A DNA stretch of 64,000 bases from a virus, in the IMG/VR virus record IMGVR_UViG_3300026512_000003, positions 1-64,000 of that record. The stretch is one strand, 5' to 3'. The notes beneath the pieces are model-generated. The model made no database searches, was not told the DNA's origin, and worked only from the letters and a program-made list of their open reading frames with translations. The position numbers and the translations under genes are program-made. Shown piece by piece: positions 1 through 64,000 of the stretch (position 1 is the first letter of the stretch; each line of letters starts with the position of its first letter).

Positions 1-1
1 A

Positions 2-133
2 AGAAAAGATGAACCTCATGTTATAGAAAATCCAAAGGTGTGTGAATTGTGTGGAGTATGGGGAAATGAACCATTCGATGACCATATCTGCATGGATTGT
101 GAAGAACGAATAACACAAGGAGCCGTTAAATGA
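2..133 (+). CDS. Partial zinc-ribbon protein (C-terminal end only)
   Basis: An open frame runs in from the left edge and ends at a TGA that overlaps the next start (ATGA). The 43 visible residues hold two Cys pairs, CELC and CMDC, about 20 residues apart, which suggests a small zinc ribbon. The N-terminus lies outside the window, so nothing more can be said about its function. The overlap suggests translational coupling to the following gene. Confidence 0.6.
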   Translation, partial: RKDEPHVIENPKVCELCGVWGNEPFDDHICMDCEERITQGAVK

Positions 134-387
134 CTAGAGCAGAAGCGATAAGACAATCAGAAATAATATCAAGAAATGAGGCAATGTTTAATTGCGGGGT
201 TCTTAATACTGTTGGTACAAAAACATCAACTGAGTTAGTAAAAGAAATATATGATGATTTTGAAAAAGAAAAAACTTGTGATGGGTGTATTCATAAGCCA
301 GGGACAAATGAAAACTATCCTATTGAATGCGGAACTTGCAGCAGATTTTATGCTGATAAATTTAAGGAGTTGATAGATGAAAAATGA
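130..387 (+). CDS. Small Cys-pair (zinc-ribbon-like) protein, 85 aa
   Basis: The family is not recognised. The N-terminal half is helical and charged. The C-terminal half has two Cys pairs, CDGC and CGTC, about 17 residues apart, which could bind one zinc ion. The start overlaps the previous stop by 4 nt and the end overlaps the next gene by 11 nt, so it sits in a tightly packed operon of small accessory genes. An accessory DNA- or protein-binding role is possible but not shown. Confidence 0.75.
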   Translation: MTRAEAIRQSEIISRNEAMFNCGVLNTVGTKTSTELVKEIYDDFEKEKTCDGCIHKPGTNENYPIECGTCSRFYADKFKELIDEK

Positions 388-559
388 GAGAGCAGTAGTT
401 TTAGAAATGCTAGAAAAAATAGAAAATGAACTTATAGTAGCGGGGAGGACACTTCAATCAAAGGCTGTATTTTTTAAACAAGATACTTTATCTATGAAAA
501 ATATAGAAAAAGCTTTAGTTGAAGTTTTAAAAGCACAAAAGCATTTAAAGGAAAAGTAA
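377..559 (+). CDS. Small helical protein, 60 aa
   Basis: This short Lys/Glu-rich protein is probably a pair of amphipathic helices with no cysteine or membrane segment. Its start is preceded by AAGGAG (positions 364-369). Its TAA stop shares one base with the ATG of the dUTPase-like gene. Function unknown. Confidence 0.7.
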   Translation: MKNERAVVLEMLEKIENELIVAGRTLQSKAVFFKQDTLSMKNIEKALVEVLKAQKHLKEK

Positions 560-1095
560 TGTTTAAAAAAGTAGCAGAAGATGCAACACTGCCAACACGA
601 GGGAGTAAATACTCAGCGTGTATGGATGTTTATGCAAATGAGGATGTAACTATCGGTGCTGGTGAGACTAAGCTTGTAGGGCTTGGTATTGCGATTGACT
701 TTCAAGTAATTGATTGGAGAAAAATCATAGCTAATTACTTAGTAATGCATGGTAGAGTTTTGGAAAACTTAAAGAACGAATTTCTAAAATCCCACTACCT
801 CCAACTAACGATAAATGATTTGTTAGCAACTAAAGGTCTAATGCTTAATAGTGGGATTAAAATATTTAATCTGGATTATAAAGATGAGATTAAGGTGATT
901 ATACATAATCCTATTGTATACAACAACTTTAGTTTAAGAATGGGGACAATGGAATATGATACAGATTTTATAATCAACAAAGGTGACAAAATAGGTCAAT
1001 TAACTCTACTAGAACACAAATTAAATCTCTTTGGAATAGAGAGTGAAGATGAGTGTAGTGGTGGGTTTAGTATTACAGATAAAAAGGAAAAGTAA
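559..1095 (+). CDS. dUTPase-like protein with degenerate catalytic motifs
   Basis: The 178-aa protein follows the trimeric dUTPase plan. Motif 1 is SACMDVYA (residues 19-26), a motif-3 region is NSGIKIFNLDY (97-107), motif 4 is GDKIGQLTLLEH (142-153) and there is a weak motif 5, GGFSITDK (168-175). dUTPases convert dUTP to dUMP and pyrophosphate. Here the motif-2 signature PRSS is replaced by TIND (84-87), and the motif-3 Asp of the usual IDxDY appears to be Asn104. A stretch of about 30 residues also appears inserted between motifs 1 and 2. The fold is likely; activity is doubtful. It may be a regulatory or nucleotide-binding derivative. It is the third gene of a packed cluster and has one base of overlap with its upstream neighbour. 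Confidence 0.65.
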   Translation: MFKKVAEDATLPTRGSKYSACMDVYANEDVTIGAGETKLVGLGIAIDFQVIDWRKIIANYLVMHGRVLENLKNEFLKSHYLQLTINDLLATKGLMLNSGIKIFNLDYKDEIKVIIHNPIVYNNFSLRMGTMEYDTDFIINKGDKIGQLTLLEHKLNLFGIESEDECSGGFSITDKKEK

Positions 1096-1278
1096 ATGGA
1101 AAAAGAAGTAAGAGAAGAAGCTAAAATAGAAAAAAGACTAAGAGATGACTTTGAATATGCATTAAACTATTTTAATGTATCAAAAAAGATGACAGTATCT
1201 GAATTTGTGTGGGCACTAAAAAAGCTACAAAGTTATGGTTGGGATATAACGGCTGATGAGTTATTGGAAAGTATCTAA
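1096..1278 (+). CDS. Small hypothetical protein, 60 aa
   Basis: It starts immediately after the dUTPase-like stop, with AAAAGGAAA overlapping the end of that gene as its ribosome binding site. The protein is acidic and helical, with a basic N-terminal half. No family recognised. Confidence 0.7.
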   Translation: MEKEVREEAKIEKRLRDDFEYALNYFNVSKKMTVSEFVWALKKLQSYGWDITADELLESI

Positions 1279-1289
1279 AGGAGAATATT

Positions 1290-1889
1290 ATGGTATTAAC
1301 TAAAAGAGAACTTATACAAAGATTAATAAATGGTGAAAAATTAAAACCAAAAAGTTACACTGGCAATTGCTATTGTTGTTATGATGAAGCACATATTAAA
1401 CCTTTTCGATATGTAAGTATCCCTTCATTATACAGTACTCCTATGATAAATGCATGGGAACAAGTAGAATGGGAACTATATGAAGAAACTCCAGAATGGT
1501 GGGAACCAAAAGATAAAGAAGCAGCTTATTGTATTAGCCCAACAGGAAAAGTGATTTATGATACAAAATGGAATCATGAAAAAGATAAAGATATTATCAA
1601 TCAAGGTAATATGTTTAGAACTGAAGAAGAAGCAGAAAAAGAGGTAAAACTTCGTGCCGCTAAATACAGAGTAAAAAAACATATCTGGGAACTAAATGGT
1701 GGTGAATTTATCAAGTTTAAAAGTAATGAAGAAAATTGGTCTTTCGACTCTTTAATCAAAAAACTAGGGGCTACTGCTTGGTCTACTCGTAAATTATATC
1801 CTAACTGGCAATACCTTAAAACAAAAAAACTTACAGAACAGCTTATTGATGAAATGTCTGAAGACTTAATACTCATCAGAAGTGAATAG
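1290..1889 (+). CDS. Hypothetical phage protein, 199 aa
   Basis: AAAGGAG lies just upstream of the ATG. The N-terminal part (KRELIQRLINGEKLK, residues 5-19) and the FRTEEEAEKEV segment near residue 110 resemble small accessory phage proteins that describe a modified-residue-like WxxW/YxxxE region, but I cannot name a family. There is a short CYCC cluster near residue 29 and many tryptophans. It is followed by a hairpin before the next gene. Confidence 0.75.
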   Translation: MVLTKRELIQRLINGEKLKPKSYTGNCYCCYDEAHIKPFRYVSIPSLYSTPMINAWEQVEWELYEETPEWWEPKDKEAAYCISPTGKVIYDTKWNHEKDKDIINQGNMFRTEEEAEKEVKLRAAKYRVKKHIWELNGGEFIKFKSNEENWSFDSLIKKLGATAWSTRKLYPNWQYLKTKKLTEQLIDEMSEDLILIRSE

Positions 1890-1921
1890 ATATGTGGTGT
1901 TTCATAAATATCTATATTAAT

Positions 1922-1951
1922 TTATACATTCGTTTAAAAATGAATGTATAA
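1922..1951 (+). other. Perfect 10-bp inverted repeat (hairpin)
   Basis: TTATACATTC at 1922-1931 pairs with GAATGTATAA at 1942-1951 around a 10-nt A/T-rich loop. It sits in the 84-nt gap between two genes. No T-tract follows, so it is not a classical terminator on the plus strand; an mRNA-processing or stability element, or an operator, is possible. Confidence 0.6.
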
Positions 1952-1973
1952 GTCAAAACAAAAGGAATAAAAA

Positions 1974-2228
1974 ATGTTGAAATGGCTTAGAAATAGAAAG
2001 CTTCGCAAGTTTTTAAAAAAAGTAGAGAAAGTACAAGGTGTAAAGCTGAGGAATAAAGATGAGTATTTGAGTTGCAAAGACGACGATTTATGTATACATA
2101 TAGGAGGTAGAACAAAATATGCATATCGCTATAGTGATGATATCGAATGTATTGAGGAGATAACTCAAATTTTGGTTGACTTCAAAAAAGTTACTCCGTG
2201 TGATTTTAACCTCCCAAGCGAGAGGTAA
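1974..2228 (+). CDS. Small basic hypothetical protein, 84 aa
   Basis: AAAGGAAT precedes the ATG. The first 30 residues are strongly basic (MLKWLRNRKLRKFLKK), followed by a mixed alpha/beta tail with two Cys. No family recognised. It stands downstream of the 1922-1951 hairpin and ahead of a separate small gene. Confidence 0.65.
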   Translation: MLKWLRNRKLRKFLKKVEKVQGVKLRNKDEYLSCKDDDLCIHIGGRTKYAYRYSDDIECIEEITQILVDFKKVTPCDFNLPSER

Positions 2229-2265
2229 TAAATAGCACTAGGAATATACTAAATAAGGAAAAGCA

Positions 2266-2484
2266 ATGTATAGGAAAGAATACTATCAAATGACACCAAA
2301 AACCTGTTTTTTATGCAAAGACAGCAATGGGAAAGTTTTTGATGAAACCGAAAAGTTTGGTGAATTGATTGACTGTAAACACAGAATAAATGTTGGAGTT
2401 ATGGAGCTACAGATAATGGAGACAGAAGAGCTCTTGAGAGATCTAAAAAAATCTAAGCGATATGCGAAGATTGTAAGGGAGTAA
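2266..2484 (+). CDS. Small protein with CxxC and a third Cys, 72 aa
   Basis: AAGGAAAAGC precedes the ATG. CFLC lies at residues 14-17 and Cys38 downstream, then a charged helix. It may be a treble-clef-like or ribbon zinc binder, but only three cysteines and one histidine are visible. A TATACT hexamer at 2246-2251 could be its -10 element. Confidence 0.6.
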   Translation: MYRKEYYQMTPKTCFLCKDSNGKVFDETEKFGELIDCKHRINVGVMELQIMETEELLRDLKKSKRYAKIVRE

Positions 2485-2485
2485 A

Positions 2486-2619
2486 GTGAAGTTGCTAAGA
2501 AGAATATGCTAAAGTGACCTTTTGTTCTACTGTCAGGTTGAATAAAAGAGAGAAATGAGGTGTAATTACAGTCTGTCAAAACTGGGATTGAGCCTCATCG
2601 CTCTATCTCTTTACTTCAC
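2486..2619 (+). ncRNA. Candidate structured RNA in a 239-nt intergenic gap
   Basis: A closing helix GTGAAGT (2486-2492) / ACTTCAC (2613-2619) encloses a second helix AAAGAGA (2545-2551) / TCTCTTT (2606-2612). That helix abuts the first with no gap, continues as ATGAGG (2555-2560) / CCTCAT (2593-2598), and is tipped by CAGT/ACTG (2569-2572/2581-2584). A further weak hairpin, TGACCT/AGGTTG, lies in the 5' arm. The layout is that of a three-way junction. No promoter or terminator is evident, so it could be a processed RNA or a leader element of the downstream gene. The rest of the gap (2620-2723) shows nothing I can assign. Confidence 0.35.
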
Positions 2620-2723
2620 ACATTATTACCGGTGTTACATCCTGAGACATAACTTTGTAAAAACACACATATTAAAAGAAGAGAGATAAGTATTGCTCTC
2701 ACAGAACAATTAAGGAGAAAAAA

Positions 2724-2915
2724 ATGACAAACACTACAATAACAAGAAGAGCTTTTTTAGAAGCTTATAATACAGGACTTTTTGCAAATCGAGAACAAAA
2801 TGAAGATTTCAAGAAATTTCTGGAAGAAATAATAGAGGTTCTAGACTTTGGAATTAGTCCTAAAAAGGTTGTGGTTATAGAATCAGAAGGCAGCACAATT
2901 ACGATACAGGAGTAG
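2724..2915 (+). CDS. Small hypothetical protein, 63 aa
   Basis: TAAGGAGAAAAAA precedes the ATG, a strong ribosome binding site. The sequence is an N-terminal helix-rich region followed by two short beta strands (KKVVVIESEG, STITIQE). No family recognised. Confidence 0.7.
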   Translation: MTNTTITRRAFLEAYNTGLFANREQNEDFKKFLEEIIEVLDFGISPKKVVVIESEGSTITIQE

Positions 2916-3038
2916 ACACAGAAATCCTAATTACACATAACAAAGGAGAATAAAATGTAAGATGTAATAGCAAGAATAAGGGTTGGAAAAGAGTTGCATA
3001 AAGTGCTTACAGTAAAAAATAAAAAAAAGGAAAACAGA

Positions 3039-3443
3039 GTGAAAACACTAGAACAAATAATAGATGAGAAAATTGTGAAGATGACAGAAGGGCTAGCTGA
3101 CCAACTAAGTACAGTATTGATTGCAAACCTTGAGATATTGAATGCTGAGTTTAGTAAAACAAAAGCTAGAGTGCAACAATTAGAGGCAAAGTTAGGAGCC
3201 ATGACCAATAAGCAAGCAAAATCAAAAGCTGATTACGATGCTATTGTTAGAACACATGCTGAGCAAAAAGCAAAACAAATATCAAATGGTAATTCTGAAC
3301 TTGTTAAGATCCTTACAGACTCAATCATCATAAAAATGTATAAAACATTTGGTTGGAGTACTGCAAGAAAAATAGGAGAATCTGAATACAAAAAAGGATG
3401 TGAGTTTATAGATTCTGTTAGCATTAAGGATCTTGTAATATGA
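3039..3443 (+). CDS. Coiled-coil protein, start interrupted by a second-codon stop
   Basis: This is a helical, Lys/Glu-rich protein with a central coiled coil and no recognised family. The GTG at 3039 follows AAAAGGAAAAC and gives 134 aa; a TTG at 2994 in the same frame is an alternative. A better site, AAAGGAG (2942-2948) with ATG at 2955, is in the same frame but its second codon is TAA. After that the frame is fully open through to the gene. Either the original start was lost to a nonsense change or a minimal start-stop frame precedes the gene. It overlaps the next gene by 4 nt. Confidence 0.65.
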   Translation: MKTLEQIIDEKIVKMTEGLADQLSTVLIANLEILNAEFSKTKARVQQLEAKLGAMTNKQAKSKADYDAIVRTHAEQKAKQISNGNSELVKILTDSIIIKMYKTFGWSTARKIGESEYKKGCEFIDSVSIKDLVI

Positions 3444-3805
3444 AAACAAAAATAGGAACATCTTTTCAGCTGCCTGAAAAATATAAAGATTATGAAACAC
3501 TAGATATAGGTGGGTACAAATTTATTTCAGTCCCAGACGAAGGTATTCTTGTGCAAGGGCTTAGTACAGTAAACATATTTGACTGTCAAGTAGGAGTGGT
3601 AGGATTACTTCCTTTGACTCCAGCAATTCAGAAAGAGACCTTAGGCGATAATTTTGAAGTAGAAGAAGACAGATTGGTGCATGAAGTATCATATTCTGGA
3701 TATGGCTGGTTCTTTTTAGATAAAAAAGATGCTTATGCATTTGTTGGGATGTTGTACGACATTAAAGAGGGTGCACTATCAAAAAGCATAAAAGAGAGTA
3801 AATAG
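3440..3805 (+). CDS. Hypothetical protein, 121 aa
   Basis: Starts at an ATGA overlap with the coiled-coil gene, so it is probably translationally coupled. It is acidic and beta-rich with a mostly aromatic strand near residues 87-97 (VSYSGYGWFFL). No cysteine pair beyond Cys49, no membrane segment. Function unknown. It ends a transcription unit: a hairpin and T-tract follow, then a new promoter-like element. Confidence 0.7.
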   Translation: MKTKIGTSFQLPEKYKDYETLDIGGYKFISVPDEGILVQGLSTVNIFDCQVGVVGLLPLTPAIQKETLGDNFEVEEDRLVHEVSYSGYGWFFLDKKDAYAFVGMLYDIKEGALSKSIKESK

Positions 3806-3814
3806 TTTTAAATT

Positions 3815-3859
3815 AAGCATGGCGTAACTGCTGTGCTTACAATACCTTGCTTTTTTTTA
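3815..3859 (+). terminator. Possible rho-independent terminator
   Basis: AAGCATGGC (3815-3823) pairs with GCTGTGCTT (3830-3838), including two G-U pairs, around the loop GTAACT. A run of eight T follows at about 3851-3858. The 12-nt gap between stem and T-tract is longer than usual, so the call is tentative. It separates the early small-gene cluster from the TATAAT element at 3911. Confidence 0.4.
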
Positions 3860-3910
3860 GCTTACACAAGAGTAGGGTAGGCAAAATTTCTTTTTTTTTA
3901 TAGAAAATGA

Positions 3911-3916
3911 TATAAT
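3911..3916 (+). promoter_or_regulatory. TATAAT -10 element
   Basis: Exact TATAAT, 30 nt before the next ATG, with a T-rich run (about 3890-3901) upstream but no TTGACA-like -35. Confidence 0.5.
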
Positions 3917-3946
3917 TGTGTAAATTATTTCAAAAAGGAAGATAAA

Positions 3947-4291
3947 ATGGAAAAGAATGCTTTTGCAATCACACGAGAAGGGCATAAATTAGATGCATCA
4001 AATTATCAAGCCAATGCTGACTATATAAATGCTTTAGCTAAGGCGGATGATGAGTACGGTAGGAAAGCACCGGTAAGAGAGTTTATGAGAAATGGAATGC
4101 TTGGAACAGCTATGAAGAGAAAAATTCGCAACAAGCAGCAACACAATGCCAATCTACATAAGAGACAAGAAAATTCGATAAATCCTTTTGTTGGGTGGTC
4201 AGATGCTGAGTATAACGATTATATGAAGAAAAGTAAGAAAAAACTTGAAAAGAAAGCAGCGCTTAGTAGACCTATAGCAGCGCTTGCATAG
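3947..4291 (+). CDS. Small basic protein with two FxKxA-type motifs, 114 aa
   Basis: AAAAAGGAAG precedes the ATG. The protein is Lys/Arg/Ala-rich and helical. The hydrophobic-x-Lys-x-Ala motif seen in the scaffold-like protein at 58286-59260 occurs at its very start (MEKNA) and near its end (LEKKA). The C-terminus is Ala-rich. The motif and the location near the portal suggest an internal or head-associated virion protein; this is inference. Confidence 0.65.
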   Translation: MEKNAFAITREGHKLDASNYQANADYINALAKADDEYGRKAPVREFMRNGMLGTAMKRKIRNKQQHNANLHKRQENSINPFVGWSDAEYNDYMKKSKKKLEKKAALSRPIAALA

Positions 4292-4310
4292 GGTCTAACA
4301 ATAAATATGC

Positions 4311-4316
4311 TATAAT
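4311..4316 (+). promoter_or_regulatory. TATAAT -10 element
   Basis: Exact TATAAT, 31 nt upstream of the next start and directly after the previous stop region; no clear -35. Confidence 0.5.
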
Positions 4317-4347
4317 CCCTCCAATACTGAAAGGTTTGGAGGCTCCT

Positions 4348-4917
4348 ATGAACGATTACCACAAAACAAAAAAACAATATAAACAAACACTACAGGAAAA
4401 ACATGACTTGTTTAACCAATTAAGAACAAAATTTCCCGACATAGATTCGAAAGAGATTTACCTGAAAGCCAAACAGGCAAAAGGCAAATTAGATCCTGAA
4501 GACTTAGCTAAAATCAATACAATACATAGAGATCCTTTATATCAACAGGCTATGACAAAACACAACGAAACACAGAAGCTGAAAAAGCAATTAGAAAGCA
4601 TTCCTAAACCACCATGGAATTCATTTAAAAGAGACGATAAAAATAGCTCTTCTCAAGCTAGTGATTCTTCGACAACATATAAAACACAAAGCAAAGATAA
4701 ACCTTCTTCTTTTAAAAAGAATGAAGTAAACAGTAAGAAAAAGAAGGGTAACTCTTTCACTAGAGAAGTAGCAAAAGATACTGAAAAAATAAAGCCGACC
4801 AATTTTTTCTTAGAGAGTGGAAAACTTCGTCCAAGAAGAGCGCTTGCTGCTGGAGCTGCAGGCTTAGCGCTTGGTGGAGCTTTATTGTATAATGACTACA
4901 AGAGCGGAAAACAATAA
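4348..4917 (+). CDS. Basic protein with C-terminal Gly/Ala-rich hydrophobic segment, 189 aa
   Basis: The ATG at 4348 is chosen over an in-frame TTG at 4336 because GGAGG (4338-4342) is spaced 5 nt before it. The N-terminal half is a charged helix. The middle is a Ser/Lys-rich low-complexity stretch. The end carries a short hydrophobic Ala/Gly segment (about residues 160-180) flanked by basic residues, the pattern of a weak membrane or membrane-inserting helix. Similar tails occur in two other small proteins here (11214-11783 and 19010-19282). An ejected virion protein is possible; function is not known. Confidence 0.65.
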   Translation: MNDYHKTKKQYKQTLQEKHDLFNQLRTKFPDIDSKEIYLKAKQAKGKLDPEDLAKINTIHRDPLYQQAMTKHNETQKLKKQLESIPKPPWNSFKRDDKNSSSQASDSSTTYKTQSKDKPSSFKKNEVNSKKKKGNSFTREVAKDTEKIKPTNFFLESGKLRPRRALAAGAAGLALGGALLYNDYKSGKQ

Positions 4918-5022
4918 ATATAATTAAAAGGATTGAAGTTTAGATTTGGCACTTTAAAAAAGAAGTTCAATAAAAGATGATAGATAAACGGTTGTTTTAT
5001 TTTCTCATAAGCTCTCAGTAGT

Positions 5023-5028
5023 TATAAT
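5023..5028 (+). promoter_or_regulatory. TATAAT -10 element of the candidate ncRNA
   Basis: Exact TATAAT inside a gene-free stretch. Transcription starting 6-8 nt downstream would begin at about 5035, exactly where the outer helix of the folded RNA begins. Confidence 0.55.
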
Positions 5029-5034
5029 TGCATT

Positions 5035-5197
5035 TCTTCCATAGTTGATTGCTACAAGAAGAGTGTTTATTTAATTTATGCCTTTATCTAAATAATTGCT
5101 CTACTAAAATTTTGTACTTCCAACCCCAATGCTATGGAAGATTTAGTAAAATTTTCGTGCACAGTTCCTAATTGGTTTTCAATATAGGGACTTTTTT
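5035..5197 (+). ncRNA. Structured small RNA, about 163 nt, upstream of the portal gene
   Basis: TCTTCCATAG (5035-5044) pairs perfectly with CTATGGAAGA (5132-5141), closing a domain. Inside it TACAA (5053-5057) pairs with TTGTA (5112-5116). A long arm pairs 5060-5073 with 5089-5102, 13 of 14 positions counting G-U. The 3' end is a rho-independent terminator: GTTCCTAATTG (5164-5174), loop GTTTT, CAAT-A-TAGGGAC (5180-5191), then six T. A TATAAT box lies at the correct distance upstream. No reading frame of note covers it. A 6S-like regulatory RNA or a phi29-type packaging RNA (given the adjacent portal) are conceivable, but nothing in the sequence decides this. The rest of the 4918-5472 gap holds the hairpin at 5204, two promoter-like boxes and a 12-codon frame. 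Confidence 0.6.
5164..5197 (+). terminator. Rho-independent terminator of the candidate ncRNA
   Basis: An 11-bp stem (7 + 4 bp with one bulged A, one G-U pair), 5-nt loop and TTTTTT at 5192-5197. No gene ends within 240 nt upstream, so it must serve a non-coding transcript. Confidence 0.7.
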
Positions 5198-5203
5198 CCT
5201 CAT

Positions 5204-5248
5204 ATCTCTTGCTTAATATTACCAAATATTTTTCCTAAGGCAAGAGAT
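5204..5248 (+). other. Long hairpin after the ncRNA terminator
   Basis: ATCTCTTGCTT (5204-5214) pairs with AGGCAAGAGAT (5238-5248). An inner helix AATATT/AATATT (5215-5220/5225-5230) has the loop ACCA, and seven unpaired bases lie on the 3' side. No T-tract follows. It may be part of a second RNA or a protein-binding site. Confidence 0.45.
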
Positions 5249-5301
5249 CTCCATGCTTATGCTTAAGATTGTAAGTTAAAATCATTATTAATTATATGTG
5301 A

Positions 5302-5307
5302 TACAAT
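5302..5307 (+). promoter_or_regulatory. TACAAT -10-like element with a 12-codon leader frame
   Basis: GATACAAT is followed by AAGATGAGGT and an ATG at 5337, which opens only 12 codons (to 5375). It could be a leader peptide or the relic of a gene. Weak evidence. Confidence 0.25.
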
Positions 5308-5438
5308 TATGCAAAACAAAAAGATGAGGTAAAAGTATGACCTCACAAGAACATCAAGAAAAAAATAACAACTAAACAATGCATTTTTGAGAGAATTGCA
5401 AGAAGCTTCTAAACAATAAGAGTTTTAGCATAATATGG

Positions 5439-5444
5439 TATAAT
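5439..5444 (+). promoter_or_regulatory. GGTATAATTAC promoter ahead of the portal gene
   Basis: Exact TATAAT with the same extended context, GGTATAATTAC, as the box at 24554 ahead of the 30-kb operon. It lies 28 nt before the portal ATG. No -35 hexamer is seen. Confidence 0.6.
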
Positions 5445-5472
5445 TACCAAAAATATAGTTTTGGAGTGAGAA

Positions 5473-7254
5473 ATGGCATCAACTTTCAGTGGAAAGCTTT
5501 ACGATAGAAAATTCATGACAAGATATAATCAGCTAAGTAGTGTGTATGCTGATATCTTACCAAATGATATTCGTGAAGCAATTCAGTGGTCACAATTCAT
5601 TATTGCGAATGTGCCAAAAGCAGCTACTGCATTAGATAAGCTGTCATCGGTAGCAATTACATCTTTACAATACCAAACTTCAGACTTAACAGAGGCATCG
5701 GGAGTAGATGCTAAGTCTTGGAAGAATATTATGGAAGATAAATTAGAAATAGAAGAAAAAGTTAAAGAAATTGGGTTTAACTTTCTTCTCAATGGGAACT
5801 CATTTACATCAGTATATTTTCCTATACAAAGAAGTATGAGATGCTTAAAGTGTAAGCAGTCATCTTCTCAAATACATTTTGATGGAAAGATAACACTTAA
5901 GCCATCAATAGAACGACTTGAAACAGAGAAGAATAAAAAAAAGAAAGAAATGCTTGTGTTTAAAGGTATTTGCCCACATTGTAAAACAAGTAGCATGTTT
6001 AAAGCAGAAGACATTGTTATAAAAGATGTTAGCCGAATCAACATAGTGTCTTGGCCCGTATTTAATATGAGTTTTATTGAAGATACAGTAACAGGAAGAG
6101 CTACTTATTACTACAAGATGCCAAAATCAGAGGAAAAGCTGATAAAAGATGGCTATAACGATATGATATTTCACCAACCATTAGATATTATTGAAGCTGC
6201 TGTTCGTGGGACATCTGTTAAGTTTGATAATAACAAGATACTACACACAAGACGAAAGAAGATGAATGGGACAAACTCTAAATGGGGTATGCCTCTTCTT
6301 TTATCTGCTATCCCTGAAATGATTTCACTTTTACTTCTTAGAAAAGGGAATGAGCGTATATTGTCGGATATGATATTTCCTCTTAGGGGTGTTACTCCTC
6401 GTTCTACTGGTGCTGACGGTCAAGCAATGTATAATTTTATTAGTGGAACAGAGTTTTCTGCGAAAATTGAGAAGTTACTTCTTAGTCATAAAACAAATCC
6501 AACAAGTATTAAATACTTCCCTATACCGATAGACCCAGTAACGGCATTTGGAGAAGGAAAGAGCCTTAATTTATCAGGTGAGATAGATGAGCTAACCACA
6601 ATGATTATGACATCTATAGGGGTCCCTATAGAATTTGTTACAGGTGGACTTGGATACAGTGCTGCGGGAGCTTCAATTAGAATACTTGAAAACCAATTAA
6701 CAGACTTGTCTGGGACAATGGAAAATATAGCTAATTTTGTTGCACAGCAGGTAGCATCGTATATAGGAAAAGAACCTGTTCGCATCAAGTTTGTTCCAAT
6801 TAAACTTGTTGATGATATGACAGAAAAACAATTGCTTCTTAGTCTTTATCAAAATCAAAAAATCTCTGATCATACGATTGCGTCAATGTTTAAATTGGAT
6901 GCTAAGACAGAGAGCGATAGACTTGTTGAAGAGAGTAAAACTAGTGCTCGTGGACAAATGGAAATTCAATCTTATCAACAAGAGCTTAATCAAGACCTCG
7001 AAGAGAAAGCAAAACAAGAAGCAATGCTTTCTCAAAGCTCTACAGAACAAGTTAATCAACAAGCGATTATGCAAGAAGCTGATCAAATGGCTCAACAACT
7101 TGCTCAAATGGAAGCTGGACAAAGACGCTCTGAAATGGATAGATTGCAAAAAGATAATTGGCTATTGTATGTTGCTACTAAAGAGCGTATGGAATTTAAT
7201 GGTCGCAAGGATGCAACAGCAGCAGCACAGCAAGCACAACAGGAACAGCAATAA
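5473..7254 (+). CDS. Portal protein with inserted zinc ribbon
   Basis: The 593-aa protein has the length and layout of a tailed-phage portal, the dodecameric ring at the capsid vertex through which DNA is pumped. Supporting features are an alpha/beta N-terminal half, a central stretch with a GVPIEFVTGGLGYSAAGAS segment (near residue 385) typical of portal stem/wing regions, and a long Gln-rich coiled C-terminal helix. Residues C124, C127, C167 and C170 form two CxxC pairs, a zinc-ribbon insertion not usual in portals. GGAGTGAG precedes the ATG and a promoter-like box lies at 5439. The terminase is about 47 kb away, an unusual separation. Assigned from pattern, not from an alignment. Confidence 0.7.
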   Translation: MASTFSGKLYDRKFMTRYNQLSSVYADILPNDIREAIQWSQFIIANVPKAATALDKLSSVAITSLQYQTSDLTEASGVDAKSWKNIMEDKLEIEEKVKEIGFNFLLNGNSFTSVYFPIQRSMRCLKCKQSSSQIHFDGKITLKPSIERLETEKNKKKKEMLVFKGICPHCKTSSMFKAEDIVIKDVSRINIVSWPVFNMSFIEDTVTGRATYYYKMPKSEEKLIKDGYNDMIFHQPLDIIEAAVRGTSVKFDNNKILHTRRKKMNGTNSKWGMPLLLSAIPEMISLLLLRKGNERILSDMIFPLRGVTPRSTGADGQAMYNFISGTEFSAKIEKLLLSHKTNPTSIKYFPIPIDPVTAFGEGKSLNLSGEIDELTTMIMTSIGVPIEFVTGGLGYSAAGASIRILENQLTDLSGTMENIANFVAQQVASYIGKEPVRIKFVPIKLVDDMTEKQLLLSLYQNQKISDHTIASMFKLDAKTESDRLVEESKTSARGQMEIQSYQQELNQDLEEKAKQEAMLSQSSTEQVNQQAIMQEADQMAQQLAQMEAGQRRSEMDRLQKDNWLLYVATKERMEFNGRKDATAAAQQAQQEQQ

Positions 7255-7291
7255 TGATGAATAATTTAATAGAATTTATAAGGAACAAGTA

Positions 7292-8032
7292 ATGAGTGTT
7301 AAAATTGGCACAGCAGTAAGTAATGGAAATATAGAGTTCTACGGAAAACACAATGTGTCTTCGTTTTTGTTTGATTTAGATGAATTCGCAATATTTAATA
7401 CTTTTTCAGAATCATGTATTTTGAATATGTCGATACCTTCTGATTTTAGCATTGATAATTCTGGTGATATTCCAATGATAAGTGGTTCTCGAGAGCTTCA
7501 TTATCATACTCATCCAGCAATTCGGATTCCTAGAGCAACATTAAATGATTTACCTGTATTTACTATAGGGTTAAATGTGAAAATTGAAGACTGGGACAAA
7601 GCAAATGGAGATATTATATCAAACTATAATTGTGATGAACAAACACTTGTTGGTGTAGGGTTGACAAAAAAGAATACTTTAACTGCTACATATTGGAACA
7701 GAAGAAAAATAGACAGTCCAAAGTCGGTAAAATATGTTTTAAAGAAAAATTTATTTAGGTTTGATCTTGTAGTAGACAAAGTAAAAGGAGCAATACACTT
7801 ATACATTGATAGTGTGCTTGTGGCTAGTCTAAGTGATGAATGTATAAAAAGCCCTCTTGATGTTGATCCTAGGATTTTAGGAGAGGATTGTGCTTGTTGG
7901 AATCGAGATAGACTTGCGGCTGGAGCAAAAGTAGGAATGTTTACTGTATATAAGGGTGAGATGAGCGAGCAAAATATGGAGAATTTGGCGAACTTTGGTG
8001 CACTTAACTTAGAAGAACTATGTAAAAATTGA
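7292..8032 (+). CDS. Lectin-like (LamG/concanavalin-type) virion protein, 246 aa
   Basis: AAGGAACAAGT precedes the ATG. The C-terminal two-thirds reads like a concanavalin A-like jelly roll, including FRFDLVVDKVKGAIHLYIDS near residue 150 and the closing strand AGAKVGMFTVYKGEM. Such domains bind sugars. The N-terminus carries an IEFYGKH motif that is shared with the protein at 10479 (TRFYGKH) and, more weakly, that at 11784 (VKFCSQH). A capsid-decorating or tail-attached sugar binder is likely. No signal peptide. Confidence 0.55.
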   Translation: MSVKIGTAVSNGNIEFYGKHNVSSFLFDLDEFAIFNTFSESCILNMSIPSDFSIDNSGDIPMISGSRELHYHTHPAIRIPRATLNDLPVFTIGLNVKIEDWDKANGDIISNYNCDEQTLVGVGLTKKNTLTATYWNRRKIDSPKSVKYVLKKNLFRFDLVVDKVKGAIHLYIDSVLVASLSDECIKSPLDVDPRILGEDCACWNRDRLAAGAKVGMFTVYKGEMSEQNMENLANFGALNLEELCKN

Positions 8033-8113
8033 CATTTTTTTGGTGAAATTTAATGTAAGAAAAAGGTAAAAATTTTACAGGACTTATATATGATAGTATA
8101 TAAGAAAATAGAA

Positions 8114-8119
8114 TATAAT
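8114..8119 (+). promoter_or_regulatory. TATAAT -10 element
   Basis: Exact TATAAT, 13 nt upstream of the ATG at 8133, in an otherwise unassigned 100-nt gap. The very short leader makes the call tentative. Confidence 0.4.
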
Positions 8120-8132
8120 AGGAATAATAACA

Positions 8133-9206
8133 ATGAGTTTAATCAGCAATGTTTTAAATAAAACAAAGAATGCTTTCATAAGAAAAGAAGTAATTCCCTC
8201 TAAAGTAGAGGGAGTAGCAAGAAAAGCTGTTGAATCAGCAGGTGGAGTAGTGGGAAATACTAGCCTCTTGCCAAGACCAGCTGGTGCATTTGTTAAATTT
8301 CACAATCCAAGATTTAAAAACAATCCTGCTATGAAGAAAGCATACCGAAGCCATGGATTAACGAGGTATAACATAAGTGTAGCAGGGAATATTGCAGATT
8401 TTGGAGCTAACCAAATACCAGATCTAAAACACATTTCAAAAAAGATGACCAAGAGAGAGCATAATATTACAAATGGGATAGCTGGGCTTCATGAGACAAG
8501 AGAACTAAGACTTTCGAAAAGAGTTCCTCAAAGTAATTTTGGTCAAAGTTTTGGACATATTTCTGGAACAGGTGTTTTAGGAGCAGAACATAATGCCCTA
8601 GTTGGAAAAACATTTGCTGATGAAGTAAAAGGAAAACCGAAAGCATATTTTACCGCAACAAGAGCTCATTTTGCACCTATTAGACATGGAAAAGAAACAG
8701 AACTTATAAGAAGCTTTCTTCCAAGACCAAACAAAGCGTTAGCTAGTGGGAAAAAAGTGAAACCTCTCCGTAGCGAAACACAACCTCAGTATAATTCTTT
8801 TGATTTCAACAATGATTTTAAATATGGAAGAAGTGGCAGATTTAACCGTAAACAATTATTGAGAGCGATGAGCAAAGAACTTGGTATAGATACAAGTAAG
8901 ATGTCAACCAAAGAAATAAAAGAAGCATTGGCTAATTATAAAAAGAAAGGAGTGATAGAAGCAGGATCAAAAATTAAATCGCATAAGAGATCACTATCTA
9001 GGCCAGAGAAGATGCTTAAAGCAATAAATAAAAAAGCTGTTTTGAAAGCAAAAAAAGAAGGGTCTTATAAAAATTTGGAAAGAACTTCTCAAGGAATGAA
9101 AGAGATAGAGTCTGCACCGGGAGCTAAAAAGAGAAAAAGAGGTGCGTGGGCTCGAGAATTTGATAAGGTTCAAAGAGATAATCATCTCTTAAATGATTTT
9201 ACATAA
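8133..9206 (+). CDS. Large basic virion-type protein, 357 aa
   Basis: Family not recognised. It is strongly basic (Lys/Arg-rich throughout) and lacks cysteine and membrane segments. A central block contains GLHETRELRLSKR and SFGHISGTGVLGAEHN, a His/Glu-containing pattern that might bind metal. The C-terminus is a Lys-rich helix (MLKAINKKAVLKAKK) with one INKKA match to the hydrophobic-x-Lys-x-Ala motif. Its basic composition and place between the portal and other virion genes suggest a DNA-contacting internal head protein; this is inference. Confidence 0.6.
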   Translation: MSLISNVLNKTKNAFIRKEVIPSKVEGVARKAVESAGGVVGNTSLLPRPAGAFVKFHNPRFKNNPAMKKAYRSHGLTRYNISVAGNIADFGANQIPDLKHISKKMTKREHNITNGIAGLHETRELRLSKRVPQSNFGQSFGHISGTGVLGAEHNALVGKTFADEVKGKPKAYFTATRAHFAPIRHGKETELIRSFLPRPNKALASGKKVKPLRSETQPQYNSFDFNNDFKYGRSGRFNRKQLLRAMSKELGIDTSKMSTKEIKEALANYKKKGVIEAGSKIKSHKRSLSRPEKMLKAINKKAVLKAKKEGSYKNLERTSQGMKEIESAPGAKKRKRGAWAREFDKVQRDNHLLNDFT

Positions 9207-9215
9207 AGAGAAGAC

Positions 9216-9884
9216 ATGATGGCTAGACTAAACACTAAAACTAACAAGAACTCTTTTACAAGAGTGTTAAACAAAAACACTTCCTTGGAAAAAACTGCAG
9301 GTTTAGGTAGTATGTTGAAAAGATTTGTTAACAAGACCACAGTTAAGGCTGGCACAGAGACTATCGACGAGGGGAAAAGAGCCCTGTTAAGACCGATAAA
9401 ACGCTCAGTCACTGGCATAGCTGATGCTATGAAAACAGGAGCTACAGTGGGAGCTAAAACTACTCCTGCTATAGGGGGCGTTGTGACAGCCACAAAAAAG
9501 CTTCCGATGTCACGACGAGCATTTCTTAGGACTTCAGCAGTTGGAGGGGCTAAAGCTGCTGTATCGGCTGTGCCAATGATGAATAGAAGTGTATACAATG
9601 CCTTCACATTAGGAACAGATAGTGCTCCAGGAATTACAACATTTATTGACGGTGCGATGAAAGCAGAGAACGGATTAAAGAAGACGCTACAGCTAAGAGA
9701 TTATCGAATGCAAACTGTTGCTGGTGTTCCAAAAGAAGTAGCCCTTGCAAAAACATATGGAAAGATGAAATTAAGAAAAGCAAGAAGACCATCAGTTATA
9801 ATGAACAATATTACTTCCCTTGTAGACGGCAACATGCTACAAAAAGTAAAACCGATGTATAATATTACTCAAATGATAAGGTAG
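9216..9884 (+). CDS. Basic virion-type protein with N-terminal LEKTA motif, 222 aa
   Basis: Starts at ATGATG after AGAGAAG, 9 nt beyond the previous stop. It is very basic and Ala/Gly-rich. LEKTA at residues 24-28 lies at the same position as FVKEA (24-28) in the major capsid protein, suggesting a removed N-terminal propeptide. Near residues 98-110 it reads MSRRAFLRTSAVGG, which matches a twin-arginine export consensus but is internal and so probably coincidental. Function unknown; an internal or ejected head protein is plausible. Confidence 0.6.
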   Translation: MMARLNTKTNKNSFTRVLNKNTSLEKTAGLGSMLKRFVNKTTVKAGTETIDEGKRALLRPIKRSVTGIADAMKTGATVGAKTTPAIGGVVTATKKLPMSRRAFLRTSAVGGAKAAVSAVPMMNRSVYNAFTLGTDSAPGITTFIDGAMKAENGLKKTLQLRDYRMQTVAGVPKEVALAKTYGKMKLRKARRPSVIMNNITSLVDGNMLQKVKPMYNITQMIR

Positions 9885-9935
9885 TGGCTAACTGATTGTT
9901 GTTAGGCGAAGAAAGTTAAAAAGGAGAGATGAAAA

Positions 9936-10373
9936 ATGGAAGAGATTTTAAAAGCATGGATAGATAATGGTTATTCTTTTTTGCAAAAACATACAATAAA
10001 GTTTTGGAATCTGAATAATATTGATTTTTGGGAAGTGTATGAAGACGAAGAAATGTGGAAACAGGTAGAGGATGGTTATTTTGAAAGTACAAATCATTTA
10101 GACCGTTCAAAATCTGGAATGAAAATAAACCTCGGCAAAATAAAGAGTTTGTCTTTTGACTGGAATGTGGATAGTGAAGAGTATTACGATTCTTTTAATG
10201 TCTATATAAACGGAAACTGGATGTTCGGAGAGAGTGGAACTCGTGCAGGGACATATAATAAAGAATATAGTGGTGAAAAAGATATAATTTTAGCTATTGA
10301 GTACACAAAAGATGGATCTGTTAGCGAAGGTGAAGATGTGGCATGGATTAAAAATATCAAGGTTTATTGGTAG
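9936..10373 (+). CDS. Small beta-sandwich (carbohydrate-binding-like) protein, 145 aa
   Basis: AAAAAGGAGAG precedes the ATG. The run SFDWNVDSEEYYDSFNVYI, followed by YINGNW, a Gly/Thr turn and the closing KDGSVSEGEDVAWI, resembles a beta-sandwich module found in surface adhesins and carbohydrate-binding proteins (pattern YDxFxVYIDG ... KDGSVSxGED.AWI). It occupies nearly the whole protein. It is likely a virion surface or receptor-contact protein, lying among other lectin-like genes. Confidence 0.5.
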   Translation: MEEILKAWIDNGYSFLQKHTIKFWNLNNIDFWEVYEDEEMWKQVEDGYFESTNHLDRSKSGMKINLGKIKSLSFDWNVDSEEYYDSFNVYINGNWMFGESGTRAGTYNKEYSGEKDIILAIEYTKDGSVSEGEDVAWIKNIKVYW

Positions 10374-10387
10374 TAAAATGAAGACAG

Positions 10388-10419
10388 GGTACTATTGTAA
10401 AATTGTTAATTGGTACTAT
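10388..10419 (+). repeat. Direct repeat GGTACTAT upstream of a promoter
   Basis: GGTACTAT occurs at 10388-10395 and again at 10412-10419, 24 bp apart, just before the TATAAT at 10427. The placement suggests an operator, though the repeat is short. Confidence 0.35.
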
Positions 10420-10426
10420 AGTTAAG

Positions 10427-10432
10427 TATAAT
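10427..10432 (+). promoter_or_regulatory. TATAAT -10 element
   Basis: Exact TATAAT, 46 nt before the next ATG, immediately downstream of the GGTACTAT pair. Confidence 0.5.
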
Positions 10433-10478
10433 GTTAGTAGCAAAATAAAAAGTAAACAGAAAAGTAAGGAGTTATAAG

Positions 10479-11183
10479 ATGACTGAAAGGGAAATAATAC
10501 AATCAAATACAAGATTTTATGGAAAGCATATTTGTGGAAGTGTTGATAATGAAGCAATGGGAATTGTATTGTTCCCACGAGGAAATACTAGTTATACAGA
10601 AAAAAGTATGTTTCCAGATGAAGATATAGAAGTAATGCACTTTATGAATCTATCAGGTAGAACTGTAATTCCCACTCTAGAAGATTGGAACATGGAGTTA
10701 CAAAATTTAGGAATGTTTGATTTTGTAGCATATTACTACTCACTTAGTGGTTACAGAGCAAATTTTACTTTAGAATTATATGAAGGGAATCGCTTATTAG
10801 GAACATTAGAATCTCATAAAGATACTAGTACTTGGTTAAGAGGAGACTACTCAACATTTTCTTTTAAAAAGCCTGACGGAACACTTATATTAGAAATAGG
10901 AGCAAATTATTTTAGTGGGTATAGGTATGGGAACGGTGAGGTAAGAGGGTCGTTAGATATGAGTAAAAGAGGGGAAATTACAATATACCCTGCTTCATAT
11001 AGTAGAAGCCCATATTATTCAAGCTCGAACATACATTTTGAAGAGATAGATCATCCTTTTACTAAGGTAAGTAGAATAAAGCTAGTTTATGCTCATTTGC
11101 AAGCTTATTATAGTAATTCTCCAGCTACAATGAAATTTGCTCAGTTTGGAACAATATTCAAAGGTGAAAAGAGGGGCTTATAA
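10479..11183 (+). CDS. Virion surface protein with FYGKH N-terminal motif, 234 aa
   Basis: TAAGGAGTTATAAG precedes the ATG. The protein is beta-rich, with many Tyr and Ser, and no cysteine pair or membrane segment. RFYGKH near residue 13 matches IEFYGKH in the lectin-like protein at 7292. The rest does not align by eye. A shared docking motif on otherwise different beta-sandwich proteins would fit several decoration proteins attaching to one virion site. Confidence 0.5.
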   Translation: MTEREIIQSNTRFYGKHICGSVDNEAMGIVLFPRGNTSYTEKSMFPDEDIEVMHFMNLSGRTVIPTLEDWNMELQNLGMFDFVAYYYSLSGYRANFTLELYEGNRLLGTLESHKDTSTWLRGDYSTFSFKKPDGTLILEIGANYFSGYRYGNGEVRGSLDMSKRGEITIYPASYSRSPYYSSSNIHFEEIDHPFTKVSRIKLVYAHLQAYYSNSPATMKFAQFGTIFKGEKRGL

Positions 11184-11213
11184 TGAAAAGTAAAAAAACA
11201 CTAAAACAAGGAG

Positions 11214-11783
11214 ATGGAAATGACAGATGTGTATGGTAACAGAATTCAAGATAACAATGATAAATTAGTGGCAGGTGGGGCAGGACTTGCTACTGCTGGA
11301 GCAGGTTCTCATACTATAGGTAGAAAACTTAATGAGATAAGTAAAAATCAATTAGGGGATGCGAACGCCCAAGCCTTTGCAGCGAAGCATAATAAAAAGA
11401 AGATGCTTAAAGAGTCAAACAGGGCTAAAGCATTGTCAGATAGCTATGCAAAAGCAGGCGAAAAACAAAGAAGTTGGTTTCATCAGCTTGTGGATAGGGC
11501 AAAAAGTCCGTTCTCTGAAGATGCTAAAAAGCGTTCTATAAAAGATGCAAAAATAAAAGAACTTAAGCAAAACTTAGGAACTAAAATAGACAAAAGGTCT
11601 GCTAAGGTGGATAAACTAAAAAAAGCAGTTACAGATGCCACTACAAGTGAGAAAAGGCTAGCTAAAGGAGCAGCTAAAAATGTAGCGTGGGGAAACAAGT
11701 TAAGATTAACTGGTGAAGCAGGACTTCTTCTGGGAGCTGGAGCTGCTGGTTATGGCTTGTATAACAAAATGAAAGGACAATAA
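11214..11783 (+). CDS. Basic Ala/Lys-rich protein with hydrophobic ends, 189 aa
   Basis: AACAAGGAGATGGAA precedes the ATG. There is a Gly/Ala-rich hydrophobic segment near residues 20-33 (AGGAGLATAGAG) and another at the C-terminus (GLLLGAGAAGYGLY), separated by a strongly basic helical coiled-coil region. The architecture resembles the proteins at 4348 and 19010 and that of ejection proteins that cross membranes, but no family is recognised. The next gene follows with no gap. Confidence 0.6.
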   Translation: MEMTDVYGNRIQDNNDKLVAGGAGLATAGAGSHTIGRKLNEISKNQLGDANAQAFAAKHNKKKMLKESNRAKALSDSYAKAGEKQRSWFHQLVDRAKSPFSEDAKKRSIKDAKIKELKQNLGTKIDKRSAKVDKLKKAVTDATTSEKRLAKGAAKNVAWGNKLRLTGEAGLLLGAGAAGYGLYNKMKGQ

Positions 11784-12767
11784 ATGGCACAAAGAGAAAC
11801 AAAGGCTCTAGCTTTTTCAAATGTTAAGTTTTGTTCACAACATAAGATAGAAAAAGAGCCTAGTACATATTTTAGTTGGAGACCTAGCAGGTGGGTGTTT
11901 CCTTTGGATGGTTCTGTGTGGAAGGCACACGGAGCAACATCTGTTGATAATGGGTTTGCTTTTGCGATAGATGGGCAGATTAGGCAACGATTACCGATTA
12001 TGCAACAAAAAGAGACCCATTTTGGGGCAACTATTCAAAGGATAGATTCTAATAAAGATGCTTGGTTCGGAATGATTTTAGGTGGAATGTGGGGTGGGGT
12101 AAAAGCTATTTCTTTTGTAGAGTTTTCCAACTCTGATGCAATTACTAGAATAGAAGGGACAGATGTTAGTAAGGATCCTATATCTATAGAGGGTGAGTTA
12201 GTGTATTTAGAAATAAGAGTTCGTGTAGGGGAAGAAAAACTTACACAATGGTTTATTAATGGGGAAAAAGTTTACGAAATAAATCAGCTTAGATATTGGC
12301 CATTTTTTGATTTGCTCAAGCTTGAGGGAGAAAATATAAAAGTGACAGATATCTTTATGGATATCATAAGAGAACCCGTGGACATCAACACTATGTCCTC
12401 ACAGAAACATTACAAAACTACAAATATGAAACCAGCCACTTATAGTGGAAACACAATAACTGTTGAAGATAGATTTTTGATATCTGACCTTTTCCCAGTC
12501 AAGTCGGCGGATGCTTTCATAAAATTAACAACTAGAGAGGGTGAGCCAATAGGAAATATGCATGTATATTTATATGGGGTAGGTGACTATACTTCTATAG
12601 GGGCTGATGGTTTAAATTTTAATATCTCAACAACAATACAAAGTCGAATACTTATGCCTCTTATATATGTGTGGTCTCATGGCGATGGGTTTACTATGGA
12701 ATTGGAGCTAAGCAATATAGAGTATTACTCTGAAGAGGACTATATGGCATGCCTAAAAACAAATTAG
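11784..12767 (+). CDS. Lectin-like virion protein, 327 aa
   Basis: Starts directly after the preceding stop, with AAAGGACAA as the binding site. The N-terminal 190 residues read as a concanavalin-like sandwich (KETHFGATIQRIDSNKDAWF, TQWFINGEKVYEIN). A second beta-rich domain follows from about residue 205. The N-terminal VKFCSQH is a weak match to the FYGKH motif of its neighbours. Probably a sugar-binding decoration or tail-tip protein. Its 3' end overlaps the VRR-NUC gene by 19 nt. Confidence 0.5.
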   Translation: MAQRETKALAFSNVKFCSQHKIEKEPSTYFSWRPSRWVFPLDGSVWKAHGATSVDNGFAFAIDGQIRQRLPIMQQKETHFGATIQRIDSNKDAWFGMILGGMWGGVKAISFVEFSNSDAITRIEGTDVSKDPISIEGELVYLEIRVRVGEEKLTQWFINGEKVYEINQLRYWPFFDLLKLEGENIKVTDIFMDIIREPVDINTMSSQKHYKTTNMKPATYSGNTITVEDRFLISDLFPVKSADAFIKLTTREGEPIGNMHVYLYGVGDYTSIGADGLNFNISTTIQSRILMPLIYVWSHGDGFTMELELSNIEYYSEEDYMACLKTN

Positions 12768-13156
12768 AGCCTACCGAAGCTCAGATTCAAAGTGCTATAA
12801 TAGGCTACCTTGGAACAAGAAGAGATCTGATTTTTTGGAGACAAAATTCAGGCTCATTTACAGCTGCTGCAATTAGAGCTGTAATGGGTGTGTTGTCATC
12901 CGTAAATATAGGACCAGTTAAACATAGGATAATTGCTGCGGTAAAAAAATCTTTAGGGCATTATAAATGTACGAGTATATCAGGGCTTCCAGATATAACT
13001 GTTGTGTATAAAGGTCAATATATTGGATTAGAAGTAAAAACAAAAACGGGTCGGTTAACAAAAGATCAAAAAGTGCTACATCCTAAAATGGCTAAGGTTG
13101 GGGCAAAAGTTTTTATTGTAAGAAGTCTGGATGAGGTCATTGAAATTTTAAGGTAA
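12749..13156 (+). CDS. VRR-NUC family nuclease
   Basis: 135 aa, the usual size for stand-alone phage VRR-NUC enzymes, PD-(D/E)xK-fold nucleases that cleave DNA junctions or flaps. Visible signatures are TEAQIQSAIIGYL near the start, FWRQNSG (29-35), SGLPDITVVYKG with the catalytic Asp, GLEVKTKTGRLT with the E-x-K pair, and the terminal GAKVFIVRSLDEV. A segment of about 40 residues between FWRQNSG and SGLPD is longer than in compact members. It probably resolves replication or recombination intermediates before packaging. It begins inside the 3' end of a lectin-like gene. Confidence 0.85.
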   Translation: MPKNKLEPTEAQIQSAIIGYLGTRRDLIFWRQNSGSFTAAAIRAVMGVLSSVNIGPVKHRIIAAVKKSLGHYKCTSISGLPDITVVYKGQYIGLEVKTKTGRLTKDQKVLHPKMAKVGAKVFIVRSLDEVIEILR

Positions 13157-13164
13157 TTTTACGA

Positions 13165-13170
13165 TATAAT
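13165..13170 (+). promoter_or_regulatory. TATAAT -10 element
   Basis: Exact TATAAT 28 nt before a TTG start, in the gap after the VRR-NUC gene. Confidence 0.5.
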
Positions 13171-13198
13171 TTCACTAGATAAATCAAGGAAGAGCATT

Positions 13199-13612
13199 TT
13201 GGAACATTTTATAGTAAAGCTCGGAAACGCTATTACAACAGCACTAGGTATTTCTTCTGAAGCTACAACAACAATCATGGCTATAGGTATGGTTTGGTTT
13301 TATTTTTTTAGATGGAAGCCTGCTCAAGCTATTCTTTTGCAACATGCTGATGAAGAATCTGACGCAAATGGAAGTTATACAACTAGAGCTGAAGCGAGAG
13401 ATCGTGTCACTTCTGAGATAAAAGAACTTTTAATTCAAGTCAATAAGCTTTTAGATGACCATAAAGATAATTTATCTACATTGCGAAATGAAATGGATAA
13501 AGCTACAACAGACAGAGTTCATACTAATTCTACTTTAGAAATAATTAAAACAGATGTAACACGGATTAGTACGATTATTTCAATGAGTCCAAACGCAAGG
13601 AGTTTACAGTGA
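13199..13612 (+). CDS. Small membrane-anchored coiled-coil protein, 137 aa
   Basis: The TTG start follows AAGGAAGAG. One hydrophobic segment (about residues 24-42, IMAIGMVWFYFF) is followed by a basic residue and a long coiled coil. One membrane helix plus a coiled coil is seen in spanins and some holin-associated proteins, so a role in lysis is possible but unproven. It overlaps the next gene at GTGA. Confidence 0.6.
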   Translation: MEHFIVKLGNAITTALGISSEATTTIMAIGMVWFYFFRWKPAQAILLQHADEESDANGSYTTRAEARDRVTSEIKELLIQVNKLLDDHKDNLSTLRNEMDKATTDRVHTNSTLEIIKTDVTRISTIISMSPNARSLQ

Positions 13613-14406
13613 TAATTGTAAGGAATAATATCGCTTTTAGAGTAGAAAGTTCTCAAGCAATAGCAAAATTCAAACAACATGAGAATTTTATATTAGGGCA
13701 GATTTTATATGGAAAATATGATTTCAGCGAAACAAGTAGAGAAATAATTCTTCTTAATTTCAGGTTGTGGACAGATTGGTTGAATCAGATTGAAAATACA
13801 ATTAGCTTCTTGGAAGAAGAGAAACTTACACAAAGCGATAAAAATCATATATTGTATAAAGCTAAAGCTGTAGAAAATAAATACACAAAAGCATTAATCT
13901 CTAATAGTGAGATATTTAAAACAAAGAAGAGTAAATGTTGGCTTGAAGTTCATAAAATTGTTGGTTATGAACATTTAATAGGTGAAATTAACAAAATAGT
14001 GGGATGTTCAAAAGTGAGAGCTTTTAATACTATAGTAGATGCTCTGATTGAAACAATGCTTATGGTAATGTATGAATTATGGGAAATAAAACTTGTATCA
14101 CATGTTGAGTATGAAAACAAGTTGGCTTTTACTGAGATGTGTAATTTAAAGTTAAATTCTAAAAACCCTGTAAATTTTCTTTTAAAAAGAGCTGAGATTT
14201 ATAGCAAATATTATGGAGAGGTAGATTTTGTTATACAAAACTATACGAGTCAAAAAATTTGTCCTGGGTATAGACTTTCAAAAGAGTTTAAAGAAAAAGG
14301 ATTTACACTAACAGTACCAGCTAATACAGAGTGTGTAAGATATAAAGCTGACACAAACAAATGTCCTTTGAATGGAAAAGAGTGCATGTTCAAAAAGGCT
14401 GTATGA
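13609..14406 (+). CDS. Hypothetical protein, 265 aa
   Basis: The GTG start overlaps the previous stop (GTGA) and follows AAGGAG. It is mostly helical, with a C-terminal cluster of five Cys (CPGY, ECVRY, KCPLNGKECMF) that could bind metal. No family recognised. It is sandwiched between two small membrane proteins with 4-nt overlaps, so the three are probably co-translated. Confidence 0.65.
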   Translation: MIIVRNNIAFRVESSQAIAKFKQHENFILGQILYGKYDFSETSREIILLNFRLWTDWLNQIENTISFLEEEKLTQSDKNHILYKAKAVENKYTKALISNSEIFKTKKSKCWLEVHKIVGYEHLIGEINKIVGCSKVRAFNTIVDALIETMLMVMYELWEIKLVSHVEYENKLAFTEMCNLKLNSKNPVNFLLKRAEIYSKYYGEVDFVIQNYTSQKICPGYRLSKEFKEKGFTLTVPANTECVRYKADTNKCPLNGKECMFKKAV

Positions 14407-14558
14407 TGAGCAAAGAGAAAAAGTTGTTGATTGAATCAATGGGATGGTCAATTCGAGAATTTGTTTTACAAGAAATCAGAGTATTAAAATATTTGATTTT
14501 ATTGGCATTTATGGTGAATATATTTGGGTTAGTCGGAATATATTTGTTGCTTAGGTAA
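14403..14558 (+). CDS. Small single-span membrane protein, 51 aa
   Basis: The tandem ATGATG at 14403 overlaps the preceding TGA. A Lys-rich N-terminus is followed by one hydrophobic helix (about residues 28-50, YLILLAFMVNIFGLVGIYLLL). Size and topology would suit a holin-like or lysis-accessory protein; no family assignment is possible. Confidence 0.6.
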   Translation: MMSKEKKLLIESMGWSIREFVLQEIRVLKYLILLAFMVNIFGLVGIYLLLR

Positions 14559-14577
14559 TGTGATGATAATCTCATAG

Positions 14578-14621
14578 AGTTTCCTGAGGGGAACTTTATT
14601 GAGCTTAGTCTCAAAAAAAAT
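14578..14621 (+). other. Two-hairpin intergenic module, copy A
   Basis: Hairpin 1: AGTTTCC (14578-14584), loop TGAG, GGGAACT (14589-14595). Hairpin 2: TTGAG (14599-14603), loop CTTAGT, CTCAA (14610-14614), followed by an A-run and then the ribosome binding site. The same arrangement recurs after the next genes. Confidence 0.5.
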
Positions 14622-14635
14622 ACAAAGGAAATGTT

Positions 14636-15604
14636 ATGGCAGACAATGTTACAACAGACGAATTAGAACAAGCGTTACAGGATTTAGCGAATGAGATGGG
14701 TTTATCCGTCAAGGAATATGTAGAGAGTTTAGGTTATGCAACAGCAGCAGACTTAGTAGCGAGTAATACAGGCTTACAAGCTCAAATTACAGCTATTACA
14801 GAACTAGATGCAGACAATGGTGCGGAAAGTTTAGCAGAAAAAATTCAAGCTATTGATGCAGTTATTTCTGATGAAGATGGTGTTGTTCAAAACATTTTAG
14901 CAAAGATTTTAGAAAATCAACAAGCTATAGTAGATGAAAGCACAAGAGCTACAAATGTAGAAGCAGATTTACAATCACAAATCACTTCTAACTTAAACAA
15001 AACAAATTCAAATGAAACAGCTATAGGCAATCTGTCAGATACAGTAAGTGCAAACAAATCAGCACAAGATACAGTAAATGCAGATGTTGAAAGTCGTGTT
15101 GCAGGTGCAGAAGGTACTATCGCTACTCTTACAGGTGATGATACAGTAGATGGTTCAATTGCTAAAACAATTGCAGATGAAACAGCTCGTACAAATGCAG
15201 CAATTGCAACAGCTAAAGCAGGTGCAACAGATGATGCAAAAGCTTATACTGATGAACAAATTGAAGCAATCACAGGTGATACAGCATCAACAGTAGAGGG
15301 TCTTGACGGTCGTTTAGGCGAAGTTGAAAACACTTTAGCGGACACAACAGATGAAGATGATAACCTTGTTAAAGGTATTGTTACTCGTGTTGGTGATGTT
15401 GAAGCAGCTTTAATAAATGAAGCAGCAAGAGCAGTACAAGCAGAAGCAGATATGTTGGCACAAGCTAAAGCATATACAGATGCAAACACTCTTAAAGCAT
15501 CTTCAATGGATATTTGTGGTGTTCACAACAAATTCCGCGCAGCATTAGGCTTGGCAGATAAAGACTGTTCAGGTTCAGGTGACGGCGACGGAGCAGTAAT
15601 TTAA
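14636..15604 (+). CDS. Coiled-coil fibre protein, 322 aa
   Basis: AAAGGAAATGTT precedes the ATG. Composition is Ala/Thr/Asp/Glu-rich with almost no aromatic residues until the end. Repeated coiled-coil segments (ADLQSQIT, AIATAKAGATDDAKAYTDEQIEAIT) are interrupted by short TGDD/TxDED turns, typical of trimeric phage fibres. The last 35 residues hold two Cys and a Gly/Asp/Ser tail. It heads a group of three fibre/adhesin genes and is richer in G and C than its neighbours, which may reflect composition bias or transfer. Confidence 0.6.
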   Translation: MADNVTTDELEQALQDLANEMGLSVKEYVESLGYATAADLVASNTGLQAQITAITELDADNGAESLAEKIQAIDAVISDEDGVVQNILAKILENQQAIVDESTRATNVEADLQSQITSNLNKTNSNETAIGNLSDTVSANKSAQDTVNADVESRVAGAEGTIATLTGDDTVDGSIAKTIADETARTNAAIATAKAGATDDAKAYTDEQIEAITGDTASTVEGLDGRLGEVENTLADTTDEDDNLVKGIVTRVGDVEAALINEAARAVQAEADMLAQAKAYTDANTLKASSMDICGVHNKFRAALGLADKDCSGSGDGDGAVI

Positions 15605-15654
15605 TTATTGTCAAACAAAACATATTTGTTCGTCTTAAAGACAGTGTGCTTACA

Positions 15655-15698
15655 CAGCCCTTTTTTTGAGGGCTGCGGTGAGTACATCTCAAAAAAAA
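15655..15698 (+). other. Two-hairpin intergenic module, copy B
   Basis: Hairpin 1: CAGCCCT (15655-15661), loop of six T and a G, AGGGCTG (15669-15675). Hairpin 2: TGAG (15679-15682), loop TACAT, CTCA (15688-15691), followed by an A-run. Confidence 0.5.
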
Positions 15699-15710
15699 CA
15701 AGGAAAAAAA

Positions 15711-16571
15711 ATGCAAGTAAAAATAAATTCTTATATTTCTGTGGATAATCTAACAGAAGAACAGGCAGTTGAACACGCAATAAGTATGGTAAATGCGTAC
15801 GATACTATTAACGAAAGTCGTTTAGGGGAAGTTGTAACAAAATTATATTACATAGTTCCTGTTTTAGGAAAAATCATAGTAGTTGTAAATGAAGCGGATA
15901 AGGAAATTTTAGGCGTAGATAGTAATATCTTAGCAAATACAAATATTTCAGAGTACCCTCTAGAAAGATTACCAGCTAGCGTGATTGAGTATAAAGAGCT
16001 TATTGTTAAGGTTGGTAGTTCATTAACAATGGAGCAGATATTTAATGCGGGGCAATCTATTGTAGAAGATGCAGCAGAAAAGGTTATGCCTTATAAAATA
16101 CCAGTGTTAAAAGTTATCAATTACAACAATACTGATACAGATGCTTTGGTGATGCCTGGCGTTTTCGGAGATAATATTTTTTCAAGTGTAAGTGGTATTG
16201 TTAACAGTGGGAACGCTGAAGCTGGAGATGAAGTTATTGAAAGTAGTGAAAGATTTTATTTAGATATGCTTCCAGTTCATACAGGAATCGTCTACCATGA
16301 TGGTATAGCGGTTGCACTTACATACAGAGATAGTGCTCATAATTTTAGCACATATTATGGAAACGGGGCTTATTATCTTGCACTTGATGGACTAACTTTT
16401 AATGTAAAAGTAAATCTTGATGGTAGCCTTAAGTCTGTCCATGTTGGAGATAGAGATAGAGACAATACTTCTTCTTTCTCTGAAGATCCAGAAAACCAAA
16501 CAAATGAGTTTGTAGCTGATATGAGTGGTCATCACCCATGGAAAGTTTGTTCAGGATTTGAAGTTATTTAA
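15711..16571 (+). CDS. Adhesin-like protein, paralogue 1, 286 aa
   Basis: ATG at 15711 is preferred over an upstream in-frame ATG at 15666 because AAGGAA precedes it and its N-terminus matches that of the next gene. Residues 1 to about 190 are clearly related to the first 190 residues of the 16644 product (shared KLYYIVP, GVDS, NTxISEYPLE, VMP, NYNNTD, FSSVSGIVNSG). The C-terminal 95 residues are unrelated, Tyr/His/Asp-rich and probably a beta domain. Reading: a common virion-attachment domain with an exchangeable receptor-binding end. Confidence 0.6.
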   Translation: MQVKINSYISVDNLTEEQAVEHAISMVNAYDTINESRLGEVVTKLYYIVPVLGKIIVVVNEADKEILGVDSNILANTNISEYPLERLPASVIEYKELIVKVGSSLTMEQIFNAGQSIVEDAAEKVMPYKIPVLKVINYNNTDTDALVMPGVFGDNIFSSVSGIVNSGNAEAGDEVIESSERFYLDMLPVHTGIVYHDGIAVALTYRDSAHNFSTYYGNGAYYLALDGLTFNVKVNLDGSLKSVHVGDRDRDNTSSFSEDPENQTNEFVADMSGHHPWKVCSGFEVI

Positions 16572-16578
16572 CCTTAAA

Positions 16579-16598
16579 AAGCCCTCCTAAGAGGGTTT
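16579..16598 (+). terminator. Hairpin 1 of module copy C, terminator-like
   Basis: AAGCCCTC (16579-16586), loop CTAA, GAGGGTTT (16591-16598), then TAATT. A second hairpin TGAG/CTCA (16602-16605/16615-16618) and an A-run follow. Strongly resembles a rho-independent terminator, though the T-tract is short. Confidence 0.55.
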
Positions 16599-16643
16599 AA
16601 TTGAGCTTGTGAAACTCAGAAAAAACAAAAAAAAGGATGCAAA

Positions 16644-18071
16644 ATGCAAATTAAGATTAATTGTCATGTAGAGATGTCAGATATTACTGAAGCAGAAGCG
16701 TTAACGAAAGCTACTGAAAAAGTGGAAAGTTATGATGCTCTAGTCGAAGAAATAGCTGGAGAAGAACTGGTTACCAAGCTATACTATATAGTACCTAAAC
16801 TTGGAAAAATATTGGTTGTTGTTTCAGAAGAAGATAGAGTTATATTGGGTGTAGATAGCACAGTTCTTGCAAATACTTTGATCTCTGAATATCCTCTAGA
16901 GAAGCTTCCTTCACAGGTTGTTGCTTATCGTGAGCTTATCATTAAAGTTGGAAACGAAATAGATATGGATTCAATTATGAATGCAGCTCAATTTATTGCA
17001 GACGATACTGCATCAAAAGTTATGCCAGCTAGAATGCCTGTTGTTAAAGTGATCAACTATAACAATACCGATGAGTCTGTTTTGGTTGTTCCTAGTGTTT
17101 TTGGAGGTAATGTTTTTTCTAGTGTATCTGGTATTGTAAACAGTGGTGATGCAGAGGCAGGAAATGAAGTTATTGCTAGTTCAGGTATTATTGCTATTAC
17201 TTGTCCTACTGATGGTAGTGTAGTTGCAGGAGATACTTATAACGGTTATTTAGTTGTAGATGGAGATACTTTAAAAACTATGATTAGCAATGGTGATGAT
17301 GTAACGAATGTTTGTACTTCTTTAATAACTGATATGCGTGAGATTGCAAAAAATGTAGAAGACTTCAATCAAGATATTTCTCGTTGGGATGTTAGCAATG
17401 TTACAGATATGTATGATATGTTTTTTGGTGCAAAAGCTTTCAATCAGGATATCTCAAGTTGGGATGTTGGTAATGCTACGAGTTTGAGTTTTATGTTTTC
17501 TAATGCATCAGCTTTCAACCAAGATATCTCAAATTGGGATGTTTCTAATGTTACAGATATGGCTGGTGTATTTTCTGGTGCATCAGCTTTCAATCAAGAT
17601 ATCTCAAGTTGGAATATTGGTAATGCTACGAGTTTGAGATATATGTTTCATAATGCAAAAGCTTTCGACCAGGATATTTCAAACTGGGATGTTTCTAATG
17701 TTACGCGTATAGAAGATATGTTTTCTGGTGCAAAAGCTTTCAATCAAGATATCTCAAGCTGGGATGTTGGTAATGCTACGCAAATGCAAAATATGTTTTC
17801 TGGTGCATCAGTTTTCAACCAGGATATCTCAAGTTGGGATGTTAGTAATGTTACAAATATGAATGAGATGTTTAATAATGCATCAGCTTTCAACCAAGAT
17901 ATTTCAAGCTGGAATGTTGGTAATGTTACGCGTATGGAAAAGATGTTTAATAATGCATCAGCTTTCGACCAGGATATTTCAAGCTGGGATGTCAGCAATG
18001 TTACAAGGTCAACTTACTTTGCGCTTAGTTCTCCTATAGATGGAACAAGCAAAGAACCAAACTTTTCATAA
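16644..18071 (+). CDS. Adhesin with DUF285/BspA-type repeats, paralogue 2, 475 aa
   Basis: AAAAGGATGC precedes the ATG. Residues 1-190 are the paralogue of the previous gene's N-terminal domain. A short bridge follows, then nine 25-residue repeats (residues 241-465) of the DUF285 family, consensus AFNQDISSWDVSNVTxMxxM. Such repeats occur in bacterial surface adhesins such as BspA and bind host proteins or cell surfaces. The repeats alternate between WDVSNVT and WDVGNAT forms, a 50-residue superperiod. Probable role: receptor-binding tail fibre tip. The near-identical DNA repeats could change copy number by slippage. Confidence 0.75.
   Translation: MQIKINCHVEMSDITEAEALTKATEKVESYDALVEEIAGEELVTKLYYIVPKLGKILVVVSEEDRVILGVDSTVLANTLISEYPLEKLPSQVVAYRELIIKVGNEIDMDSIMNAAQFIADDTASKVMPARMPVVKVINYNNTDESVLVVPSVFGGNVFSSVSGIVNSGDAEAGNEVIASSGIIAITCPTDGSVVAGDTYNGYLVVDGDTLKTMISNGDDVTNVCTSLITDMREIAKNVEDFNQDISRWDVSNVTDMYDMFFGAKAFNQDISSWDVGNATSLSFMFSNASAFNQDISNWDVSNVTDMAGVFSGASAFNQDISSWNIGNATSLRYMFHNAKAFDQDISNWDVSNVTRIEDMFSGAKAFNQDISSWDVGNATQMQNMFSGASVFNQDISSWDVSNVTNMNEMFNNASAFNQDISSWNVGNVTRMEKMFNNASAFDQDISSWDVSNVTRSTYFALSSPIDGTSKEPNFS
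17364..18038 (+). repeat. Nine tandem 75-bp coding repeats
   Basis: Repeat starts are at 17364, 17439, 17514, 17589, 17664, 17739, 17814, 17889 and 17964, an exact 75-bp period. Each encodes an FNQDIS...WD[V/I].N.T unit. The last is divergent at its end. Confidence 0.85.
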
Positions 18072-18077
18072 TCTCAG

Positions 18078-18099
18078 AAAGCCCTCTTAGGAGGGTTTT
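18078..18099 (+). terminator. Hairpin 1 of module copy D, terminator-like
   Basis: AAAGCCCTC (18078-18086), loop TTAG, GAGGGTTTT (18091-18099). A second hairpin GAGTT (18103-18107) / AACTC (18111-18115) follows. This closes the fibre cluster. The rest of the 304-nt gap to 18375 is very A-rich and otherwise shows only a TACAAT box. Confidence 0.6.
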
Positions 18100-18342
18100 G
18101 TTGAGTTTAAAACTCCAACATTCGCACAAAATCAACAATATAATAAAAATATATAAAGAAAAGAAACCACAATGTAAAAAATAAAAATATTACCCAATAA
18201 TATTTATTGTAATGACTGTTTTAAAAGAAGAAAATCATATGAATGCTAAAGTAAGAATAATTACAGGAAAGACTCTAAACTTATTTGCTATCTATAATGT
18301 ACAAGTTAGACAAGATTATTATTTTTCTAACCCTTTTTATGT

Positions 18343-18348
18343 TACAAT
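18343..18348 (+). promoter_or_regulatory. TACAAT -10-like element
   Basis: TTACAAT lies 27 nt upstream of the ATG at 18376, after a T-rich stretch. One mismatch from TATAAT. Confidence 0.35.
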
Positions 18349-18375
18349 CACAAAACTCATTAAAGGAGCTAAGGT

Positions 18376-18960
18376 ATGGGGTTATATAAAAAAGAGGTTT
18401 TAATTAGACCAACTTCCACAGTTACGGTATCTGGTGCTTATGATTGGACTAGAAACTGGCTACAAGACTTTCAAGATAAAAGCGAAAACAAAGATAGTAA
18501 CGGAAATTATATTGACTATTATTTTGCAGACATCTTCGATTCAAGAACATCTAATATTTATAGGATATATTCTAATCCATGTGAGGATAAATATGACTTA
18601 ACAGAGCTACGCTTTACAATACTGGATACAAGTAGATTTGTTGACAGAAGTGAGATTTCTGATAATCCTGATATTACACAAGATACAGATAAACTTGCGA
18701 CGAGAGAAGCTATAGGTTCAATCGTTAGCAACGAAGTAGCTAATCTGTACGAGATTGTCAACGAAGTTGGGACTATTTCTAATAAGAAAATGGCACTTAC
18801 TAGAGAACCAGCTGGTGAAATTATTTCTGGAACATGTGAAATTCATTTAGGAGATGATGTGTACGATAGAGTGTCATGCATACATCAGGATGGAGAGCTT
18901 GTTATTAATGAAGACAGTTATGAGGGGAAAGAGTGCATAGTGTCATTCTTAGCAAAATAG
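18376..18960 (+). CDS. Hypothetical protein, 194 aa
   Basis: AAAGGAGCTAAGGT precedes the ATG. It is acidic, with an N-terminal aromatic stretch (AYDWTRNWLQDFQD), a central helix with a NEVANLYEIVNEVG run and a C-terminal beta part with two Cys. No family recognised. It lies between the fibre genes and connector-like genes; tail-associated by position only. Confidence 0.6.
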   Translation: MGLYKKEVLIRPTSTVTVSGAYDWTRNWLQDFQDKSENKDSNGNYIDYYFADIFDSRTSNIYRIYSNPCEDKYDLTELRFTILDTSRFVDRSEISDNPDITQDTDKLATREAIGSIVSNEVANLYEIVNEVGTISNKKMALTREPAGEIISGTCEIHLGDDVYDRVSCIHQDGELVINEDSYEGKECIVSFLAK

Positions 18961-18973
18961 AAGTTGATTTTGG

Positions 18974-18979
18974 TATAAT
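18974..18979 (+). promoter_or_regulatory. GGTATAAT promoter
   Basis: Exact TATAAT preceded by GG, as at 5439 and 24554; 30 nt before the next ATG. No -35. Confidence 0.55.
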
Positions 18980-19009
18980 ACAACATATATTTTTAGAAAA
19001 GGTAGAAAA

Positions 19010-19282
19010 ATGAATGCATTCCATAAAGAAGCAAATTTGTTTCTAAATTTAGGGAAAAGGTTTACAGGTCTTGGGAATTCAATAGCAAATAAGGGCTACA
19101 AAGAAACAGCTAAGCACGGTTTTGAAACAATGAAAAATGATTTTAAAACAATGAAAGGGGTTGATTTTGCAAAAGCACATGCTGGAAAACTAGGTCTTGG
19201 AGGTGCTGGAGTTGTAGGCACGGCAGCAATGCTGGGCTCTGGGGGTAATAATAAACAGATGACAAGACCACGCCAATACTAG
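19010..19282 (+). CDS. Small protein with FHKEA motif and Gly-rich hydrophobic tail, 90 aa
   Basis: AAAAGGTAGAAAA precedes the ATG. FHKEA at residues 4-8 matches the recurring hydrophobic-x-Lys-x-Ala motif. The middle is a basic helix. The C-terminal part, GKLGLGGAGVVGTAAMLGSGG, is a short hydrophobic Gly/Ala segment like those of the 4348 and 11214 products. It may be an internal or ejected virion protein; no family is recognised. Confidence 0.55.
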   Translation: MNAFHKEANLFLNLGKRFTGLGNSIANKGYKETAKHGFETMKNDFKTMKGVDFAKAHAGKLGLGGAGVVGTAAMLGSGGNNKQMTRPRQY

Positions 19283-19291
19283 GAAGCAATT

Positions 19292-19732
19292 ATGATACCT
19301 TCAGATAAAGTTAGAGCATACATTAGAGATAGGGCAGAATTAAATGTTTTGCTTGACAATAAAGAACAATATGATGATGATGAAATAGGAATGTTTAATG
19401 AGGATGTTCTTGAAGAACTCCTTATTCAATTTCCAGCTTTAAAAGCACAGAAGAATCGCATACCTGATCAGGTTGTATTGTATGGAATTATTTCTAAGTT
19501 ATTTGAAATGGTGGCTCAACAAGAACATAGAAACCAAATGGTTGTTGGTGATGATAATGTAGGGCAAATAGATTATTCAAACAAAGCAGACAAATATTTA
19601 AACTTTGCTCAGATATATGAAAATAAAAAAAATTCTCTGGCTCAAACATTTACAGCGAGTTCTTTCTATAGAGACACATGGGGAGATGTAACAATGGGTT
19701 CTAGTGATTTTGAATTTTATGCAGGTGTGTAA
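19292..19732 (+). CDS. Connector-like hypothetical protein, 146 aa
   Basis: AGGAAGCAATT precedes the ATG. It is acidic and helical (DDDEIGMFNEDVLEELL, ILLF-type helices), ending in aromatic FEFYAGV. Size and position before the RNA polymerase gene, next to another small structural-type protein, would suit a head-tail connector. No motif proves this. It shares one base with the next gene (TAATG). Confidence 0.55.
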   Translation: MIPSDKVRAYIRDRAELNVLLDNKEQYDDDEIGMFNEDVLEELLIQFPALKAQKNRIPDQVVLYGIISKLFEMVAQQEHRNQMVVGDDNVGQIDYSNKADKYLNFAQIYENKKNSLAQTFTASSFYRDTWGDVTMGSSDFEFYAGV

Positions 19733-20271
19733 TGTCTATTATTAGAGAATCCCTTCAAGTTAATCCAATTAATGCTCAAGTTGTAAGTATAACAGGGAAG
19801 ATAAAAGTATATAATTTTGGTTGGATGTCAAATAGAGTTGTTGTTGCTACTGAAGAATCCGAAACAGACTTAGAAGGGATATTGACTGAGACTAGTCATA
19901 CTTTTATCCAAGGTAAAGTAGGACAAATTCATGAACAGAGTTCGGTAAAAGCATTGGATCCAACATTGCTTCAAGTTCCAGATGATGGTGGGGTAAAAGT
20001 GGGTGGAGATGACGAAACATCAAAAGTGTCAGTTCAAAGTTTCTTTAAAAAAGGACATAAATTTGGCTGTAGAGTTCAGAATTTTATGGGTAGAAAACCA
20101 AGCATTAGACCTACTTTTGTTAGACCTTATACAATAAATGAAGGAAAAGAGTATTATGATGCACAAGGTTCGGCTACTTTTGATCCGAAGTATACAAATT
20201 TTTCATTGCCTGCAGGGTTTGAGCAAACATCTGCTGTAGGTATAAAAACAACAACCATAATAGAGGGATAG
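19732..20271 (+). CDS. Hypothetical structural-type protein, 179 aa
   Basis: Starts at a TAATG overlap. It is beta-rich with a Gly/Asp turn region (DDGGVKVGGDDE) and a basic RKPSIRPTFVRPYT segment. No family recognised. It precedes the RNA polymerase gene by 6 nt, so the two are in one transcription unit. Confidence 0.6.
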   Translation: MSIIRESLQVNPINAQVVSITGKIKVYNFGWMSNRVVVATEESETDLEGILTETSHTFIQGKVGQIHEQSSVKALDPTLLQVPDDGGVKVGGDDETSKVSVQSFFKKGHKFGCRVQNFMGRKPSIRPTFVRPYTINEGKEYYDAQGSATFDPKYTNFSLPAGFEQTSAVGIKTTTIIEG

Positions 20272-20277
20272 GTAAAA

Positions 20278-23200
20278 ATGACTAAGTTAGACAGAACTCC
20301 TGATAAAATGAATGAAGCATTAAAAGACACAGTACTTAATACTTATGAAGGTAGAGAAGTAAAGGGAAAACATAAGACTCTTGTCTATAGTAATGTTCAC
20401 GCTACACCTACAGATAATGGTTATTCTTCAACAAAAAAAGCAGTAGACACAAAAGCCACTCTTTCTCAAAAATTTAAAGCTGATCTAACATTAAAAAGTT
20501 CTCTAGATGGACGAGTTCTCGAACATAAAAAAGGTGTGTTTATTGGTGATATTCCTATTTATTCTAAGAAAGGTGGTTTTGTAGTAGATGGGAACACCTA
20601 TAATATTCCTACCCAAATACGATTAAAACCATCAGCGTATACATCAGAAAAAGCCAATGGTGATGTAGAAACAATGATGAATTTAAAGAACGGGAAGGGA
20701 ATGAAACTTATTTCCCCTCAAGATAAAAATAAAATTGAATTAAAAATAGGGACTAAACAGTTTAATCCACTTGATGTTGCATATGCAATGGGAGCTAATG
20801 AAAAAGAAGCAAAGAAAGTTTTAGGTGACAAAGTTTTTGGTTTGTTACAATCAACATCTTCTCCTCATGAGTCAACTTTAAAATTAGCAACAGCATTAGG
20901 TATTTCTGAGCCAAACAACAATACTCCAATAAGCGAAGTAAAGGCTCAAATTAAAGATTACTTTCAAAAAACACAAATAGATCCACAAGCAACAAAAGAA
21001 ACTCTTGGTATGCCATTTTCTTCAATGAATCATTTAGCAATGCTTCGTTCTATTAAGAAAAATATAGGTGTGAAAACGGGGTATGAAAAACAGGACGATA
21101 AAGAAAATCTAATGTTTAAGAATATTATATCTCCAGAAAAATTAATTGGTGAGGGAGTTAATAAAAGACTAGCTCAGAGTGAAGCCAAAATGAAAAGTGG
21201 ACTCAATAATGCTTTTGCAAAAAATACAATAGGTGAAATAGTTACTGAACCTACTTTGAAAAAAGCAGCAAAGAGTTTTCTTACCACTAGTGCCATTTCA
21301 AGAATGCCTGAGGAATACAATCCTCTTCAAATGCTTCAAGGTAGTAATGATGTCACACCTTTGGGTGAAGGTGGAATTAGCGATACAAGAATGATTAATC
21401 AGAATGTAAGATCTTTACATATGTCTCAGTTGGGTTTTATAGATCCAATAAAGTCTCCAGAAGGTGCAAATACTGGAGTTACTTTAAGTCTAACACATGG
21501 TGCTCATGTTGATAGTCATGGAAATGCTGCAATTGAAGTTATAAATAACAAAACAGGAAAAAAAGAGATAAAAACTGTAGGAGATCTTTGGAATAAAAAA
21601 ATAGCTTTTCCTGATGTAAAAAAAGATGGATCAGTAGGAATGAGACATAAAGATAAAATTATTGTTGGCAACATAAGAAATGCTGACTATACTCTTGCTC
21701 ACTCCGAAAAGACATTTGGACCTGCTATGAATTCTTTAGGGGTTATAAGTTCAAACGATCCAACGAGAAATCTTATGGCATCGAAACACTCAACTCAAGC
21801 GTTGCCTTTAGTAAATGGGGATTATACTTCTGTGTCATTAGAGGGCGAAAACGGAAAAAGTATGTCTGAAAATCTTGCAAAAAGGCATTTACCACTTGCT
21901 GATATAAACGGTAAAATAACAAATGTAGATTCTAAGAATGGGTTTATTCATATTTCAAACGAAAATGGTGAACATAGCAAGATAGAGTATGCTAAAGATA
22001 AGATTCAATTAAACACGAAAACATACCTTCAACACACTCCTGTTGTAAAAGTTGGTGATACTGTAAAAAAAGGACAACATCTTGCAGATTCTAACTTTAC
22101 AAAAGATGGAAAGCTTGCTCTTGGTAAAAATTTAAGAACATCATGGATGGTGTATCCTGGAACAAGAAATGATGCTTTTATTTTATCAGAAAGTGGGGCA
22201 AAAAAACTTACTTCAGTACATTCTAAAAAATTTGATATTTCGACAAAAGAAGGCACTATTTATGATAAGAAAAAATTTGCAGCTCTTTTTCCAGAAGTAG
22301 CTCAAAAGATAGATATTCATAAATATGATGACAAAGGTTTGTTAAAAAAAGGAATGACTGTGTCTAAGGATGAACCAATATCCTTAGGCTTTAGAAAGAT
22401 GGATAGTGAGGAAGTAAAATTTGCCAATGATAAAGTAAAAAAGCTTATGTATGGCGGAATGGCCCCTGTTATCCAGAGATGGAAGGGTGACGATGTTGGA
22501 ACAATAAAAGAGATTGTTACAAAAGGGGCAAATACTAGAGTTGTATCGGAATATACTTCACCTATGAAGGTTGGTGACAAGCTAGCGGGAAGAAGTGGGA
22601 ATAAGGGTATTGTTTCGGCTATTCTTCCAGAAAAAGATATGCCTCGCGATGAAGAGGGAAATCATATAGAACTTCTCATGGGTGGAGCAGGAGTTACTTC
22701 GAGACAGAATCCGGCACAAATAATAGAGGCTTCGCTTACGGAAACAGCATTGAAAACAGGGAAAAACTATGTGTTACCTCATAACCCTGATGTGGATATG
22801 GATGTTTTTGCTAAACAGGAGGCAAAGAAAAATAATGTAAAATTGTATCATAAAATGTATGATCCACTTAGAAAAAAACATCTAGGGAAAGATGTATTTG
22901 TTGCAAATTACAATGTAATGAAATTATTTAAACAAGGTGATGCAACATATTCTGCAATTGGTCATGGTGGAGTTGGGGCAGATAATCAACCAAAAAAAGG
23001 TGGAAAAGAATCTCCTTCTACAATCTCAAACATGGAAATATCAGCACTGTTAGCACATGATGCAAAAGATTTCTTGAAAGAATCTTATAGTATTAGATCT
23101 CAGCACAATAAAGACTGGTTTAGAGCTTTTGAAGCGGGAGAGTCATTACCAGCTCCTGAATTAAAAACAGGAAAAGAGAATTTTCATAAAATGCTGTCTC

Positions 23201-24513
23201 AACTAAGAGTAAAGACTGTTAGTGATAAAAATCATATGCATTTATTGCCTATGACAGATAGAGATGTAACAAAAGTAAGTACAGGTGCTGTAACTGAGCC
23301 TTATGGGCTTAAGAGGAATACTATGACACCTGTGAAGGGTGGTTTTTATGATACTAAACTATTTGGTGGTACAGGAACGGGTGTTGCTCATATAGACCTT
23401 GGGACAAAAGTGGTCAACCCTTTGTATAAAGGTACTGTTGCTTCTCTATTAGGCACATCTGAAAAAAATTTAGATGCTAGAATTTCTAACGAGGGAGTAA
23501 ATGGAATTTATTCAGAAGTTGGAAACATAAAACCAAAAAACAAGATTAAAGAACTAAAATCAGAAATTTCAAGAACAAAAGATAATGGAAAAATAAATAG
23601 ATTGTTTAGCACTATCAAAGCAATAAGAAAAACAGATGAAAATACAAAAGATATAAGAGATGCTATGTTTATGTCCAAGGTTCCTGTACTTTCTACAGCA
23701 CTTAGACCTGTGCAGAAATTACCTTCAGGAAGCATTGTAGAACATGATATAAATATGCATTATGCAAATATAATTAGAAGTAGTAATATTCTAAAGGAGG
23801 CTAAGAAAGAAAAAGCACCAATTCATATTCAGAATCACCTTCAAGATGAGCTTCAAAAACATGTTGGTGCAATGTATGGAACAAATGAAAGCCCTGACCC
23901 AAAAATGAAAGATAAAGATGTAAAAAGTGTTATGAATATTTTAGCAGGTGATAACCCAAAAACTTCATACTGGCATCAAAAAGTAATGAGACAACAAGTG
24001 TTTGGTTCTGGTAGAGCAGTAATCCTTCCAAAAATAAAATCACTAGGAATGGATGAAATAGAGATTCCAAAATATGTAGCTTGGAAAATGTTTGAACCTC
24101 ATGTGACAAGAAAAATGTCTCAAATGGGTATTGACTCTAATACATCAAAAGATATGATAGAGAAAAAGAGTGATACAGCTAACGCTGTGTTACATCAAGT
24201 GATGAAAGAGGTTCCTGTTGTGATAAATAGAGCTCCTTCTCTTCACAAGCATAATATGACAGGACACTATGCGAAAATAAGTGCAGGTAATGCTATGCAT
24301 ATATCTCCTATTATCGAAAATGCTCAAAATGCAGACTACGATGGGGATCAAATGGGTATTCATATTCCTTTTACCCATGCAGCAATAAAAGATGTAAAAG
24401 ATAAGCTTATGGCATCAAAACAAATAATGACGAATTCAAATAAAAATAAAGTTATAATGGGGATAGATTTGGACCCGTTTATAGGATTTTATGAAGGTAG
24501 TAGAAAGAAGTAG
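20278..24513 (+). CDS. RNA polymerase beta plus beta-prime N-terminal fusion
   Basis: A single 1411-aa chain. The first part follows the bacterial beta subunit: KSPEGANTG (392-400) matches the PIETPEGPNIG region; VGDKLAGRSGNKG (765-777) matches the nucleotide-binding segment with both conserved lysines (K768, K776); a GHGGVG...KGG...NMEISALLAHDA stretch matches the beta C-terminus. Then comes beta-prime: PVKGGFYDTKLFGG, GHID-like HIDLGTKVVNP, LRPVQKLPSG, GSGRAVI, NRAPSLHKHN, and the metal-binding NADYDGDQM with Asp 1353, 1355 and 1357 (Tyr replaces the usual Phe). The N-terminal beta-prime zinc ribbon is absent. The chain stops about 55 residues after the catalytic loop, so bridge helix, trigger loop and jaw are missing and must be encoded elsewhere. 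It transcribes phage DNA, perhaps with the sigma-like protein at 59834. A promoter box follows the gene. Confidence 0.92.
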   Translation: MTKLDRTPDKMNEALKDTVLNTYEGREVKGKHKTLVYSNVHATPTDNGYSSTKKAVDTKATLSQKFKADLTLKSSLDGRVLEHKKGVFIGDIPIYSKKGGFVVDGNTYNIPTQIRLKPSAYTSEKANGDVETMMNLKNGKGMKLISPQDKNKIELKIGTKQFNPLDVAYAMGANEKEAKKVLGDKVFGLLQSTSSPHESTLKLATALGISEPNNNTPISEVKAQIKDYFQKTQIDPQATKETLGMPFSSMNHLAMLRSIKKNIGVKTGYEKQDDKENLMFKNIISPEKLIGEGVNKRLAQSEAKMKSGLNNAFAKNTIGEIVTEPTLKKAAKSFLTTSAISRMPEEYNPLQMLQGSNDVTPLGEGGISDTRMINQNVRSLHMSQLGFIDPIKSPEGANTGVTLSLTHGAHVDSHGNAAIEVINNKTGKKEIKTVGDLWNKKIAFPDVKKDGSVGMRHKDKIIVGNIRNADYTLAHSEKTFGPAMNSLGVISSNDPTRNLMASKHSTQALPLVNGDYTSVSLEGENGKSMSENLAKRHLPLADINGKITNVDSKNGFIHISNENGEHSKIEYAKDKIQLNTKTYLQHTPVVKVGDTVKKGQHLADSNFTKDGKLALGKNLRTSWMVYPGTRNDAFILSESGAKKLTSVHSKKFDISTKEGTIYDKKKFAALFPEVAQKIDIHKYDDKGLLKKGMTVSKDEPISLGFRKMDSEEVKFANDKVKKLMYGGMAPVIQRWKGDDVGTIKEIVTKGANTRVVSEYTSPMKVGDKLAGRSGNKGIVSAILPEKDMPRDEEGNHIELLMGGAGVTSRQNPAQIIEASLTETALKTGKNYVLPHNPDVDMDVFAKQEAKKNNVKLYHKMYDPLRKKHLGKDVFVANYNVMKLFKQGDATYSAIGHGGVGADNQPKKGGKESPSTISNMEISALLAHDAKDFLKESYSIRSQHNKDWFRAFEAGESLPAPELKTGKENFHKMLSQLRVKTVSDKNHMHLLPMTDRDVTKVSTGAVTEPYGLKRNTMTPVKGGFYDTKLFGGTGTGVAHIDLGTKVVNPLYKGTVASLLGTSEKNLDARISNEGVNGIYSEVGNIKPKNKIKELKSEISRTKDNGKINRLFSTIKAIRKTDENTKDIRDAMFMSKVPVLSTALRPVQKLPSGSIVEHDINMHYANIIRSSNILKEAKKEKAPIHIQNHLQDELQKHVGAMYGTNESPDPKMKDKDVKSVMNILAGDNPKTSYWHQKVMRQQVFGSGRAVILPKIKSLGMDEIEIPKYVAWKMFEPHVTRKMSQMGIDSNTSKDMIEKKSDTANAVLHQVMKEVPVVINRAPSLHKHNMTGHYAKISAGNAMHISPIIENAQNADYDGDQMGIHIPFTHAAIKDVKDKLMASKQIMTNSNKNKVIMGIDLDPFIGFYEGSRKK

Positions 24514-24553
24514 AATTATAAAACATAGTTTTTGTTCTTTTGGAAAACTAAGG

Positions 24554-24559
24554 TATAAT
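24554..24559 (+). promoter_or_regulatory. GGTATAATTAC promoter ahead of the 30-kb operon
   Basis: Exact TATAAT in the same GGTATAATTAC context as 5439, 32 nt before the TTG start. No further intergenic promoter-like box was seen until about 56.0 kb. Confidence 0.6.
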
Positions 24560-24591
24560 TACATAACATAGAAAAAGATGAGGAGTGAGGT

Positions 24592-26343
24592 TTGAAAGTA
24601 ATCGTAGGTGAGTTAGATTTTAGTAAACTAGGGGAAACATTTGAAATAGAAAATCAAGGATGTGGGGATTACAATTGCAAATTTGAGTTATGGACAGCTA
24701 ATGAGATAGAAGTTTTAGAAAAGATTCCATTGGAGATAAAGGAAGGTGGATTCCAGGTTCCTATAAGTACATGGAAAGAAGCTTCAATAAACCCTACAGA
24801 AATAGTGATTTTTTTCCGTAAAGAATGGAGATTAGAGGCATGTAAAAGAGTTATTCTTGACAGTAACCCTGTGCAATCTGTAGGCAAGTTAGTAGTAATT
24901 AGGCCAGATGCTAATAAAGTAGAGGAATTGTTTACACAACACAAGACTACACTTGATGTTATTGTAAATAAACCATTTAGGTTGCCTCTCAGGATTAAAG
25001 ACTTTAATGAATGTTCAGAAGAAGAATGTGCTCTTGAAATAAATATAGGATGGGTTACTTATAAAGGGCAAAGTCTAAATCCATTTTTAGCAGGCTGTTC
25101 ATATTCTCTCTCTCTTGATGGTGGTCAACATTGGCAAGAAAGTCTTGACCTTCTTTTTTATGAAACAGGTAGTAAGGAAATTAAATTTATGATAGAAACA
25201 GGTGATCTTGGAATAAATGACGAAGCAGAAGTATCTTTTCAAATAAATGTAATAGAAGACCCCGAAGCAACAGAAACAGAAGATCTTGTAGATGTCGTTA
25301 CTCAAATGCCAAAAGCTTACTTTGTGGTTCAAGATAGAGGGGTGAGAAATGGAAATTTAACTTTAAATGTTTTTCACACTAGCAAATACCAAATTTCTAC
25401 AATTGAAATATCTTTAGATGATGAAGTTATATATCCTTCTCAAGAATTTAACTCTCCTTTAATAGAGATTGGAGTGGGAAGTTCAGATTTAACCGAAAGA
25501 ACACTTAAATTAAGTACCACAGGAGTTAGTGAAGGGGAGACAATTTCTGATACATACACGCAAGTAATTAAAAACTATACAACATTAGATGGGACAATTT
25601 CAACATCTCAAGATTCAGACACAGGAAAATATACAGCGTTACTTGAAGCAAGTATGCCAGATAAACTGACTAGTATTTTGTGGCAAATTGTGTATAGCTC
25701 TACAATAGTAGAAAAAGTAGTGAAATTAGAAGATAAGGATGAAAAAGCTCTTCTCCATGTTCTTTATCAAGAGTATTCAGAGCCGACAGAGACATCTATC
25801 GAATTTGATATATATAATCCAGGAAAGTATATGATAGAAGCCTATATGATTGATGAGACAGGTGAAATGTTTAAAGTATCAAGAGAATTATTTATTCCAG
25901 GTGAACGAGATGATGATGAAGAAATTAAAGTTGGCGATGATATTACAGTAGGATGCACAAGTGTACACGGTGAAGTTCCTATAATGAAAGTGTTTAGATT
26001 ATCACAAGATGGATATGAATTATTAGATAATTTTGCTATGGAAAAAGCTTTTGATAAAACTTATGTGGCTAACTTTACCGTAGAATACGAAAATAGTTTC
26101 TATATATTTCAAGCAGAAAGTAGTATTGTTGTTAAAAAAGTAGGTGAGCCTTCAGGATGTATTATTTCTTTTTCTAGAGATAAGACATCAGGAAGATCTA
26201 TCCCTTACAGATTAGAAAATTTTTCAGGTGATTTAATAGAAGAAGGAACATTAGACGATTCTACATTTGGAATATACTATAAAGTTATGGAAAACGCATC
26301 TGATGGCATTCTTACAGTGGGAAATACCAGAAAGGTAGTGTAG
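24592..26343 (+). CDS. First gene of the tail-type operon, 583 aa, Ig-like regions
   Basis: The TTG start follows AGGAGTGAGG. Acidic and beta-rich, with stretches such as YSLSLDGGQHWQESL and FDIYNPGKYMIEAYMI that look like Ig/fibronectin-type strands; several such domains probably run in tandem. No catalytic motif, no membrane segment. By place and composition it may be a tail or baseplate protein. I cannot name a family. Confidence 0.65.
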   Translation: MKVIVGELDFSKLGETFEIENQGCGDYNCKFELWTANEIEVLEKIPLEIKEGGFQVPISTWKEASINPTEIVIFFRKEWRLEACKRVILDSNPVQSVGKLVVIRPDANKVEELFTQHKTTLDVIVNKPFRLPLRIKDFNECSEEECALEINIGWVTYKGQSLNPFLAGCSYSLSLDGGQHWQESLDLLFYETGSKEIKFMIETGDLGINDEAEVSFQINVIEDPEATETEDLVDVVTQMPKAYFVVQDRGVRNGNLTLNVFHTSKYQISTIEISLDDEVIYPSQEFNSPLIEIGVGSSDLTERTLKLSTTGVSEGETISDTYTQVIKNYTTLDGTISTSQDSDTGKYTALLEASMPDKLTSILWQIVYSSTIVEKVVKLEDKDEKALLHVLYQEYSEPTETSIEFDIYNPGKYMIEAYMIDETGEMFKVSRELFIPGERDDDEEIKVGDDITVGCTSVHGEVPIMKVFRLSQDGYELLDNFAMEKAFDKTYVANFTVEYENSFYIFQAESSIVVKKVGEPSGCIISFSRDKTSGRSIPYRLENFSGDLIEEGTLDDSTFGIYYKVMENASDGILTVGNTRKVV

Positions 26344-26347
26344 TAGA

Positions 26348-26842
26348 ATGAGAACTTCTGTTAAACTAACTGGAAAATTTATTAGAGTTCATGCAGATGA
26401 GAAGCCTGATGTATTTAAGATTGATAGAACCACTCTTATTGAAAAGCCTGTATATGAATATACAAAAGGTTTTTCTTCTGAAGTAGGAGCTAGTGGATAC
26501 TATGCTGTGAGGCTTCGAGGGAGCTGGCAAATTGTAAAAGTTGGATATGTAAAAAAAAGGTATTTTATTGTACTTTTAAGAGGAGAAGTTCCACCAGAAG
26601 TGACTTCTGAAGAAGGAACGCCTGTTCTTATTCATATTGGGGAAGAAATCTATGAAATATTAGGAATGGAAAATGGCGGAATAGTTTTTATAAATAGTAA
26701 AGAAGTCTTGTTGCAACCAGATACTTCAATAGAAGGGTTTGTGGATGTAAGAGAAACTAACAAAGATAATGATTTTCTAGTTAAAAACAAGATTGTAACT
26801 ACAAAAATAAAGCAAAACCCAATTAAAGTTTCGGTAAAATGA
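26348..26842 (+). CDS. Hypothetical small beta protein, 164 aa
   Basis: Begins 4 nt after the previous stop. It is beta-rich and basic, reading like one or two small barrels (YYAVRLRGSWQIVKVGYVKKRYFIVLLRGEV). No family recognised. It ends in an ATGA overlap with a micro-gene. Confidence 0.65.
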   Translation: MRTSVKLTGKFIRVHADEKPDVFKIDRTTLIEKPVYEYTKGFSSEVGASGYYAVRLRGSWQIVKVGYVKKRYFIVLLRGEVPPEVTSEEGTPVLIHIGEEIYEILGMENGGIVFINSKEVLLQPDTSIEGFVDVRETNKDNDFLVKNKIVTTKIKQNPIKVSVK

Positions 26843-26937
26843 GAAGAATTCAAAGAATAAAAGTAGTGGCTAAATCTATTTTTATACAAAAAATTGTTCA
26901 AAAGAGCAATAATATCATCATTAGGACAAAAAAATGA
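26839..26937 (+). CDS. Micro-gene encoding a 32-aa basic peptide
   Basis: The ATG overlaps the previous TGA and its own TGA overlaps the next ATG, so it is coupled at both ends. It is very basic (MRRIQRIKVVAK...). The double ATGA arrangement supports translation, but the peptide may be mainly a coupling device. Confidence 0.45.
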   Translation: MRRIQRIKVVAKSIFIQKIVQKSNNIIIRTKK

Positions 26938-27920
26938 CAGTAGAAGAAGAGTTAATAGCGCTTAAGGGTAAGGTTGCTGCATTAATCAGTATTTTAACGG
27001 GGAAGCAAGAAAGTAGAGTTGATGGAGAGAAACTCCAAAGATTTATTGAAAATTATGCAATTCTTGAAGCAATGACAGGTGATAAAACCATTTCAGCTTT
27101 TGTGGAACAAATAGGGATTATTCAAGATAGATTTTCTCAGGTGTCAGGTAGAGTAGAGGGGTTGCTTGGGGCGACGGAAGTAGAAACGGCGAAGTTATTA
27201 GAAACACTTGGTGGAGACAAAAACGATATCGCTCTAAATGTGGCGAACTCTGTGCAATTCCAATTAACGGTTACCGACTCATATAAAAGTTTACTTACGC
27301 ATCTTAACAAACTAGATATTACTGGAAAAATACAACGAATGGAAGTTACTTTAAGCGAAGGTTTGGGGCTTATTAGAAGTATGAAAGGACAAGAACAGGA
27401 AATTGCAATTTTACTACAGAAGATAGCTATGAATAAAGAGCTGATTGATGGAATGGATGTTGTTAATACACAACAAACAACATTAATAGAACATACGGAA
27501 GATATGCTTGTGGAACTTGAAAGACAAATGGAAAACTATGCTTTCTATGCTGAAGAGTTTGATAAAGTGTATTCAACAGCAACAAAATTCATTGCACAAT
27601 TTTCGAGTATGAGTCTAGAGATGGAAAGAATAACAAAAAGAGATTCTAATTTAGAACATATACTATCTACAACATTGAAAACTGTTTTTGATGATTATAT
27701 TAAGATTCAAAATATCATAAATTCTTTCAATGAAGGATTGTCAAATTTTGGTTTAGAGACAGCAGAAAAGCTTAATGGAATTAATATCTATGTAAACGAA
27801 TACAAAGCAATATCAAATGCTATTGGAACCGTTTCTGAAAGATGTGATACCGCTAAAGCAAATATTGATAATTTAACTACTGAGCTTAATGATTTAGACT
27901 GCGAATATGTGAGAGCATAA
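26934..27920 (+). CDS. Long coiled-coil protein, 328 aa
   Basis: Almost entirely helical with heptad-like hydrophobic spacing from residue 5 to the end, acidic, lacking membrane segments. It would suit a rod or a chaperone-like virion part. It is too short and lacks the hydrophobic stretches of a normal tape measure protein. Overlaps the next gene by one base. Confidence 0.65.
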   Translation: MTVEEELIALKGKVAALISILTGKQESRVDGEKLQRFIENYAILEAMTGDKTISAFVEQIGIIQDRFSQVSGRVEGLLGATEVETAKLLETLGGDKNDIALNVANSVQFQLTVTDSYKSLLTHLNKLDITGKIQRMEVTLSEGLGLIRSMKGQEQEIAILLQKIAMNKELIDGMDVVNTQQTTLIEHTEDMLVELERQMENYAFYAEEFDKVYSTATKFIAQFSSMSLEMERITKRDSNLEHILSTTLKTVFDDYIKIQNIINSFNEGLSNFGLETAEKLNGINIYVNEYKAISNAIGTVSERCDTAKANIDNLTTELNDLDCEYVRA

Positions 27921-29029
27921 TGAGACAGTTTACTTATACTTATAGCTCTGAGATGTTTTGTAGTCATGGGTTGTGTACTTTTGTACCTCAGGCAAAGTTT
28001 TTTCATCCAACAATGGGTTTTACTGAGTTTCATGGGCCAGGTTTGTTTCAGGACTTAGATCACCTAGGATATTCAAAAAAATTTACGGACTTTTTTAAAG
28101 GTGCAATCTCTTTTAGACATTCAGTAAAAATATTTTTTCCAGAAATAAAAAAAGGGCTAATCTTTTTAGATAAATTAAAATATCGTGCTGTTTCAAAAAA
28201 TGAAAATCCAATTCTTAACTATGAGATAGTAAAAGATGATAAATATGAGGATTATATCGAGATAAAAGACCATCTTGTAGAATTCGAGGTTATAGTGAGT
28301 GCTGATTTTGGTAAAAAAATTTCTCCAGAAGAATTAGTAGAAATTGTTTGTGAGAGAATGGAGTTTTTGTTGTTCAATCAACGAATTTCAATTGCACTAC
28401 ATAAAGGAAACATGACGATAGTTCCATATGTAATTTCATATGATACAGTATATCCAATAGAATTTGCTAAGCAAACAACAAAAAGTTCCAATCTCGTTGC
28501 TAATTCTGGCTTGAATTTTGGATTTGTACTATTAGAGAATGAGAAGAACTACTTTGAAAAAAAAGGTTTTTCTTGTGATGAGGTAGATTCTTCGCTGTTG
28601 GATACAGCTTTTATTAAATCTCAAATTGATACTAAGCTATCTAAAGGTGAGGTTGATTTACACAATGTTACTACATGTTCTGAAAACTATTATTTATTAA
28701 CATTACCGAAAACACTTTTTACAAAAACAGATAAGAAGAATTTTATACCTATCTTTAATCCAGAAATAGCTATGAATTGTTGTGATTACATTAAGGCTAA
28801 GCTATGCAGTCCTTATGCTAAACAGTACAAAATACCATCTATTTCAGAATGTCCTAAAAGTTGTCCAAAATCGGATGCTGAAACAGCTTGTAAACAAGTA
28901 TATAAGTATGAAGTAATTAACAAAGCGATAATTGGTTATGTCACCTTTTCTCTCTTGGACTGGAAAAAGTTGGATGAGTTTGCAAAAATAATAAAACCTA
29001 AAGAACAAGACTATATAGAGGAGGTGTGA
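27920..29029 (+). CDS. Hypothetical protein with Cys-rich C-terminus, 369 aa
   Basis: Starts at a TAATG overlap. It is a mixed alpha/beta protein with an aromatic N-terminus (FTYTYSSEMFCSHG, FHPTMGFTEFHGPG). The last 110 residues contain several Cys (NCCDY, KLCSPY, SECPKSCPKS, TACKQ), which may bind metal or form disulphides. No family recognised. Probably a tail component by context. Confidence 0.65.
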   Translation: MRQFTYTYSSEMFCSHGLCTFVPQAKFFHPTMGFTEFHGPGLFQDLDHLGYSKKFTDFFKGAISFRHSVKIFFPEIKKGLIFLDKLKYRAVSKNENPILNYEIVKDDKYEDYIEIKDHLVEFEVIVSADFGKKISPEELVEIVCERMEFLLFNQRISIALHKGNMTIVPYVISYDTVYPIEFAKQTTKSSNLVANSGLNFGFVLLENEKNYFEKKGFSCDEVDSSLLDTAFIKSQIDTKLSKGEVDLHNVTTCSENYYLLTLPKTLFTKTDKKNFIPIFNPEIAMNCCDYIKAKLCSPYAKQYKIPSISECPKSCPKSDAETACKQVYKYEVINKAIIGYVTFSLLDWKKLDEFAKIIKPKEQDYIEEV

Positions 29030-29030
29030 A

Positions 29031-31226
29031 ATGGGAGGTATGTTAGGTAGGGAACACCCTAGGACTTCTTCGCCAAATAAGGAAGTTGTTCCTGAAGAGG
29101 AAGAAGTTATTACAGAAGACTCTGAAGTGGCACTAGGGAGTGAACAAGAAACAGGCTATATAGACTTAACTAATAAAAATGTATCTAGTATTACTTTAGC
29201 TAAATTTACTATAGAAGACTCAGAAGATGCAAGGATTGAAAAAGTTACTGTAGTTGGGACAAAGTTTATACTTCAAGACTCTTCTGATGATATTGGACCA
29301 GTGAGTAAAGAAGAATATTTCAATGCCTTACTAGATGCATCTCAAATGCAATGTTCTTTTGAAGATGGTTCAGCAAGAATTCCTTTTCAGAATGGTGGTG
29401 AAATTATTTTTCCATCAGAAATTACTGAATTTGAAATTGAAATAGAAGATGCTGTAGTTTTAGTAAAAAAAGGTAATGGGCAGTATGAAACAAAAATAGA
29501 TAATCAGAAACTAGCTTCTATTCCCCTAAATAATTTTGGTTTTTTTAAAATAGAACATGTAATCACGCATCTCATTAGTGTAAAAGATAGCGATGAAAGT
29601 GAAGTTCCTATATCAGTTTTGTCACAAAAAAAATACTTAAGGACTTATTTACCTTCAAATGAAAAAATAATATTATTTGATGAGAATATCAAAATGCTAA
29701 GTGGATGGATTGAAGGAAACGATATTAGCTATCAGGTTGTAGCGAGTGCAGACACTACTGATAGATTATATAAAGCATTCGCTATTCAGCAATTGTATGC
29801 GACAGTTGCTCCAAAATCTTTTTACGATTTACAAAGAGTTGCATTATGTGCAAAAGAAATTAGTGAAAAGTATGTTTTAGGTAGGATTTTTGGATCTAGA
29901 AGTCAGGGTGTAACTCCAACTGTGTCAGAAATAATATCAATGTCGGATGGAGTTTCAGGCGAAGCAAAAGCAGTATTCTCTACAGATAGCTTCAGTATAG
30001 ATGGATCTCAAGTAAAATCAACAAATTCAAGAGCTGTATACCATATTACTGTAGAAGGCGATTATCTAGAAAAAACTATTGTTTTCGAAGGAATTTGTGG
30101 GGCATCAGGAGAAAGAGTTTCTGCTATTACATATGATGCAAGGATTGCGTATCCATATCCTAAAAATTTTGAAACAATTAAAATACAATCTGATACATTT
30201 TCAGCAAACATTTTTTCTTACTATTCGTTTATACTAGGACTTCAAGACACAAATGCTTCAATATCAGCAGACCCAGCGGCTATGGCATTTCGTCAAATTA
30301 TGAAGTTTATAACTCATGGCCTTTCTTGCTTTGTGGGTTCAGGTAATTCAGGAATGGTCGTACATATAGTTTATGAACATTTGAAATGGATTTTACGACC
30401 TAATTTAGATAGGCTAAGGTTTGCTAAAATAAGAGAAACAGTAGATGAAACAGCTATAATACTTAGTAGAACTCAAACAAAAATGTTAAAAGAGCAAAGG
30501 AAAAATATAGGGGAATATATGACACAAACTCTTTTTTCTAGGCCTGTTTTTAATCCTCCAGCTTATTTTTTTATGAGTTTTATGTGTGTGCTTGTTCCAC
30601 TAGCATATAATAATACTCTAGAACTACCTAAGAGTTATCCTATGAATGCAGCAGGTCAAGATTCTGACATACTTGATGGAGCTCTTGATGATAACTCAGT
30701 ATTAACGGATATGCAAGTTGCCATGATGCACAAGGCAATGATGAATTATGTTACTTTTACAAAAATACAAGATATAATGAACTTTCATCTCACGGAAAAT
30801 ATAAAAGAATATTCAACAAGGTTTTTTAATAAAGCTCCTAGAGTAATTAGCAGTCCAACAGGAATACATAATGAATTCTATTCATTAGATGATCCTGGTT
30901 TTGGATTAACTAATCAAAAAGATGCTCCTTTAGTAGCTAATGAAAACAATGAGTTTGTTCGAGAGTGGAATAGAATAAAAAAACTTATTTTAAATTCTGT
31001 ATCTAGATTGTCAAATAGATATCCTTTAGCGAATAAATATGGACAAGAAGCAAATACATATATCGAAACTGATTCTAAGTTCCATAAAAAAACATTATAT
31101 AACGATAGAGTTAGTGTATTAAAAGAACTTGAATACAAAGTAACGGAAGCAGGACAAAGTACAAATGTTGATATTGCGAGACCAGCAGATATAATTACAT
31201 TGATATTACATAAAGAGGAAGAATAA
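29031..31226 (+). CDS. Large hypothetical protein, 731 aa
   Basis: GAGGAGGTG precedes the ATG. Acidic Glu-rich N-terminus, then beta-rich modules including EEYFNALLDA (94-103), a helix-in-beta pattern also seen in later operon proteins. The C-terminal third is helical. Function unknown. It shares a base with the next gene (TAATG). Confidence 0.65.
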   Translation: MGGMLGREHPRTSSPNKEVVPEEEEVITEDSEVALGSEQETGYIDLTNKNVSSITLAKFTIEDSEDARIEKVTVVGTKFILQDSSDDIGPVSKEEYFNALLDASQMQCSFEDGSARIPFQNGGEIIFPSEITEFEIEIEDAVVLVKKGNGQYETKIDNQKLASIPLNNFGFFKIEHVITHLISVKDSDESEVPISVLSQKKYLRTYLPSNEKIILFDENIKMLSGWIEGNDISYQVVASADTTDRLYKAFAIQQLYATVAPKSFYDLQRVALCAKEISEKYVLGRIFGSRSQGVTPTVSEIISMSDGVSGEAKAVFSTDSFSIDGSQVKSTNSRAVYHITVEGDYLEKTIVFEGICGASGERVSAITYDARIAYPYPKNFETIKIQSDTFSANIFSYYSFILGLQDTNASISADPAAMAFRQIMKFITHGLSCFVGSGNSGMVVHIVYEHLKWILRPNLDRLRFAKIRETVDETAIILSRTQTKMLKEQRKNIGEYMTQTLFSRPVFNPPAYFFMSFMCVLVPLAYNNTLELPKSYPMNAAGQDSDILDGALDDNSVLTDMQVAMMHKAMMNYVTFTKIQDIMNFHLTENIKEYSTRFFNKAPRVISSPTGIHNEFYSLDDPGFGLTNQKDAPLVANENNEFVREWNRIKKLILNSVSRLSNRYPLANKYGQEANTYIETDSKFHKKTLYNDRVSVLKELEYKVTEAGQSTNVDIARPADIITLILHKEEE

Positions 31227-32371
31227 TGACAGTTAGAAAAGAAACAGACAAATATGTTATAGAGCCTAGCTTTAGCGACATTGAGTCTTATAATGCAGGA
31301 GGAGGTGTAGTTGAACTTTCTCAAAGTGGAGACAGTGCAGGCACAAAAGGCACAGAAGTAACAATTGTCTTGCCTGAAGAGTTTATTTTAGCTATTCAAA
31401 GACAATTAGGTTCTACTTTTGCAGAAAATTCATTAGACTTATCTTTTGGGAAAGCTTCTGTGTTTAATAGAAATATGTGTAATTTTCCGCTACCTATTTC
31501 TAAGTTTTATAGTAGTACTTTTCCTGAATTAAATGAAGAGTTATACCAAGAGAACATAGCTATTGCAAAAGAGATAGATTCTAATGTTGAGGTAACAAAC
31601 TCTTTTCTTGTGCATATTGGAGTTGCAAGTAGATTAATTTTTCAGCTTGATTCAAAAAATATAAAAGTTCGATTAGTTTCGATGACAGAAAATATAACAA
31701 TTGAAGAAGATCATCCTTTTTGTGTTACAGGAGAGTTTACTATAGAAAACGATAGTGAAGAAAGTAATTCGTCCTCTGCAGAAGCAGAGATATTACAAGT
31801 GAGTCCCTATGGTAAAGTAGTTATTGTAGAACAAAAAATAGAGTGTGGATTTTTTGATACAGCTTTTGCTCTTTTTCAAGAACGGAAAGAATATGCAAAT
31901 TGTATACAAACTGCAAATTATTATATAAAAGTTATGAATGAGCAATTTTGGTTAACTGAAGATGTGGTTGCAATAGAAAAAAAAGAAAACGAATTACTTG
32001 TTTCTATAATTGCAGGAATAGAAGCTAATGGTAGGGCTTTTACGAGAATCCCGTTGGCAAATTGTGGACTAAAAATTAGAAAAAATAAGGTAGGGCTAGG
32101 GGTTCTTTCTATTGAAGGACAAGTGACGATGCAACACGCTATAGGCGAAGTGTTATACCCAGCTAGGACAATATTAGCAAGTAAGCGAAGTCATTTTGAT
32201 ATAATTTCAGATAGTGAGAGCTGGACTTTAAATGGTCCGATGATTGCTGAATACAATCAAGGACAATCTGACCTTAAGAGACCAACTGTTATGTTTTCTT
32301 GGGAAAACAGAGAAACTTTAGAAGCTAAGGTTTCTACAATGACGGCATCAAGATTGTCAGAAGAAGAATAA
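31226..32371 (+). CDS. Hypothetical protein, 381 aa
   Basis: Beta-rich and acidic, with a Ser/Glu-rich patch near residue 180 (SEESNSSSAEAE). No signal peptide or catalytic motif seen. Co-directional and coupled to its upstream neighbour. Confidence 0.65.
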   Translation: MTVRKETDKYVIEPSFSDIESYNAGGGVVELSQSGDSAGTKGTEVTIVLPEEFILAIQRQLGSTFAENSLDLSFGKASVFNRNMCNFPLPISKFYSSTFPELNEELYQENIAIAKEIDSNVEVTNSFLVHIGVASRLIFQLDSKNIKVRLVSMTENITIEEDHPFCVTGEFTIENDSEESNSSSAEAEILQVSPYGKVVIVEQKIECGFFDTAFALFQERKEYANCIQTANYYIKVMNEQFWLTEDVVAIEKKENELLVSIIAGIEANGRAFTRIPLANCGLKIRKNKVGLGVLSIEGQVTMQHAIGEVLYPARTILASKRSHFDIISDSESWTLNGPMIAEYNQGQSDLKRPTVMFSWENRETLEAKVSTMTASRLSEEE

Positions 32372-32383
32372 AGGATAATATAG

Positions 32384-35300
32384 ATGGGTAATTTTAAACA
32401 AGAACTAATGAATGAAGAAAAAATAGATAATTTATATTCAAATATTACAACATCTTCTGATTTTCTAACAGAAAAAATAGATATTATAGGGGCAAGAACG
32501 AGCGATTCTTCATCGTTAGTTATTAATATTGGAGATGGAGAGGTTTTTCCTGTAACTGGGGAACTTCTTGAGAAATGGTCAAAAACGGCTGACTTTATAG
32601 GATATTATCCATATTTATTAGATAAATCATGGGAAACCTTCCTTAAAGTATATGAAGGCTTAACACTAAAAGATTCTTTAAAGGAAGATGAAGTAGCTAT
32701 GCTAAATACTCTTTCCCTTAAGACTTTGCAAATCAGAAATTTTATTGAAAGAAATAAAATGTCTTTAGGTGGGACAGATTTAGACTCGTATCTTGGTGTA
32801 TTATACAGTCAAGCTATAGATTTTCATTCTGGTATTTCTTATGAAAACAATATGTTAAAAAAACAACTATCATCTTTTAATTTAATTAAAATCTCAAGAG
32901 AAAAAGCGATAGTAGCTTTTATAGAAAATAAATTAAAACTGGTGGTCCATACTAGTAGATTAAGAGATGATTTTAATGGCATGATAGAGTTTGGAATATT
33001 TACAAGGAATGGAAACGAAAAAAAATTGCTTTTTAAAAAGAAACAATTACTTCTTAACGCTCAAGAAAAAGAATTTTTATTAATAGATATTCCTGAAGGT
33101 CTTTTTATAGGGGAAATATTTACTGAGAATTTTGAATCAAAAATAGATTACTATAGTCATCCAAAAAATAATTCTTTTGTGTTAAGAAACAAGACTCCAG
33201 AAAATATGAAAGTTACACTAAAGAAAGGTTCAACAGTCATGTTAGACCCTTTTGGTATTATAGAAGTTTCTTCTGGGGGAGTTGCAAATATTACGACATT
33301 GTTATCTACTGATGTCGATATTACAAACATATCTTCTTCTACTTCAGATGGATTACTTTTTAAAGACGAAATGAAGCTAGAGCACTATAAAGGATATTTT
33401 TCGCATGATTTTGATGAGATGATAATAGATCCGACTCAAGCAAATGTGCTTAAAGCAAAGTCTAGTTGCCTTAAAAGTAAGAAAATTGGATTTCGATATG
33501 CTAAAATAAATGGTGACTGGGAAAACGCATCTTATGTTGAATTCGGAGATGATGCAGATAAGGAAAAAGGTATAAGAATTGATAGCACAGATTTTATTTA
33601 TAGAGAAAATGAACTTTGGGCAAAGGCAAGCTCTGATCTTAATTTTGAGCAAGTGGTTTATACTAATAAAGAAGCAACAGTAAATGGCGTAAGAATTGAG
33701 AAATATTGTGAACAACCATTTGGAGAATTGTATAAATCTCAAGCAATGATTTATAAGAGAAATTGGCTAATTGAGAATGGTAAGGTAGATGAAATAATAG
33801 AAAAAGTGTTCTCAGTAGAGATAACATCTATAGAGAGAAGGATAGCAGCTGTCTGTGAATGTTCAGATTCTGGCAATCCTCCATTAGATACGATGAATGA
33901 TTCAAAAAACGAATATCATCCTTCAGAAGTCTCAACTTGTATTGCTTCAGAGAAAGGTTTTTTTGTTCATGATAAATTACAAGGAAGCAATAGATATCTC
34001 AACACTTGGCACAGAACAGCTTTGGGTAAATATTGTGAAAATGGATTTAAGATAAAAAGCTTTGGTGTTTATGATAGATTTTTTAATGGAATTCAGGAAC
34101 CACATTTTTTAGATGAACTTATATCCAAAGAAGAGAGACCTTATTCTAGTAAAAAAGAAAAACAAAATAGACATAATATATTTATGTGGACAGTCATTCA
34201 ACAAGACGATGGATTAGAAATTCTATTTGTTGAGCATAGTGATATTAATAGGCAAGATAATAAATTTGTCAAATTGGGATATACTGAAAGTAAAAATAAC
34301 TGTAATGATAAGTATGTATATACGACCCCTAAACTACAGAAGTATGGGAATATCTTAGGATATACATTACTTTATGCAAAAAATCCATTACCAATCCCTA
34401 ATAACCTTACTAAAACTACTTTGCTACCATCCACAACAATATCAAATACTAGTGTGGGCTGTTTAAATTTAGTAGGAAGTGCTACTTTAAATAAAATCGG
34501 AAATATGCAAGTTACATGTGCTTCTGTTCAGAAGCTATCATTCGGAACAGAAACACATTTAATTGATAATTTAGAGATAGTTGATTTCTTCTCAGAAAAT
34601 AAAAAGTATTTAGTATCAGCAGATGTAGGTGCAATTTTTGATATTACAGGGAGAGACATTGAATTAAATGAGGAATCTACAATAACAGAAATAAAAGAGT
34701 GCTATAAGAGAGGCATATCTGTTGTAAATGGAGATATTGAAATTATAGCTGTGTTCAATACTTCGGATCAAAAAGTAACTGCAAGTTATGAACTAAAGAT
34801 TAATGGTGAAAGCATAGTAAGTAGTTCACAAAAATATCCACGAATTGCTGAATATCCAAAAGATGCATATTCTCTAAAAAACACTTTTTCTAAAGATTGT
34901 TGTATTCCTGAAAAATTAGCACAGTTTCTCTATAAAACATATGGTCATGTTCAAGGTATTATAGGTATATGGCAAGAAGAAACGAGTATAAATGATAGTC
35001 TATTGCATGTTACCTCACAGCGACAATCTTTCGGATTTCAAGTGTCTGCAACTATTAACGGAATTTCTCCAGAAATTTGTTTTTGGCAAGTTTTAGAAAC
35101 GACAAGACATTTTAACACTCCTTATCTTATGAGTAAACAAATGTTAATTCGTAGTACAAAAACAGGACTTATTTCTCCGTCAATCTTTAATGATGAGAAA
35201 GATAATGGAATTGCTTTAGCACTAAGAAAAGCGATAATTGGGAACTACTCTTATAATTTTCAGCCTGTAAATTACAACTTGCAGGGGATTTGGACACCTG

Positions 35301-36109
35301 CTGTTGATTTTGTTTTAAAAAATGAAAAAATATTATTGTCTCAAAAATTAAAATACAGTCTATTTCCAGGTACAAGGTTGGGTCTAGATATTAAAATTGG
35401 ATTAACTAATACATTGTTTTGTAGTCAGGAAGGAAATCAGGGTTTACCAATTTATGAAAAAATTGATGGTGTTGTAACAAAAGATAATATTGTAAAAAAT
35501 ATGGTAAGTAGTTTTCAAAAAGGCTCTTATGCACACCATATAAAATATAATTTTCATATTGCTAATGGAAGGTTCGTTAGTAGGGAAATTATTGTTGACT
35601 TAGAAAGATACCCTGCAAAACAAGCTTATCTACAAAATAATGCTGTTCGTGAGCTGCTTAGTCCAGTTAGAGAAGATGCCTTGCAGAAAAAGTTAGATGG
35701 TAGTAGTGTGCTTGTGAAATTCGATACAAGAAGAATAGCAGATTTAAAACACACTTATTTCGATTGGTTTTCTGAAGCACCAACTGCATTATTGTGTGGT
35801 GAAGGAAATGATGAAAGTGTTTTAAACAGAAGCGATAAGCTGTCTTTATATAAAATAGCTAAGGATTCCTTTTCACCTGAAGAATGCAAAGAAGGTGCTA
35901 TCTTTTTTGAAAATAAATCTGATACAGAAAGAGAATTAACAATAAGCTTTAAAAATAATTTTATTGGCTATCTTAAAGATGATGGGATATGCTCATATTC
36001 ATTTACTGATTGTGAAGAACTTTTTGAAGCTAACATACTTTTTAGTGATAAGTATGGTAAAATAAAGAATTCAAAACAGCTAGGAAAAACAATGGGAGTG
36101 CAACAATGA
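32384..36109 (+). CDS. Giant hypothetical protein, 1241 aa
   Basis: AAAGGATAATATAG precedes the ATG. The largest protein of the operon. It begins with a 150-residue helical region and continues as many beta-rich stretches, with scattered Cys and aromatic residues. It is not a tape measure type (little coiled coil, no hydrophobic segments). It is likely a multi-domain tail-tip, baseplate or spike protein; unassigned. Overlaps the next gene at ATGA. Confidence 0.65.
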   Translation: MGNFKQELMNEEKIDNLYSNITTSSDFLTEKIDIIGARTSDSSSLVINIGDGEVFPVTGELLEKWSKTADFIGYYPYLLDKSWETFLKVYEGLTLKDSLKEDEVAMLNTLSLKTLQIRNFIERNKMSLGGTDLDSYLGVLYSQAIDFHSGISYENNMLKKQLSSFNLIKISREKAIVAFIENKLKLVVHTSRLRDDFNGMIEFGIFTRNGNEKKLLFKKKQLLLNAQEKEFLLIDIPEGLFIGEIFTENFESKIDYYSHPKNNSFVLRNKTPENMKVTLKKGSTVMLDPFGIIEVSSGGVANITTLLSTDVDITNISSSTSDGLLFKDEMKLEHYKGYFSHDFDEMIIDPTQANVLKAKSSCLKSKKIGFRYAKINGDWENASYVEFGDDADKEKGIRIDSTDFIYRENELWAKASSDLNFEQVVYTNKEATVNGVRIEKYCEQPFGELYKSQAMIYKRNWLIENGKVDEIIEKVFSVEITSIERRIAAVCECSDSGNPPLDTMNDSKNEYHPSEVSTCIASEKGFFVHDKLQGSNRYLNTWHRTALGKYCENGFKIKSFGVYDRFFNGIQEPHFLDELISKEERPYSSKKEKQNRHNIFMWTVIQQDDGLEILFVEHSDINRQDNKFVKLGYTESKNNCNDKYVYTTPKLQKYGNILGYTLLYAKNPLPIPNNLTKTTLLPSTTISNTSVGCLNLVGSATLNKIGNMQVTCASVQKLSFGTETHLIDNLEIVDFFSENKKYLVSADVGAIFDITGRDIELNEESTITEIKECYKRGISVVNGDIEIIAVFNTSDQKVTASYELKINGESIVSSSQKYPRIAEYPKDAYSLKNTFSKDCCIPEKLAQFLYKTYGHVQGIIGIWQEETSINDSLLHVTSQRQSFGFQVSATINGISPEICFWQVLETTRHFNTPYLMSKQMLIRSTKTGLISPSIFNDEKDNGIALALRKAIIGNYSYNFQPVNYNLQGIWTPAVDFVLKNEKILLSQKLKYSLFPGTRLGLDIKIGLTNTLFCSQEGNQGLPIYEKIDGVVTKDNIVKNMVSSFQKGSYAHHIKYNFHIANGRFVSREIIVDLERYPAKQAYLQNNAVRELLSPVREDALQKKLDGSSVLVKFDTRRIADLKHTYFDWFSEAPTALLCGEGNDESVLNRSDKLSLYKIAKDSFSPEECKEGAIFFENKSDTERELTISFKNNFIGYLKDDGICSYSFTDCEELFEANILFSDKYGKIKNSKQLGKTMGVQQ

Positions 36110-37698
36110 TTTGGCTAGATAATAAACTTATAAGTGTAGAGGAAGCGGTGATTGCTCACTGTTTTTCTAAAGATGGGTTACCATTAGGCACAGGAAGCAC
36201 TGGGATTGTATTTAGATATGACAACTGGGTGGGCTATATAGGACTTAAGTTAAATACTTTAGAAATAAAGACTTCTAGAGGAATAAAAACATTTTTAAAT
36301 ATTTCTGAGAGATTTTTAGAAAATATTGACTGCTTATCTAATTCAGAACGCTTATCTTCTGAAAAAAAAGGAACTTCTTCAGATTATGTTCCTGACTTAG
36401 AGAGTAATTTTATCCAAGAAATATTTTTAGAAAATAAAAAATTAAGTATAGATATTCAAGAGCTAGCAAGAAGAATATATGAATACAGCGATACAAGCGA
36501 TATTTATGAACATTTATTTTTAAACAAAGTGTTTAAAATGGGCACAAAAAGAAGTTTTCGAGAAATTCAAAGTAATGAAAATGTTTTATTTGATGGGAAC
36601 ATTGAGACAAGAGCAACGCTATTTACAGGTAAAGAAGAATATTATATAGTTAATGGATATATAATAGAATGTTTGAATGATGAAATTCGATATAATATTT
36701 GGACAACTCCTATTGACAGCGTAGATAACACATACTTTAGAGACAGCAAAGAACTTCCCCTGTGCAAACAATATATATCCGATGTCCACTTGGAAAAAGT
36801 AAAACAAAACAAAGCGTTTCATAACTCTAATTTTGATAGGAGAGAATTTAAAAGAGGATATTGGAATTTGCAAATAGGAAATCCTCTGTTGAATATCGGT
36901 TGGGAGTTTAAAACAAGTTTTATTACTGAAAATAGATGTTTAATAAAAGAAAATTCTTTAGAACTTCTTATGCCAAGCACCCCTATACACATAGAAGATA
37001 CTTCTTTTTTCGATTTAGCTCTGTTTATAGAAAATTATTCAAAGATAGAGCTGAATGATATAACTTTTGCATTAAATGATATTCTTTTCTTAAATATAAA
37101 ATCGCCTTCAGAATTTTATGAAAAAATACATAATGTAGTAGATAATATGGTTGTTTGTACAGAATTACAAAGAAAAAGATTAAATGAGCTAATACATCAA
37201 GTTAGAGTGCCATTGCCTATGTTAAATTATTTAACTTCTTTTGAAAAAATTCCTGAAAATCTTAGTGATTTTGTGATTATTCAAGCGAATCCAATAACAA
37301 AAGAAGCTGTATATTTTGAAGTTACGGAAGGTTCAAAAATAACAAGAGAAGATAACTCTATATTCTTTAGTATCTCAGGACAAAGTTATGGCTTTGAGGT
37401 AAATGGAAGTGATAGTTTTGTTTTATGGAAAAATTTCAAGAAAGATTTTAGGAATGACAACAAAGGGATTCCTGGTGAATTTTCAAAAAAACTTCGTGAT
37501 AATGGTAATGTTTCAAAGAGAAGAATTGCAACCTATAAAGATTTATTTTATGATACAGATGGGGTAGTAATTATGCTACTTAAAAAAACTGATTTACGCA
37601 TAGTGGTAGAGAATACTTATAATGCTTTTGCTAGTGAGTATATTTTTGGAACACAGAGTGGATATATAACAATAGACAGGGAGACACTATGGATTTAG
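36106..37698 (+). CDS. Large hypothetical protein, 530 aa
   Basis: Starts at an ATGA overlap. Mixed alpha/beta; a central segment FRDSKELPLCKQY and a later LNIKSPSEFYEKIHNVVD (helix flanked by strands) resemble the recurring module of this operon. No family recognised. Its 3' end overlaps the next gene by 10 nt. Confidence 0.65.
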   Translation: MIWLDNKLISVEEAVIAHCFSKDGLPLGTGSTGIVFRYDNWVGYIGLKLNTLEIKTSRGIKTFLNISERFLENIDCLSNSERLSSEKKGTSSDYVPDLESNFIQEIFLENKKLSIDIQELARRIYEYSDTSDIYEHLFLNKVFKMGTKRSFREIQSNENVLFDGNIETRATLFTGKEEYYIVNGYIIECLNDEIRYNIWTTPIDSVDNTYFRDSKELPLCKQYISDVHLEKVKQNKAFHNSNFDRREFKRGYWNLQIGNPLLNIGWEFKTSFITENRCLIKENSLELLMPSTPIHIEDTSFFDLALFIENYSKIELNDITFALNDILFLNIKSPSEFYEKIHNVVDNMVVCTELQRKRLNELIHQVRVPLPMLNYLTSFEKIPENLSDFVIIQANPITKEAVYFEVTEGSKITREDNSIFFSISGQSYGFEVNGSDSFVLWKNFKKDFRNDNKGIPGEFSKKLRDNGNVSKRRIATYKDLFYDTDGVVIMLLKKTDLRIVVENTYNAFASEYIFGTQSGYITIDRETLWI

Positions 37699-40600
37699 AA
37701 AAGGGACACATACAAGAGGAAGAAAAATCTGACTTATGGGAATTAAGAAAAAATGCTTTTTTTGAAATGGTTTCATTAGGAGAAAATTTTACACAAAAGA
37801 GTAATCTTTCGAGCAAATTAAAAAATCTTTCATTGTATATGGGTAATGTAAGTAATACTTTTTTCACAAATACTGCCTTTAGTGGGATTAAATACACAAA
37901 AGAACACCCAGTGGTAATAAAAGAAGTAGTTCATATTGATAGTGAAAATTGGATTATTTACATAGAGACTCACAAAAAAAGAGAGTGTAATATTGTTATA
38001 GAACAAGATATGTCAGATATTAAAAAGTTTGCGGTTGCATATGTGAATGGACAGTTTTATATTACAGCAAAGGGTATAAAGAGAGTTATTGCTCTAACGA
38101 AAGACTTCTATACTCCTTTTATAGGAATTTCACTCAAAGAGCTATTAAGTTTTATGACAAATCGTTATAAAACAGAACCTTTTGCGTTAAAGGATTGTGG
38201 AGAAAATGCGTATCTAATAGATGCTCCTTATGAATTATTTGGAAAACCGACTGTACCTTTTAGGGATGAAGATAATGTGGGTGTGTGGATTTCATTCGGG
38301 ACACTTATTAAAGCTGAACTATCCAATCTGTCTAAAATTAATGTTGATGGTGTTCCTTTAAGCATTGTGGAATCAAAAAATACTTCTTCTGATGTTACAA
38401 TAAAAAAATTACTATCAAATATTTCATATGGCTATAGTTCTATTATTTTAGACAAAAAAGAATTTGCAAAAAAAGTGATGCAAGAAGGTAAAAGCATTAA
38501 TTTTGATAGCAACAAAGAAGATGGGACAAGTATATGTGTCGATAGTATACTAGAAACATTATCTTCCAAAGGAATAATGGGACTACTATATGATGAAATG
38601 GATATTGTAGAAGAGTTTCCAGTATATGCATACGATAAAAGACAAGGGGCGGTTATAGAAAAGTCAAAAACCGTATTGTTGTTTAAGTATAAAAAAGAAC
38701 AAATCTATATGTATCTTGATGATTCTTCTGAGCAGATGGTTTTTATGACATATGCAGGAGATGAAAAATTATATGAAAATGAAAAATTTCAGTATGAGGT
38801 TAAAATTAGAAGTAGTGTTTGGCTGACAAAATTAGAAAATATTAAAGAAGATAATTTTGTATTGTATACAGGATTTGGAAATCTAAAGCATAACAAGATG
38901 CTAGATATCTACTTTGACAATGCAGAAGAAGCGTTTTCCGACTTATCTAATGAGTTTGCCGTAAATGTTACTGAGTTTGATGATAAATATCGAGAATACA
39001 CGGCAACACCAAACACTTTTCCTTATAATGCTAAGAAAACTTTGATTGAAGCATATGGTAACAATATAGTTCCACTAGCTTCAGGGTTGATTGAATATAA
39101 GTTTGAAAAGACAGATGCGTATGGCAACAAATTTTATAATCTTCAAACGCAAGCACACCCAATGTTGTCTAGCTTTATAGATGTGAAAAGCAAATCTCTA
39201 AGGATATTAGAACCAACCATTAAGGCATCCGGCTTATTTAAAGAAGACATATCAAAACTATATGTTGATTTCTTTTTTGAGAAATACATAGATGAGAAGC
39301 TTTTTGGAGAAATATCAAGTGATAGTAGAACTATTAGAGATTGGATTGTAGCAGGAGGTTTTGACTATATAATTAGTTCAGCATATTATAACAATGGATG
39401 GACATTGTATAAAAAAGACAATAATGAGTATAGACTTGTACAGCTAGAACCTGTAAAAATCGAATATTTATCTTCTGAAAGTATGGCAATTTCATGTGAA
39501 GCAGCAGCGGAATCGTTAGTGGACGCAGGTGAAAAAATGTTGAAGAGTATGAGTAAAACTAAAGTTATGGAAGAGCTTAGTAAAATGAGTAAAGACAAAG
39601 CTACCTCTATTGTAACAAAAATATACACAAGGTCAGAACAAATATTTTCTGGTTTTAAAACTGAAGTATTAAAAAAGAATAGTCTTATTCCAAGTGTAGC
39701 TAAAATTGCTGATTATGATTTTTCTTTTAAGAAACACTCCGAAAATAATAATTATTTTATTAATAATAAGCCAGAATCTGAATTGCTTAACCATGCTATT
39801 CTTTACGAAGATGCTTTTAATGAAATTCAGAAGAAGTATGCAGATACTTTTTTACCTTTCAATAACGAAATCAAACAAGAATTAGGATTAGCTTGTCCAT
39901 ATTTTTTAAATATGGTTGCTAGTGTAGATGGTAGTAAAATAAAAGTGGATATAGCAAGTACTATGGCTGTTAATGTGGAAAAATTAGAAAGTTGCAAATT
40001 AGGCATAAGCGTTCTAGGGGATCTTATTTCAAGAGATGATAAGATACAAATAGCTGATGAGCTGATGTTTCCAACCGAAGCGTATACACAGCAAGCTAAA
40101 CTTACATACCTAGGTAATAATGAGATATTGGCCGATGATTATGAAATTTATAGATTGGAAATCAACAGAACTTATACACAAAAAGCTAAAAAAGCTTTTA
40201 CTAGAAGTGTTGAAAGCTCAATAAGAAAGATTTCTGAAGGATATAATATCGACTTCGATAAAGAAAGACAACTTATTCAAGAACAAAGTGGAATAGGAGG
40301 GGAGGTCGAACTCGAACTACCTGAAATCCCAACATCACAGCCAATTTTTATAGGCATTAAGGGGTCAAAATTGGTGATCTCTCTGGATGGCATTAGCTAT
40401 ATCGTCTCAGATACCAGCTATGGAGCAAAAAATCTAACAGCAAGAATAGCTCTCGAAGACAAAGAGAATTTTATAATTGCATTAAGAACACTTGCTTTAA
40501 GTAATCATAATTTTACTACATACGATATGCATTTAAGTGGCATATATGATGATAAAGATGTTTACACTGTTGATGTAAAATCAATGCATGTTGACACAGG

Positions 40601-40988
40601 ATTGTTTTTTTCAGATCATATATTTAAAGTAACTGTTGCTTACAGAGTCGATGATGGTCAGATTGTAGACAAAGAAACCGGCATTCTGTATGAAAAAGAT
40701 GCAATCTTTATGAAAGAATACATAATTGAATGTATCGAATATAATATAGACAATGAAAACGCAGTTGCTAGAATAAATATACCTTTGGATTATTATGTGA
40801 AAATAGAAAATCGAAATATTTTAGAGGAAACAGCTAGTAGTCTGATGAACAATAGTGCTACATATGAGACACGCTTAAATTTACCTTGTACATTAATGTT
40901 TCCTGGTGATGGTGCCGCATTTTCTTCTAAAAACTCGGCTTCACAAGAAGGTATAACTTCTTGGTTTAAATTTAACGGTGAGGATTAA
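37689..40988 (+). CDS. Giant hypothetical protein, 1099 aa
   Basis: Begins inside the previous gene with AGGGAGACACT as binding site. Several beta-helix-beta stretches (ISLKELLSFMTN, LDKKEFAKKVMQEGKSINF, LEDKENFIIALRTLALS) recur at about 100-300 residue spacing, suggesting a repeated domain. It has an Ala/Ser-rich helical region near residue 600. Unassigned, tail or baseplate by context. Confidence 0.65.
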   Translation: MDLEKGHIQEEEKSDLWELRKNAFFEMVSLGENFTQKSNLSSKLKNLSLYMGNVSNTFFTNTAFSGIKYTKEHPVVIKEVVHIDSENWIIYIETHKKRECNIVIEQDMSDIKKFAVAYVNGQFYITAKGIKRVIALTKDFYTPFIGISLKELLSFMTNRYKTEPFALKDCGENAYLIDAPYELFGKPTVPFRDEDNVGVWISFGTLIKAELSNLSKINVDGVPLSIVESKNTSSDVTIKKLLSNISYGYSSIILDKKEFAKKVMQEGKSINFDSNKEDGTSICVDSILETLSSKGIMGLLYDEMDIVEEFPVYAYDKRQGAVIEKSKTVLLFKYKKEQIYMYLDDSSEQMVFMTYAGDEKLYENEKFQYEVKIRSSVWLTKLENIKEDNFVLYTGFGNLKHNKMLDIYFDNAEEAFSDLSNEFAVNVTEFDDKYREYTATPNTFPYNAKKTLIEAYGNNIVPLASGLIEYKFEKTDAYGNKFYNLQTQAHPMLSSFIDVKSKSLRILEPTIKASGLFKEDISKLYVDFFFEKYIDEKLFGEISSDSRTIRDWIVAGGFDYIISSAYYNNGWTLYKKDNNEYRLVQLEPVKIEYLSSESMAISCEAAAESLVDAGEKMLKSMSKTKVMEELSKMSKDKATSIVTKIYTRSEQIFSGFKTEVLKKNSLIPSVAKIADYDFSFKKHSENNNYFINNKPESELLNHAILYEDAFNEIQKKYADTFLPFNNEIKQELGLACPYFLNMVASVDGSKIKVDIASTMAVNVEKLESCKLGISVLGDLISRDDKIQIADELMFPTEAYTQQAKLTYLGNNEILADDYEIYRLEINRTYTQKAKKAFTRSVESSIRKISEGYNIDFDKERQLIQEQSGIGGEVELELPEIPTSQPIFIGIKGSKLVISLDGISYIVSDTSYGAKNLTARIALEDKENFIIALRTLALSNHNFTTYDMHLSGIYDDKDVYTVDVKSMHVDTGLFFSDHIFKVTVAYRVDDGQIVDKETGILYEKDAIFMKEYIIECIEYNIDNENAVARINIPLDYYVKIENRNILEETASSLMNNSATYETRLNLPCTLMFPGDGAAFSSKNSASQEGITSWFKFNGED

Positions 40989-40991
40989 AAA

Positions 40992-41645
40992 ATGGATGTG
41001 ATGAATAACTGTAGCATAGAGCTAACAAACATAGAGAATACATCAGAGGGATTAAATACTTCTTCTGAGGGCATTGTTAGTATTTCAAATATAGATGACC
41101 AGAAAGGACTAGAAGAGCTTTTTAAAGAAAACGGAACATTTCTATTTCTTGAATATTTAGGGGAATTCCCAGAAATTAGCTTTGATTACTATAATGATGA
41201 TGTTGTTCTTGGAAATATACTAAAAATTAGTCCACTAAATACAGAAGTAATAAAACTTCACATGAGCTATAGGGCAGATACTGATTACACGCCTGTTGAC
41301 AAAGTCTTTCCAAAAAAATTTTTTCCGACATCCACAACAGTGAAAAATAAAATTTTACTTTGTTTTCAAAATAATGAAGACGGAGTAGGATTGTATTTAT
41401 TCACTCCTGTGAGTCAGCGATGTTTATTCTTTACTAGTCAATCAAGTGTGGAATTTAGTGATGCAAGAAAAAAGATTTTTATTTCTTTCTTACAAGACAC
41501 TAAGATATTAAATATTATTCTTGGTAAAAGAGTTCTTTTTTCGAGTAATGAAAATGTATTCGATGTTATAGATTGGAGAAAAGGAAGTAGTAAGCCTTTT
41601 TTAAGTAAAATATTCAACAAAACAGACAAACTATTTAACAGTTAA
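40992..41645 (+). CDS. Hypothetical protein, 217 aa
   Basis: GGTGAGGATT precedes the ATG. Acidic N-terminus, then a beta-rich middle and basic end. No motif recognised. Smaller than its flanking neighbours and may be a separate structural part. Confidence 0.65.
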   Translation: MDVMNNCSIELTNIENTSEGLNTSSEGIVSISNIDDQKGLEELFKENGTFLFLEYLGEFPEISFDYYNDDVVLGNILKISPLNTEVIKLHMSYRADTDYTPVDKVFPKKFFPTSTTVKNKILLCFQNNEDGVGLYLFTPVSQRCLFFTSQSSVEFSDARKKIFISFLQDTKILNIILGKRVLFSSNENVFDVIDWRKGSSKPFLSKIFNKTDKLFNS

Positions 41646-41654
41646 GGAAACTAC

Positions 41655-44600
41655 ATGGTACAGATATTTTCAAATGATATTACTCTTGTGAGAAAAGAGT
41701 TTAAAAGAGCAGGTGATTTATTGGCTGCAACATTTTATTTTAAAAGAATTGTTGTAGGGGGGCATACTCCTATAGAAATTTCTTTTATCTATGATGGAAT
41801 TTTAAAAAGCTTCTGTAAGCAGTTGGATACCATACATTTGACTGAGTTTGAAAATGAAATTTACTTTAAGAATGATATTGTTTTTAACCGAGAGACTCTT
41901 TTTGAAGCTATGAGAAACAGTACACAAGTTCAAATTGTAAATAATAAAGAAATTTTTACTTCGCTATTTGGTATAAAGATAGAGCCTAACATAGAAGGTT
42001 TTACATTTGAGAAGACCCTCTTCTTAGACTCTTTTCCTATTAATAGTGGAAGGGGTAATAGCTATGGGGAAGGATACTTGTTTGTGTTTGAAGATTCTCT
42101 TGTGGGAAAACTAAAAAAAGGTTTTTTTATAGGAAATGTAGTTCCTTTTTCAATGAAAGAATTTGAAGACAAAGTGAATAGTTATGGAAAATCAAAAATT
42201 CTTTCTGACATCGAAATTTCCCAGAAAGGTAAAAAAACAATAATAAGTAACAATTCTCCTTTTGAAATAAAACTCAATGTTGGAAGTTATAAATTCAATA
42301 GACATGTTGATATACACAGCGTCACATCATACAAGTACGAAAGTTTAAATGATTTGGAGCTAATTTTACAACCTGGTGACGATATAAAATTAGATACAGA
42401 ATACACTCAAAAAGAAGAGATAGTATCACTTTTGGATAGGGAGTTAGTTATTCCTAAAAAAGAAATAATTCAGGGTACTAGTGAATATGAAAATAACTTT
42501 TATGTTGTCACAAAAAATCCTTTTGAGATAGAGCTTTTAGAGGTTCTTATTCCTTCACAAAGAGTAGAACCAGATAGTTATATTGCTATTTCTCAGTTTG
42601 TAGACATAGAGGATTTGGCGGAAACAAATCTATCAATCTTGAATAAAGATTCTAATTTGGAAAATATAGAGTTAACTAGTACCTCAGGAAAGCTAACTAT
42701 TATTGATGAAGTTAAAGTTAAAAACATTATTGTTGATGGACAAGCTTCTGTTTTTTCAACAGGAATAGATCTAACCTTTAAAACAAAAATGAAAAGAATT
42801 TTTTCATATCTAGGAGAAGATGAAGCAGATTATTTGGTAGAATATGCAAATAAACTAACCTCAAAAAGAGTAATTGCTATTGAGAGGAAGGTTATTTATA
42901 ATGATGTGATTTCATCTCCTATAGACACTTTCTCAGTAGAAATAGGAATGTTTGGGAACATAGATCGCATGCTACAAAAAGCAAAAAGTGTTGTCTACAA
43001 AGATGAAATAAATGAAGAAAAGCTTCCGTGTAAGAAAGTTGCTAAAGATTTTCTAAAGAGACTTTTGACTGTATCCTATAAGGATCAAGGAAAAATAAGA
43101 TTCTCTGCAAATGATATTTTAGAACACTCATCTAAAAAAGTATGCGATGTTCCCGTTAGTCAAACTGGAAATAAAGAATTAGATGATGCTTATAGTCAAT
43201 TTAACTCAACAATAAACAAGAGCGTCTCTGGATTCAGAATGGTTAATGTATCAAATTATATATCAAGTGAGGATGTAGCTACCGTTGAACCACTTTTAAC
43301 AATGAGAGAAGATGAATCTAAAGAGTGTAGAGAAGATTTTGTATATAAAATAGAAGAAAACTTAGCAGAACTAGGATTATCTTATTCTGTAGAACATGCA
43401 CTTGCCCAACTAAGAAAAGCGACCCACTTTTTTAAAAGAAAAGAAGAAGTTGTTGCTACTGTTAGTTTTGGATTGTCAATTGATAAAAAATGGTATTTTT
43501 GCGGAGAAGATTTTGAATTAGCTGAGAATGTTGAAAATCCCAAGGTTTCCACATTTGCTGAGGGAAAAATTATAGAAAAAGCTATATCCAAAGAGCCTGG
43601 AAAAATTTTATTAACAGAAAATAAGAAGTTTCTAGACAGTAATGACTGGGGGGAACACTATAAACAAGAACTTCATGACATGTACAAAGCGTTAGTTACA
43701 GGAACCATAGAAGATAGTTCGTCGGCTACACATTCTGGTATCAGATATTTTGTAGAGCATACAATAGATGCTAATAAAAAACTTACTCTTTCATATAAAG
43801 ATATTAAAGATAATTTTGCAGAAACCATGTATCTTTCAGAAAAAAATGAAATAAAAACAAAAATTCTTTTTCCTAATATTTTTGACATGATGGTGAAACA
43901 AGGAAAAATAGGAGACGGTTCTTTTATAGAAGAGACAAATATGCATACTTTTGGAAAACTTCAAAAAGAATATTATCAAAACTACAGAGATCTACAAATA
44001 AAAGATGCTTATGACTCTGCATATGAAGTTGGGCATAGTGTTTATGTTAGAACAAATTCAAATGTGTTAAAACAGAGCGTTTCTTTGTTTGCTACACAGG
44101 GAACAGAGTTGTTTGGACTAGAGATTAAAACTGATATGCCTGAAAAAATTTCCATTCATCAACGGGAAAATGTAATTGCGAACGGAGAAAAATTTGCATA
44201 TGGGTTAGAGATACTTTTAAACAATGAAAGAATTTCGCTGATTACATATGATTATCTTTCAAAAAAAGCAACAATAGAATTATCTGAAAATGTAAAAATA
44301 GCAGATTATAGTTTCCTTCTATTTTCTTTAGATATGCTAGTGAATAACTACTATGATACCTTGGAGGGAAAAGAAAGAAGTTCTTTAGGAGTGTACGATT
44401 TCTTTAACTCACAAGGTAGATTTACGAAGTCATATTTATTTAGTTCAAAAGAAAATATTAATAGCCCTTCGATGGTGCTTAAAGGTGTTGCCCTTACAGC
44501 TTTCGGTGTAATGAGATATCTATCTAAAGGAGAACAGTCATCGGTAAACGATTGCGAGTTTAAATGGATAGGTGACACAATTAGTGTTAAGTATAACGGT

Positions 44601-44966
44601 CTTACTTTAATTAGCTTTAAGGAGTGTCAATTATTAGGGAAAAACAAAGTAGCTATGATTGCTAATGGTGTGCGTATAGAGCCACTTGTCTCTAAGTTAT
44701 TTCTTCCAGTAGAGTTTCGTGAAAGAAAATTACAGCAATGCTTGTTGCTACAAGGGGGTTTTGCAAAAGGACTTCTTTTTGGAGATGTTCATCTTTTTAG
44801 GGGTAAATATTATTTATTATCAAGTGATGGTTTAGAGAGATGGGAAATTCACAAAGGTCTATTATTAAACCATGAAGTGCTTATCTCACTTGAAGAAATT
44901 TTTGATATAATTGACCAAAATGGAAATGCTAGTTTGCCTGATGGTTTAGTAGTAGAGTTTAAATAA
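41655..44966 (+). CDS. Giant hypothetical protein, 1103 aa
   Basis: AAGGAAACTAC precedes the ATG. Beta-rich with helix-in-beta stretches such as FNRETLFEAMRNSTQVQIV (77-95) and a closing ISLEEIFDIIDQNG. The middle third is more helical. Not similar to any family I recognise. Possibly a paralogous relation to the other giant proteins through the repeated module. Confidence 0.65.
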   Translation: MVQIFSNDITLVRKEFKRAGDLLAATFYFKRIVVGGHTPIEISFIYDGILKSFCKQLDTIHLTEFENEIYFKNDIVFNRETLFEAMRNSTQVQIVNNKEIFTSLFGIKIEPNIEGFTFEKTLFLDSFPINSGRGNSYGEGYLFVFEDSLVGKLKKGFFIGNVVPFSMKEFEDKVNSYGKSKILSDIEISQKGKKTIISNNSPFEIKLNVGSYKFNRHVDIHSVTSYKYESLNDLELILQPGDDIKLDTEYTQKEEIVSLLDRELVIPKKEIIQGTSEYENNFYVVTKNPFEIELLEVLIPSQRVEPDSYIAISQFVDIEDLAETNLSILNKDSNLENIELTSTSGKLTIIDEVKVKNIIVDGQASVFSTGIDLTFKTKMKRIFSYLGEDEADYLVEYANKLTSKRVIAIERKVIYNDVISSPIDTFSVEIGMFGNIDRMLQKAKSVVYKDEINEEKLPCKKVAKDFLKRLLTVSYKDQGKIRFSANDILEHSSKKVCDVPVSQTGNKELDDAYSQFNSTINKSVSGFRMVNVSNYISSEDVATVEPLLTMREDESKECREDFVYKIEENLAELGLSYSVEHALAQLRKATHFFKRKEEVVATVSFGLSIDKKWYFCGEDFELAENVENPKVSTFAEGKIIEKAISKEPGKILLTENKKFLDSNDWGEHYKQELHDMYKALVTGTIEDSSSATHSGIRYFVEHTIDANKKLTLSYKDIKDNFAETMYLSEKNEIKTKILFPNIFDMMVKQGKIGDGSFIEETNMHTFGKLQKEYYQNYRDLQIKDAYDSAYEVGHSVYVRTNSNVLKQSVSLFATQGTELFGLEIKTDMPEKISIHQRENVIANGEKFAYGLEILLNNERISLITYDYLSKKATIELSENVKIADYSFLLFSLDMLVNNYYDTLEGKERSSLGVYDFFNSQGRFTKSYLFSSKENINSPSMVLKGVALTAFGVMRYLSKGEQSSVNDCEFKWIGDTISVKYNGLTLISFKECQLLGKNKVAMIANGVRIEPLVSKLFLPVEFRERKLQQCLLLQGGFAKGLLFGDVHLFRGKYYLLSSDGLERWEIHKGLLLNHEVLISLEEIFDIIDQNGNASLPDGLVVEFK

Positions 44967-44977
44967 GGAATTGCATC

Positions 44978-47617
44978 TTGATACCATTAATTCATATACT
45001 TCCTGAGGATTTACTTTTTACTGAAGCCTCAGGTATAATAAAATCAATTAGTCCGTCTTTTAATTACACGAAGAACTCAATTTTAGTGGAATTTGAATAT
45101 AATTTAGATGATACTTTTGCATTGGAAGTATTTTTAAACAGTGAAGATTATCCAATATTAGTAAAATTGCATTCATTGTATACTTCAGCTGAAATAGATG
45201 TCTCAGAGGACTTGAATTATCTACTTGCAACAGAAAAAACCGTAGTTAAAATAACGCTAGATTGGTTAGAAAAGCTAATCTATAATACTATGAATGTTGA
45301 TGATTTTAGAGCTGGTTCAACTTTTACATTGAAAATAATTCAAGATAAACAAGAGGTGTCAGATAGAGCAAAAATGACATCATTTCAGATATTGAGTGGC
45401 TTAATTTCAATGACAATAGACAGCAAAGAAGTAGTTTATACTAGTGGAACAAAAGAAACACATTATATACCTAGCCTAACCAGCAATAATGTTGCTTGTG
45501 AACTTTTAAGAATAGAGGGAATGTTTTATATATTTCAACTAACAAATTCACAAGTTATGGTTATTGCCCCACATAGAGCATTTGACAATCATTATCTGTT
45601 TCTTAACAATTTATTTATGAGAGCATTAAAGCTAGAAGATAATAAATTGGAAACAAGAGGCAAGATATTTTCTTTTAAGGATGGAAATATCTTACAGGGA
45701 TTTTCAATAACTTCAATACAAAAATTCTTTGAGGTCCAATATAAAGAGGAGTACAAACAGTACATTTTCAATGCATGCAGAGATAATAATCTTTATAGTG
45801 AAATATCTTGTCTAGCTCCTTCGATCAAACATCATTCAATGACAGTATACGATCTAAAGACTAGTGTTTTATTTTTAGGAAAAACTTCTTTTTCTAGAAA
45901 GTGGGTTAAGAATGAGAATAAATATTATATTGAAATCTTACTTGAAGGAATTAGTCATCGTTCTCAAAAAAGAGAAACAAGACAATTTAAACTCTTAATA
46001 GAACCATTAAGGTCTCTAAAAATCAAATCTAATTCTAAAAATCTTGGTGAATTTGCAACTTTTTTCAGGAAGGAAGATGAAAATTGGATACAAGAACACC
46101 TAAGCGATACAACTATAACACTTCAATCAAACGGATATATAACTGCTTCAAACAACAATTTTGTAGTAAGTTTTAAAACATCCTCTCTTCTTTTTATTAG
46201 AGACTATTTAAGAACGAATTATTCAGCTTACAAAACAGTATCGTCAAGAGATTTTTTATTACCTATGGAATCAATCAGGGAAGTGAATTTTATTGATAAC
46301 AGTATACGAAAAACAAATGGAACTTTTGATAAAAAGCAAAACATAGAAGACTTTATTCAAAGAGGGTTTCATCAAGGTGAAAGTTGTTTTACTGACAGAG
46401 ACCATTTTACAGACTTTGCTGGGCTTACATTTAGCCTCGCTCCTCTTGTGATAAATATGGATAGTGTAAATATTTTAAATCAAGATGAAATTGCACTTCT
46501 CTGTCGTAGTGTAGAAAGTGTGGAATACGGGCTACCTAGGTTAAAAAGAGATTGTCATAATTTTATGTATTCAATGTATCTTCAGTATGATTTCAAAGAA
46601 TTTTTCATTATTCTCAATGTAAAGCAAAAAATAGTGTATTTTATTAACTATTCAAACAAAGAAGTTTTTAAAAATGAAATTCAGGGTGCATTAAGTGGTT
46701 TCATAACAGACTTTAACTATAATCAGCTTAAAGAATTTTTTATAGAAGGTGGCTGGAATTCCATTTCATATGCTTCTAAAAATCTTTTTACAATTCTATC
46801 AGTAGATAACAGTGCTTTTGAACAAGAGGTTTCAGTTGTCTGGAACTATCAAGGTGGTATCTTTGAGAAAATGCTTTTAGATAACACAAAGTGCTCTCCT
46901 ACACAAACTCCAGAGAATACATTGAGAACAAGTTTTGAGAACAAAGAAGATATTTTCCGTGAATTTGCAAAGGGGATGTATGCTTCTAGAGAAGTTTCTG
47001 TTAATCAGATAACTTTAGCTGATTCAAAACTTACGATTGTAATGGATGTCGATGGAACACAAGAAAATCTTAGCATCGAAACCAAGATAGGAAATTTTGA
47101 ATTTAAAAAAAACCTAGCCAAAAAGATAAATTCTACAAGTGAAATTTACACTAGTATTGAACAAATAAATATTAGTAGTTCTCAAGGGATAGCACATCAA
47201 TATCAATGGATGCAATACGCTGTGTGTCAAACACATTTGCAAATTTCTTTTGCATTTGACATGAACATAATAGAAAATATTATAGAGAATGCAACACTTT
47301 TCACTAACGAAACATTTTCTATACTACATGATTCAGAAGGGTATGTTATACATTATACTAATGGGTCAAAAGTTGAAATTGGGGAAAAGATACTTATTGA
47401 TGATAACGAGTTAACTCTTGAAACAGAAGAAGAAGCATGGGCTAATTTGCTGGATACAAGTTCAGAAGTTAAAGATATTTTTACAAAAATAAGTGAATTT
47501 CCAGAAGTTACAACAGAAAATGAAAGACTAAGAGAAGCCATAGTGTTAACTGGTGAAGATTGTAAAATAGCAAAAATTCCAGCTACTCTAATGCAACATA
47601 AAATCATTAAGGAATAA
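44978..47617 (+). CDS. Large hypothetical protein, 879 aa
   Basis: The TTG start follows AAGGAATTGC. Beta-rich, with ITLDWLEKLIYNTMN (92-106) as a candidate module helix. The middle contains FIQRGFHQGESCFTDRDHF. Unassigned. Confidence 0.65.
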   Translation: MIPLIHILPEDLLFTEASGIIKSISPSFNYTKNSILVEFEYNLDDTFALEVFLNSEDYPILVKLHSLYTSAEIDVSEDLNYLLATEKTVVKITLDWLEKLIYNTMNVDDFRAGSTFTLKIIQDKQEVSDRAKMTSFQILSGLISMTIDSKEVVYTSGTKETHYIPSLTSNNVACELLRIEGMFYIFQLTNSQVMVIAPHRAFDNHYLFLNNLFMRALKLEDNKLETRGKIFSFKDGNILQGFSITSIQKFFEVQYKEEYKQYIFNACRDNNLYSEISCLAPSIKHHSMTVYDLKTSVLFLGKTSFSRKWVKNENKYYIEILLEGISHRSQKRETRQFKLLIEPLRSLKIKSNSKNLGEFATFFRKEDENWIQEHLSDTTITLQSNGYITASNNNFVVSFKTSSLLFIRDYLRTNYSAYKTVSSRDFLLPMESIREVNFIDNSIRKTNGTFDKKQNIEDFIQRGFHQGESCFTDRDHFTDFAGLTFSLAPLVINMDSVNILNQDEIALLCRSVESVEYGLPRLKRDCHNFMYSMYLQYDFKEFFIILNVKQKIVYFINYSNKEVFKNEIQGALSGFITDFNYNQLKEFFIEGGWNSISYASKNLFTILSVDNSAFEQEVSVVWNYQGGIFEKMLLDNTKCSPTQTPENTLRTSFENKEDIFREFAKGMYASREVSVNQITLADSKLTIVMDVDGTQENLSIETKIGNFEFKKNLAKKINSTSEIYTSIEQINISSSQGIAHQYQWMQYAVCQTHLQISFAFDMNIIENIIENATLFTNETFSILHDSEGYVIHYTNGSKVEIGEKILIDDNELTLETEEEAWANLLDTSSEVKDIFTKISEFPEVTTENERLREAIVLTGEDCKIAKIPATLMQHKIIKE

Positions 47618-47621
47618 ACAA

Positions 47622-49544
47622 ATGAGAGCATATCAACTAGCTAATTTTTATATATCAGAAGCTTTTGCGACAGAGCAGAATGTAAGGTTTGCCCCAAGGG
47701 TGGTTATTAGTGATTCTGCGGTTAATTTCTTTCTGTCAAGTGGAGATGCTTTTGGTATTAACAGAGGAAGCTCTAGGGTGATTCTTAGACTTGATGGTGT
47801 TATTTGTAAGATGAAGGTAGCTTCAAATGATGACAATAAAATAACATACGCAATACGCCCTGCAATAACAGATGGCTTTGTTCAATGGAGCGGCGATTTT
47901 AATGCTGATGACATTATTGAAGCATTATATGGTTTTTCTTTTTCGGACCGTCCCGACGATGTAGAATTTCAAATTTCAGAAGAAGGAAAAACTATAGATG
48001 TGACTGGCTCGTGGAGTACAACAGTAACATGGGACGATGATAACTTATATGTAGATGGTACTGAGGTTACTGAGACAACAGAGTTTCAAGGGGACGAAGA
48101 TTTTAAAATAACTATTGACCCAGAAACAACATTAGCTTATCTAAACAAGCAAACTCTTAGCCCTTCTGTGGACAAGACTTCTCTTGAAGGAGATACTACA
48201 AATACATTTACGGAAGTAAATATACCTCAAAGTGTTTTTGAAGAGAAAGAGCTCTCTTGTGATTATAATACAATCGAATTCGATGATTATGGTCATCAGT
48301 ACTTTAAAATTAATGCCTTGGATGCTTACACTTCCACTGAGAATATATGGCTAAAGAATAATTCTCGCCAATATTTAGATAGAGATCAGTCTGCTTTTGT
48401 TGTAGTAGGAGATAACTTCTCTATTCTAAATAGAAGTGATGCAAAATCTTTGGCAACAACAGATTTCGATCATATTAAAGGGCTAGTGTCATGTTCTGAA
48501 GCTATTTTTGTATCTTATGCAAAAGTTTATAGAAGTTATGTATACATTGATTACAGTTTTGTTTATTTTGACGAAGAAGTAAATAGATGTGGGGATCCAG
48601 ATGCTGTTCCTACAATAGAAAGAGCTTGTCGTCTGAAAGTAAAAAATAGTAGCATTACGATGAGTAAAATTAGTGATAAATTAGAGCAAATAAGTCTTAT
48701 AGATGGAGCTCAAGATTTAAGTGCTGCTATGTATGACAAAATTCGTTTTGGGATAGGATGCTTTAAATCAGATTATAAAATATACACATACAAAGATCTT
48801 ATTACAAGTCTGGAAGTTATTTTCAACAGAGAATCTTCTTCAAAATACCTAAAATTGACAGTAGAAGATCAAACTACAAGGTATGCTACAGCTATCTTAA
48901 CAAAAAGTGGATCTAAGGAATCTACAAAAAAAAGGAATATTGGTAGATATACAAATACTGCTGAAAAAAAATTGTCAAGTTCTGTTGTTTTAAATTTAAC
49001 TCTAAAGAAAAGTAACGATATGATAACCGATGACACAGAGACACTGTTTACAAATGGTGCTATTTCATTAGAGAAAGACACCTTAATGTTTCTTTCTAAA
49101 AGATTGTATGTTAATATCCTAGATGTTGCTAAGAGTTTTCCTAGAATTAGACTGTCATATTCTAACTTAGCAGTTGTGGCAATTATTGACGAAGATGGAA
49201 CCGAAAAAGAAATGCAATTAGACTACATAACTCGACAAAGAGTTATTGTTGGAAAAATAGAAGAGGATGATTCCCAGGTAGTTTTAGCTGGAGATGATTT
49301 ACTGGATTTTCTAAATGAAATAAATGTCAAATATGTATTTGAAATAACATGTAAGCCTGCTGTTCTTAAAATTACAGATTTAGATGGTAACGAAAGTAGG
49401 CATACATTTACAGAGGCAACTTTACTAATTATACATTCAGAAATAGTGGATAATTCTCCTCTGAAAAAGATATTTTATACCAATACTACAGACAATGGTA
49501 TTCTTGAAGCACTTAGTTATACTATAGAGGAAGAGGAGGAATAA
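47622..49544 (+). CDS. Large hypothetical protein, 640 aa
   Basis: AAGGAATAAACAA precedes the ATG. The N-terminal 120 residues hold the module FNADDIIEALYGF (93-105), then a Ser/Thr/Asp-rich beta domain (GSWSTTVTWDDDNLYVDGTEVT). Late in the protein GDDLLDFLNEINVKYVFEI repeats the helix-strand pattern. Unassigned, tail-type by context. Confidence 0.65.
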   Translation: MRAYQLANFYISEAFATEQNVRFAPRVVISDSAVNFFLSSGDAFGINRGSSRVILRLDGVICKMKVASNDDNKITYAIRPAITDGFVQWSGDFNADDIIEALYGFSFSDRPDDVEFQISEEGKTIDVTGSWSTTVTWDDDNLYVDGTEVTETTEFQGDEDFKITIDPETTLAYLNKQTLSPSVDKTSLEGDTTNTFTEVNIPQSVFEEKELSCDYNTIEFDDYGHQYFKINALDAYTSTENIWLKNNSRQYLDRDQSAFVVVGDNFSILNRSDAKSLATTDFDHIKGLVSCSEAIFVSYAKVYRSYVYIDYSFVYFDEEVNRCGDPDAVPTIERACRLKVKNSSITMSKISDKLEQISLIDGAQDLSAAMYDKIRFGIGCFKSDYKIYTYKDLITSLEVIFNRESSSKYLKLTVEDQTTRYATAILTKSGSKESTKKRNIGRYTNTAEKKLSSSVVLNLTLKKSNDMITDDTETLFTNGAISLEKDTLMFLSKRLYVNILDVAKSFPRIRLSYSNLAVVAIIDEDGTEKEMQLDYITRQRVIVGKIEEDDSQVVLAGDDLLDFLNEINVKYVFEITCKPAVLKITDLDGNESRHTFTEATLLIIHSEIVDNSPLKKIFYTNTTDNGILEALSYTIEEEEE

Positions 49545-51026
49545 ATGGTACCAAAAAGCAGATTATATTACAAGGGGTGCAACCCTGAAGTTGAACCAAA
49601 CTATATAGATAATGAAAAAACAGAAATAGGAAAATCCTATGGCAATAGATTTTTTACAAGGCTTTCTCAGATAGTAACTGAACAAGAAATTGGCAATAGA
49701 AACAACTTAATCTTTTATAGAAGAAAAATAGAATGGACAGAAGATAAAATAGTAAAAACAAGTCATTTGCATGTAGATTTGAATGCTGGAACAAACAACT
49801 ATGGAAAGATTGCATGGAACAGTATATTGAAAAAAGATATAACAGCAAGCGTAGATATCGGCAATAATAATAAAATTAATTTAGACTTAAGACAAAATAA
49901 CGATGTGGTTTGTGGAGACAATAATATTTTGCATGGTTCTTTTTCCAACTTAAACAATGCTGTTGTAGTTGGGAGCGATAATATTTTGGTTAATTTTAGA
50001 ACACACACAAAAGAGAATGAGCAACTAATTGGCCTGTCTAGGTTAGGAAGTCTTATGTTTTCCACAGAAATAGTAGAGCCAAGCAGCATAGGTGATACTT
50101 GTATTCAAGTTCTGTCTTGCAAAAAAGTTATGCTTGGAAGGGAGATCTTTTTTGGGACAGAACGAAAAGCATATGTATCAAGGATTGTTACAAAAGTGGA
50201 AGATGGTTATGTTTATTTTAATATACCAATTGCTGCAGGTGAAACTTCTAGAGTGGGTACTAGAGTATTTAATGAGCATTACGAGGTTCTACCAGCATTC
50301 CATAGTATTTTAGAAAGAGAGCTTCAACCATATTCAAAAAGAGCATTTTTTGGAGCAAATAAAGAGCTTTTCTTGAGAGACATAAAAATAGGGGATAATT
50401 TTATCACAAAAGTATTATTTGTTAGAGAAACTGATAATATGAGTATACTAAAAAACATTAGTCAAGATGTGATACCTATTGGAACAGAAGTATCTGCAGA
50501 GGAAGACAATCCATATATCGCATGGTCTGTTTCAATAGAAAACATTGAAGATAATAAATGTGATTTCAGTGGAAAAGGGTATCCTTTTGTAGGTAGAACA
50601 GCAATTATTGAAAATGAGTCTTATTCGATAACTGAATTTACTGAGAATACTATCAGTTTTGATAAACCTTTACCTGAAAGTGTAACAAGTATTAACTTTA
50701 GTGAAATAGAAGAATATAAAGGTGATTTAGCTAATTCTAGCAAAATAACTACACTTACTTCTTTTACGAATACAACAATTCCAGTAGAGGAACCAACTAA
50801 CTTTTTCGTTGGACAGACAGTCTACTTTAGCACAGTAAATACACCTATGCAGATTATAGAGATTGGCGATAATGAAATAATTGTTGATAATCCTGTATTC
50901 ACTGGCACAATTAATAATTCTTTTTTTGTAGGAGCAAGAAAACTTGTAGTATCTACTCATACTCTTGAAGATTTAGCAAATAATACAGCAGAGTTTTTAT
51001 ATGAAGGAATAGACGATGAAAATTAG
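49545..51026 (+). CDS. Hypothetical protein with short beta-helix-like region, 493 aa
   Basis: Starts directly after the previous stop, with GAGGAGGAAT as binding site. Residues about 100-150 (IGNNNKINLDLRQNND, CGDNNILHGS, NLNNAVVVGSDNIL) have the Asn-rich, short-period strand pattern of a parallel beta-helix, as in fibre or spike proteins. The remainder is beta-rich. Overlaps the next gene by 11 nt. Confidence 0.6.
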   Translation: MVPKSRLYYKGCNPEVEPNYIDNEKTEIGKSYGNRFFTRLSQIVTEQEIGNRNNLIFYRRKIEWTEDKIVKTSHLHVDLNAGTNNYGKIAWNSILKKDITASVDIGNNNKINLDLRQNNDVVCGDNNILHGSFSNLNNAVVVGSDNILVNFRTHTKENEQLIGLSRLGSLMFSTEIVEPSSIGDTCIQVLSCKKVMLGREIFFGTERKAYVSRIVTKVEDGYVYFNIPIAAGETSRVGTRVFNEHYEVLPAFHSILERELQPYSKRAFFGANKELFLRDIKIGDNFITKVLFVRETDNMSILKNISQDVIPIGTEVSAEEDNPYIAWSVSIENIEDNKCDFSGKGYPFVGRTAIIENESYSITEFTENTISFDKPLPESVTSINFSEIEEYKGDLANSSKITTLTSFTNTTIPVEEPTNFFVGQTVYFSTVNTPMQIIEIGDNEIIVDNPVFTGTINNSFFVGARKLVVSTHTLEDLANNTAEFLYEGIDDEN

Positions 51027-52206
51027 TATAACACCAAAAGGAGTTGATTTTTTTGATAGAACTCTTGTGGCAAATATTTCAAATGAAATAGTTAAGCCTG
51101 AGGATAATATATGGGAATCACAACATGATTTTGCGATCTACACACAGAACCATATAATTTTCATATCCTTGGGAGAGGATACTCTCTATAGTATTGCTTT
51201 TGTGCAAGAAAAAGTAGTTTATGGACCTTATACTAGTATTGAAGAAATGTGTTCTCTGCATTTATTCGGAATATATGATGGGTTAATCACATTTATGAAA
51301 AAAAGTATTCTTTTTTCAGATAATAGTAGTTATCTTAAGATTGATAATTTTGAATATTTTGGGCACACAACACATTGTACAGGAAGCCCAAGTGGAATAG
51401 CAAGAAAAATAGCTTACAATATAAGAAAATTATATGATTCGTTTGAATATGAATTTTCACCAAAAACAATGATTTCTGATTCTACAGTTATAACATTTCT
51501 TAACAAGCTACATAATATGTTTTCAGGTTCTAATTTTCCTGAAAGTATTAAAAAAAATAGGTTTGAAAGTATTGTTAAAGTTTATAAAAATAGTGTTAAA
51601 TCTCTAAATAGGGATAATAAAGTCGCTATTATTATGAATACTGGAAAATCGAGACATGCTGTAGTTACAGTTCCTGATGTAATTTATCAAGGACAATATA
51701 TATTCTCAAGCAATTCTGACGAAGGGCTTGATCTTATTGAAAAACTTGTTACTAATGCTGAAACTGTAACTATTAGTAATGCGGTAGAGGTAGAACAGCT
51801 TGAAATTGATTTTGGAATAAAAGAAAAAGTTAATACAGTTCAGCTTATAGCACAAAAAATGTTTAACAATTTGATTGCAGTAGTAGCCTTTGAGAAGGAG
51901 TTGTGTTTTATAATTGAAGATAACAATGCTTTGTTTTGTATACGCAGAACGCTCCCCTCAAATGAATTTGTGGTTGAACCATTTGCTAATTTTACTATGA
52001 ATGGATTGAATGTTACAAACTCAGGTATAAAATTAATGATAAACTCTTCAGAAGAACCTCTTTTGGGAAATGTTACCATAAAAATACAAGAAAAAACATA
52101 TCAGATAGACACATTTTTAAACAGATGTTTTACTGAAGACAATAATATATATTGTCTGGAATTCTTAGAAGATTCCACTAAGTACAATCTAATAGGAGAA
52201 CTTTAA
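51016..52206 (+). CDS. Hypothetical protein, 396 aa
   Basis: Begins in the previous gene's end. Alpha/beta, with SDEGLDLIEKLVTNAETVTIS resembling the operon's recurring helix-strand module. No family recognised. Confidence 0.65.
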   Translation: MKISITPKGVDFFDRTLVANISNEIVKPEDNIWESQHDFAIYTQNHIIFISLGEDTLYSIAFVQEKVVYGPYTSIEEMCSLHLFGIYDGLITFMKKSILFSDNSSYLKIDNFEYFGHTTHCTGSPSGIARKIAYNIRKLYDSFEYEFSPKTMISDSTVITFLNKLHNMFSGSNFPESIKKNRFESIVKVYKNSVKSLNRDNKVAIIMNTGKSRHAVVTVPDVIYQGQYIFSSNSDEGLDLIEKLVTNAETVTISNAVEVEQLEIDFGIKEKVNTVQLIAQKMFNNLIAVVAFEKELCFIIEDNNALFCIRRTLPSNEFVVEPFANFTMNGLNVTNSGIKLMINSSEEPLLGNVTIKIQEKTYQIDTFLNRCFTEDNNIYCLEFLEDSTKYNLIGEL

Positions 52207-52443
52207 ATGTATATAAATGAAGCAAGTGGAGAATTGATTGACAATTCAAACAGAGTTCCAGAAGGTTCCATCCATAGGGAGATTACAGAAACTTTTAAAA
52301 AAGGGGATGCTTTGAAAAAAGTTTCTCTTTCGGACGAAACAAAAATTACTATTGTCTCTAGTTTTCCTAAAAAAAACTTTCCATTGACCGAGAAAGATAA
52401 CACCTTGATTAAGCAAAAATACGGTACAATTTCTCAAAAATAA
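52207..52443 (+). CDS. Small hypothetical protein, 78 aa
   Basis: Starts immediately after the previous stop (binding site AGGAG in its end). Short, polar, basic at the C-terminus. No family recognised. Confidence 0.65.
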   Translation: MYINEASGELIDNSNRVPEGSIHREITETFKKGDALKKVSLSDETKITIVSSFPKKNFPLTEKDNTLIKQKYGTISQK

Positions 52444-52458
52444 TAACAAGGAGTCTCT

Positions 52459-53688
52459 ATGTTCTTAGAGCAAGTGTTTTACACATTTTCACCATATGTT
52501 TTCTCTGGAAAAAGAATATATAATTTTTGTTTTGGCTCTACAGAACCTGTAGCTTATCTAAATCTATATGTCATCTTTGATAGAAACACTTATACTATAT
52601 ATGGGCAACCATCTTTAAATAATATCAGTAATACTGATATCGTAAGCCTGTCTAAACCGCTTGCATCAAATATAGAAATTGGCAATACAGTACAAATAAC
52701 CGTCAGTAATGATAATATTAAGGGGATGAGTAGTTTTATCAATGTTTCATTAAAGATAACAGATAAGCCTGTTGTAGAGTTATCCTCGAATGATTCGTTC
52801 GATGCTATCAAATATTTAGAAGAAGCAGTAGATCCTTTAATACAAGAAGCGAAGTTGTTTACCTTAAGAAATATAGCACTTGTAGAAATTCTTTCTAAAC
52901 TAAACCTTCTTAAGAAAACGAATAGTGCGCTCGATGAAAAAAAGGCTACTTTAGCTCTAGTGCAAGATTTCTTTTCTCAAAAAAGTCTTTTAGCATCTTA
53001 TGCAAAAATAGATAGTTCATTACTTCAAGATTTTTTTACTAGAAACAGACTTCAAGCAAAAGAAGGAAATGTGTGCCAATTTTTTGCAGACATAGTAGTT
53101 CTAAGTGAACATTTGTTTAATTCTGATATAGTTTTGGAAAAAATCCCATATCAAGTGAGTGACACTATCATGTTGAAGTGGTTAAAGACAAAAGACGATA
53201 GTTATATTACGAGACTGAAAGTTTGTTCAGAAAATGTTGAAATAACAAAACAAATAGAACTCAATTTAGCAACATGTGAAACTAAAGAAAAAGTCAAAGA
53301 GATAATAAGGATTCTTTCAAGCTTCACATATGTGTCAGAAATAACTCTTACAAATAGTGAAGGAGAGACCAAACATATATCAATTGAAAAAATATATACA
53401 CCATCTTGTTTTCAATTTGATTCAAGTAGCTGTTCCCAAAATAAAGGATTGCATGGGACAGAAGGTGAGAATGTTATTTTTTCTGTTTCATATGGAACAG
53501 CTTGCGATTATTTTGTAGGAGTAATGGTAGTACATAACAATTCTGAATATGGTATTGAACGGAAGGTCGTTTACGGCGAAACTCCTATAAAAACATGGGC
53601 TACATACTGGGGTGACGCAGAAGTAGCGTTTAACTCAGGAACAGTAAACACAGACTATAAGCTAACAGTTGATATAAAAGGAGTATAA
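52459..53688 (+). CDS. Hypothetical protein, 409 aa
   Basis: AACAAGGAGTCTCT precedes the ATG. The N-terminal 100 residues are beta-rich, the middle is helical, and EKVKEIIRILSSFTYVSEITL repeats the helix-strand module. The C-terminal 100 residues are beta with three Cys. Unassigned. Confidence 0.65.
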   Translation: MFLEQVFYTFSPYVFSGKRIYNFCFGSTEPVAYLNLYVIFDRNTYTIYGQPSLNNISNTDIVSLSKPLASNIEIGNTVQITVSNDNIKGMSSFINVSLKITDKPVVELSSNDSFDAIKYLEEAVDPLIQEAKLFTLRNIALVEILSKLNLLKKTNSALDEKKATLALVQDFFSQKSLLASYAKIDSSLLQDFFTRNRLQAKEGNVCQFFADIVVLSEHLFNSDIVLEKIPYQVSDTIMLKWLKTKDDSYITRLKVCSENVEITKQIELNLATCETKEKVKEIIRILSSFTYVSEITLTNSEGETKHISIEKIYTPSCFQFDSSSCSQNKGLHGTEGENVIFSVSYGTACDYFVGVMVVHNNSEYGIERKVVYGETPIKTWATYWGDAEVAFNSGTVNTDYKLTVDIKGV

Positions 53689-53689
53689 C

Positions 53690-54385
53690 ATGCGAAATAT
53701 TCTTCCCGATTTAGCTGTAAGCTTAAGAAACAGGGTAATGTCTGTTGGAAATGAACATTTAAAAGAACTATTACTTTCCGAAGAAAATCTACCATGCATA
53801 TTGGCTTATTATGGAGCATTTTCCATTTTAGGCGAAGATATGTTAGCTTATGAAAGTGAATCAATTCAGTATATTCTTCTAAGTAACAGAATATCTGTTA
53901 AAAACATTAATAAAATTGTTCAACTAAATATACTTTTATCCGATACAGATTATATTTTGAGTACAGCCGATGGCTTCAGAACCTTTGTTGAATTAGTTAA
54001 CGATGATGAAGTAAAATCAGGAACACTTTCATATGAAGAGCCTGAAAAGATTGCGTTTGCTATACTTGTGGCAATAGCTATTCTTAACTCAATAAATATC
54101 CCAATAGTATCAGATGCTGTTAAATACAGTGTTGCGTGTTTAAAAGAAGATGGTTGGGAAATGCCACCTCTATTTTTTAATAGTGACAAATTTTTTCCAT
54201 TTTTTGACAATTTTGATAAGCATTTATATGAACAAGTTTCATTTAGTAGCAAAACATTTGCGATTCATTGTAGTAAAGATGCAAAAATAGATGCATCTTC
54301 TGCCATAGAAAATTTTGCTGAAAGACACAAGACATTTCTTCAGTATATTGAGTATAAGATAAAGGAAATAAAGGGATATTTGTAA
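53690..54385 (+). CDS. Hypothetical helical protein, 231 aa
   Basis: AAAGGAGTATAAC precedes the ATG. Almost entirely helical, acidic, with an aliphatic segment AFAILVAIAILNS near residue 125. It is the last gene before terminase, with one base between stop and the next start. Small-terminase or assembly-factor function cannot be excluded but is not shown. Confidence 0.6.
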   Translation: MRNILPDLAVSLRNRVMSVGNEHLKELLLSEENLPCILAYYGAFSILGEDMLAYESESIQYILLSNRISVKNINKIVQLNILLSDTDYILSTADGFRTFVELVNDDEVKSGTLSYEEPEKIAFAILVAIAILNSINIPIVSDAVKYSVACLKEDGWEMPPLFFNSDKFFPFFDNFDKHLYEQVSFSSKTFAIHCSKDAKIDASSAIENFAERHKTFLQYIEYKIKEIKGYL

Positions 54386-54386
54386 A

Positions 54387-55997
54387 ATGAAAACAAACCC
54401 TAGAGTTTCAAAATTTATGTTAGACTACGCTTTTATTGACGGAAGAAAGCTTGATTTTGAAAAATATGAAGCATTTAAGCTTCCTTACGAGGTTGATGAG
54501 AGGCAGGTTTTGCTTACAGCAGGAAGACAGGTTGGTAAGACAGTTTATCTAGCTGGAAAACTTGCTGTGAAATCTGTTTTAAAAAAAGGTTCGAGAGCGT
54601 TATATGTTGCACCATTGGAGTCTCAGACAAAGACCTTCTCAAAAACAAAACTTCAGAAAATAATAGATGATACAAAACAGTTAAAAGCAGCATATACTGG
54701 AAAAGGTACACAAAATGATGTGTTCTTTAAGCAAAACATTTTAGGAAGCTATATCGAGCTTACTTATGCTTCTGTCACAGGGATGGACCCTGTCAGGGTT
54801 AGGGGTAAGTCTGCAGATGATTTATTTATAGATGAAGCACAAGATATTGATTATGACATTTTGCCAGCAATACAAGAAGTTACAACATCTGCGGAAGACC
54901 CAACTGTGACATATGCCGGTACAGCAAAAAGCCTTGATAATACAACAGGAGTAATCTGGGATTTGTCTACAAAATTGGAAAGAATGGTTTATTGTAAACA
55001 TTGTGGACATTGGAATATTTTAGACAGAAGAAACATATCAAAAGAAGGTCTTGTCTGCAATAGAATGAAATGTCGAAGACCTATTTCTGTTAGGGATGCA
55101 AAATGGATGATTACGGGTGATAAGCACGCTACATATCAAGCTTTCAGAATACCTCAAATTTGTCTTCCAATGCATACTGAATCGAAAAGTCATTGGAATT
55201 CTGTATGGAACAAATATGTAGATTATCCTCCAGAGATTTTTAATCAAGAAATACTGGGAATTCCAAGTGGAGCAGGAGATAGACTCTTAAATCTTGAAAA
55301 ACTAAAAGCTCTTTGCACAGGTGGAAGAATGACAGTGTATCCAGATGAAGGTTTTTTCCAAAAATATCATGGTCTTTTCATGGGGATAGACTGGACAGGT
55401 GACGGAGTTCTTCTTAAATCAAGAACTGTTGCTACTGTGATTGGCCATAGAAAAGATGGAAAGCTTGAATTGGTATGGGGGAAAATCTTTCCACCAGGAA
55501 GCGTTAATGAGCAGCCTAAAGAGCTTATTAAAATTGCTAACCTTTTTAGATGCTCTGTTGTAGGAGCCGATGCTGGTATGGGTATGATGCAAAATGGGGA
55601 AATAACTCAAGCATTAGGAATAAGTAGGTTTAGAGCTATACAATATATTGCGGGGAATACTCCTTTTACTTTTGACTTTGAAAACAATACTATTAAATTG
55701 AACAAAACCCAAGCAATTGATACAGTTATGATGTTGTTCTTAAAAAAGTTTAAACCTAAAAATTTTGGGGGATCTGCAAGAAATTACTCTGGTCATGGGG
55801 TATTAGAGATTGTATTTCCAGAATATGATGATATGAGACTTTTTATACAAGATATCTTAGCTGAATTTGAACAGGAAACTGCAAAACACACTAAAATATG
55901 GACTCATAGCAACATGAAGCCCGACGATACTCTTCATGCAATAGTTTTTGGTTTTTATGCATATATGCATCATCGTAATACTGTGAGCTTTTACTAG
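54387..55997 (+). CDS. terL: Large terminase subunit (packaging ATPase-nuclease)
   Basis: 536 aa, normal for the family. The N-terminal ATPase has Walker A GRQVGKT (46-52), Walker B LFIDEAQ (146-152) with E150, and the coupling motif YAGTAKS. Four Cys (YCKHCGHW, VCNRMKC) near residue 200 form a zinc-binding insertion. The C-terminal RNase H-like nuclease shows acidic residues D335 (GIDWTGDG), D395 (GADAG) and D513/D514 (PDDTLHA). It pumps DNA into the procapsid through the portal and cuts the concatemer. The GRQVGKT form recalls T4 gp17. The small subunit is not recognised here. Confidence 0.93.
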   Translation: MKTNPRVSKFMLDYAFIDGRKLDFEKYEAFKLPYEVDERQVLLTAGRQVGKTVYLAGKLAVKSVLKKGSRALYVAPLESQTKTFSKTKLQKIIDDTKQLKAAYTGKGTQNDVFFKQNILGSYIELTYASVTGMDPVRVRGKSADDLFIDEAQDIDYDILPAIQEVTTSAEDPTVTYAGTAKSLDNTTGVIWDLSTKLERMVYCKHCGHWNILDRRNISKEGLVCNRMKCRRPISVRDAKWMITGDKHATYQAFRIPQICLPMHTESKSHWNSVWNKYVDYPPEIFNQEILGIPSGAGDRLLNLEKLKALCTGGRMTVYPDEGFFQKYHGLFMGIDWTGDGVLLKSRTVATVIGHRKDGKLELVWGKIFPPGSVNEQPKELIKIANLFRCSVVGADAGMGMMQNGEITQALGISRFRAIQYIAGNTPFTFDFENNTIKLNKTQAIDTVMMLFLKKFKPKNFGGSARNYSGHGVLEIVFPEYDDMRLFIQDILAEFEQETAKHTKIWTHSNMKPDDTLHAIVFGFYAYMHHRNTVSFY

Positions 55998-56056
55998 GAA
56001 GGCAAAAACAGGGTTTTTTATTGCTTTTGAGGATTTTTTATGATACTATTTGAATT

Positions 56057-56065
56057 GATAATAAT
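56057..56065 (+). promoter_or_regulatory. Possible -10 element ahead of the capsid genes
   Basis: GATAATAAT, 17 nt before the next ATG and after a T-rich run. It deviates from TATAAT. The stretch before it (56005-56025) has a weak AAAAAC/GTTTTT stem that might be a terminator. Confidence 0.3.
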
Positions 56066-56081
56066 CTAGACAGGAGAGAAG

Positions 56082-56384
56082 ATGACTAGTAGACAAGAGG
56101 TAGCATTATCGTTAAGACAAGCTGCAGCACAAATCAAAGATCTTTCACAAGTGAATGTAGAATTGGAAGCTAAAAATAAAGAGTTATTGATAAAAGTAGC
56201 TTCGATGGAAAATAAAGAAGATCAACCTGCATTGCAGAAAGAAGCAGGTAGTTTTTCATTCAATGAAAGATCTGGATTTGGTCAAGTTGATGAAGGGCTC
56301 CCCGTGATAGGGACAAACTTAACAGCTGAACAGCGATTAGAAATGATCTTGAATGGCGAAAGTCCTTCTGACTATTTAGATTAA
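56082..56384 (+). CDS. Small coiled-coil protein with two KxA motifs, 100 aa
   Basis: CAGGAGAGAAG precedes the ATG. The first half is a coiled coil. LIKVA (36-40) and LQKEA (51-55) match the hydrophobic-x-Lys-x-Ala motif. The position between terminase and capsid genes, plus the motif, suggests a scaffold core or maturation-linked protein. No family recognised. Confidence 0.6.
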   Translation: MTSRQEVALSLRQAAAQIKDLSQVNVELEAKNKELLIKVASMENKEDQPALQKEAGSFSFNERSGFGQVDEGLPVIGTNLTAEQRLEMILNGESPSDYLD

Positions 56385-56404
56385 TATAAAAATAAGGAGA
56401 ACCT

Positions 56405-56836
56405 ATGGGTTACGCAACAGATAAAGTATTTGGTAGAAGAGAAACGGTACATATTGTATCTCCAGATTTCTTAGCATTACCAAAAATGGAAATAGATTTA
56501 GGAGCAGACACAGTTATTAAAGCTGGTCAATTTGTAGGGGTTGATGGAAAGTTAGCTACATTAACTGACACAGCCAAAGCAGTGTATTTAGTAACAGAAG
56601 GATCTCACTACGAAGATATGCTTAAAAGACCTAAGCCTTCAAAAGTTATAGAAGGATTTTTTGGTGAAATGCTTGTTCATACAAAAGTATTTAACGAAGC
56701 TGGGACAGTTTTTGCAATAGGTGACAAAATTTCAGTAGCAGAGGGAGTAATTGTGCATAAAAATGACACAAACACCATAGCTATTGGCGAAGTAGTTAAA
56801 AGAGGCGATGATTGGATCGCGGTAGTTTTAGGTTAG
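56405..56836 (+). CDS. Probable capsid decoration protein, 143 aa
   Basis: AAGGAGAACC precedes the ATG. Beta-rich with AGQFVGVDGKLATLTD, AVYLVTEGS and DDWIAVVLG, the pattern of small trimeric head-stabilising proteins encoded next to major capsid genes. Size and location support this; no alignment available. Confidence 0.6.
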   Translation: MGYATDKVFGRRETVHIVSPDFLALPKMEIDLGADTVIKAGQFVGVDGKLATLTDTAKAVYLVTEGSHYEDMLKRPKPSKVIEGFFGEMLVHTKVFNEAGTVFAIGDKISVAEGVIVHKNDTNTIAIGEVVKRGDDWIAVVLG

Positions 56837-56848
56837 TAAGGAGTAAAT

Positions 56849-57826
56849 ATGCAACCAGCAGTATCAACAACAGTTAGTTCAAACCAATTTGTTTCAAGAT
56901 TATTCGATGACGAAGGTTTTGTAAAAGAAGCAGCAGATGCTCTATCACTTTTTATCCAAGATAAAATTCGTGAAAAAGGATTTGCTCGTAAAATAGTTAA
57001 ACCTACTCCTGTTTCAGCAAAAGATTTAGTGCCTACAGAGCATACTGATCAACCTGCAATCATGGTAGAAAGAGATGTGGATGCTCGTGCAATGACAGTT
57101 CCTCTTCGTGGTCGTGGTGAATTCAGATATCATGAAACAGACAGATATATGGTTTATTTTGAAAAAGTTGTTTCTGAAAAAATTAGAAAATCAAAAATGG
57201 AAATGATGACAGTTAAAACTGATTATAAAAAACTTTTCCAAGATAGAATTTCTGAAGCAATGTACGAAGTAGAAGACTTAACAGTTATGGGTGGTGTAAA
57301 AAGTGCTCTTGCTAATGAGGAAGCTGCATATAAAGAAGCAAATGGTGGTGATTTAGCTTCTCAAGGAAATAAAACTTTCTCAGCTCAGACAGTTTACTTT
57401 GGAGAAGGTGAAACATTAGACAAATCGAATCTAGTATTCCTATTCCAACTTCCAACAAGAAATAGAATTAGTAATAAAACAGTTCTATTAACAGAAACAC
57501 TTCTACAAGAGTTAATGCATATGACTATGCAAGAAGTCGGTGATAGTGTTGTTTCTAAATTCTGGCAAGATGGTGTTGATAATATTTCAGAGTTCTGGAA
57601 TAAACAAGTAGTAACAACAATTAAATCACACATCATTAAAAATAATGAAATCTACACATTTGCTTCTCCAGAGATGTATGGACATTTCTTTATCTTACAA
57701 GACCACACTTCGTATTTCGAAATTGATCGAGACATGATGACTATGGATAGTGAAGCATATATTGCTCATGCAATTGGAAACACTAAAGGTGTTTACAAAG
57801 GTGTGTTTACAGATATCGCTGAATAG
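56849..57826 (+). CDS. Major capsid protein (HK97 fold)
   Basis: TAAGGAGTAAAT precedes the ATG. 325 aa, in the usual range. The C-terminal YTFASPEMYGHFFI...TSYFEIDRDMMTMDSEAYIAHAIGNTKGV stretch looks like the P-domain and terminal strands of HK97-fold capsid proteins. FVKEA at residues 24-28 falls in a Ser/Gln-rich N-terminal region. If the motif is a maturation cleavage site, the N-terminal ~28 residues would be removed. Flanked by decoration-like and scaffold-like genes. Confidence 0.8.
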   Translation: MQPAVSTTVSSNQFVSRLFDDEGFVKEAADALSLFIQDKIREKGFARKIVKPTPVSAKDLVPTEHTDQPAIMVERDVDARAMTVPLRGRGEFRYHETDRYMVYFEKVVSEKIRKSKMEMMTVKTDYKKLFQDRISEAMYEVEDLTVMGGVKSALANEEAAYKEANGGDLASQGNKTFSAQTVYFGEGETLDKSNLVFLFQLPTRNRISNKTVLLTETLLQELMHMTMQEVGDSVVSKFWQDGVDNISEFWNKQVVTTIKSHIIKNNEIYTFASPEMYGHFFILQDHTSYFEIDRDMMTMDSEAYIAHAIGNTKGVYKGVFTDIAE

Positions 57827-57839
57827 TAGGAGGTAACAC

Positions 57840-58112
57840 ATGCTGCCTTTTTTCAACATTGAGAATCGTACGAAGCAGAACATAGCAATCGGCACCGTGA
57901 TCATTCACGGTGGTGAAATAAAGTCTATTAGTAGCAGCTTATATTACAGAAAACATTCTTATGTGGAAAGAATGATAAAAGAAGGAAGACTTGCATTGGC
58001 TGGTCAATCTGAAAAGAAAGAGCCTTTGGAGCCAAAGACAAAAGGTTTTGCTCCCGTTCAACCCACAATAAAAGGGTATGTTTTAGTAGAAAAGCTAAAC
58101 AAAGACTCATAA
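57840..58112 (+). CDS. Small hypothetical protein, 90 aa
   Basis: TAGGAGGTAACAC precedes the ATG. Alpha/beta start (NIAIGTVIIHGGE) and a basic Pro-rich end. It is the last gene before a terminator. No family recognised. Confidence 0.65.
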   Translation: MLPFFNIENRTKQNIAIGTVIIHGGEIKSISSSLYYRKHSYVERMIKEGRLALAGQSEKKEPLEPKTKGFAPVQPTIKGYVLVEKLNKDS

Positions 58113-58120
58113 AAGAAAAA

Positions 58121-58145
58121 AAGGGGTAAGTATTCCCCTTCTTTT
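58121..58145 (+). terminator. Rho-independent terminator after the capsid genes
   Basis: AAGGGG (58121-58126), loop TAAGTATT, CCCCTT (58135-58140), then CTTTT. It ends the terminase-capsid unit and permits high capsid expression separate from downstream genes. Confidence 0.7.
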
Positions 58146-58184
58146 CACAGTATTAAGTAAAAATTTTTTTTAAGGATGTTTAAA

Positions 58185-58292
58185 ATGCCAGAAGAACTCG
58201 CCATAGTTATCAAAGAAGAAGTAAAAAAACAAGTGCTAATGTTTCTGTTGACTCATTATTTAAAAAGACTTGCGGAGGGCCAGAGATGTTAA
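58185..58292 (+). CDS. Small helical protein, 35 aa
   Basis: AAGGATGTTTAAA precedes the ATG. Amphipathic helix MPEELAIVIKEEVKKQVLMF followed by a short basic end. It overlaps the next gene by 7 nt, and its last codons hold that gene's GGAGGG site. Likely translated; function unknown. Confidence 0.5.
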   Translation: MPEELAIVIKEEVKKQVLMFLLTHYLKRLAEGQRC

Positions 58293-59260
58293 TAGATATT
58301 GTAAATGATTTAGGGCAAAAAGTTTTAATGGAAAAAGTTGCTAGTTCTGAAGATGTAAAAGGAAGATTGGCTCGTATTTCTAATTTAACTATTCCAGAGC
58401 GAGATTCTTTAACTAAAGAGGCTTTTGCGTGGCCAGAGGAAAAGCTGTTTCCTATTCATACACCTGAACAAGCATTAGTAAGTAGTGCTTACCTATCTTC
58501 TAATCCTGATGTGCCAAGCTTCGTTAAAACAGCTTGTGAAGAAGCGTGCCAACTATGGGGATATGATGTAACAATAGAACCTTTTATAAAAGAAGCTGCT
58601 GCAAAAGAAGTTCCTGAAGATATTTTTCTGCTTCCAATACAAAGAAAATTGCCTGTGGTAGACAGAGAAAGTTTTATTCGCTCAAAAGGTATTCTAGAGA
58701 AACATGCAAGCGACCTAAGTATAGGTGATACTGTTCTTGCATATAGACAACTTACAAAAAGAGCTTCTGCATTAGGAGAGACTGTCAATGAAAAAGAATC
58801 CATTTTAGGTCTTTATGGTGGAATAAAAAAAGACAGTGCTTGTGAGCAACTTAGGCTAAGGTCTTTAGAAACTGGTGATGAGAGATATGAAAAAATTGCA
58901 AGCAGTATTCAGTTAAACTTACTTACGAACCCTACTGATATTTCAAATTTTATTTTTGATGTTTCTGAAATAGATGAAGATAATAATTTCGTAAAAACTG
59001 CGTCAGAAACAATTCTTGATTTTATTGATCCAACTATACCACAAGAAGATGTATTTACTGTAGGCGATAAGTGCTTTTCTCTTGAAAAAGTTGCTAGTCT
59101 TCAGCCGAATGATTTAATAGAAATATTCAGTGAGACAGATCTTGAAAGTTTGTATCTTACTGGTAATTTGGATATAATGTCTTTACAAAAATTTGCTGAA
59201 GAGTCTCCTTCAGAAGTGCAAGAGCTTCTAGGTGATTTTATTCAAGAAAAAATACAATAG
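58286..59260 (+). CDS. Probable scaffold/core protein with ten KxA motifs, 324 aa
   Basis: GGAGGG at 58274-58279 precedes the ATG. Acidic and helical. The motif hydrophobic-x-Lys-x-Ala occurs ten times, with Lys at 17, 44, 81, 102, 139, 158, 203, 237, 268 and 302: MEKVA, LTKEA, FVKTA, FIKEA, LEKHA, LTKRA, YEKIA, FVKTA, LEKVA, LQKFA. Ser most often follows the Ala. The capsid protein carries one copy near its N-terminus. Scaffolds of protease-maturing phages such as T4 gp22 are cut at many short sites, so this is the likely role. No prohead protease is recognised in the window. Inference, not established. Confidence 0.6.
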   Translation: MLIDIVNDLGQKVLMEKVASSEDVKGRLARISNLTIPERDSLTKEAFAWPEEKLFPIHTPEQALVSSAYLSSNPDVPSFVKTACEEACQLWGYDVTIEPFIKEAAAKEVPEDIFLLPIQRKLPVVDRESFIRSKGILEKHASDLSIGDTVLAYRQLTKRASALGETVNEKESILGLYGGIKKDSACEQLRLRSLETGDERYEKIASSIQLNLLTNPTDISNFIFDVSEIDEDNNFVKTASETILDFIDPTIPQEDVFTVGDKCFSLEKVASLQPNDLIEIFSETDLESLYLTGNLDIMSLQKFAEESPSEVQELLGDFIQEKIQ

Positions 59261-59269
59261 GAGTTTATC

Positions 59270-59533
59270 ATGTCAGTAATGATGGATTATAGATCGGGTC
59301 AGCAACATTCAATTTCTCCATTCTATGGAGCTGGAACAGCACATATGATTGATGTCATTCATAGGAATGAAGGTAAGGTGATTAGTGCTCAAGGATTGGT
59401 GGAAGATATTTCATCAGTAGATAATGAAAACGACGGTAATAAAATAGTTAGAAGTGCATCTGTTCAAGGAATTAGTGGGTACACTAAATACCAAGGAAGT
59501 GTAGAGATGGTAGAAATACCTCTTGAAAACTAA
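59270..59533 (+). CDS. Small hypothetical protein, 87 aa
   Basis: ATAGGAGTTTATC precedes the ATG. Polar, beta-rich (FYGAGTAHMIDVIHRNEGKVISAQG). No family recognised; its place among head genes suggests a minor structural role. Confidence 0.6.
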   Translation: MSVMMDYRSGQQHSISPFYGAGTAHMIDVIHRNEGKVISAQGLVEDISSVDNENDGNKIVRSASVQGISGYTKYQGSVEMVEIPLEN

Positions 59534-59547
59534 TAAAGGAATGAAAA

Positions 59548-59859
59548 ATGGCAACTGTACCATCAAATGAACCAGCATTAAATACAGAAGGTTTTTCATC
59601 TGTATCTGGAGCAATCACATTACAAAAACAAATTCAAGCAGTTAGAAAAGCAGATCCTATTTTTGCGATAGGCGATGAGAACCTAAAGGGTTATGTTGCT
59701 TTAAAAATGTATGATCAAACAACAGCATCTGTTATTAACTCGGAAGATCTTGACCCAACAGACTTCGACTTATTTAGAGGAGAAAGTTACGCAAGTGGCC
59801 AACCATATGTAACAAACGAGGCAACTTGGGCTAGTGGTGGAGACCTTGCAGACTTATAA
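59548..59859 (+). CDS. Small hypothetical protein, 103 aa
   Basis: TAAAGGAATGAAAA precedes the ATG. Mixed polar, Ala/Thr-rich. Its 3' end overlaps the sigma-like gene by 26 nt. No family recognised; head- or connector-associated by position. Confidence 0.6.
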   Translation: MATVPSNEPALNTEGFSSVSGAITLQKQIQAVRKADPIFAIGDENLKGYVALKMYDQTTASVINSEDLDPTDFDLFRGESYASGQPYVTNEATWASGGDLADL

Positions 59860-60454
59860 TAGCGATGGCACTATAGAACACTTTAAGAAAAAATTCTCTT
59901 CTTCTTTACCACCCTCTGAGCTTGAATATCTTTTGTTCAAGGGGTTTAATAATGCAAAAGCTACTTTTGACGCTTCAAAAGGGGCAGGATTTGCAACCCA
60001 TTTATCTAATCATTTACAAAGACTTTACAGGGACGCAGAGTCAACAAAAAGCTCATTAAAGACAAGCGAGGGTTCTTTATTAAAAGACAATAAAGTTCTC
60101 CGTGCGAAAGATGAACTATATATGCGTTTTGGGACTGAGCCTTCAAATGAAGAAATCGCTAAACATTTAAAAATGCCTCTGAAGGACATTTCAAAGTCAC
60201 TACGAAATTCAGGAAGACAAAATGTTAAAGTTAAAGAGTATAAAAGCAAGCAAATACAAATAGATGTACCTACTCTTTTACCTTCAATTAAAAAAGATGA
60301 GCAAAAAATAGCAGATACAATTGCTAAAGGCATGAACCTGCAGCAAAGTCTTAAGCATACAGGTATGTCTAAGAGTGAGTTTTATCGACAGCAAGGCACA
60401 TTTAAAGATAAGCTTAGGCAATCATACTTACGAACAGCCGAAAGGGAGAGTTAA
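59834..60454 (+). CDS. Sigma-70-like factor, 206 aa
   Basis: It starts at GTG 59834; a TTG at 59846 preceded by GGTGGAG is a good alternative. Region-2-like sequence EYLLFKGFNNAKATFDASKGAGFATHLSNHL (residues 30-60) matches the sigma pattern of a Gly-x-x-x-Ala helix, then FD.SKG.FxT. It is followed by a region-3-like RFGTEPSNEEIAKHLKMPLKDI, and the end has a helix-turn-helix-like LQQSLKHTGMSKSEFYRQ. It is about the size of T4 gp55. It lies in the late structural cluster and may direct the phage RNA polymerase or the host enzyme to late promoters. The N-terminal portion of region 2 is shorter than usual. Confidence 0.75.
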   Translation: MVETLQTYNSDGTIEHFKKKFSSSLPPSELEYLLFKGFNNAKATFDASKGAGFATHLSNHLQRLYRDAESTKSSLKTSEGSLLKDNKVLRAKDELYMRFGTEPSNEEIAKHLKMPLKDISKSLRNSGRQNVKVKEYKSKQIQIDVPTLLPSIKKDEQKIADTIAKGMNLQQSLKHTGMSKSEFYRQQGTFKDKLRQSYLRTAERES

Positions 60455-60913
60455 ATGATAGCAAAAGTTTTTGCCAATCCCAACTTCGGGTCAATAAAAT
60501 TACAAGAACAAGAGGATATCCTTGTTAGAATTAATGAATACTTTTATTCTATAGAAGAACTTTTTCTCTCAATCAAGAATCAGATTACATCAAAAGGATT
60601 TGTTATGGCACAAATAGAGTTAGAGCAGGCTTCAAGTTATCATGATATAATGGAAGTGTCCGAAAGAAACATAGTAAAAATTAATACTTTTTTGCAAAAT
60701 TTAGATGCAACACTTCAGGATAACTATCTTTTATCAAAAGAAATACTTCAGACAACCAAAGTTGATTATGTTAATGGTATGGGAATAGGCTCTATTTCTG
60801 TGTCAGAAAAAACTATTACTATTAATCCCAATGCAAACACGGTAGTTGTACTAAATGAAGATGGAATAACTATCGACAAAGATGGGGTAACAAAAGAAGT
60901 TTCCTATGATTAA
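60455..60913 (+). CDS. Hypothetical protein, 152 aa
   Basis: Follows the sigma-like stop directly, with AAAGGGAGAG as binding site. The N-terminal two-thirds are helical and the end is beta (KTITINPNANTVVVLNEDG). No family recognised. It overlaps the next gene by 8 nt. Confidence 0.65.
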   Translation: MIAKVFANPNFGSIKLQEQEDILVRINEYFYSIEELFLSIKNQITSKGFVMAQIELEQASSYHDIMEVSERNIVKINTFLQNLDATLQDNYLLSKEILQTTKVDYVNGMGIGSISVSEKTITINPNANTVVVLNEDGITIDKDGVTKEVSYD

Positions 60914-61667
60914 AATTGGTGTAAAAAAATTAACGAATTCCAGTTTTGAAGTTGTTCTAAAAGAAGATTTTGATTATTCGGAAGTGAAAATTTATCTCAA
61001 AGTGAAGGAATTTGAAGATTTTATTCCATTTGGAAGATGTAAAACAAATGGAGAACATGAAGCTGGGTTATCATTAAAAGATGGTGTTTTTAAAATTAAT
61101 GTCACTAGTTTAATTTTTGAAGACATCTATGATAAAGTGTTTTATTTTGCCTTCTTTGATGATAGTGGTGATTTAATAGACGCTAGCGAGCATTTTAAGG
61201 TGTTTCCTGAGGTTAATAAGGCACTCAAAGGTGTTTCCAATAAACTTAGACATGATTTTGAAATATCATCTAAGTTTTCAGGTGTATTTCTTCAGCTGTA
61301 TATTCCTAATCTATTAGAAGCAAAATGTGCTAAGTGTTGGGATTATGAGTTGGAGCAAAAAATATCTTCAAAATGTGATTGCCAAGGAGAAAGATACTTT
61401 AAAGTTCCTTTCTTATCTAAAAAGACAAAAACTCAAACATCTCAGGTATTCGAAAAAAGTGGTCAAGTAACTAGAGAGGTTGTACTATTTCAGACTTATG
61501 CTAGACTTGATTTCACAAAAGGTCTTTTTATCAAAGATCCAACCAATGGTGAATATTTTGAAATACAAGACAGAACAGTTGCAAATATTGGTGGGAACAG
61601 AACCTCAACAGTTCTTCAGTTAACTACTCTAAATGCAAATGACATCAGAATAGCTAACTTAATTTAA
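60906..61667 (+). CDS. Zinc-ribbon structural-type protein, 253 aa
   Basis: N-terminal ~110 residues are beta-rich. C141-x2-C144 and C157-x-C159 sit in a KCAKCWDYEL...SSKCDCQGERY pattern, similar to conserved small phage structural proteins with CxxCxD...SxCxxCxG ribbons. The C-terminal part is beta-rich. Probably a neck, tail-completion or baseplate-linked protein. The stop overlaps the stop of the converging minus-strand gene by 9 nt. Confidence 0.5.
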   Translation: MIKIGVKKLTNSSFEVVLKEDFDYSEVKIYLKVKEFEDFIPFGRCKTNGEHEAGLSLKDGVFKINVTSLIFEDIYDKVFYFAFFDDSGDLIDASEHFKVFPEVNKALKGVSNKLRHDFEISSKFSGVFLQLYIPNLLEAKCAKCWDYELEQKISSKCDCQGERYFKVPFLSKKTKTQTSQVFEKSGQVTREVVLFQTYARLDFTKGLFIKDPTNGEYFEIQDRTVANIGGNRTSTVLQLTTLNANDIRIANLI

Positions 61668-63287
61668 AATCATTTCAACAACCTTAGCTGTGTTTTTTTG
61701 ATTTGATAATGAAGATTTACAACCTTCCATCGTAGTGTAACTTGATGCTATGTGGTTAAGAACAAAAGAAATAATTCTACATAGGTATAAATCAGGCTGG
61801 CGTTTCTTTAATAATCGTACAGTATTTTTACTACTCTTTGTTAAGTTATGCTCCATATTCTTAAAAATAGACTTTGAGTTTATAAAGAGGATTTTGTTCT
61901 CAACAAATACAAAGTATTGAACAATGTTAAAAAAAGCATCTTGTGTAATACTTGTGTTATCACTAACATGAGAAATACATAGCTGATACTCTATTTTAAA
62001 AATAGTGCATACTATACAAGAAATTATCTCAGATAACAGTTTTTTTTCAGGTGCTTTAAGAATAGTAGAAAGTACCTTTATGCGGCTACTATTACCTACC
62101 GGCTTCTTTCTAAATTTTTTATTGATTAGCTCTTGACTGAATCTAGAGTTAGTGCCATCGCTTAAGTGAATACAGTTATGAGTGAAGTCAAACTCAAAAG
62201 AACCTGAGTGTCCACTAAATATATTGGATAATTTAGTAGATGCAATCTGAGCAATTTTTTTATCACATATTTTAAGGGGAGAGTTGCGAAATAATTTTCT
62301 AAAAAAAGAATTTTTTTTGAGTTTACGGGCTGCATTTCTCGAGGTAATCGTTCTATTGTTATTTAACTTATCAAACACTTTTCCGTCAGAGAAAGCATAT
62401 AGGCTTAGAATCGCATTTTTTTCTTTGTCAGGGATATGAATGTGTTCTAATTCATCAGGAGATACATAGCTTAGTAATTCTACGGGAATATTAGTAGGAT
62501 GTATAGTTGCTTCTTTTATGAAATTTCGTAATGTAGAGATACTTAAGAATTCTCTGTTCTTGTACAATAATTCAGATAAAGGAATATCATTAAAGTGAGT
62601 GTCTATATATTGTGCAAGTTCGTTACAAAGAATAATTTTTCTGAGTATACTAACAGTAATACTCTTTGAAAAGATTATTTGCTTCGCAAAGGTTGATGAT
62701 AATTCAAAATACAATGTTTCTATAGAACCAACAAAAATAATATTCTCCCTTTTTGAGGAAGTCGCTTTTACGCTCTTTTGTATGTGTAAAGCTTTTTCTT
62801 TCGGATTAAACCTAAAAGGTCTTGCTTTGTACCCGCTCATTAGAAGAATTTCGGATGATTTTCCGTTTGTAACGGAAGCAAAACCTATTGGCAACCCTTC
62901 GTAATTATGCATTATTATATATGTGGTGTTCTTTCTGAAAACACCATTATTTAGAAATTCTACAGAAAATGTTTTTGTCGAAAAATAGACATCTTTTTCT
63001 ATTTTTTTCAAAGAGTTGTCATATATAAGAGTCCCTATTAACTCATTCCAATTGTAATGTTTAGCATTTGGGATAGAACATTTTAGGTACTTATGTCGCA
63101 TAGAATTAAAAATTCTTTTTTCTTGAAGAAGGTCCTCGAAGGCAAATCTAATTCCTTTGAAGTCAAGCAAAGATCTTAAATTATCTGTCTTAAATCCTTC
63201 TTCGGTTTCAAAAACTCCATTCCTGTATACAACTGTAATGTCAAAGAAATCAGTAATCAAAGAAACTTCTGTTTGAGTGAATAACAT
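61659..63287 (-). CDS. Hypothetical protein, 542 aa, minus strand
   Basis: The start ATG (63285-63287, complement) follows AAGGATTAT. An upstream in-frame start at 63365 would overlap the frameshift extension, so the later one is preferred. Mixed alpha/beta, basic at the C-terminus. It is downstream of the tail assembly chaperone, the place that often holds the tape measure protein, but it lacks the length, coiled coils and hydrophobic segments of one. Function unknown. Confidence 0.6.
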   Translation of the reverse strand: MLFTQTEVSLITDFFDITVVYRNGVFETEEGFKTDNLRSLLDFKGIRFAFEDLLQEKRIFNSMRHKYLKCSIPNAKHYNWNELIGTLIYDNSLKKIEKDVYFSTKTFSVEFLNNGVFRKNTTYIIMHNYEGLPIGFASVTNGKSSEILLMSGYKARPFRFNPKEKALHIQKSVKATSSKRENIIFVGSIETLYFELSSTFAKQIIFSKSITVSILRKIILCNELAQYIDTHFNDIPLSELLYKNREFLSISTLRNFIKEATIHPTNIPVELLSYVSPDELEHIHIPDKEKNAILSLYAFSDGKVFDKLNNNRTITSRNAARKLKKNSFFRKLFRNSPLKICDKKIAQIASTKLSNIFSGHSGSFEFDFTHNCIHLSDGTNSRFSQELINKKFRKKPVGNSSRIKVLSTILKAPEKKLLSEIISCIVCTIFKIEYQLCISHVSDNTSITQDAFFNIVQYFVFVENKILFINSKSIFKNMEHNLTKSSKNTVRLLKKRQPDLYLCRIISFVLNHIASSYTTMEGCKSSLSNQKNTAKVVEMILN

Positions 63288-63288
63288 T

Positions 63289-63537
63289 CTATAATCCTTG
63301 TTGAAGTTTATCAACCATGTCCATAACATCTCTAGAGTCAGACTTATTAACAGCAAGTAGTCCACCTTTTATCAAAGCTAAAGCAGAGTATATTTTATCT
63401 TCTTTTGCTTTTCTAAACCGTGCTACTAATAAATTATTGTAGCAAGAGGATTGAAAACTATCGGCTGGTGGTGTCACTAAACTATCAATATATTTATAGC
63501 CCCAAATAGCTACTGCTGGGGCTGTTCTAGCAAAAAA
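63289..63537 (-). CDS. Frameshift extension of the tail assembly chaperone (T part)
   Basis: The -1 frame stays open from the slippery site at 63531-63537 to the stop at 63289. It adds 80 residues after the slip, giving a fusion of about 226 aa. No ribosome binding site is found for an independent start; a GTG at 63475-63477 could only serve weakly. In many tailed phages the same arrangement makes the G and GT chaperones that load the tape measure protein during tail assembly. Its sequence includes FRKAKEDKIYSALALIKGG. Confidence 0.75.
   Translation of the reverse strand, partial: FFARTAPAVAIWGYKYIDSLVTPPADSFQSSCYNNLLVARFRKAKEDKIYSALALIKGGLLAVNKSDSRDVMDMVDKLQQGL
63498..63537 (-). promoter_or_regulatory. 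-1 programmed frameshift site with downstream hairpin
   Basis: In the mRNA the heptamer TTTTTTG (complement of 63531-63537) is read T TTT TTG in the chaperone frame, which permits re-pairing to TTT TTT. Seven nt further a hairpin follows: AGCCCC...GGGGCT (complement of 63518-63523 and 63498-63503) with an inner AGC/GCT helix. The -1 frame is open for 80 codons past the site. Slippery site, spacing and stem all fit efficient -1 frameshifting. Confidence 0.8.
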
Positions 63538-63968
63538 TCAGTCAGTCCTGGATGAAGAAGAAGATGTGAAATTCTCCAAAAATCAACACTTTGTTGGATA
63601 ATCATTGTAATTTTGGCATCAGACATAGCGTATAAAAATTGAAATTTATCCTCTATTTCCATTTCTGACAAATCATCACCATCAATTTCAACAAGAGCAT
63701 ATGATAAGTTTCGAATTTGAGTGAGTGTTTCATATTGTTTTTCTGTAATTGGATCAACCATCAACCTTCTAACATATTCTAAATAATCAGTAAAATCATT
63801 AATAGTTTTGCTTCTAAGAGTGAAAGTACTACCAAATGGTAACTTATATGATTTTTCAAAATATCCTAAAGGGGATAAGACTTCTCTAGCTGCTTTTATG
63901 ACATCTTCTTCGTCTACTTCTAAGTTAGATACTGCTAACTCAAAAGGTTGTTCACTAATCTCATCCAT
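63510..63968 (-). CDS. Tail assembly chaperone (G part), possibly extending past the edge
   Basis: 152 aa from the ATG at 63966-63968, preceded by AAGGAACTT. The frame continues open to the window edge at 64000, so the start could lie outside. The LPFGSTFTLRS segment (43-53) followed by a helical region fits phage tail assembly chaperones. The -1 slippery site sits at its end (F145-L146). The plain product ends at ...QPQQ. Minus strand, upstream of its frameshift extension. Confidence 0.7.
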   Translation of the reverse strand: MDEISEQPFELAVSNLEVDEEDVIKAAREVLSPLGYFEKSYKLPFGSTFTLRSKTINDFTDYLEYVRRLMVDPITEKQYETLTQIRNLSYALVEIDGDDLSEMEIEDKFQFLYAMSDAKITMIIQQSVDFWRISHLLLHPGLTDFLLEQPQQ

Positions 63969-64000
63969 AAGTTCCTTATAGCGTTCTTCGTCTGTTCTCG

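What the first reader, a model, noticed from the sequence alone, without database searches (positions are those of the whole stretch)
20278..24513. Fused phage RNA polymerase beta and partial beta-prime
One 1411-aa chain holds most beta signature segments and the N-terminal beta-prime part with the NADYDGDQM metal site, then stops before the bridge helix and trigger loop. Phages such as phiKZ split both large subunits into two proteins, and metagenomic tailed-phage lineages encode multi-subunit polymerases. Here the beta C-terminus and beta-prime N-terminus are joined while the beta-prime C-terminus is a separate, unseen piece. The beta-prime zinc ribbon is absent and the canonical Phe in NADFDGD is Tyr. 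The gene sits inside the structural region rather than in an early cluster, so the enzyme could be packaged in the virion.
Basis: partly seen in the sequence, partly recalled or inferred. Interest (0 to 1): 0.85.

Follow-up and report, generated by a model that had tools for sequence, protein, structure and literature searches.

The report
Phage RNA polymerase with re-cut subunits
This phage gene encodes, in one chain, a nearly whole RNA polymerase beta subunit joined to the catalytic front half of beta-prime, with the missing back half 64 kb away in the same genome; relatives are widespread in uncultured phages, and in one cultured relative the pieces are among the most abundant proteins of the virus particle.

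Summary
Confirmed and extended. ORF 20278-24513 (+) is a near-complete beta joined by a short linker to the beta-prime N part, lacking only the zinc ribbon. It carries the beta lysines (GDK..GNKG) and NADYDGD.

It is not a singleton or a misassembly. Salmonella phage Arash and Vibrio phage D69 have the same two-gene layout. Two IMG/VR scans gave 140 distinct relatives; none is divided at the cellular beta|beta-prime boundary. They are single full-length chains (~2,000-2,200 aa), beta-beta'N plus separate beta'C (this window), or a further-cut form. The beta-beta'N|beta'C forms make one clade, probably re-cut from a fused ancestor.

Virion packaging is supported indirectly: in published Arash virion mass spectrometry the fused chain has the most spectra, with beta'C and a sigma factor near-equimolar by length-normalised counts, and a portal gene lies directly upstream in about two thirds of loci. 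The window encodes a homologue of that sigma (59834-60454). Tyr for Phe in NADFDGD is not unique (Saccharibacteria). New variant of a known kind.

The parts
20278..24513 (+). beta-beta'N fusion gene, 1411 aa
   Evidence: ORF; Pfam; PDB phmmer; fold
20278..23232 (+). beta part, residues 1-985, near-complete beta
   Evidence: PDB alignment to bacterial beta 84-986; junction alignment
22579..22605 (+). beta barrel lysines K768 and K776 in GDKLAGRSGNKG
   Evidence: sequence; invariant in Arash and D69 alignment
23233..24510 (+). beta-prime N part, residues 986-1411: true beta-prime N-terminus without zinc ribbon, through the barrel
   Evidence: alignment with cellular RpoC; Pfam Rpb1_1 and Rpb1_2
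24328..24348 (+). metal site NADYDGD (residues 1351-1357)
   Evidence: sequence; alignments
59834..60454 (+). sigma-70-like protein, 206 aa, homologous to Arash virion sigma gp10; likely promoter-specificity subunit
   Evidence: Sigma70_r3 E 1e-9, FliA/WhiG family E 2e-6, phmmer from Arash gp10 E 2e-6 among 427 ORFs
5473..7254 (+). portal protein; adjacent to the polymerase gene in most relatives, 13 kb upstream here
   Evidence: phmmer from Arash gp204 E 4e-60; neighbourhood count
54387..55997 (+). terminase large subunit
   Evidence: PF05876, PF03237, phrog_675
56849..57826 (+). major capsid protein
   Evidence: phmmer from Arash gp226 E 2e-36, phrog_2522, NF042927

Best explanation
The gene encodes the large chain of a catalytically competent two-barrel DNA-dependent RNA polymerase. 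The core is made of two polypeptides: beta-beta'N (this ORF, both double-psi barrels and the metal site) and beta'C (bridge helix, trigger loop, zinc region; 88304-90046 minus in the same genome). They assemble in trans without a phage alpha subunit, and the sigma-like protein at 59834-60454 directs them to phage promoters. By homology with Arash the holoenzyme is packaged in the virion and probably enters with the DNA to transcribe early genes. SHOWN: homology, domain order, presence of both halves, sigma homology, recurrence in relatives. SHOWN IN A RELATIVE: presence in virions. INFERRED: assembly, activity, promoter choice, ejection, early transcription. The layout most likely arose when beta and beta' fused into one chain and that chain was later cut at a new place, after the beta' barrel.
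For: Both subunits in one chain; fold model. beta'C in the same genome with Pfam Rpb1_5 and PDB matches over 35-448; bridge helix, trigger-loop His and Cys4 aligned. Domains recur across 140 distinct phage chains. Same layout in Arash gp206/gp216 and D69. Arash virions: gp206 3516 spectra (the most), gp216 1210, sigma gp10 467; per residue 2.31: 2.0: 2.0, portal 1.51, MCP 4.34; the other sigma, gp196, has no occurrence in the paper's text or table (PMC10585845). Portal gene within 1.5 kb upstream in 105 of 154 loci. No alpha-type RNA_pol_L domain in the contig. Trees.
Against: No biochemical test of any member of the clade is known to me. Arash virion preparations held 116 proteins including metabolic enzymes, and the authors allow carry-over as an explanation. 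Here the polymerase gene is 13 kb from the portal. The window sigma-like protein is degenerate: region 3 is clear, regions 2 and 4 are weak. The trigger loop has lost the Arg and Phe found before the catalytic His in bacteria. The contig may be incomplete.
Confidence: 0.75

Rival explanations
1. It is an active polymerase, but a non-virion enzyme made during infection for middle or late genes; its presence in Arash particles is carry-over.
For: Arash authors raise carry-over themselves, and RNR, primase and ligases are also in the table. phiKZ-like phages have both virion and non-virion enzymes (PMC7598289).
Against: The fused chain has the most spectra of all proteins, with beta'C and one of the two sigmas in near-equal molar amounts; conserved placement directly after the portal gene; only one polymerase set in this contig.
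Confidence: 0.18
2. The chain is mainly a structural or DNA-handling head protein that has lost polymerase activity.
For: High abundance in Arash virions; Tyr in the metal motif and altered trigger loop.
Against: The Asp residues of the metal site, the barrel lysines, bridge helix, trigger-loop His and zinc cysteines are conserved across the clade; Saccharibacteria carry the same Tyr in rpoC.
Confidence: 0.06
3. Artefact: two genes joined, or beta' truncated, by misassembly or frameshift.
For: Metagenomic contig.
Against: Same joint and same end in close and distant relatives from independent assemblies and in cultured phages; the missing half is a clean ORF elsewhere.
Confidence: 0.01

Closest known systems
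Salmonella phage Arash RNA polymerase (gp206 + gp216 + sigma gp10; PMC10585845)
   Same: Same beta-beta'N fusion, separate beta'C, no zinc ribbon, DYDGD, sigma-like protein, portal/MCP/TerL homologues; virion proteins by mass spectrometry
   Different: 25-30% identity; beta'C 4.8 kb downstream on the same strand there, 64 kb away on the other strand here; fusion is not mentioned in the paper
mReC phages (Weinheimer and Aylward 2020, PMC7481178)
   Same: Tailed phages with a polymerase close enough to cellular profiles to align, NADxDGD, deep branch outside the bacterial rows used
   Different: Paper treats beta and beta' as two subunits and speaks of fusion only for crAssphage; MCP family PF07068 not found here; whether its contigs are the same could not be checked
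phiKZ/AR9-type jumbo phage RNAPs (PMC7598289)
   Same: beta' cut after the barrel; no alpha; a virion enzyme
   Different: There beta is cut in two, no sigma homologue, two polymerase sets; here beta is whole and joined to beta'N, with a sigma-like protein and one set
Fused RpoB-RpoC of the Helicobacter/Wolbachia kind (NCBIfam PRK09603, PRK14844; host names from general knowledge)
   Same: beta C-terminus joined to beta' N-terminus
   Different: Whole beta' in the chain there
Cyanobacterial/plastid gamma + beta''
   Same: beta' cut after the barrel (PMC7598289)
   Different: beta is a separate chain there
crAss-like phage gp66 and YonO single-chain polymerases
   Same: Both barrels in one chain; gp66 is a virion enzyme
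   Different: Much more divergent, crAssphage not matched by cellular profiles (PMC7481178); no separate beta'C

Membership tests
Two-barrel multisubunit RNA polymerase | beta barrel lysines and beta' NADxDGD metal site | tested here: met
Two-barrel multisubunit RNA polymerase | bridge helix and trigger loop encoded by the same genome | tested here: met
   P0002 at 88304-90046 minus
Two-barrel multisubunit RNA polymerase | RNA synthesis | not testable with these tools
   needs protein
mReC phages | polymerase clade apart from cellular ones | tested here: met
   100/100 split from six bacterial rows incl. Saccharibacteria; no archaeal rows used
mReC phages | MCP of PF07068 | tested here: not met
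   no Pfam match for window MCP at E 0.1; Arash MCP gives PF05065 at E 0.004, below cut-off
mReC phages | TerL of PF03237 | tested here: met
   E 2e-5, over cut-off, though PF05876 scores higher
phiKZ/AR9-type RNAP | beta cut into two or more chains | tested here: not met
   beta whole in one ORF
phiKZ/AR9-type RNAP | beta' cut after the barrel | tested here: met
   chain ends ~50 residues after NADYDGD
phiKZ/AR9-type RNAP | no sigma homologue | tested here: not met
   sigma-like 59834-60454
phiKZ/AR9-type RNAP | two polymerase sets per genome | tested here: not met
   one Rpb2_6, one Rpb1_2, one Rpb1_5 match in 165 kb; contig may be incomplete
Fused RpoBC (Helicobacter type) | whole beta' in the same chain | tested here: not met
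   ends before the bridge helix
Virion RNA polymerase | present in purified virions and ejected | not testable with these tools
   only the relative Arash has data; ejection untested

The most novel reading that the evidence does not exclude
A large tailed-phage clade descends from an enzyme in which beta and beta' had become one ~2,000-aa chain that still matches cellular profiles. In one branch that chain was cut at a new place (after the beta' barrel), giving a two-gene enzyme whose gene boundary no longer matches the subunit boundary, and in a sub-branch it was cut yet again. The enzyme travels in the virion as a sigma-bearing holoenzyme without a phage alpha subunit.
Probability: 0.55. 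Interest if true: 0.75.

Novelty: new variant of a known kind. Interest (0 to 1): 0.6.

Why it matters
Gene boundaries in RNA polymerase are usually treated as subunit boundaries. Here a whole phage clade has moved that boundary, and forms with one, two and three chains survive side by side, so the order of fusion and re-cutting can be tested. It also offers a cultivable model (Arash) for a virion polymerase built from cellular-like parts with a sigma factor but no alpha homologue found in the window's contig, a simpler holoenzyme than phiKZ's. Databases name the pieces 'beta' or 'hypothetical', so the layout is easily missed in annotation and in concatenated beta/beta' trees.

Tried and rejected
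Single-protein query in viral contigs found nothing; the three-row alignment was needed. Sigma70_r2 found nothing and Sigma70_r4 only a sub-threshold hit; that hit's ORF proved to be a region-3 sigma-like protein. PF04983 (Rpb1_3) found nothing: that region is missing or too divergent at the cut. An origin from Saccharibacteria, suggested by shared DYDGD, a Lys in the trigger loop and lost zinc-ribbon cysteines, was rejected: Saccharibacteria group with other bacteria at 100. Two loci first read as separate beta and beta' (L136, L160) are one frame broken by TGA. One clade of single chains was rejected (p 2e-7) only with L185 in the set; without it the question is open. Paper searches for a described beta-beta'N fusion found none, but most subscription papers are not held.

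Full report
OBSERVATION. The window is bases 1-64000 of a 165,427-base IMG/VR contig. The ORF at 20278-24513 (+) encodes 1411 aa. Pfam gives, in order, Rpb2 domains 3 and 6 and Rpb1 domains 1 and 2. Against the PDB, residues 84-986 align with bacterial beta (E 7e-47) and about 1064-1409 with beta-prime (E 6e-34). NCBIfam's top model is a fused beta/beta'. A fold of residues 330-1411 with 31 homologues has mean pLDDT 82.5, and its best PDB matches are beta subunits.

ANATOMY. A joint alignment with Acinetobacter, Enterococcus and Saccharibacteria RpoB+RpoC shows that beta ends at about residue 985 and that the true N-terminus of beta' follows after a few residues. The stretch 'GGFYDTKLFGG...GVAHIDLG' matches RpoC before and after the zinc ribbon, which is cleanly missing in every phage row shown. 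The chain ends about 50 residues after NADYDGD.

THE MISSING HALF. PF04998 finds one match in the contig: a 580-aa ORF at 88304-90046 minus. It aligns to RpoC (E 7e-30) from before the bridge helix onward, with the DCGT...C...C..C zinc cysteines, the bridge helix and a trigger loop that keeps the His. beta'C is therefore about 64 kb from beta-beta'N and on the other strand. A long separation also holds in the nearest relatives, roughly 25-69 kb by the coordinates. In 41 other loci it lies 0.6-4.4 kb downstream.

RELATIVES. tblastn in cultured phages found Salmonella phage Arash (96% covered, 25.5% identity) and Vibrio phages D69, D148 and D181. Arash gp206 (1525 aa) and gp216 (606 aa), and D69 with 1527 and 609 aa, have the same layout. 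In D181 a homing endonuclease gene interrupts the fused ORF. Two IMG/VR scans gave 157 loci, 140 distinct: 63 single chains (beta-beta'N-beta'C), 40 beta-beta'N plus beta'C, 27 beta-beta'N with no beta'C in the fetched flank or truncated by a contig end, 6 with beta plus the first ~100 residues of beta' and the rest of beta' in further genes, 2 single chains broken by TGA, 2 fragments. None has the cellular beta|beta' boundary. The scans started from fused queries, so more distant phages with separate subunits (such as YerA41 and Carin-5) lie outside this set.

EVOLUTION. Trees of beta plus beta'N put all these phage chains apart from bacteria (100/100), the split forms in one clade (100/100 and 99/98), and the further-cut forms once inside it. 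Single chains fall outside, one (L185) as sister to all others (100/100), which makes a single chain the simplest ancestor. An AU test rejects one clade of single chains (p 2e-7). Without L185 they may be one clade (support 9), so the direction is likely, not proven. All share the beta-beta' joint.

CATALYTIC RESIDUES. DYDGD is the rule in the split forms and DFDGD in single chains. The residue before the trigger-loop His is Lys or once Arg in all readable split forms and Phe in most single chains. Saccharibacteria show DYDGD in 79 of 79 loci and the Lys in 59 of 78, so Tyr is compatible with a cellular enzyme.

PROMOTER RECOGNITION. The contig has no match to the alpha-type RNA_pol_L domain. 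It does encode a sigma-like protein at 59834-60454, about 2 kb after the capsid gene, with region 3 at E 1e-9 and homology to Arash gp10. A second sigma type (Arash gp196) lies upstream of the polymerase in the fetched flank of about 30 relatives.

VIRION. The Arash paper reports gp206 as the protein with the most spectra in virions (3516; 128 unique peptides), gp216 1210, sigma gp10 467 (PMC10585845). Dividing by length gives 2.31: 2.0: 2.0, against 1.51 for portal and 4.34 for capsid protein: close to an equimolar holoenzyme, with the caveat that spectral counts are rough. The authors call the chains beta and beta' and do not mention fusion. Across the clade a portal gene lies within 1.5 kb upstream of the polymerase in 105 of 154 loci. 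Packaging in this phage is an inference by homology and gene order.

LITERATURE. mReC phages (PMC7481178) are the nearest described group; that paper uses beta and beta' as two markers, requires NADxDGD, and mentions fusion only for crAssphage. Jumbo phage enzymes share the beta' cut with cyanobacteria but have a divided beta and no sigma (PMC7598289; PMC7824862). I found no paper describing this layout; the library is incomplete.

VERDICT. Real, widespread, and a new variant of phage multisubunit RNA polymerase rather than a new kind of system.

Noticed in passing
L037 9950-15841, L043 9956-15976; same insert size in L026, L039: About 500-aa insert directly after NADYDGD in the fused chain, with a LAGLIDADG domain (L037, L043) and an intein splicing domain (L037): an intein in the polymerase active site. 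L170 (3596-aa single chain) carries LAGLIDADG and intein domains too.
   Followed up: partly
L160 frame 6001-12027; L136 at 8092: Single-chain polymerase genes with in-frame TGA; in L160 one TGA sits where relatives have Trp, suggesting TGA is read as Trp in that phage.
   Followed up: partly
Arash gp7 (L011 7425-8105) and six IMG/VR records (G013, G014, G016, G017, G018, G020): A 220-290-aa protein resembling the zinc region of beta'C (about residues 223-311), a paralogous fragment that is in Arash virions (202 spectra).
   Followed up: partly
Trigger loop of beta'C, e.g. genome 88304-90046 minus; Saccharibacteria loci L199-L277: Residue before the trigger-loop His is Lys in nearly all split phage forms and in 59 of 78 Saccharibacteria, Phe in single chains and other bacteria; DYDGD likewise: a parallel change in two lineages.
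   Followed up: partly
L021, L040, L045, between beta-beta'N and beta'C: A 360-529-aa ORF whose motifs recall archaeo-eukaryotic primase and LigD-like phosphoesterase sits in the gap between the two polymerase genes; not run against profiles.
   Followed up: no
window 16644-18071: 475-aa protein with three DUF285 stretches (E 6e-98), a repeat family named from Mycoplasma.
   Followed up: no
L098 5956-11470 (Vibrio phage D181): The fused polymerase ORF is interrupted by a homing endonuclease gene, a possible snapshot of how such genes get cut.
   Followed up: no
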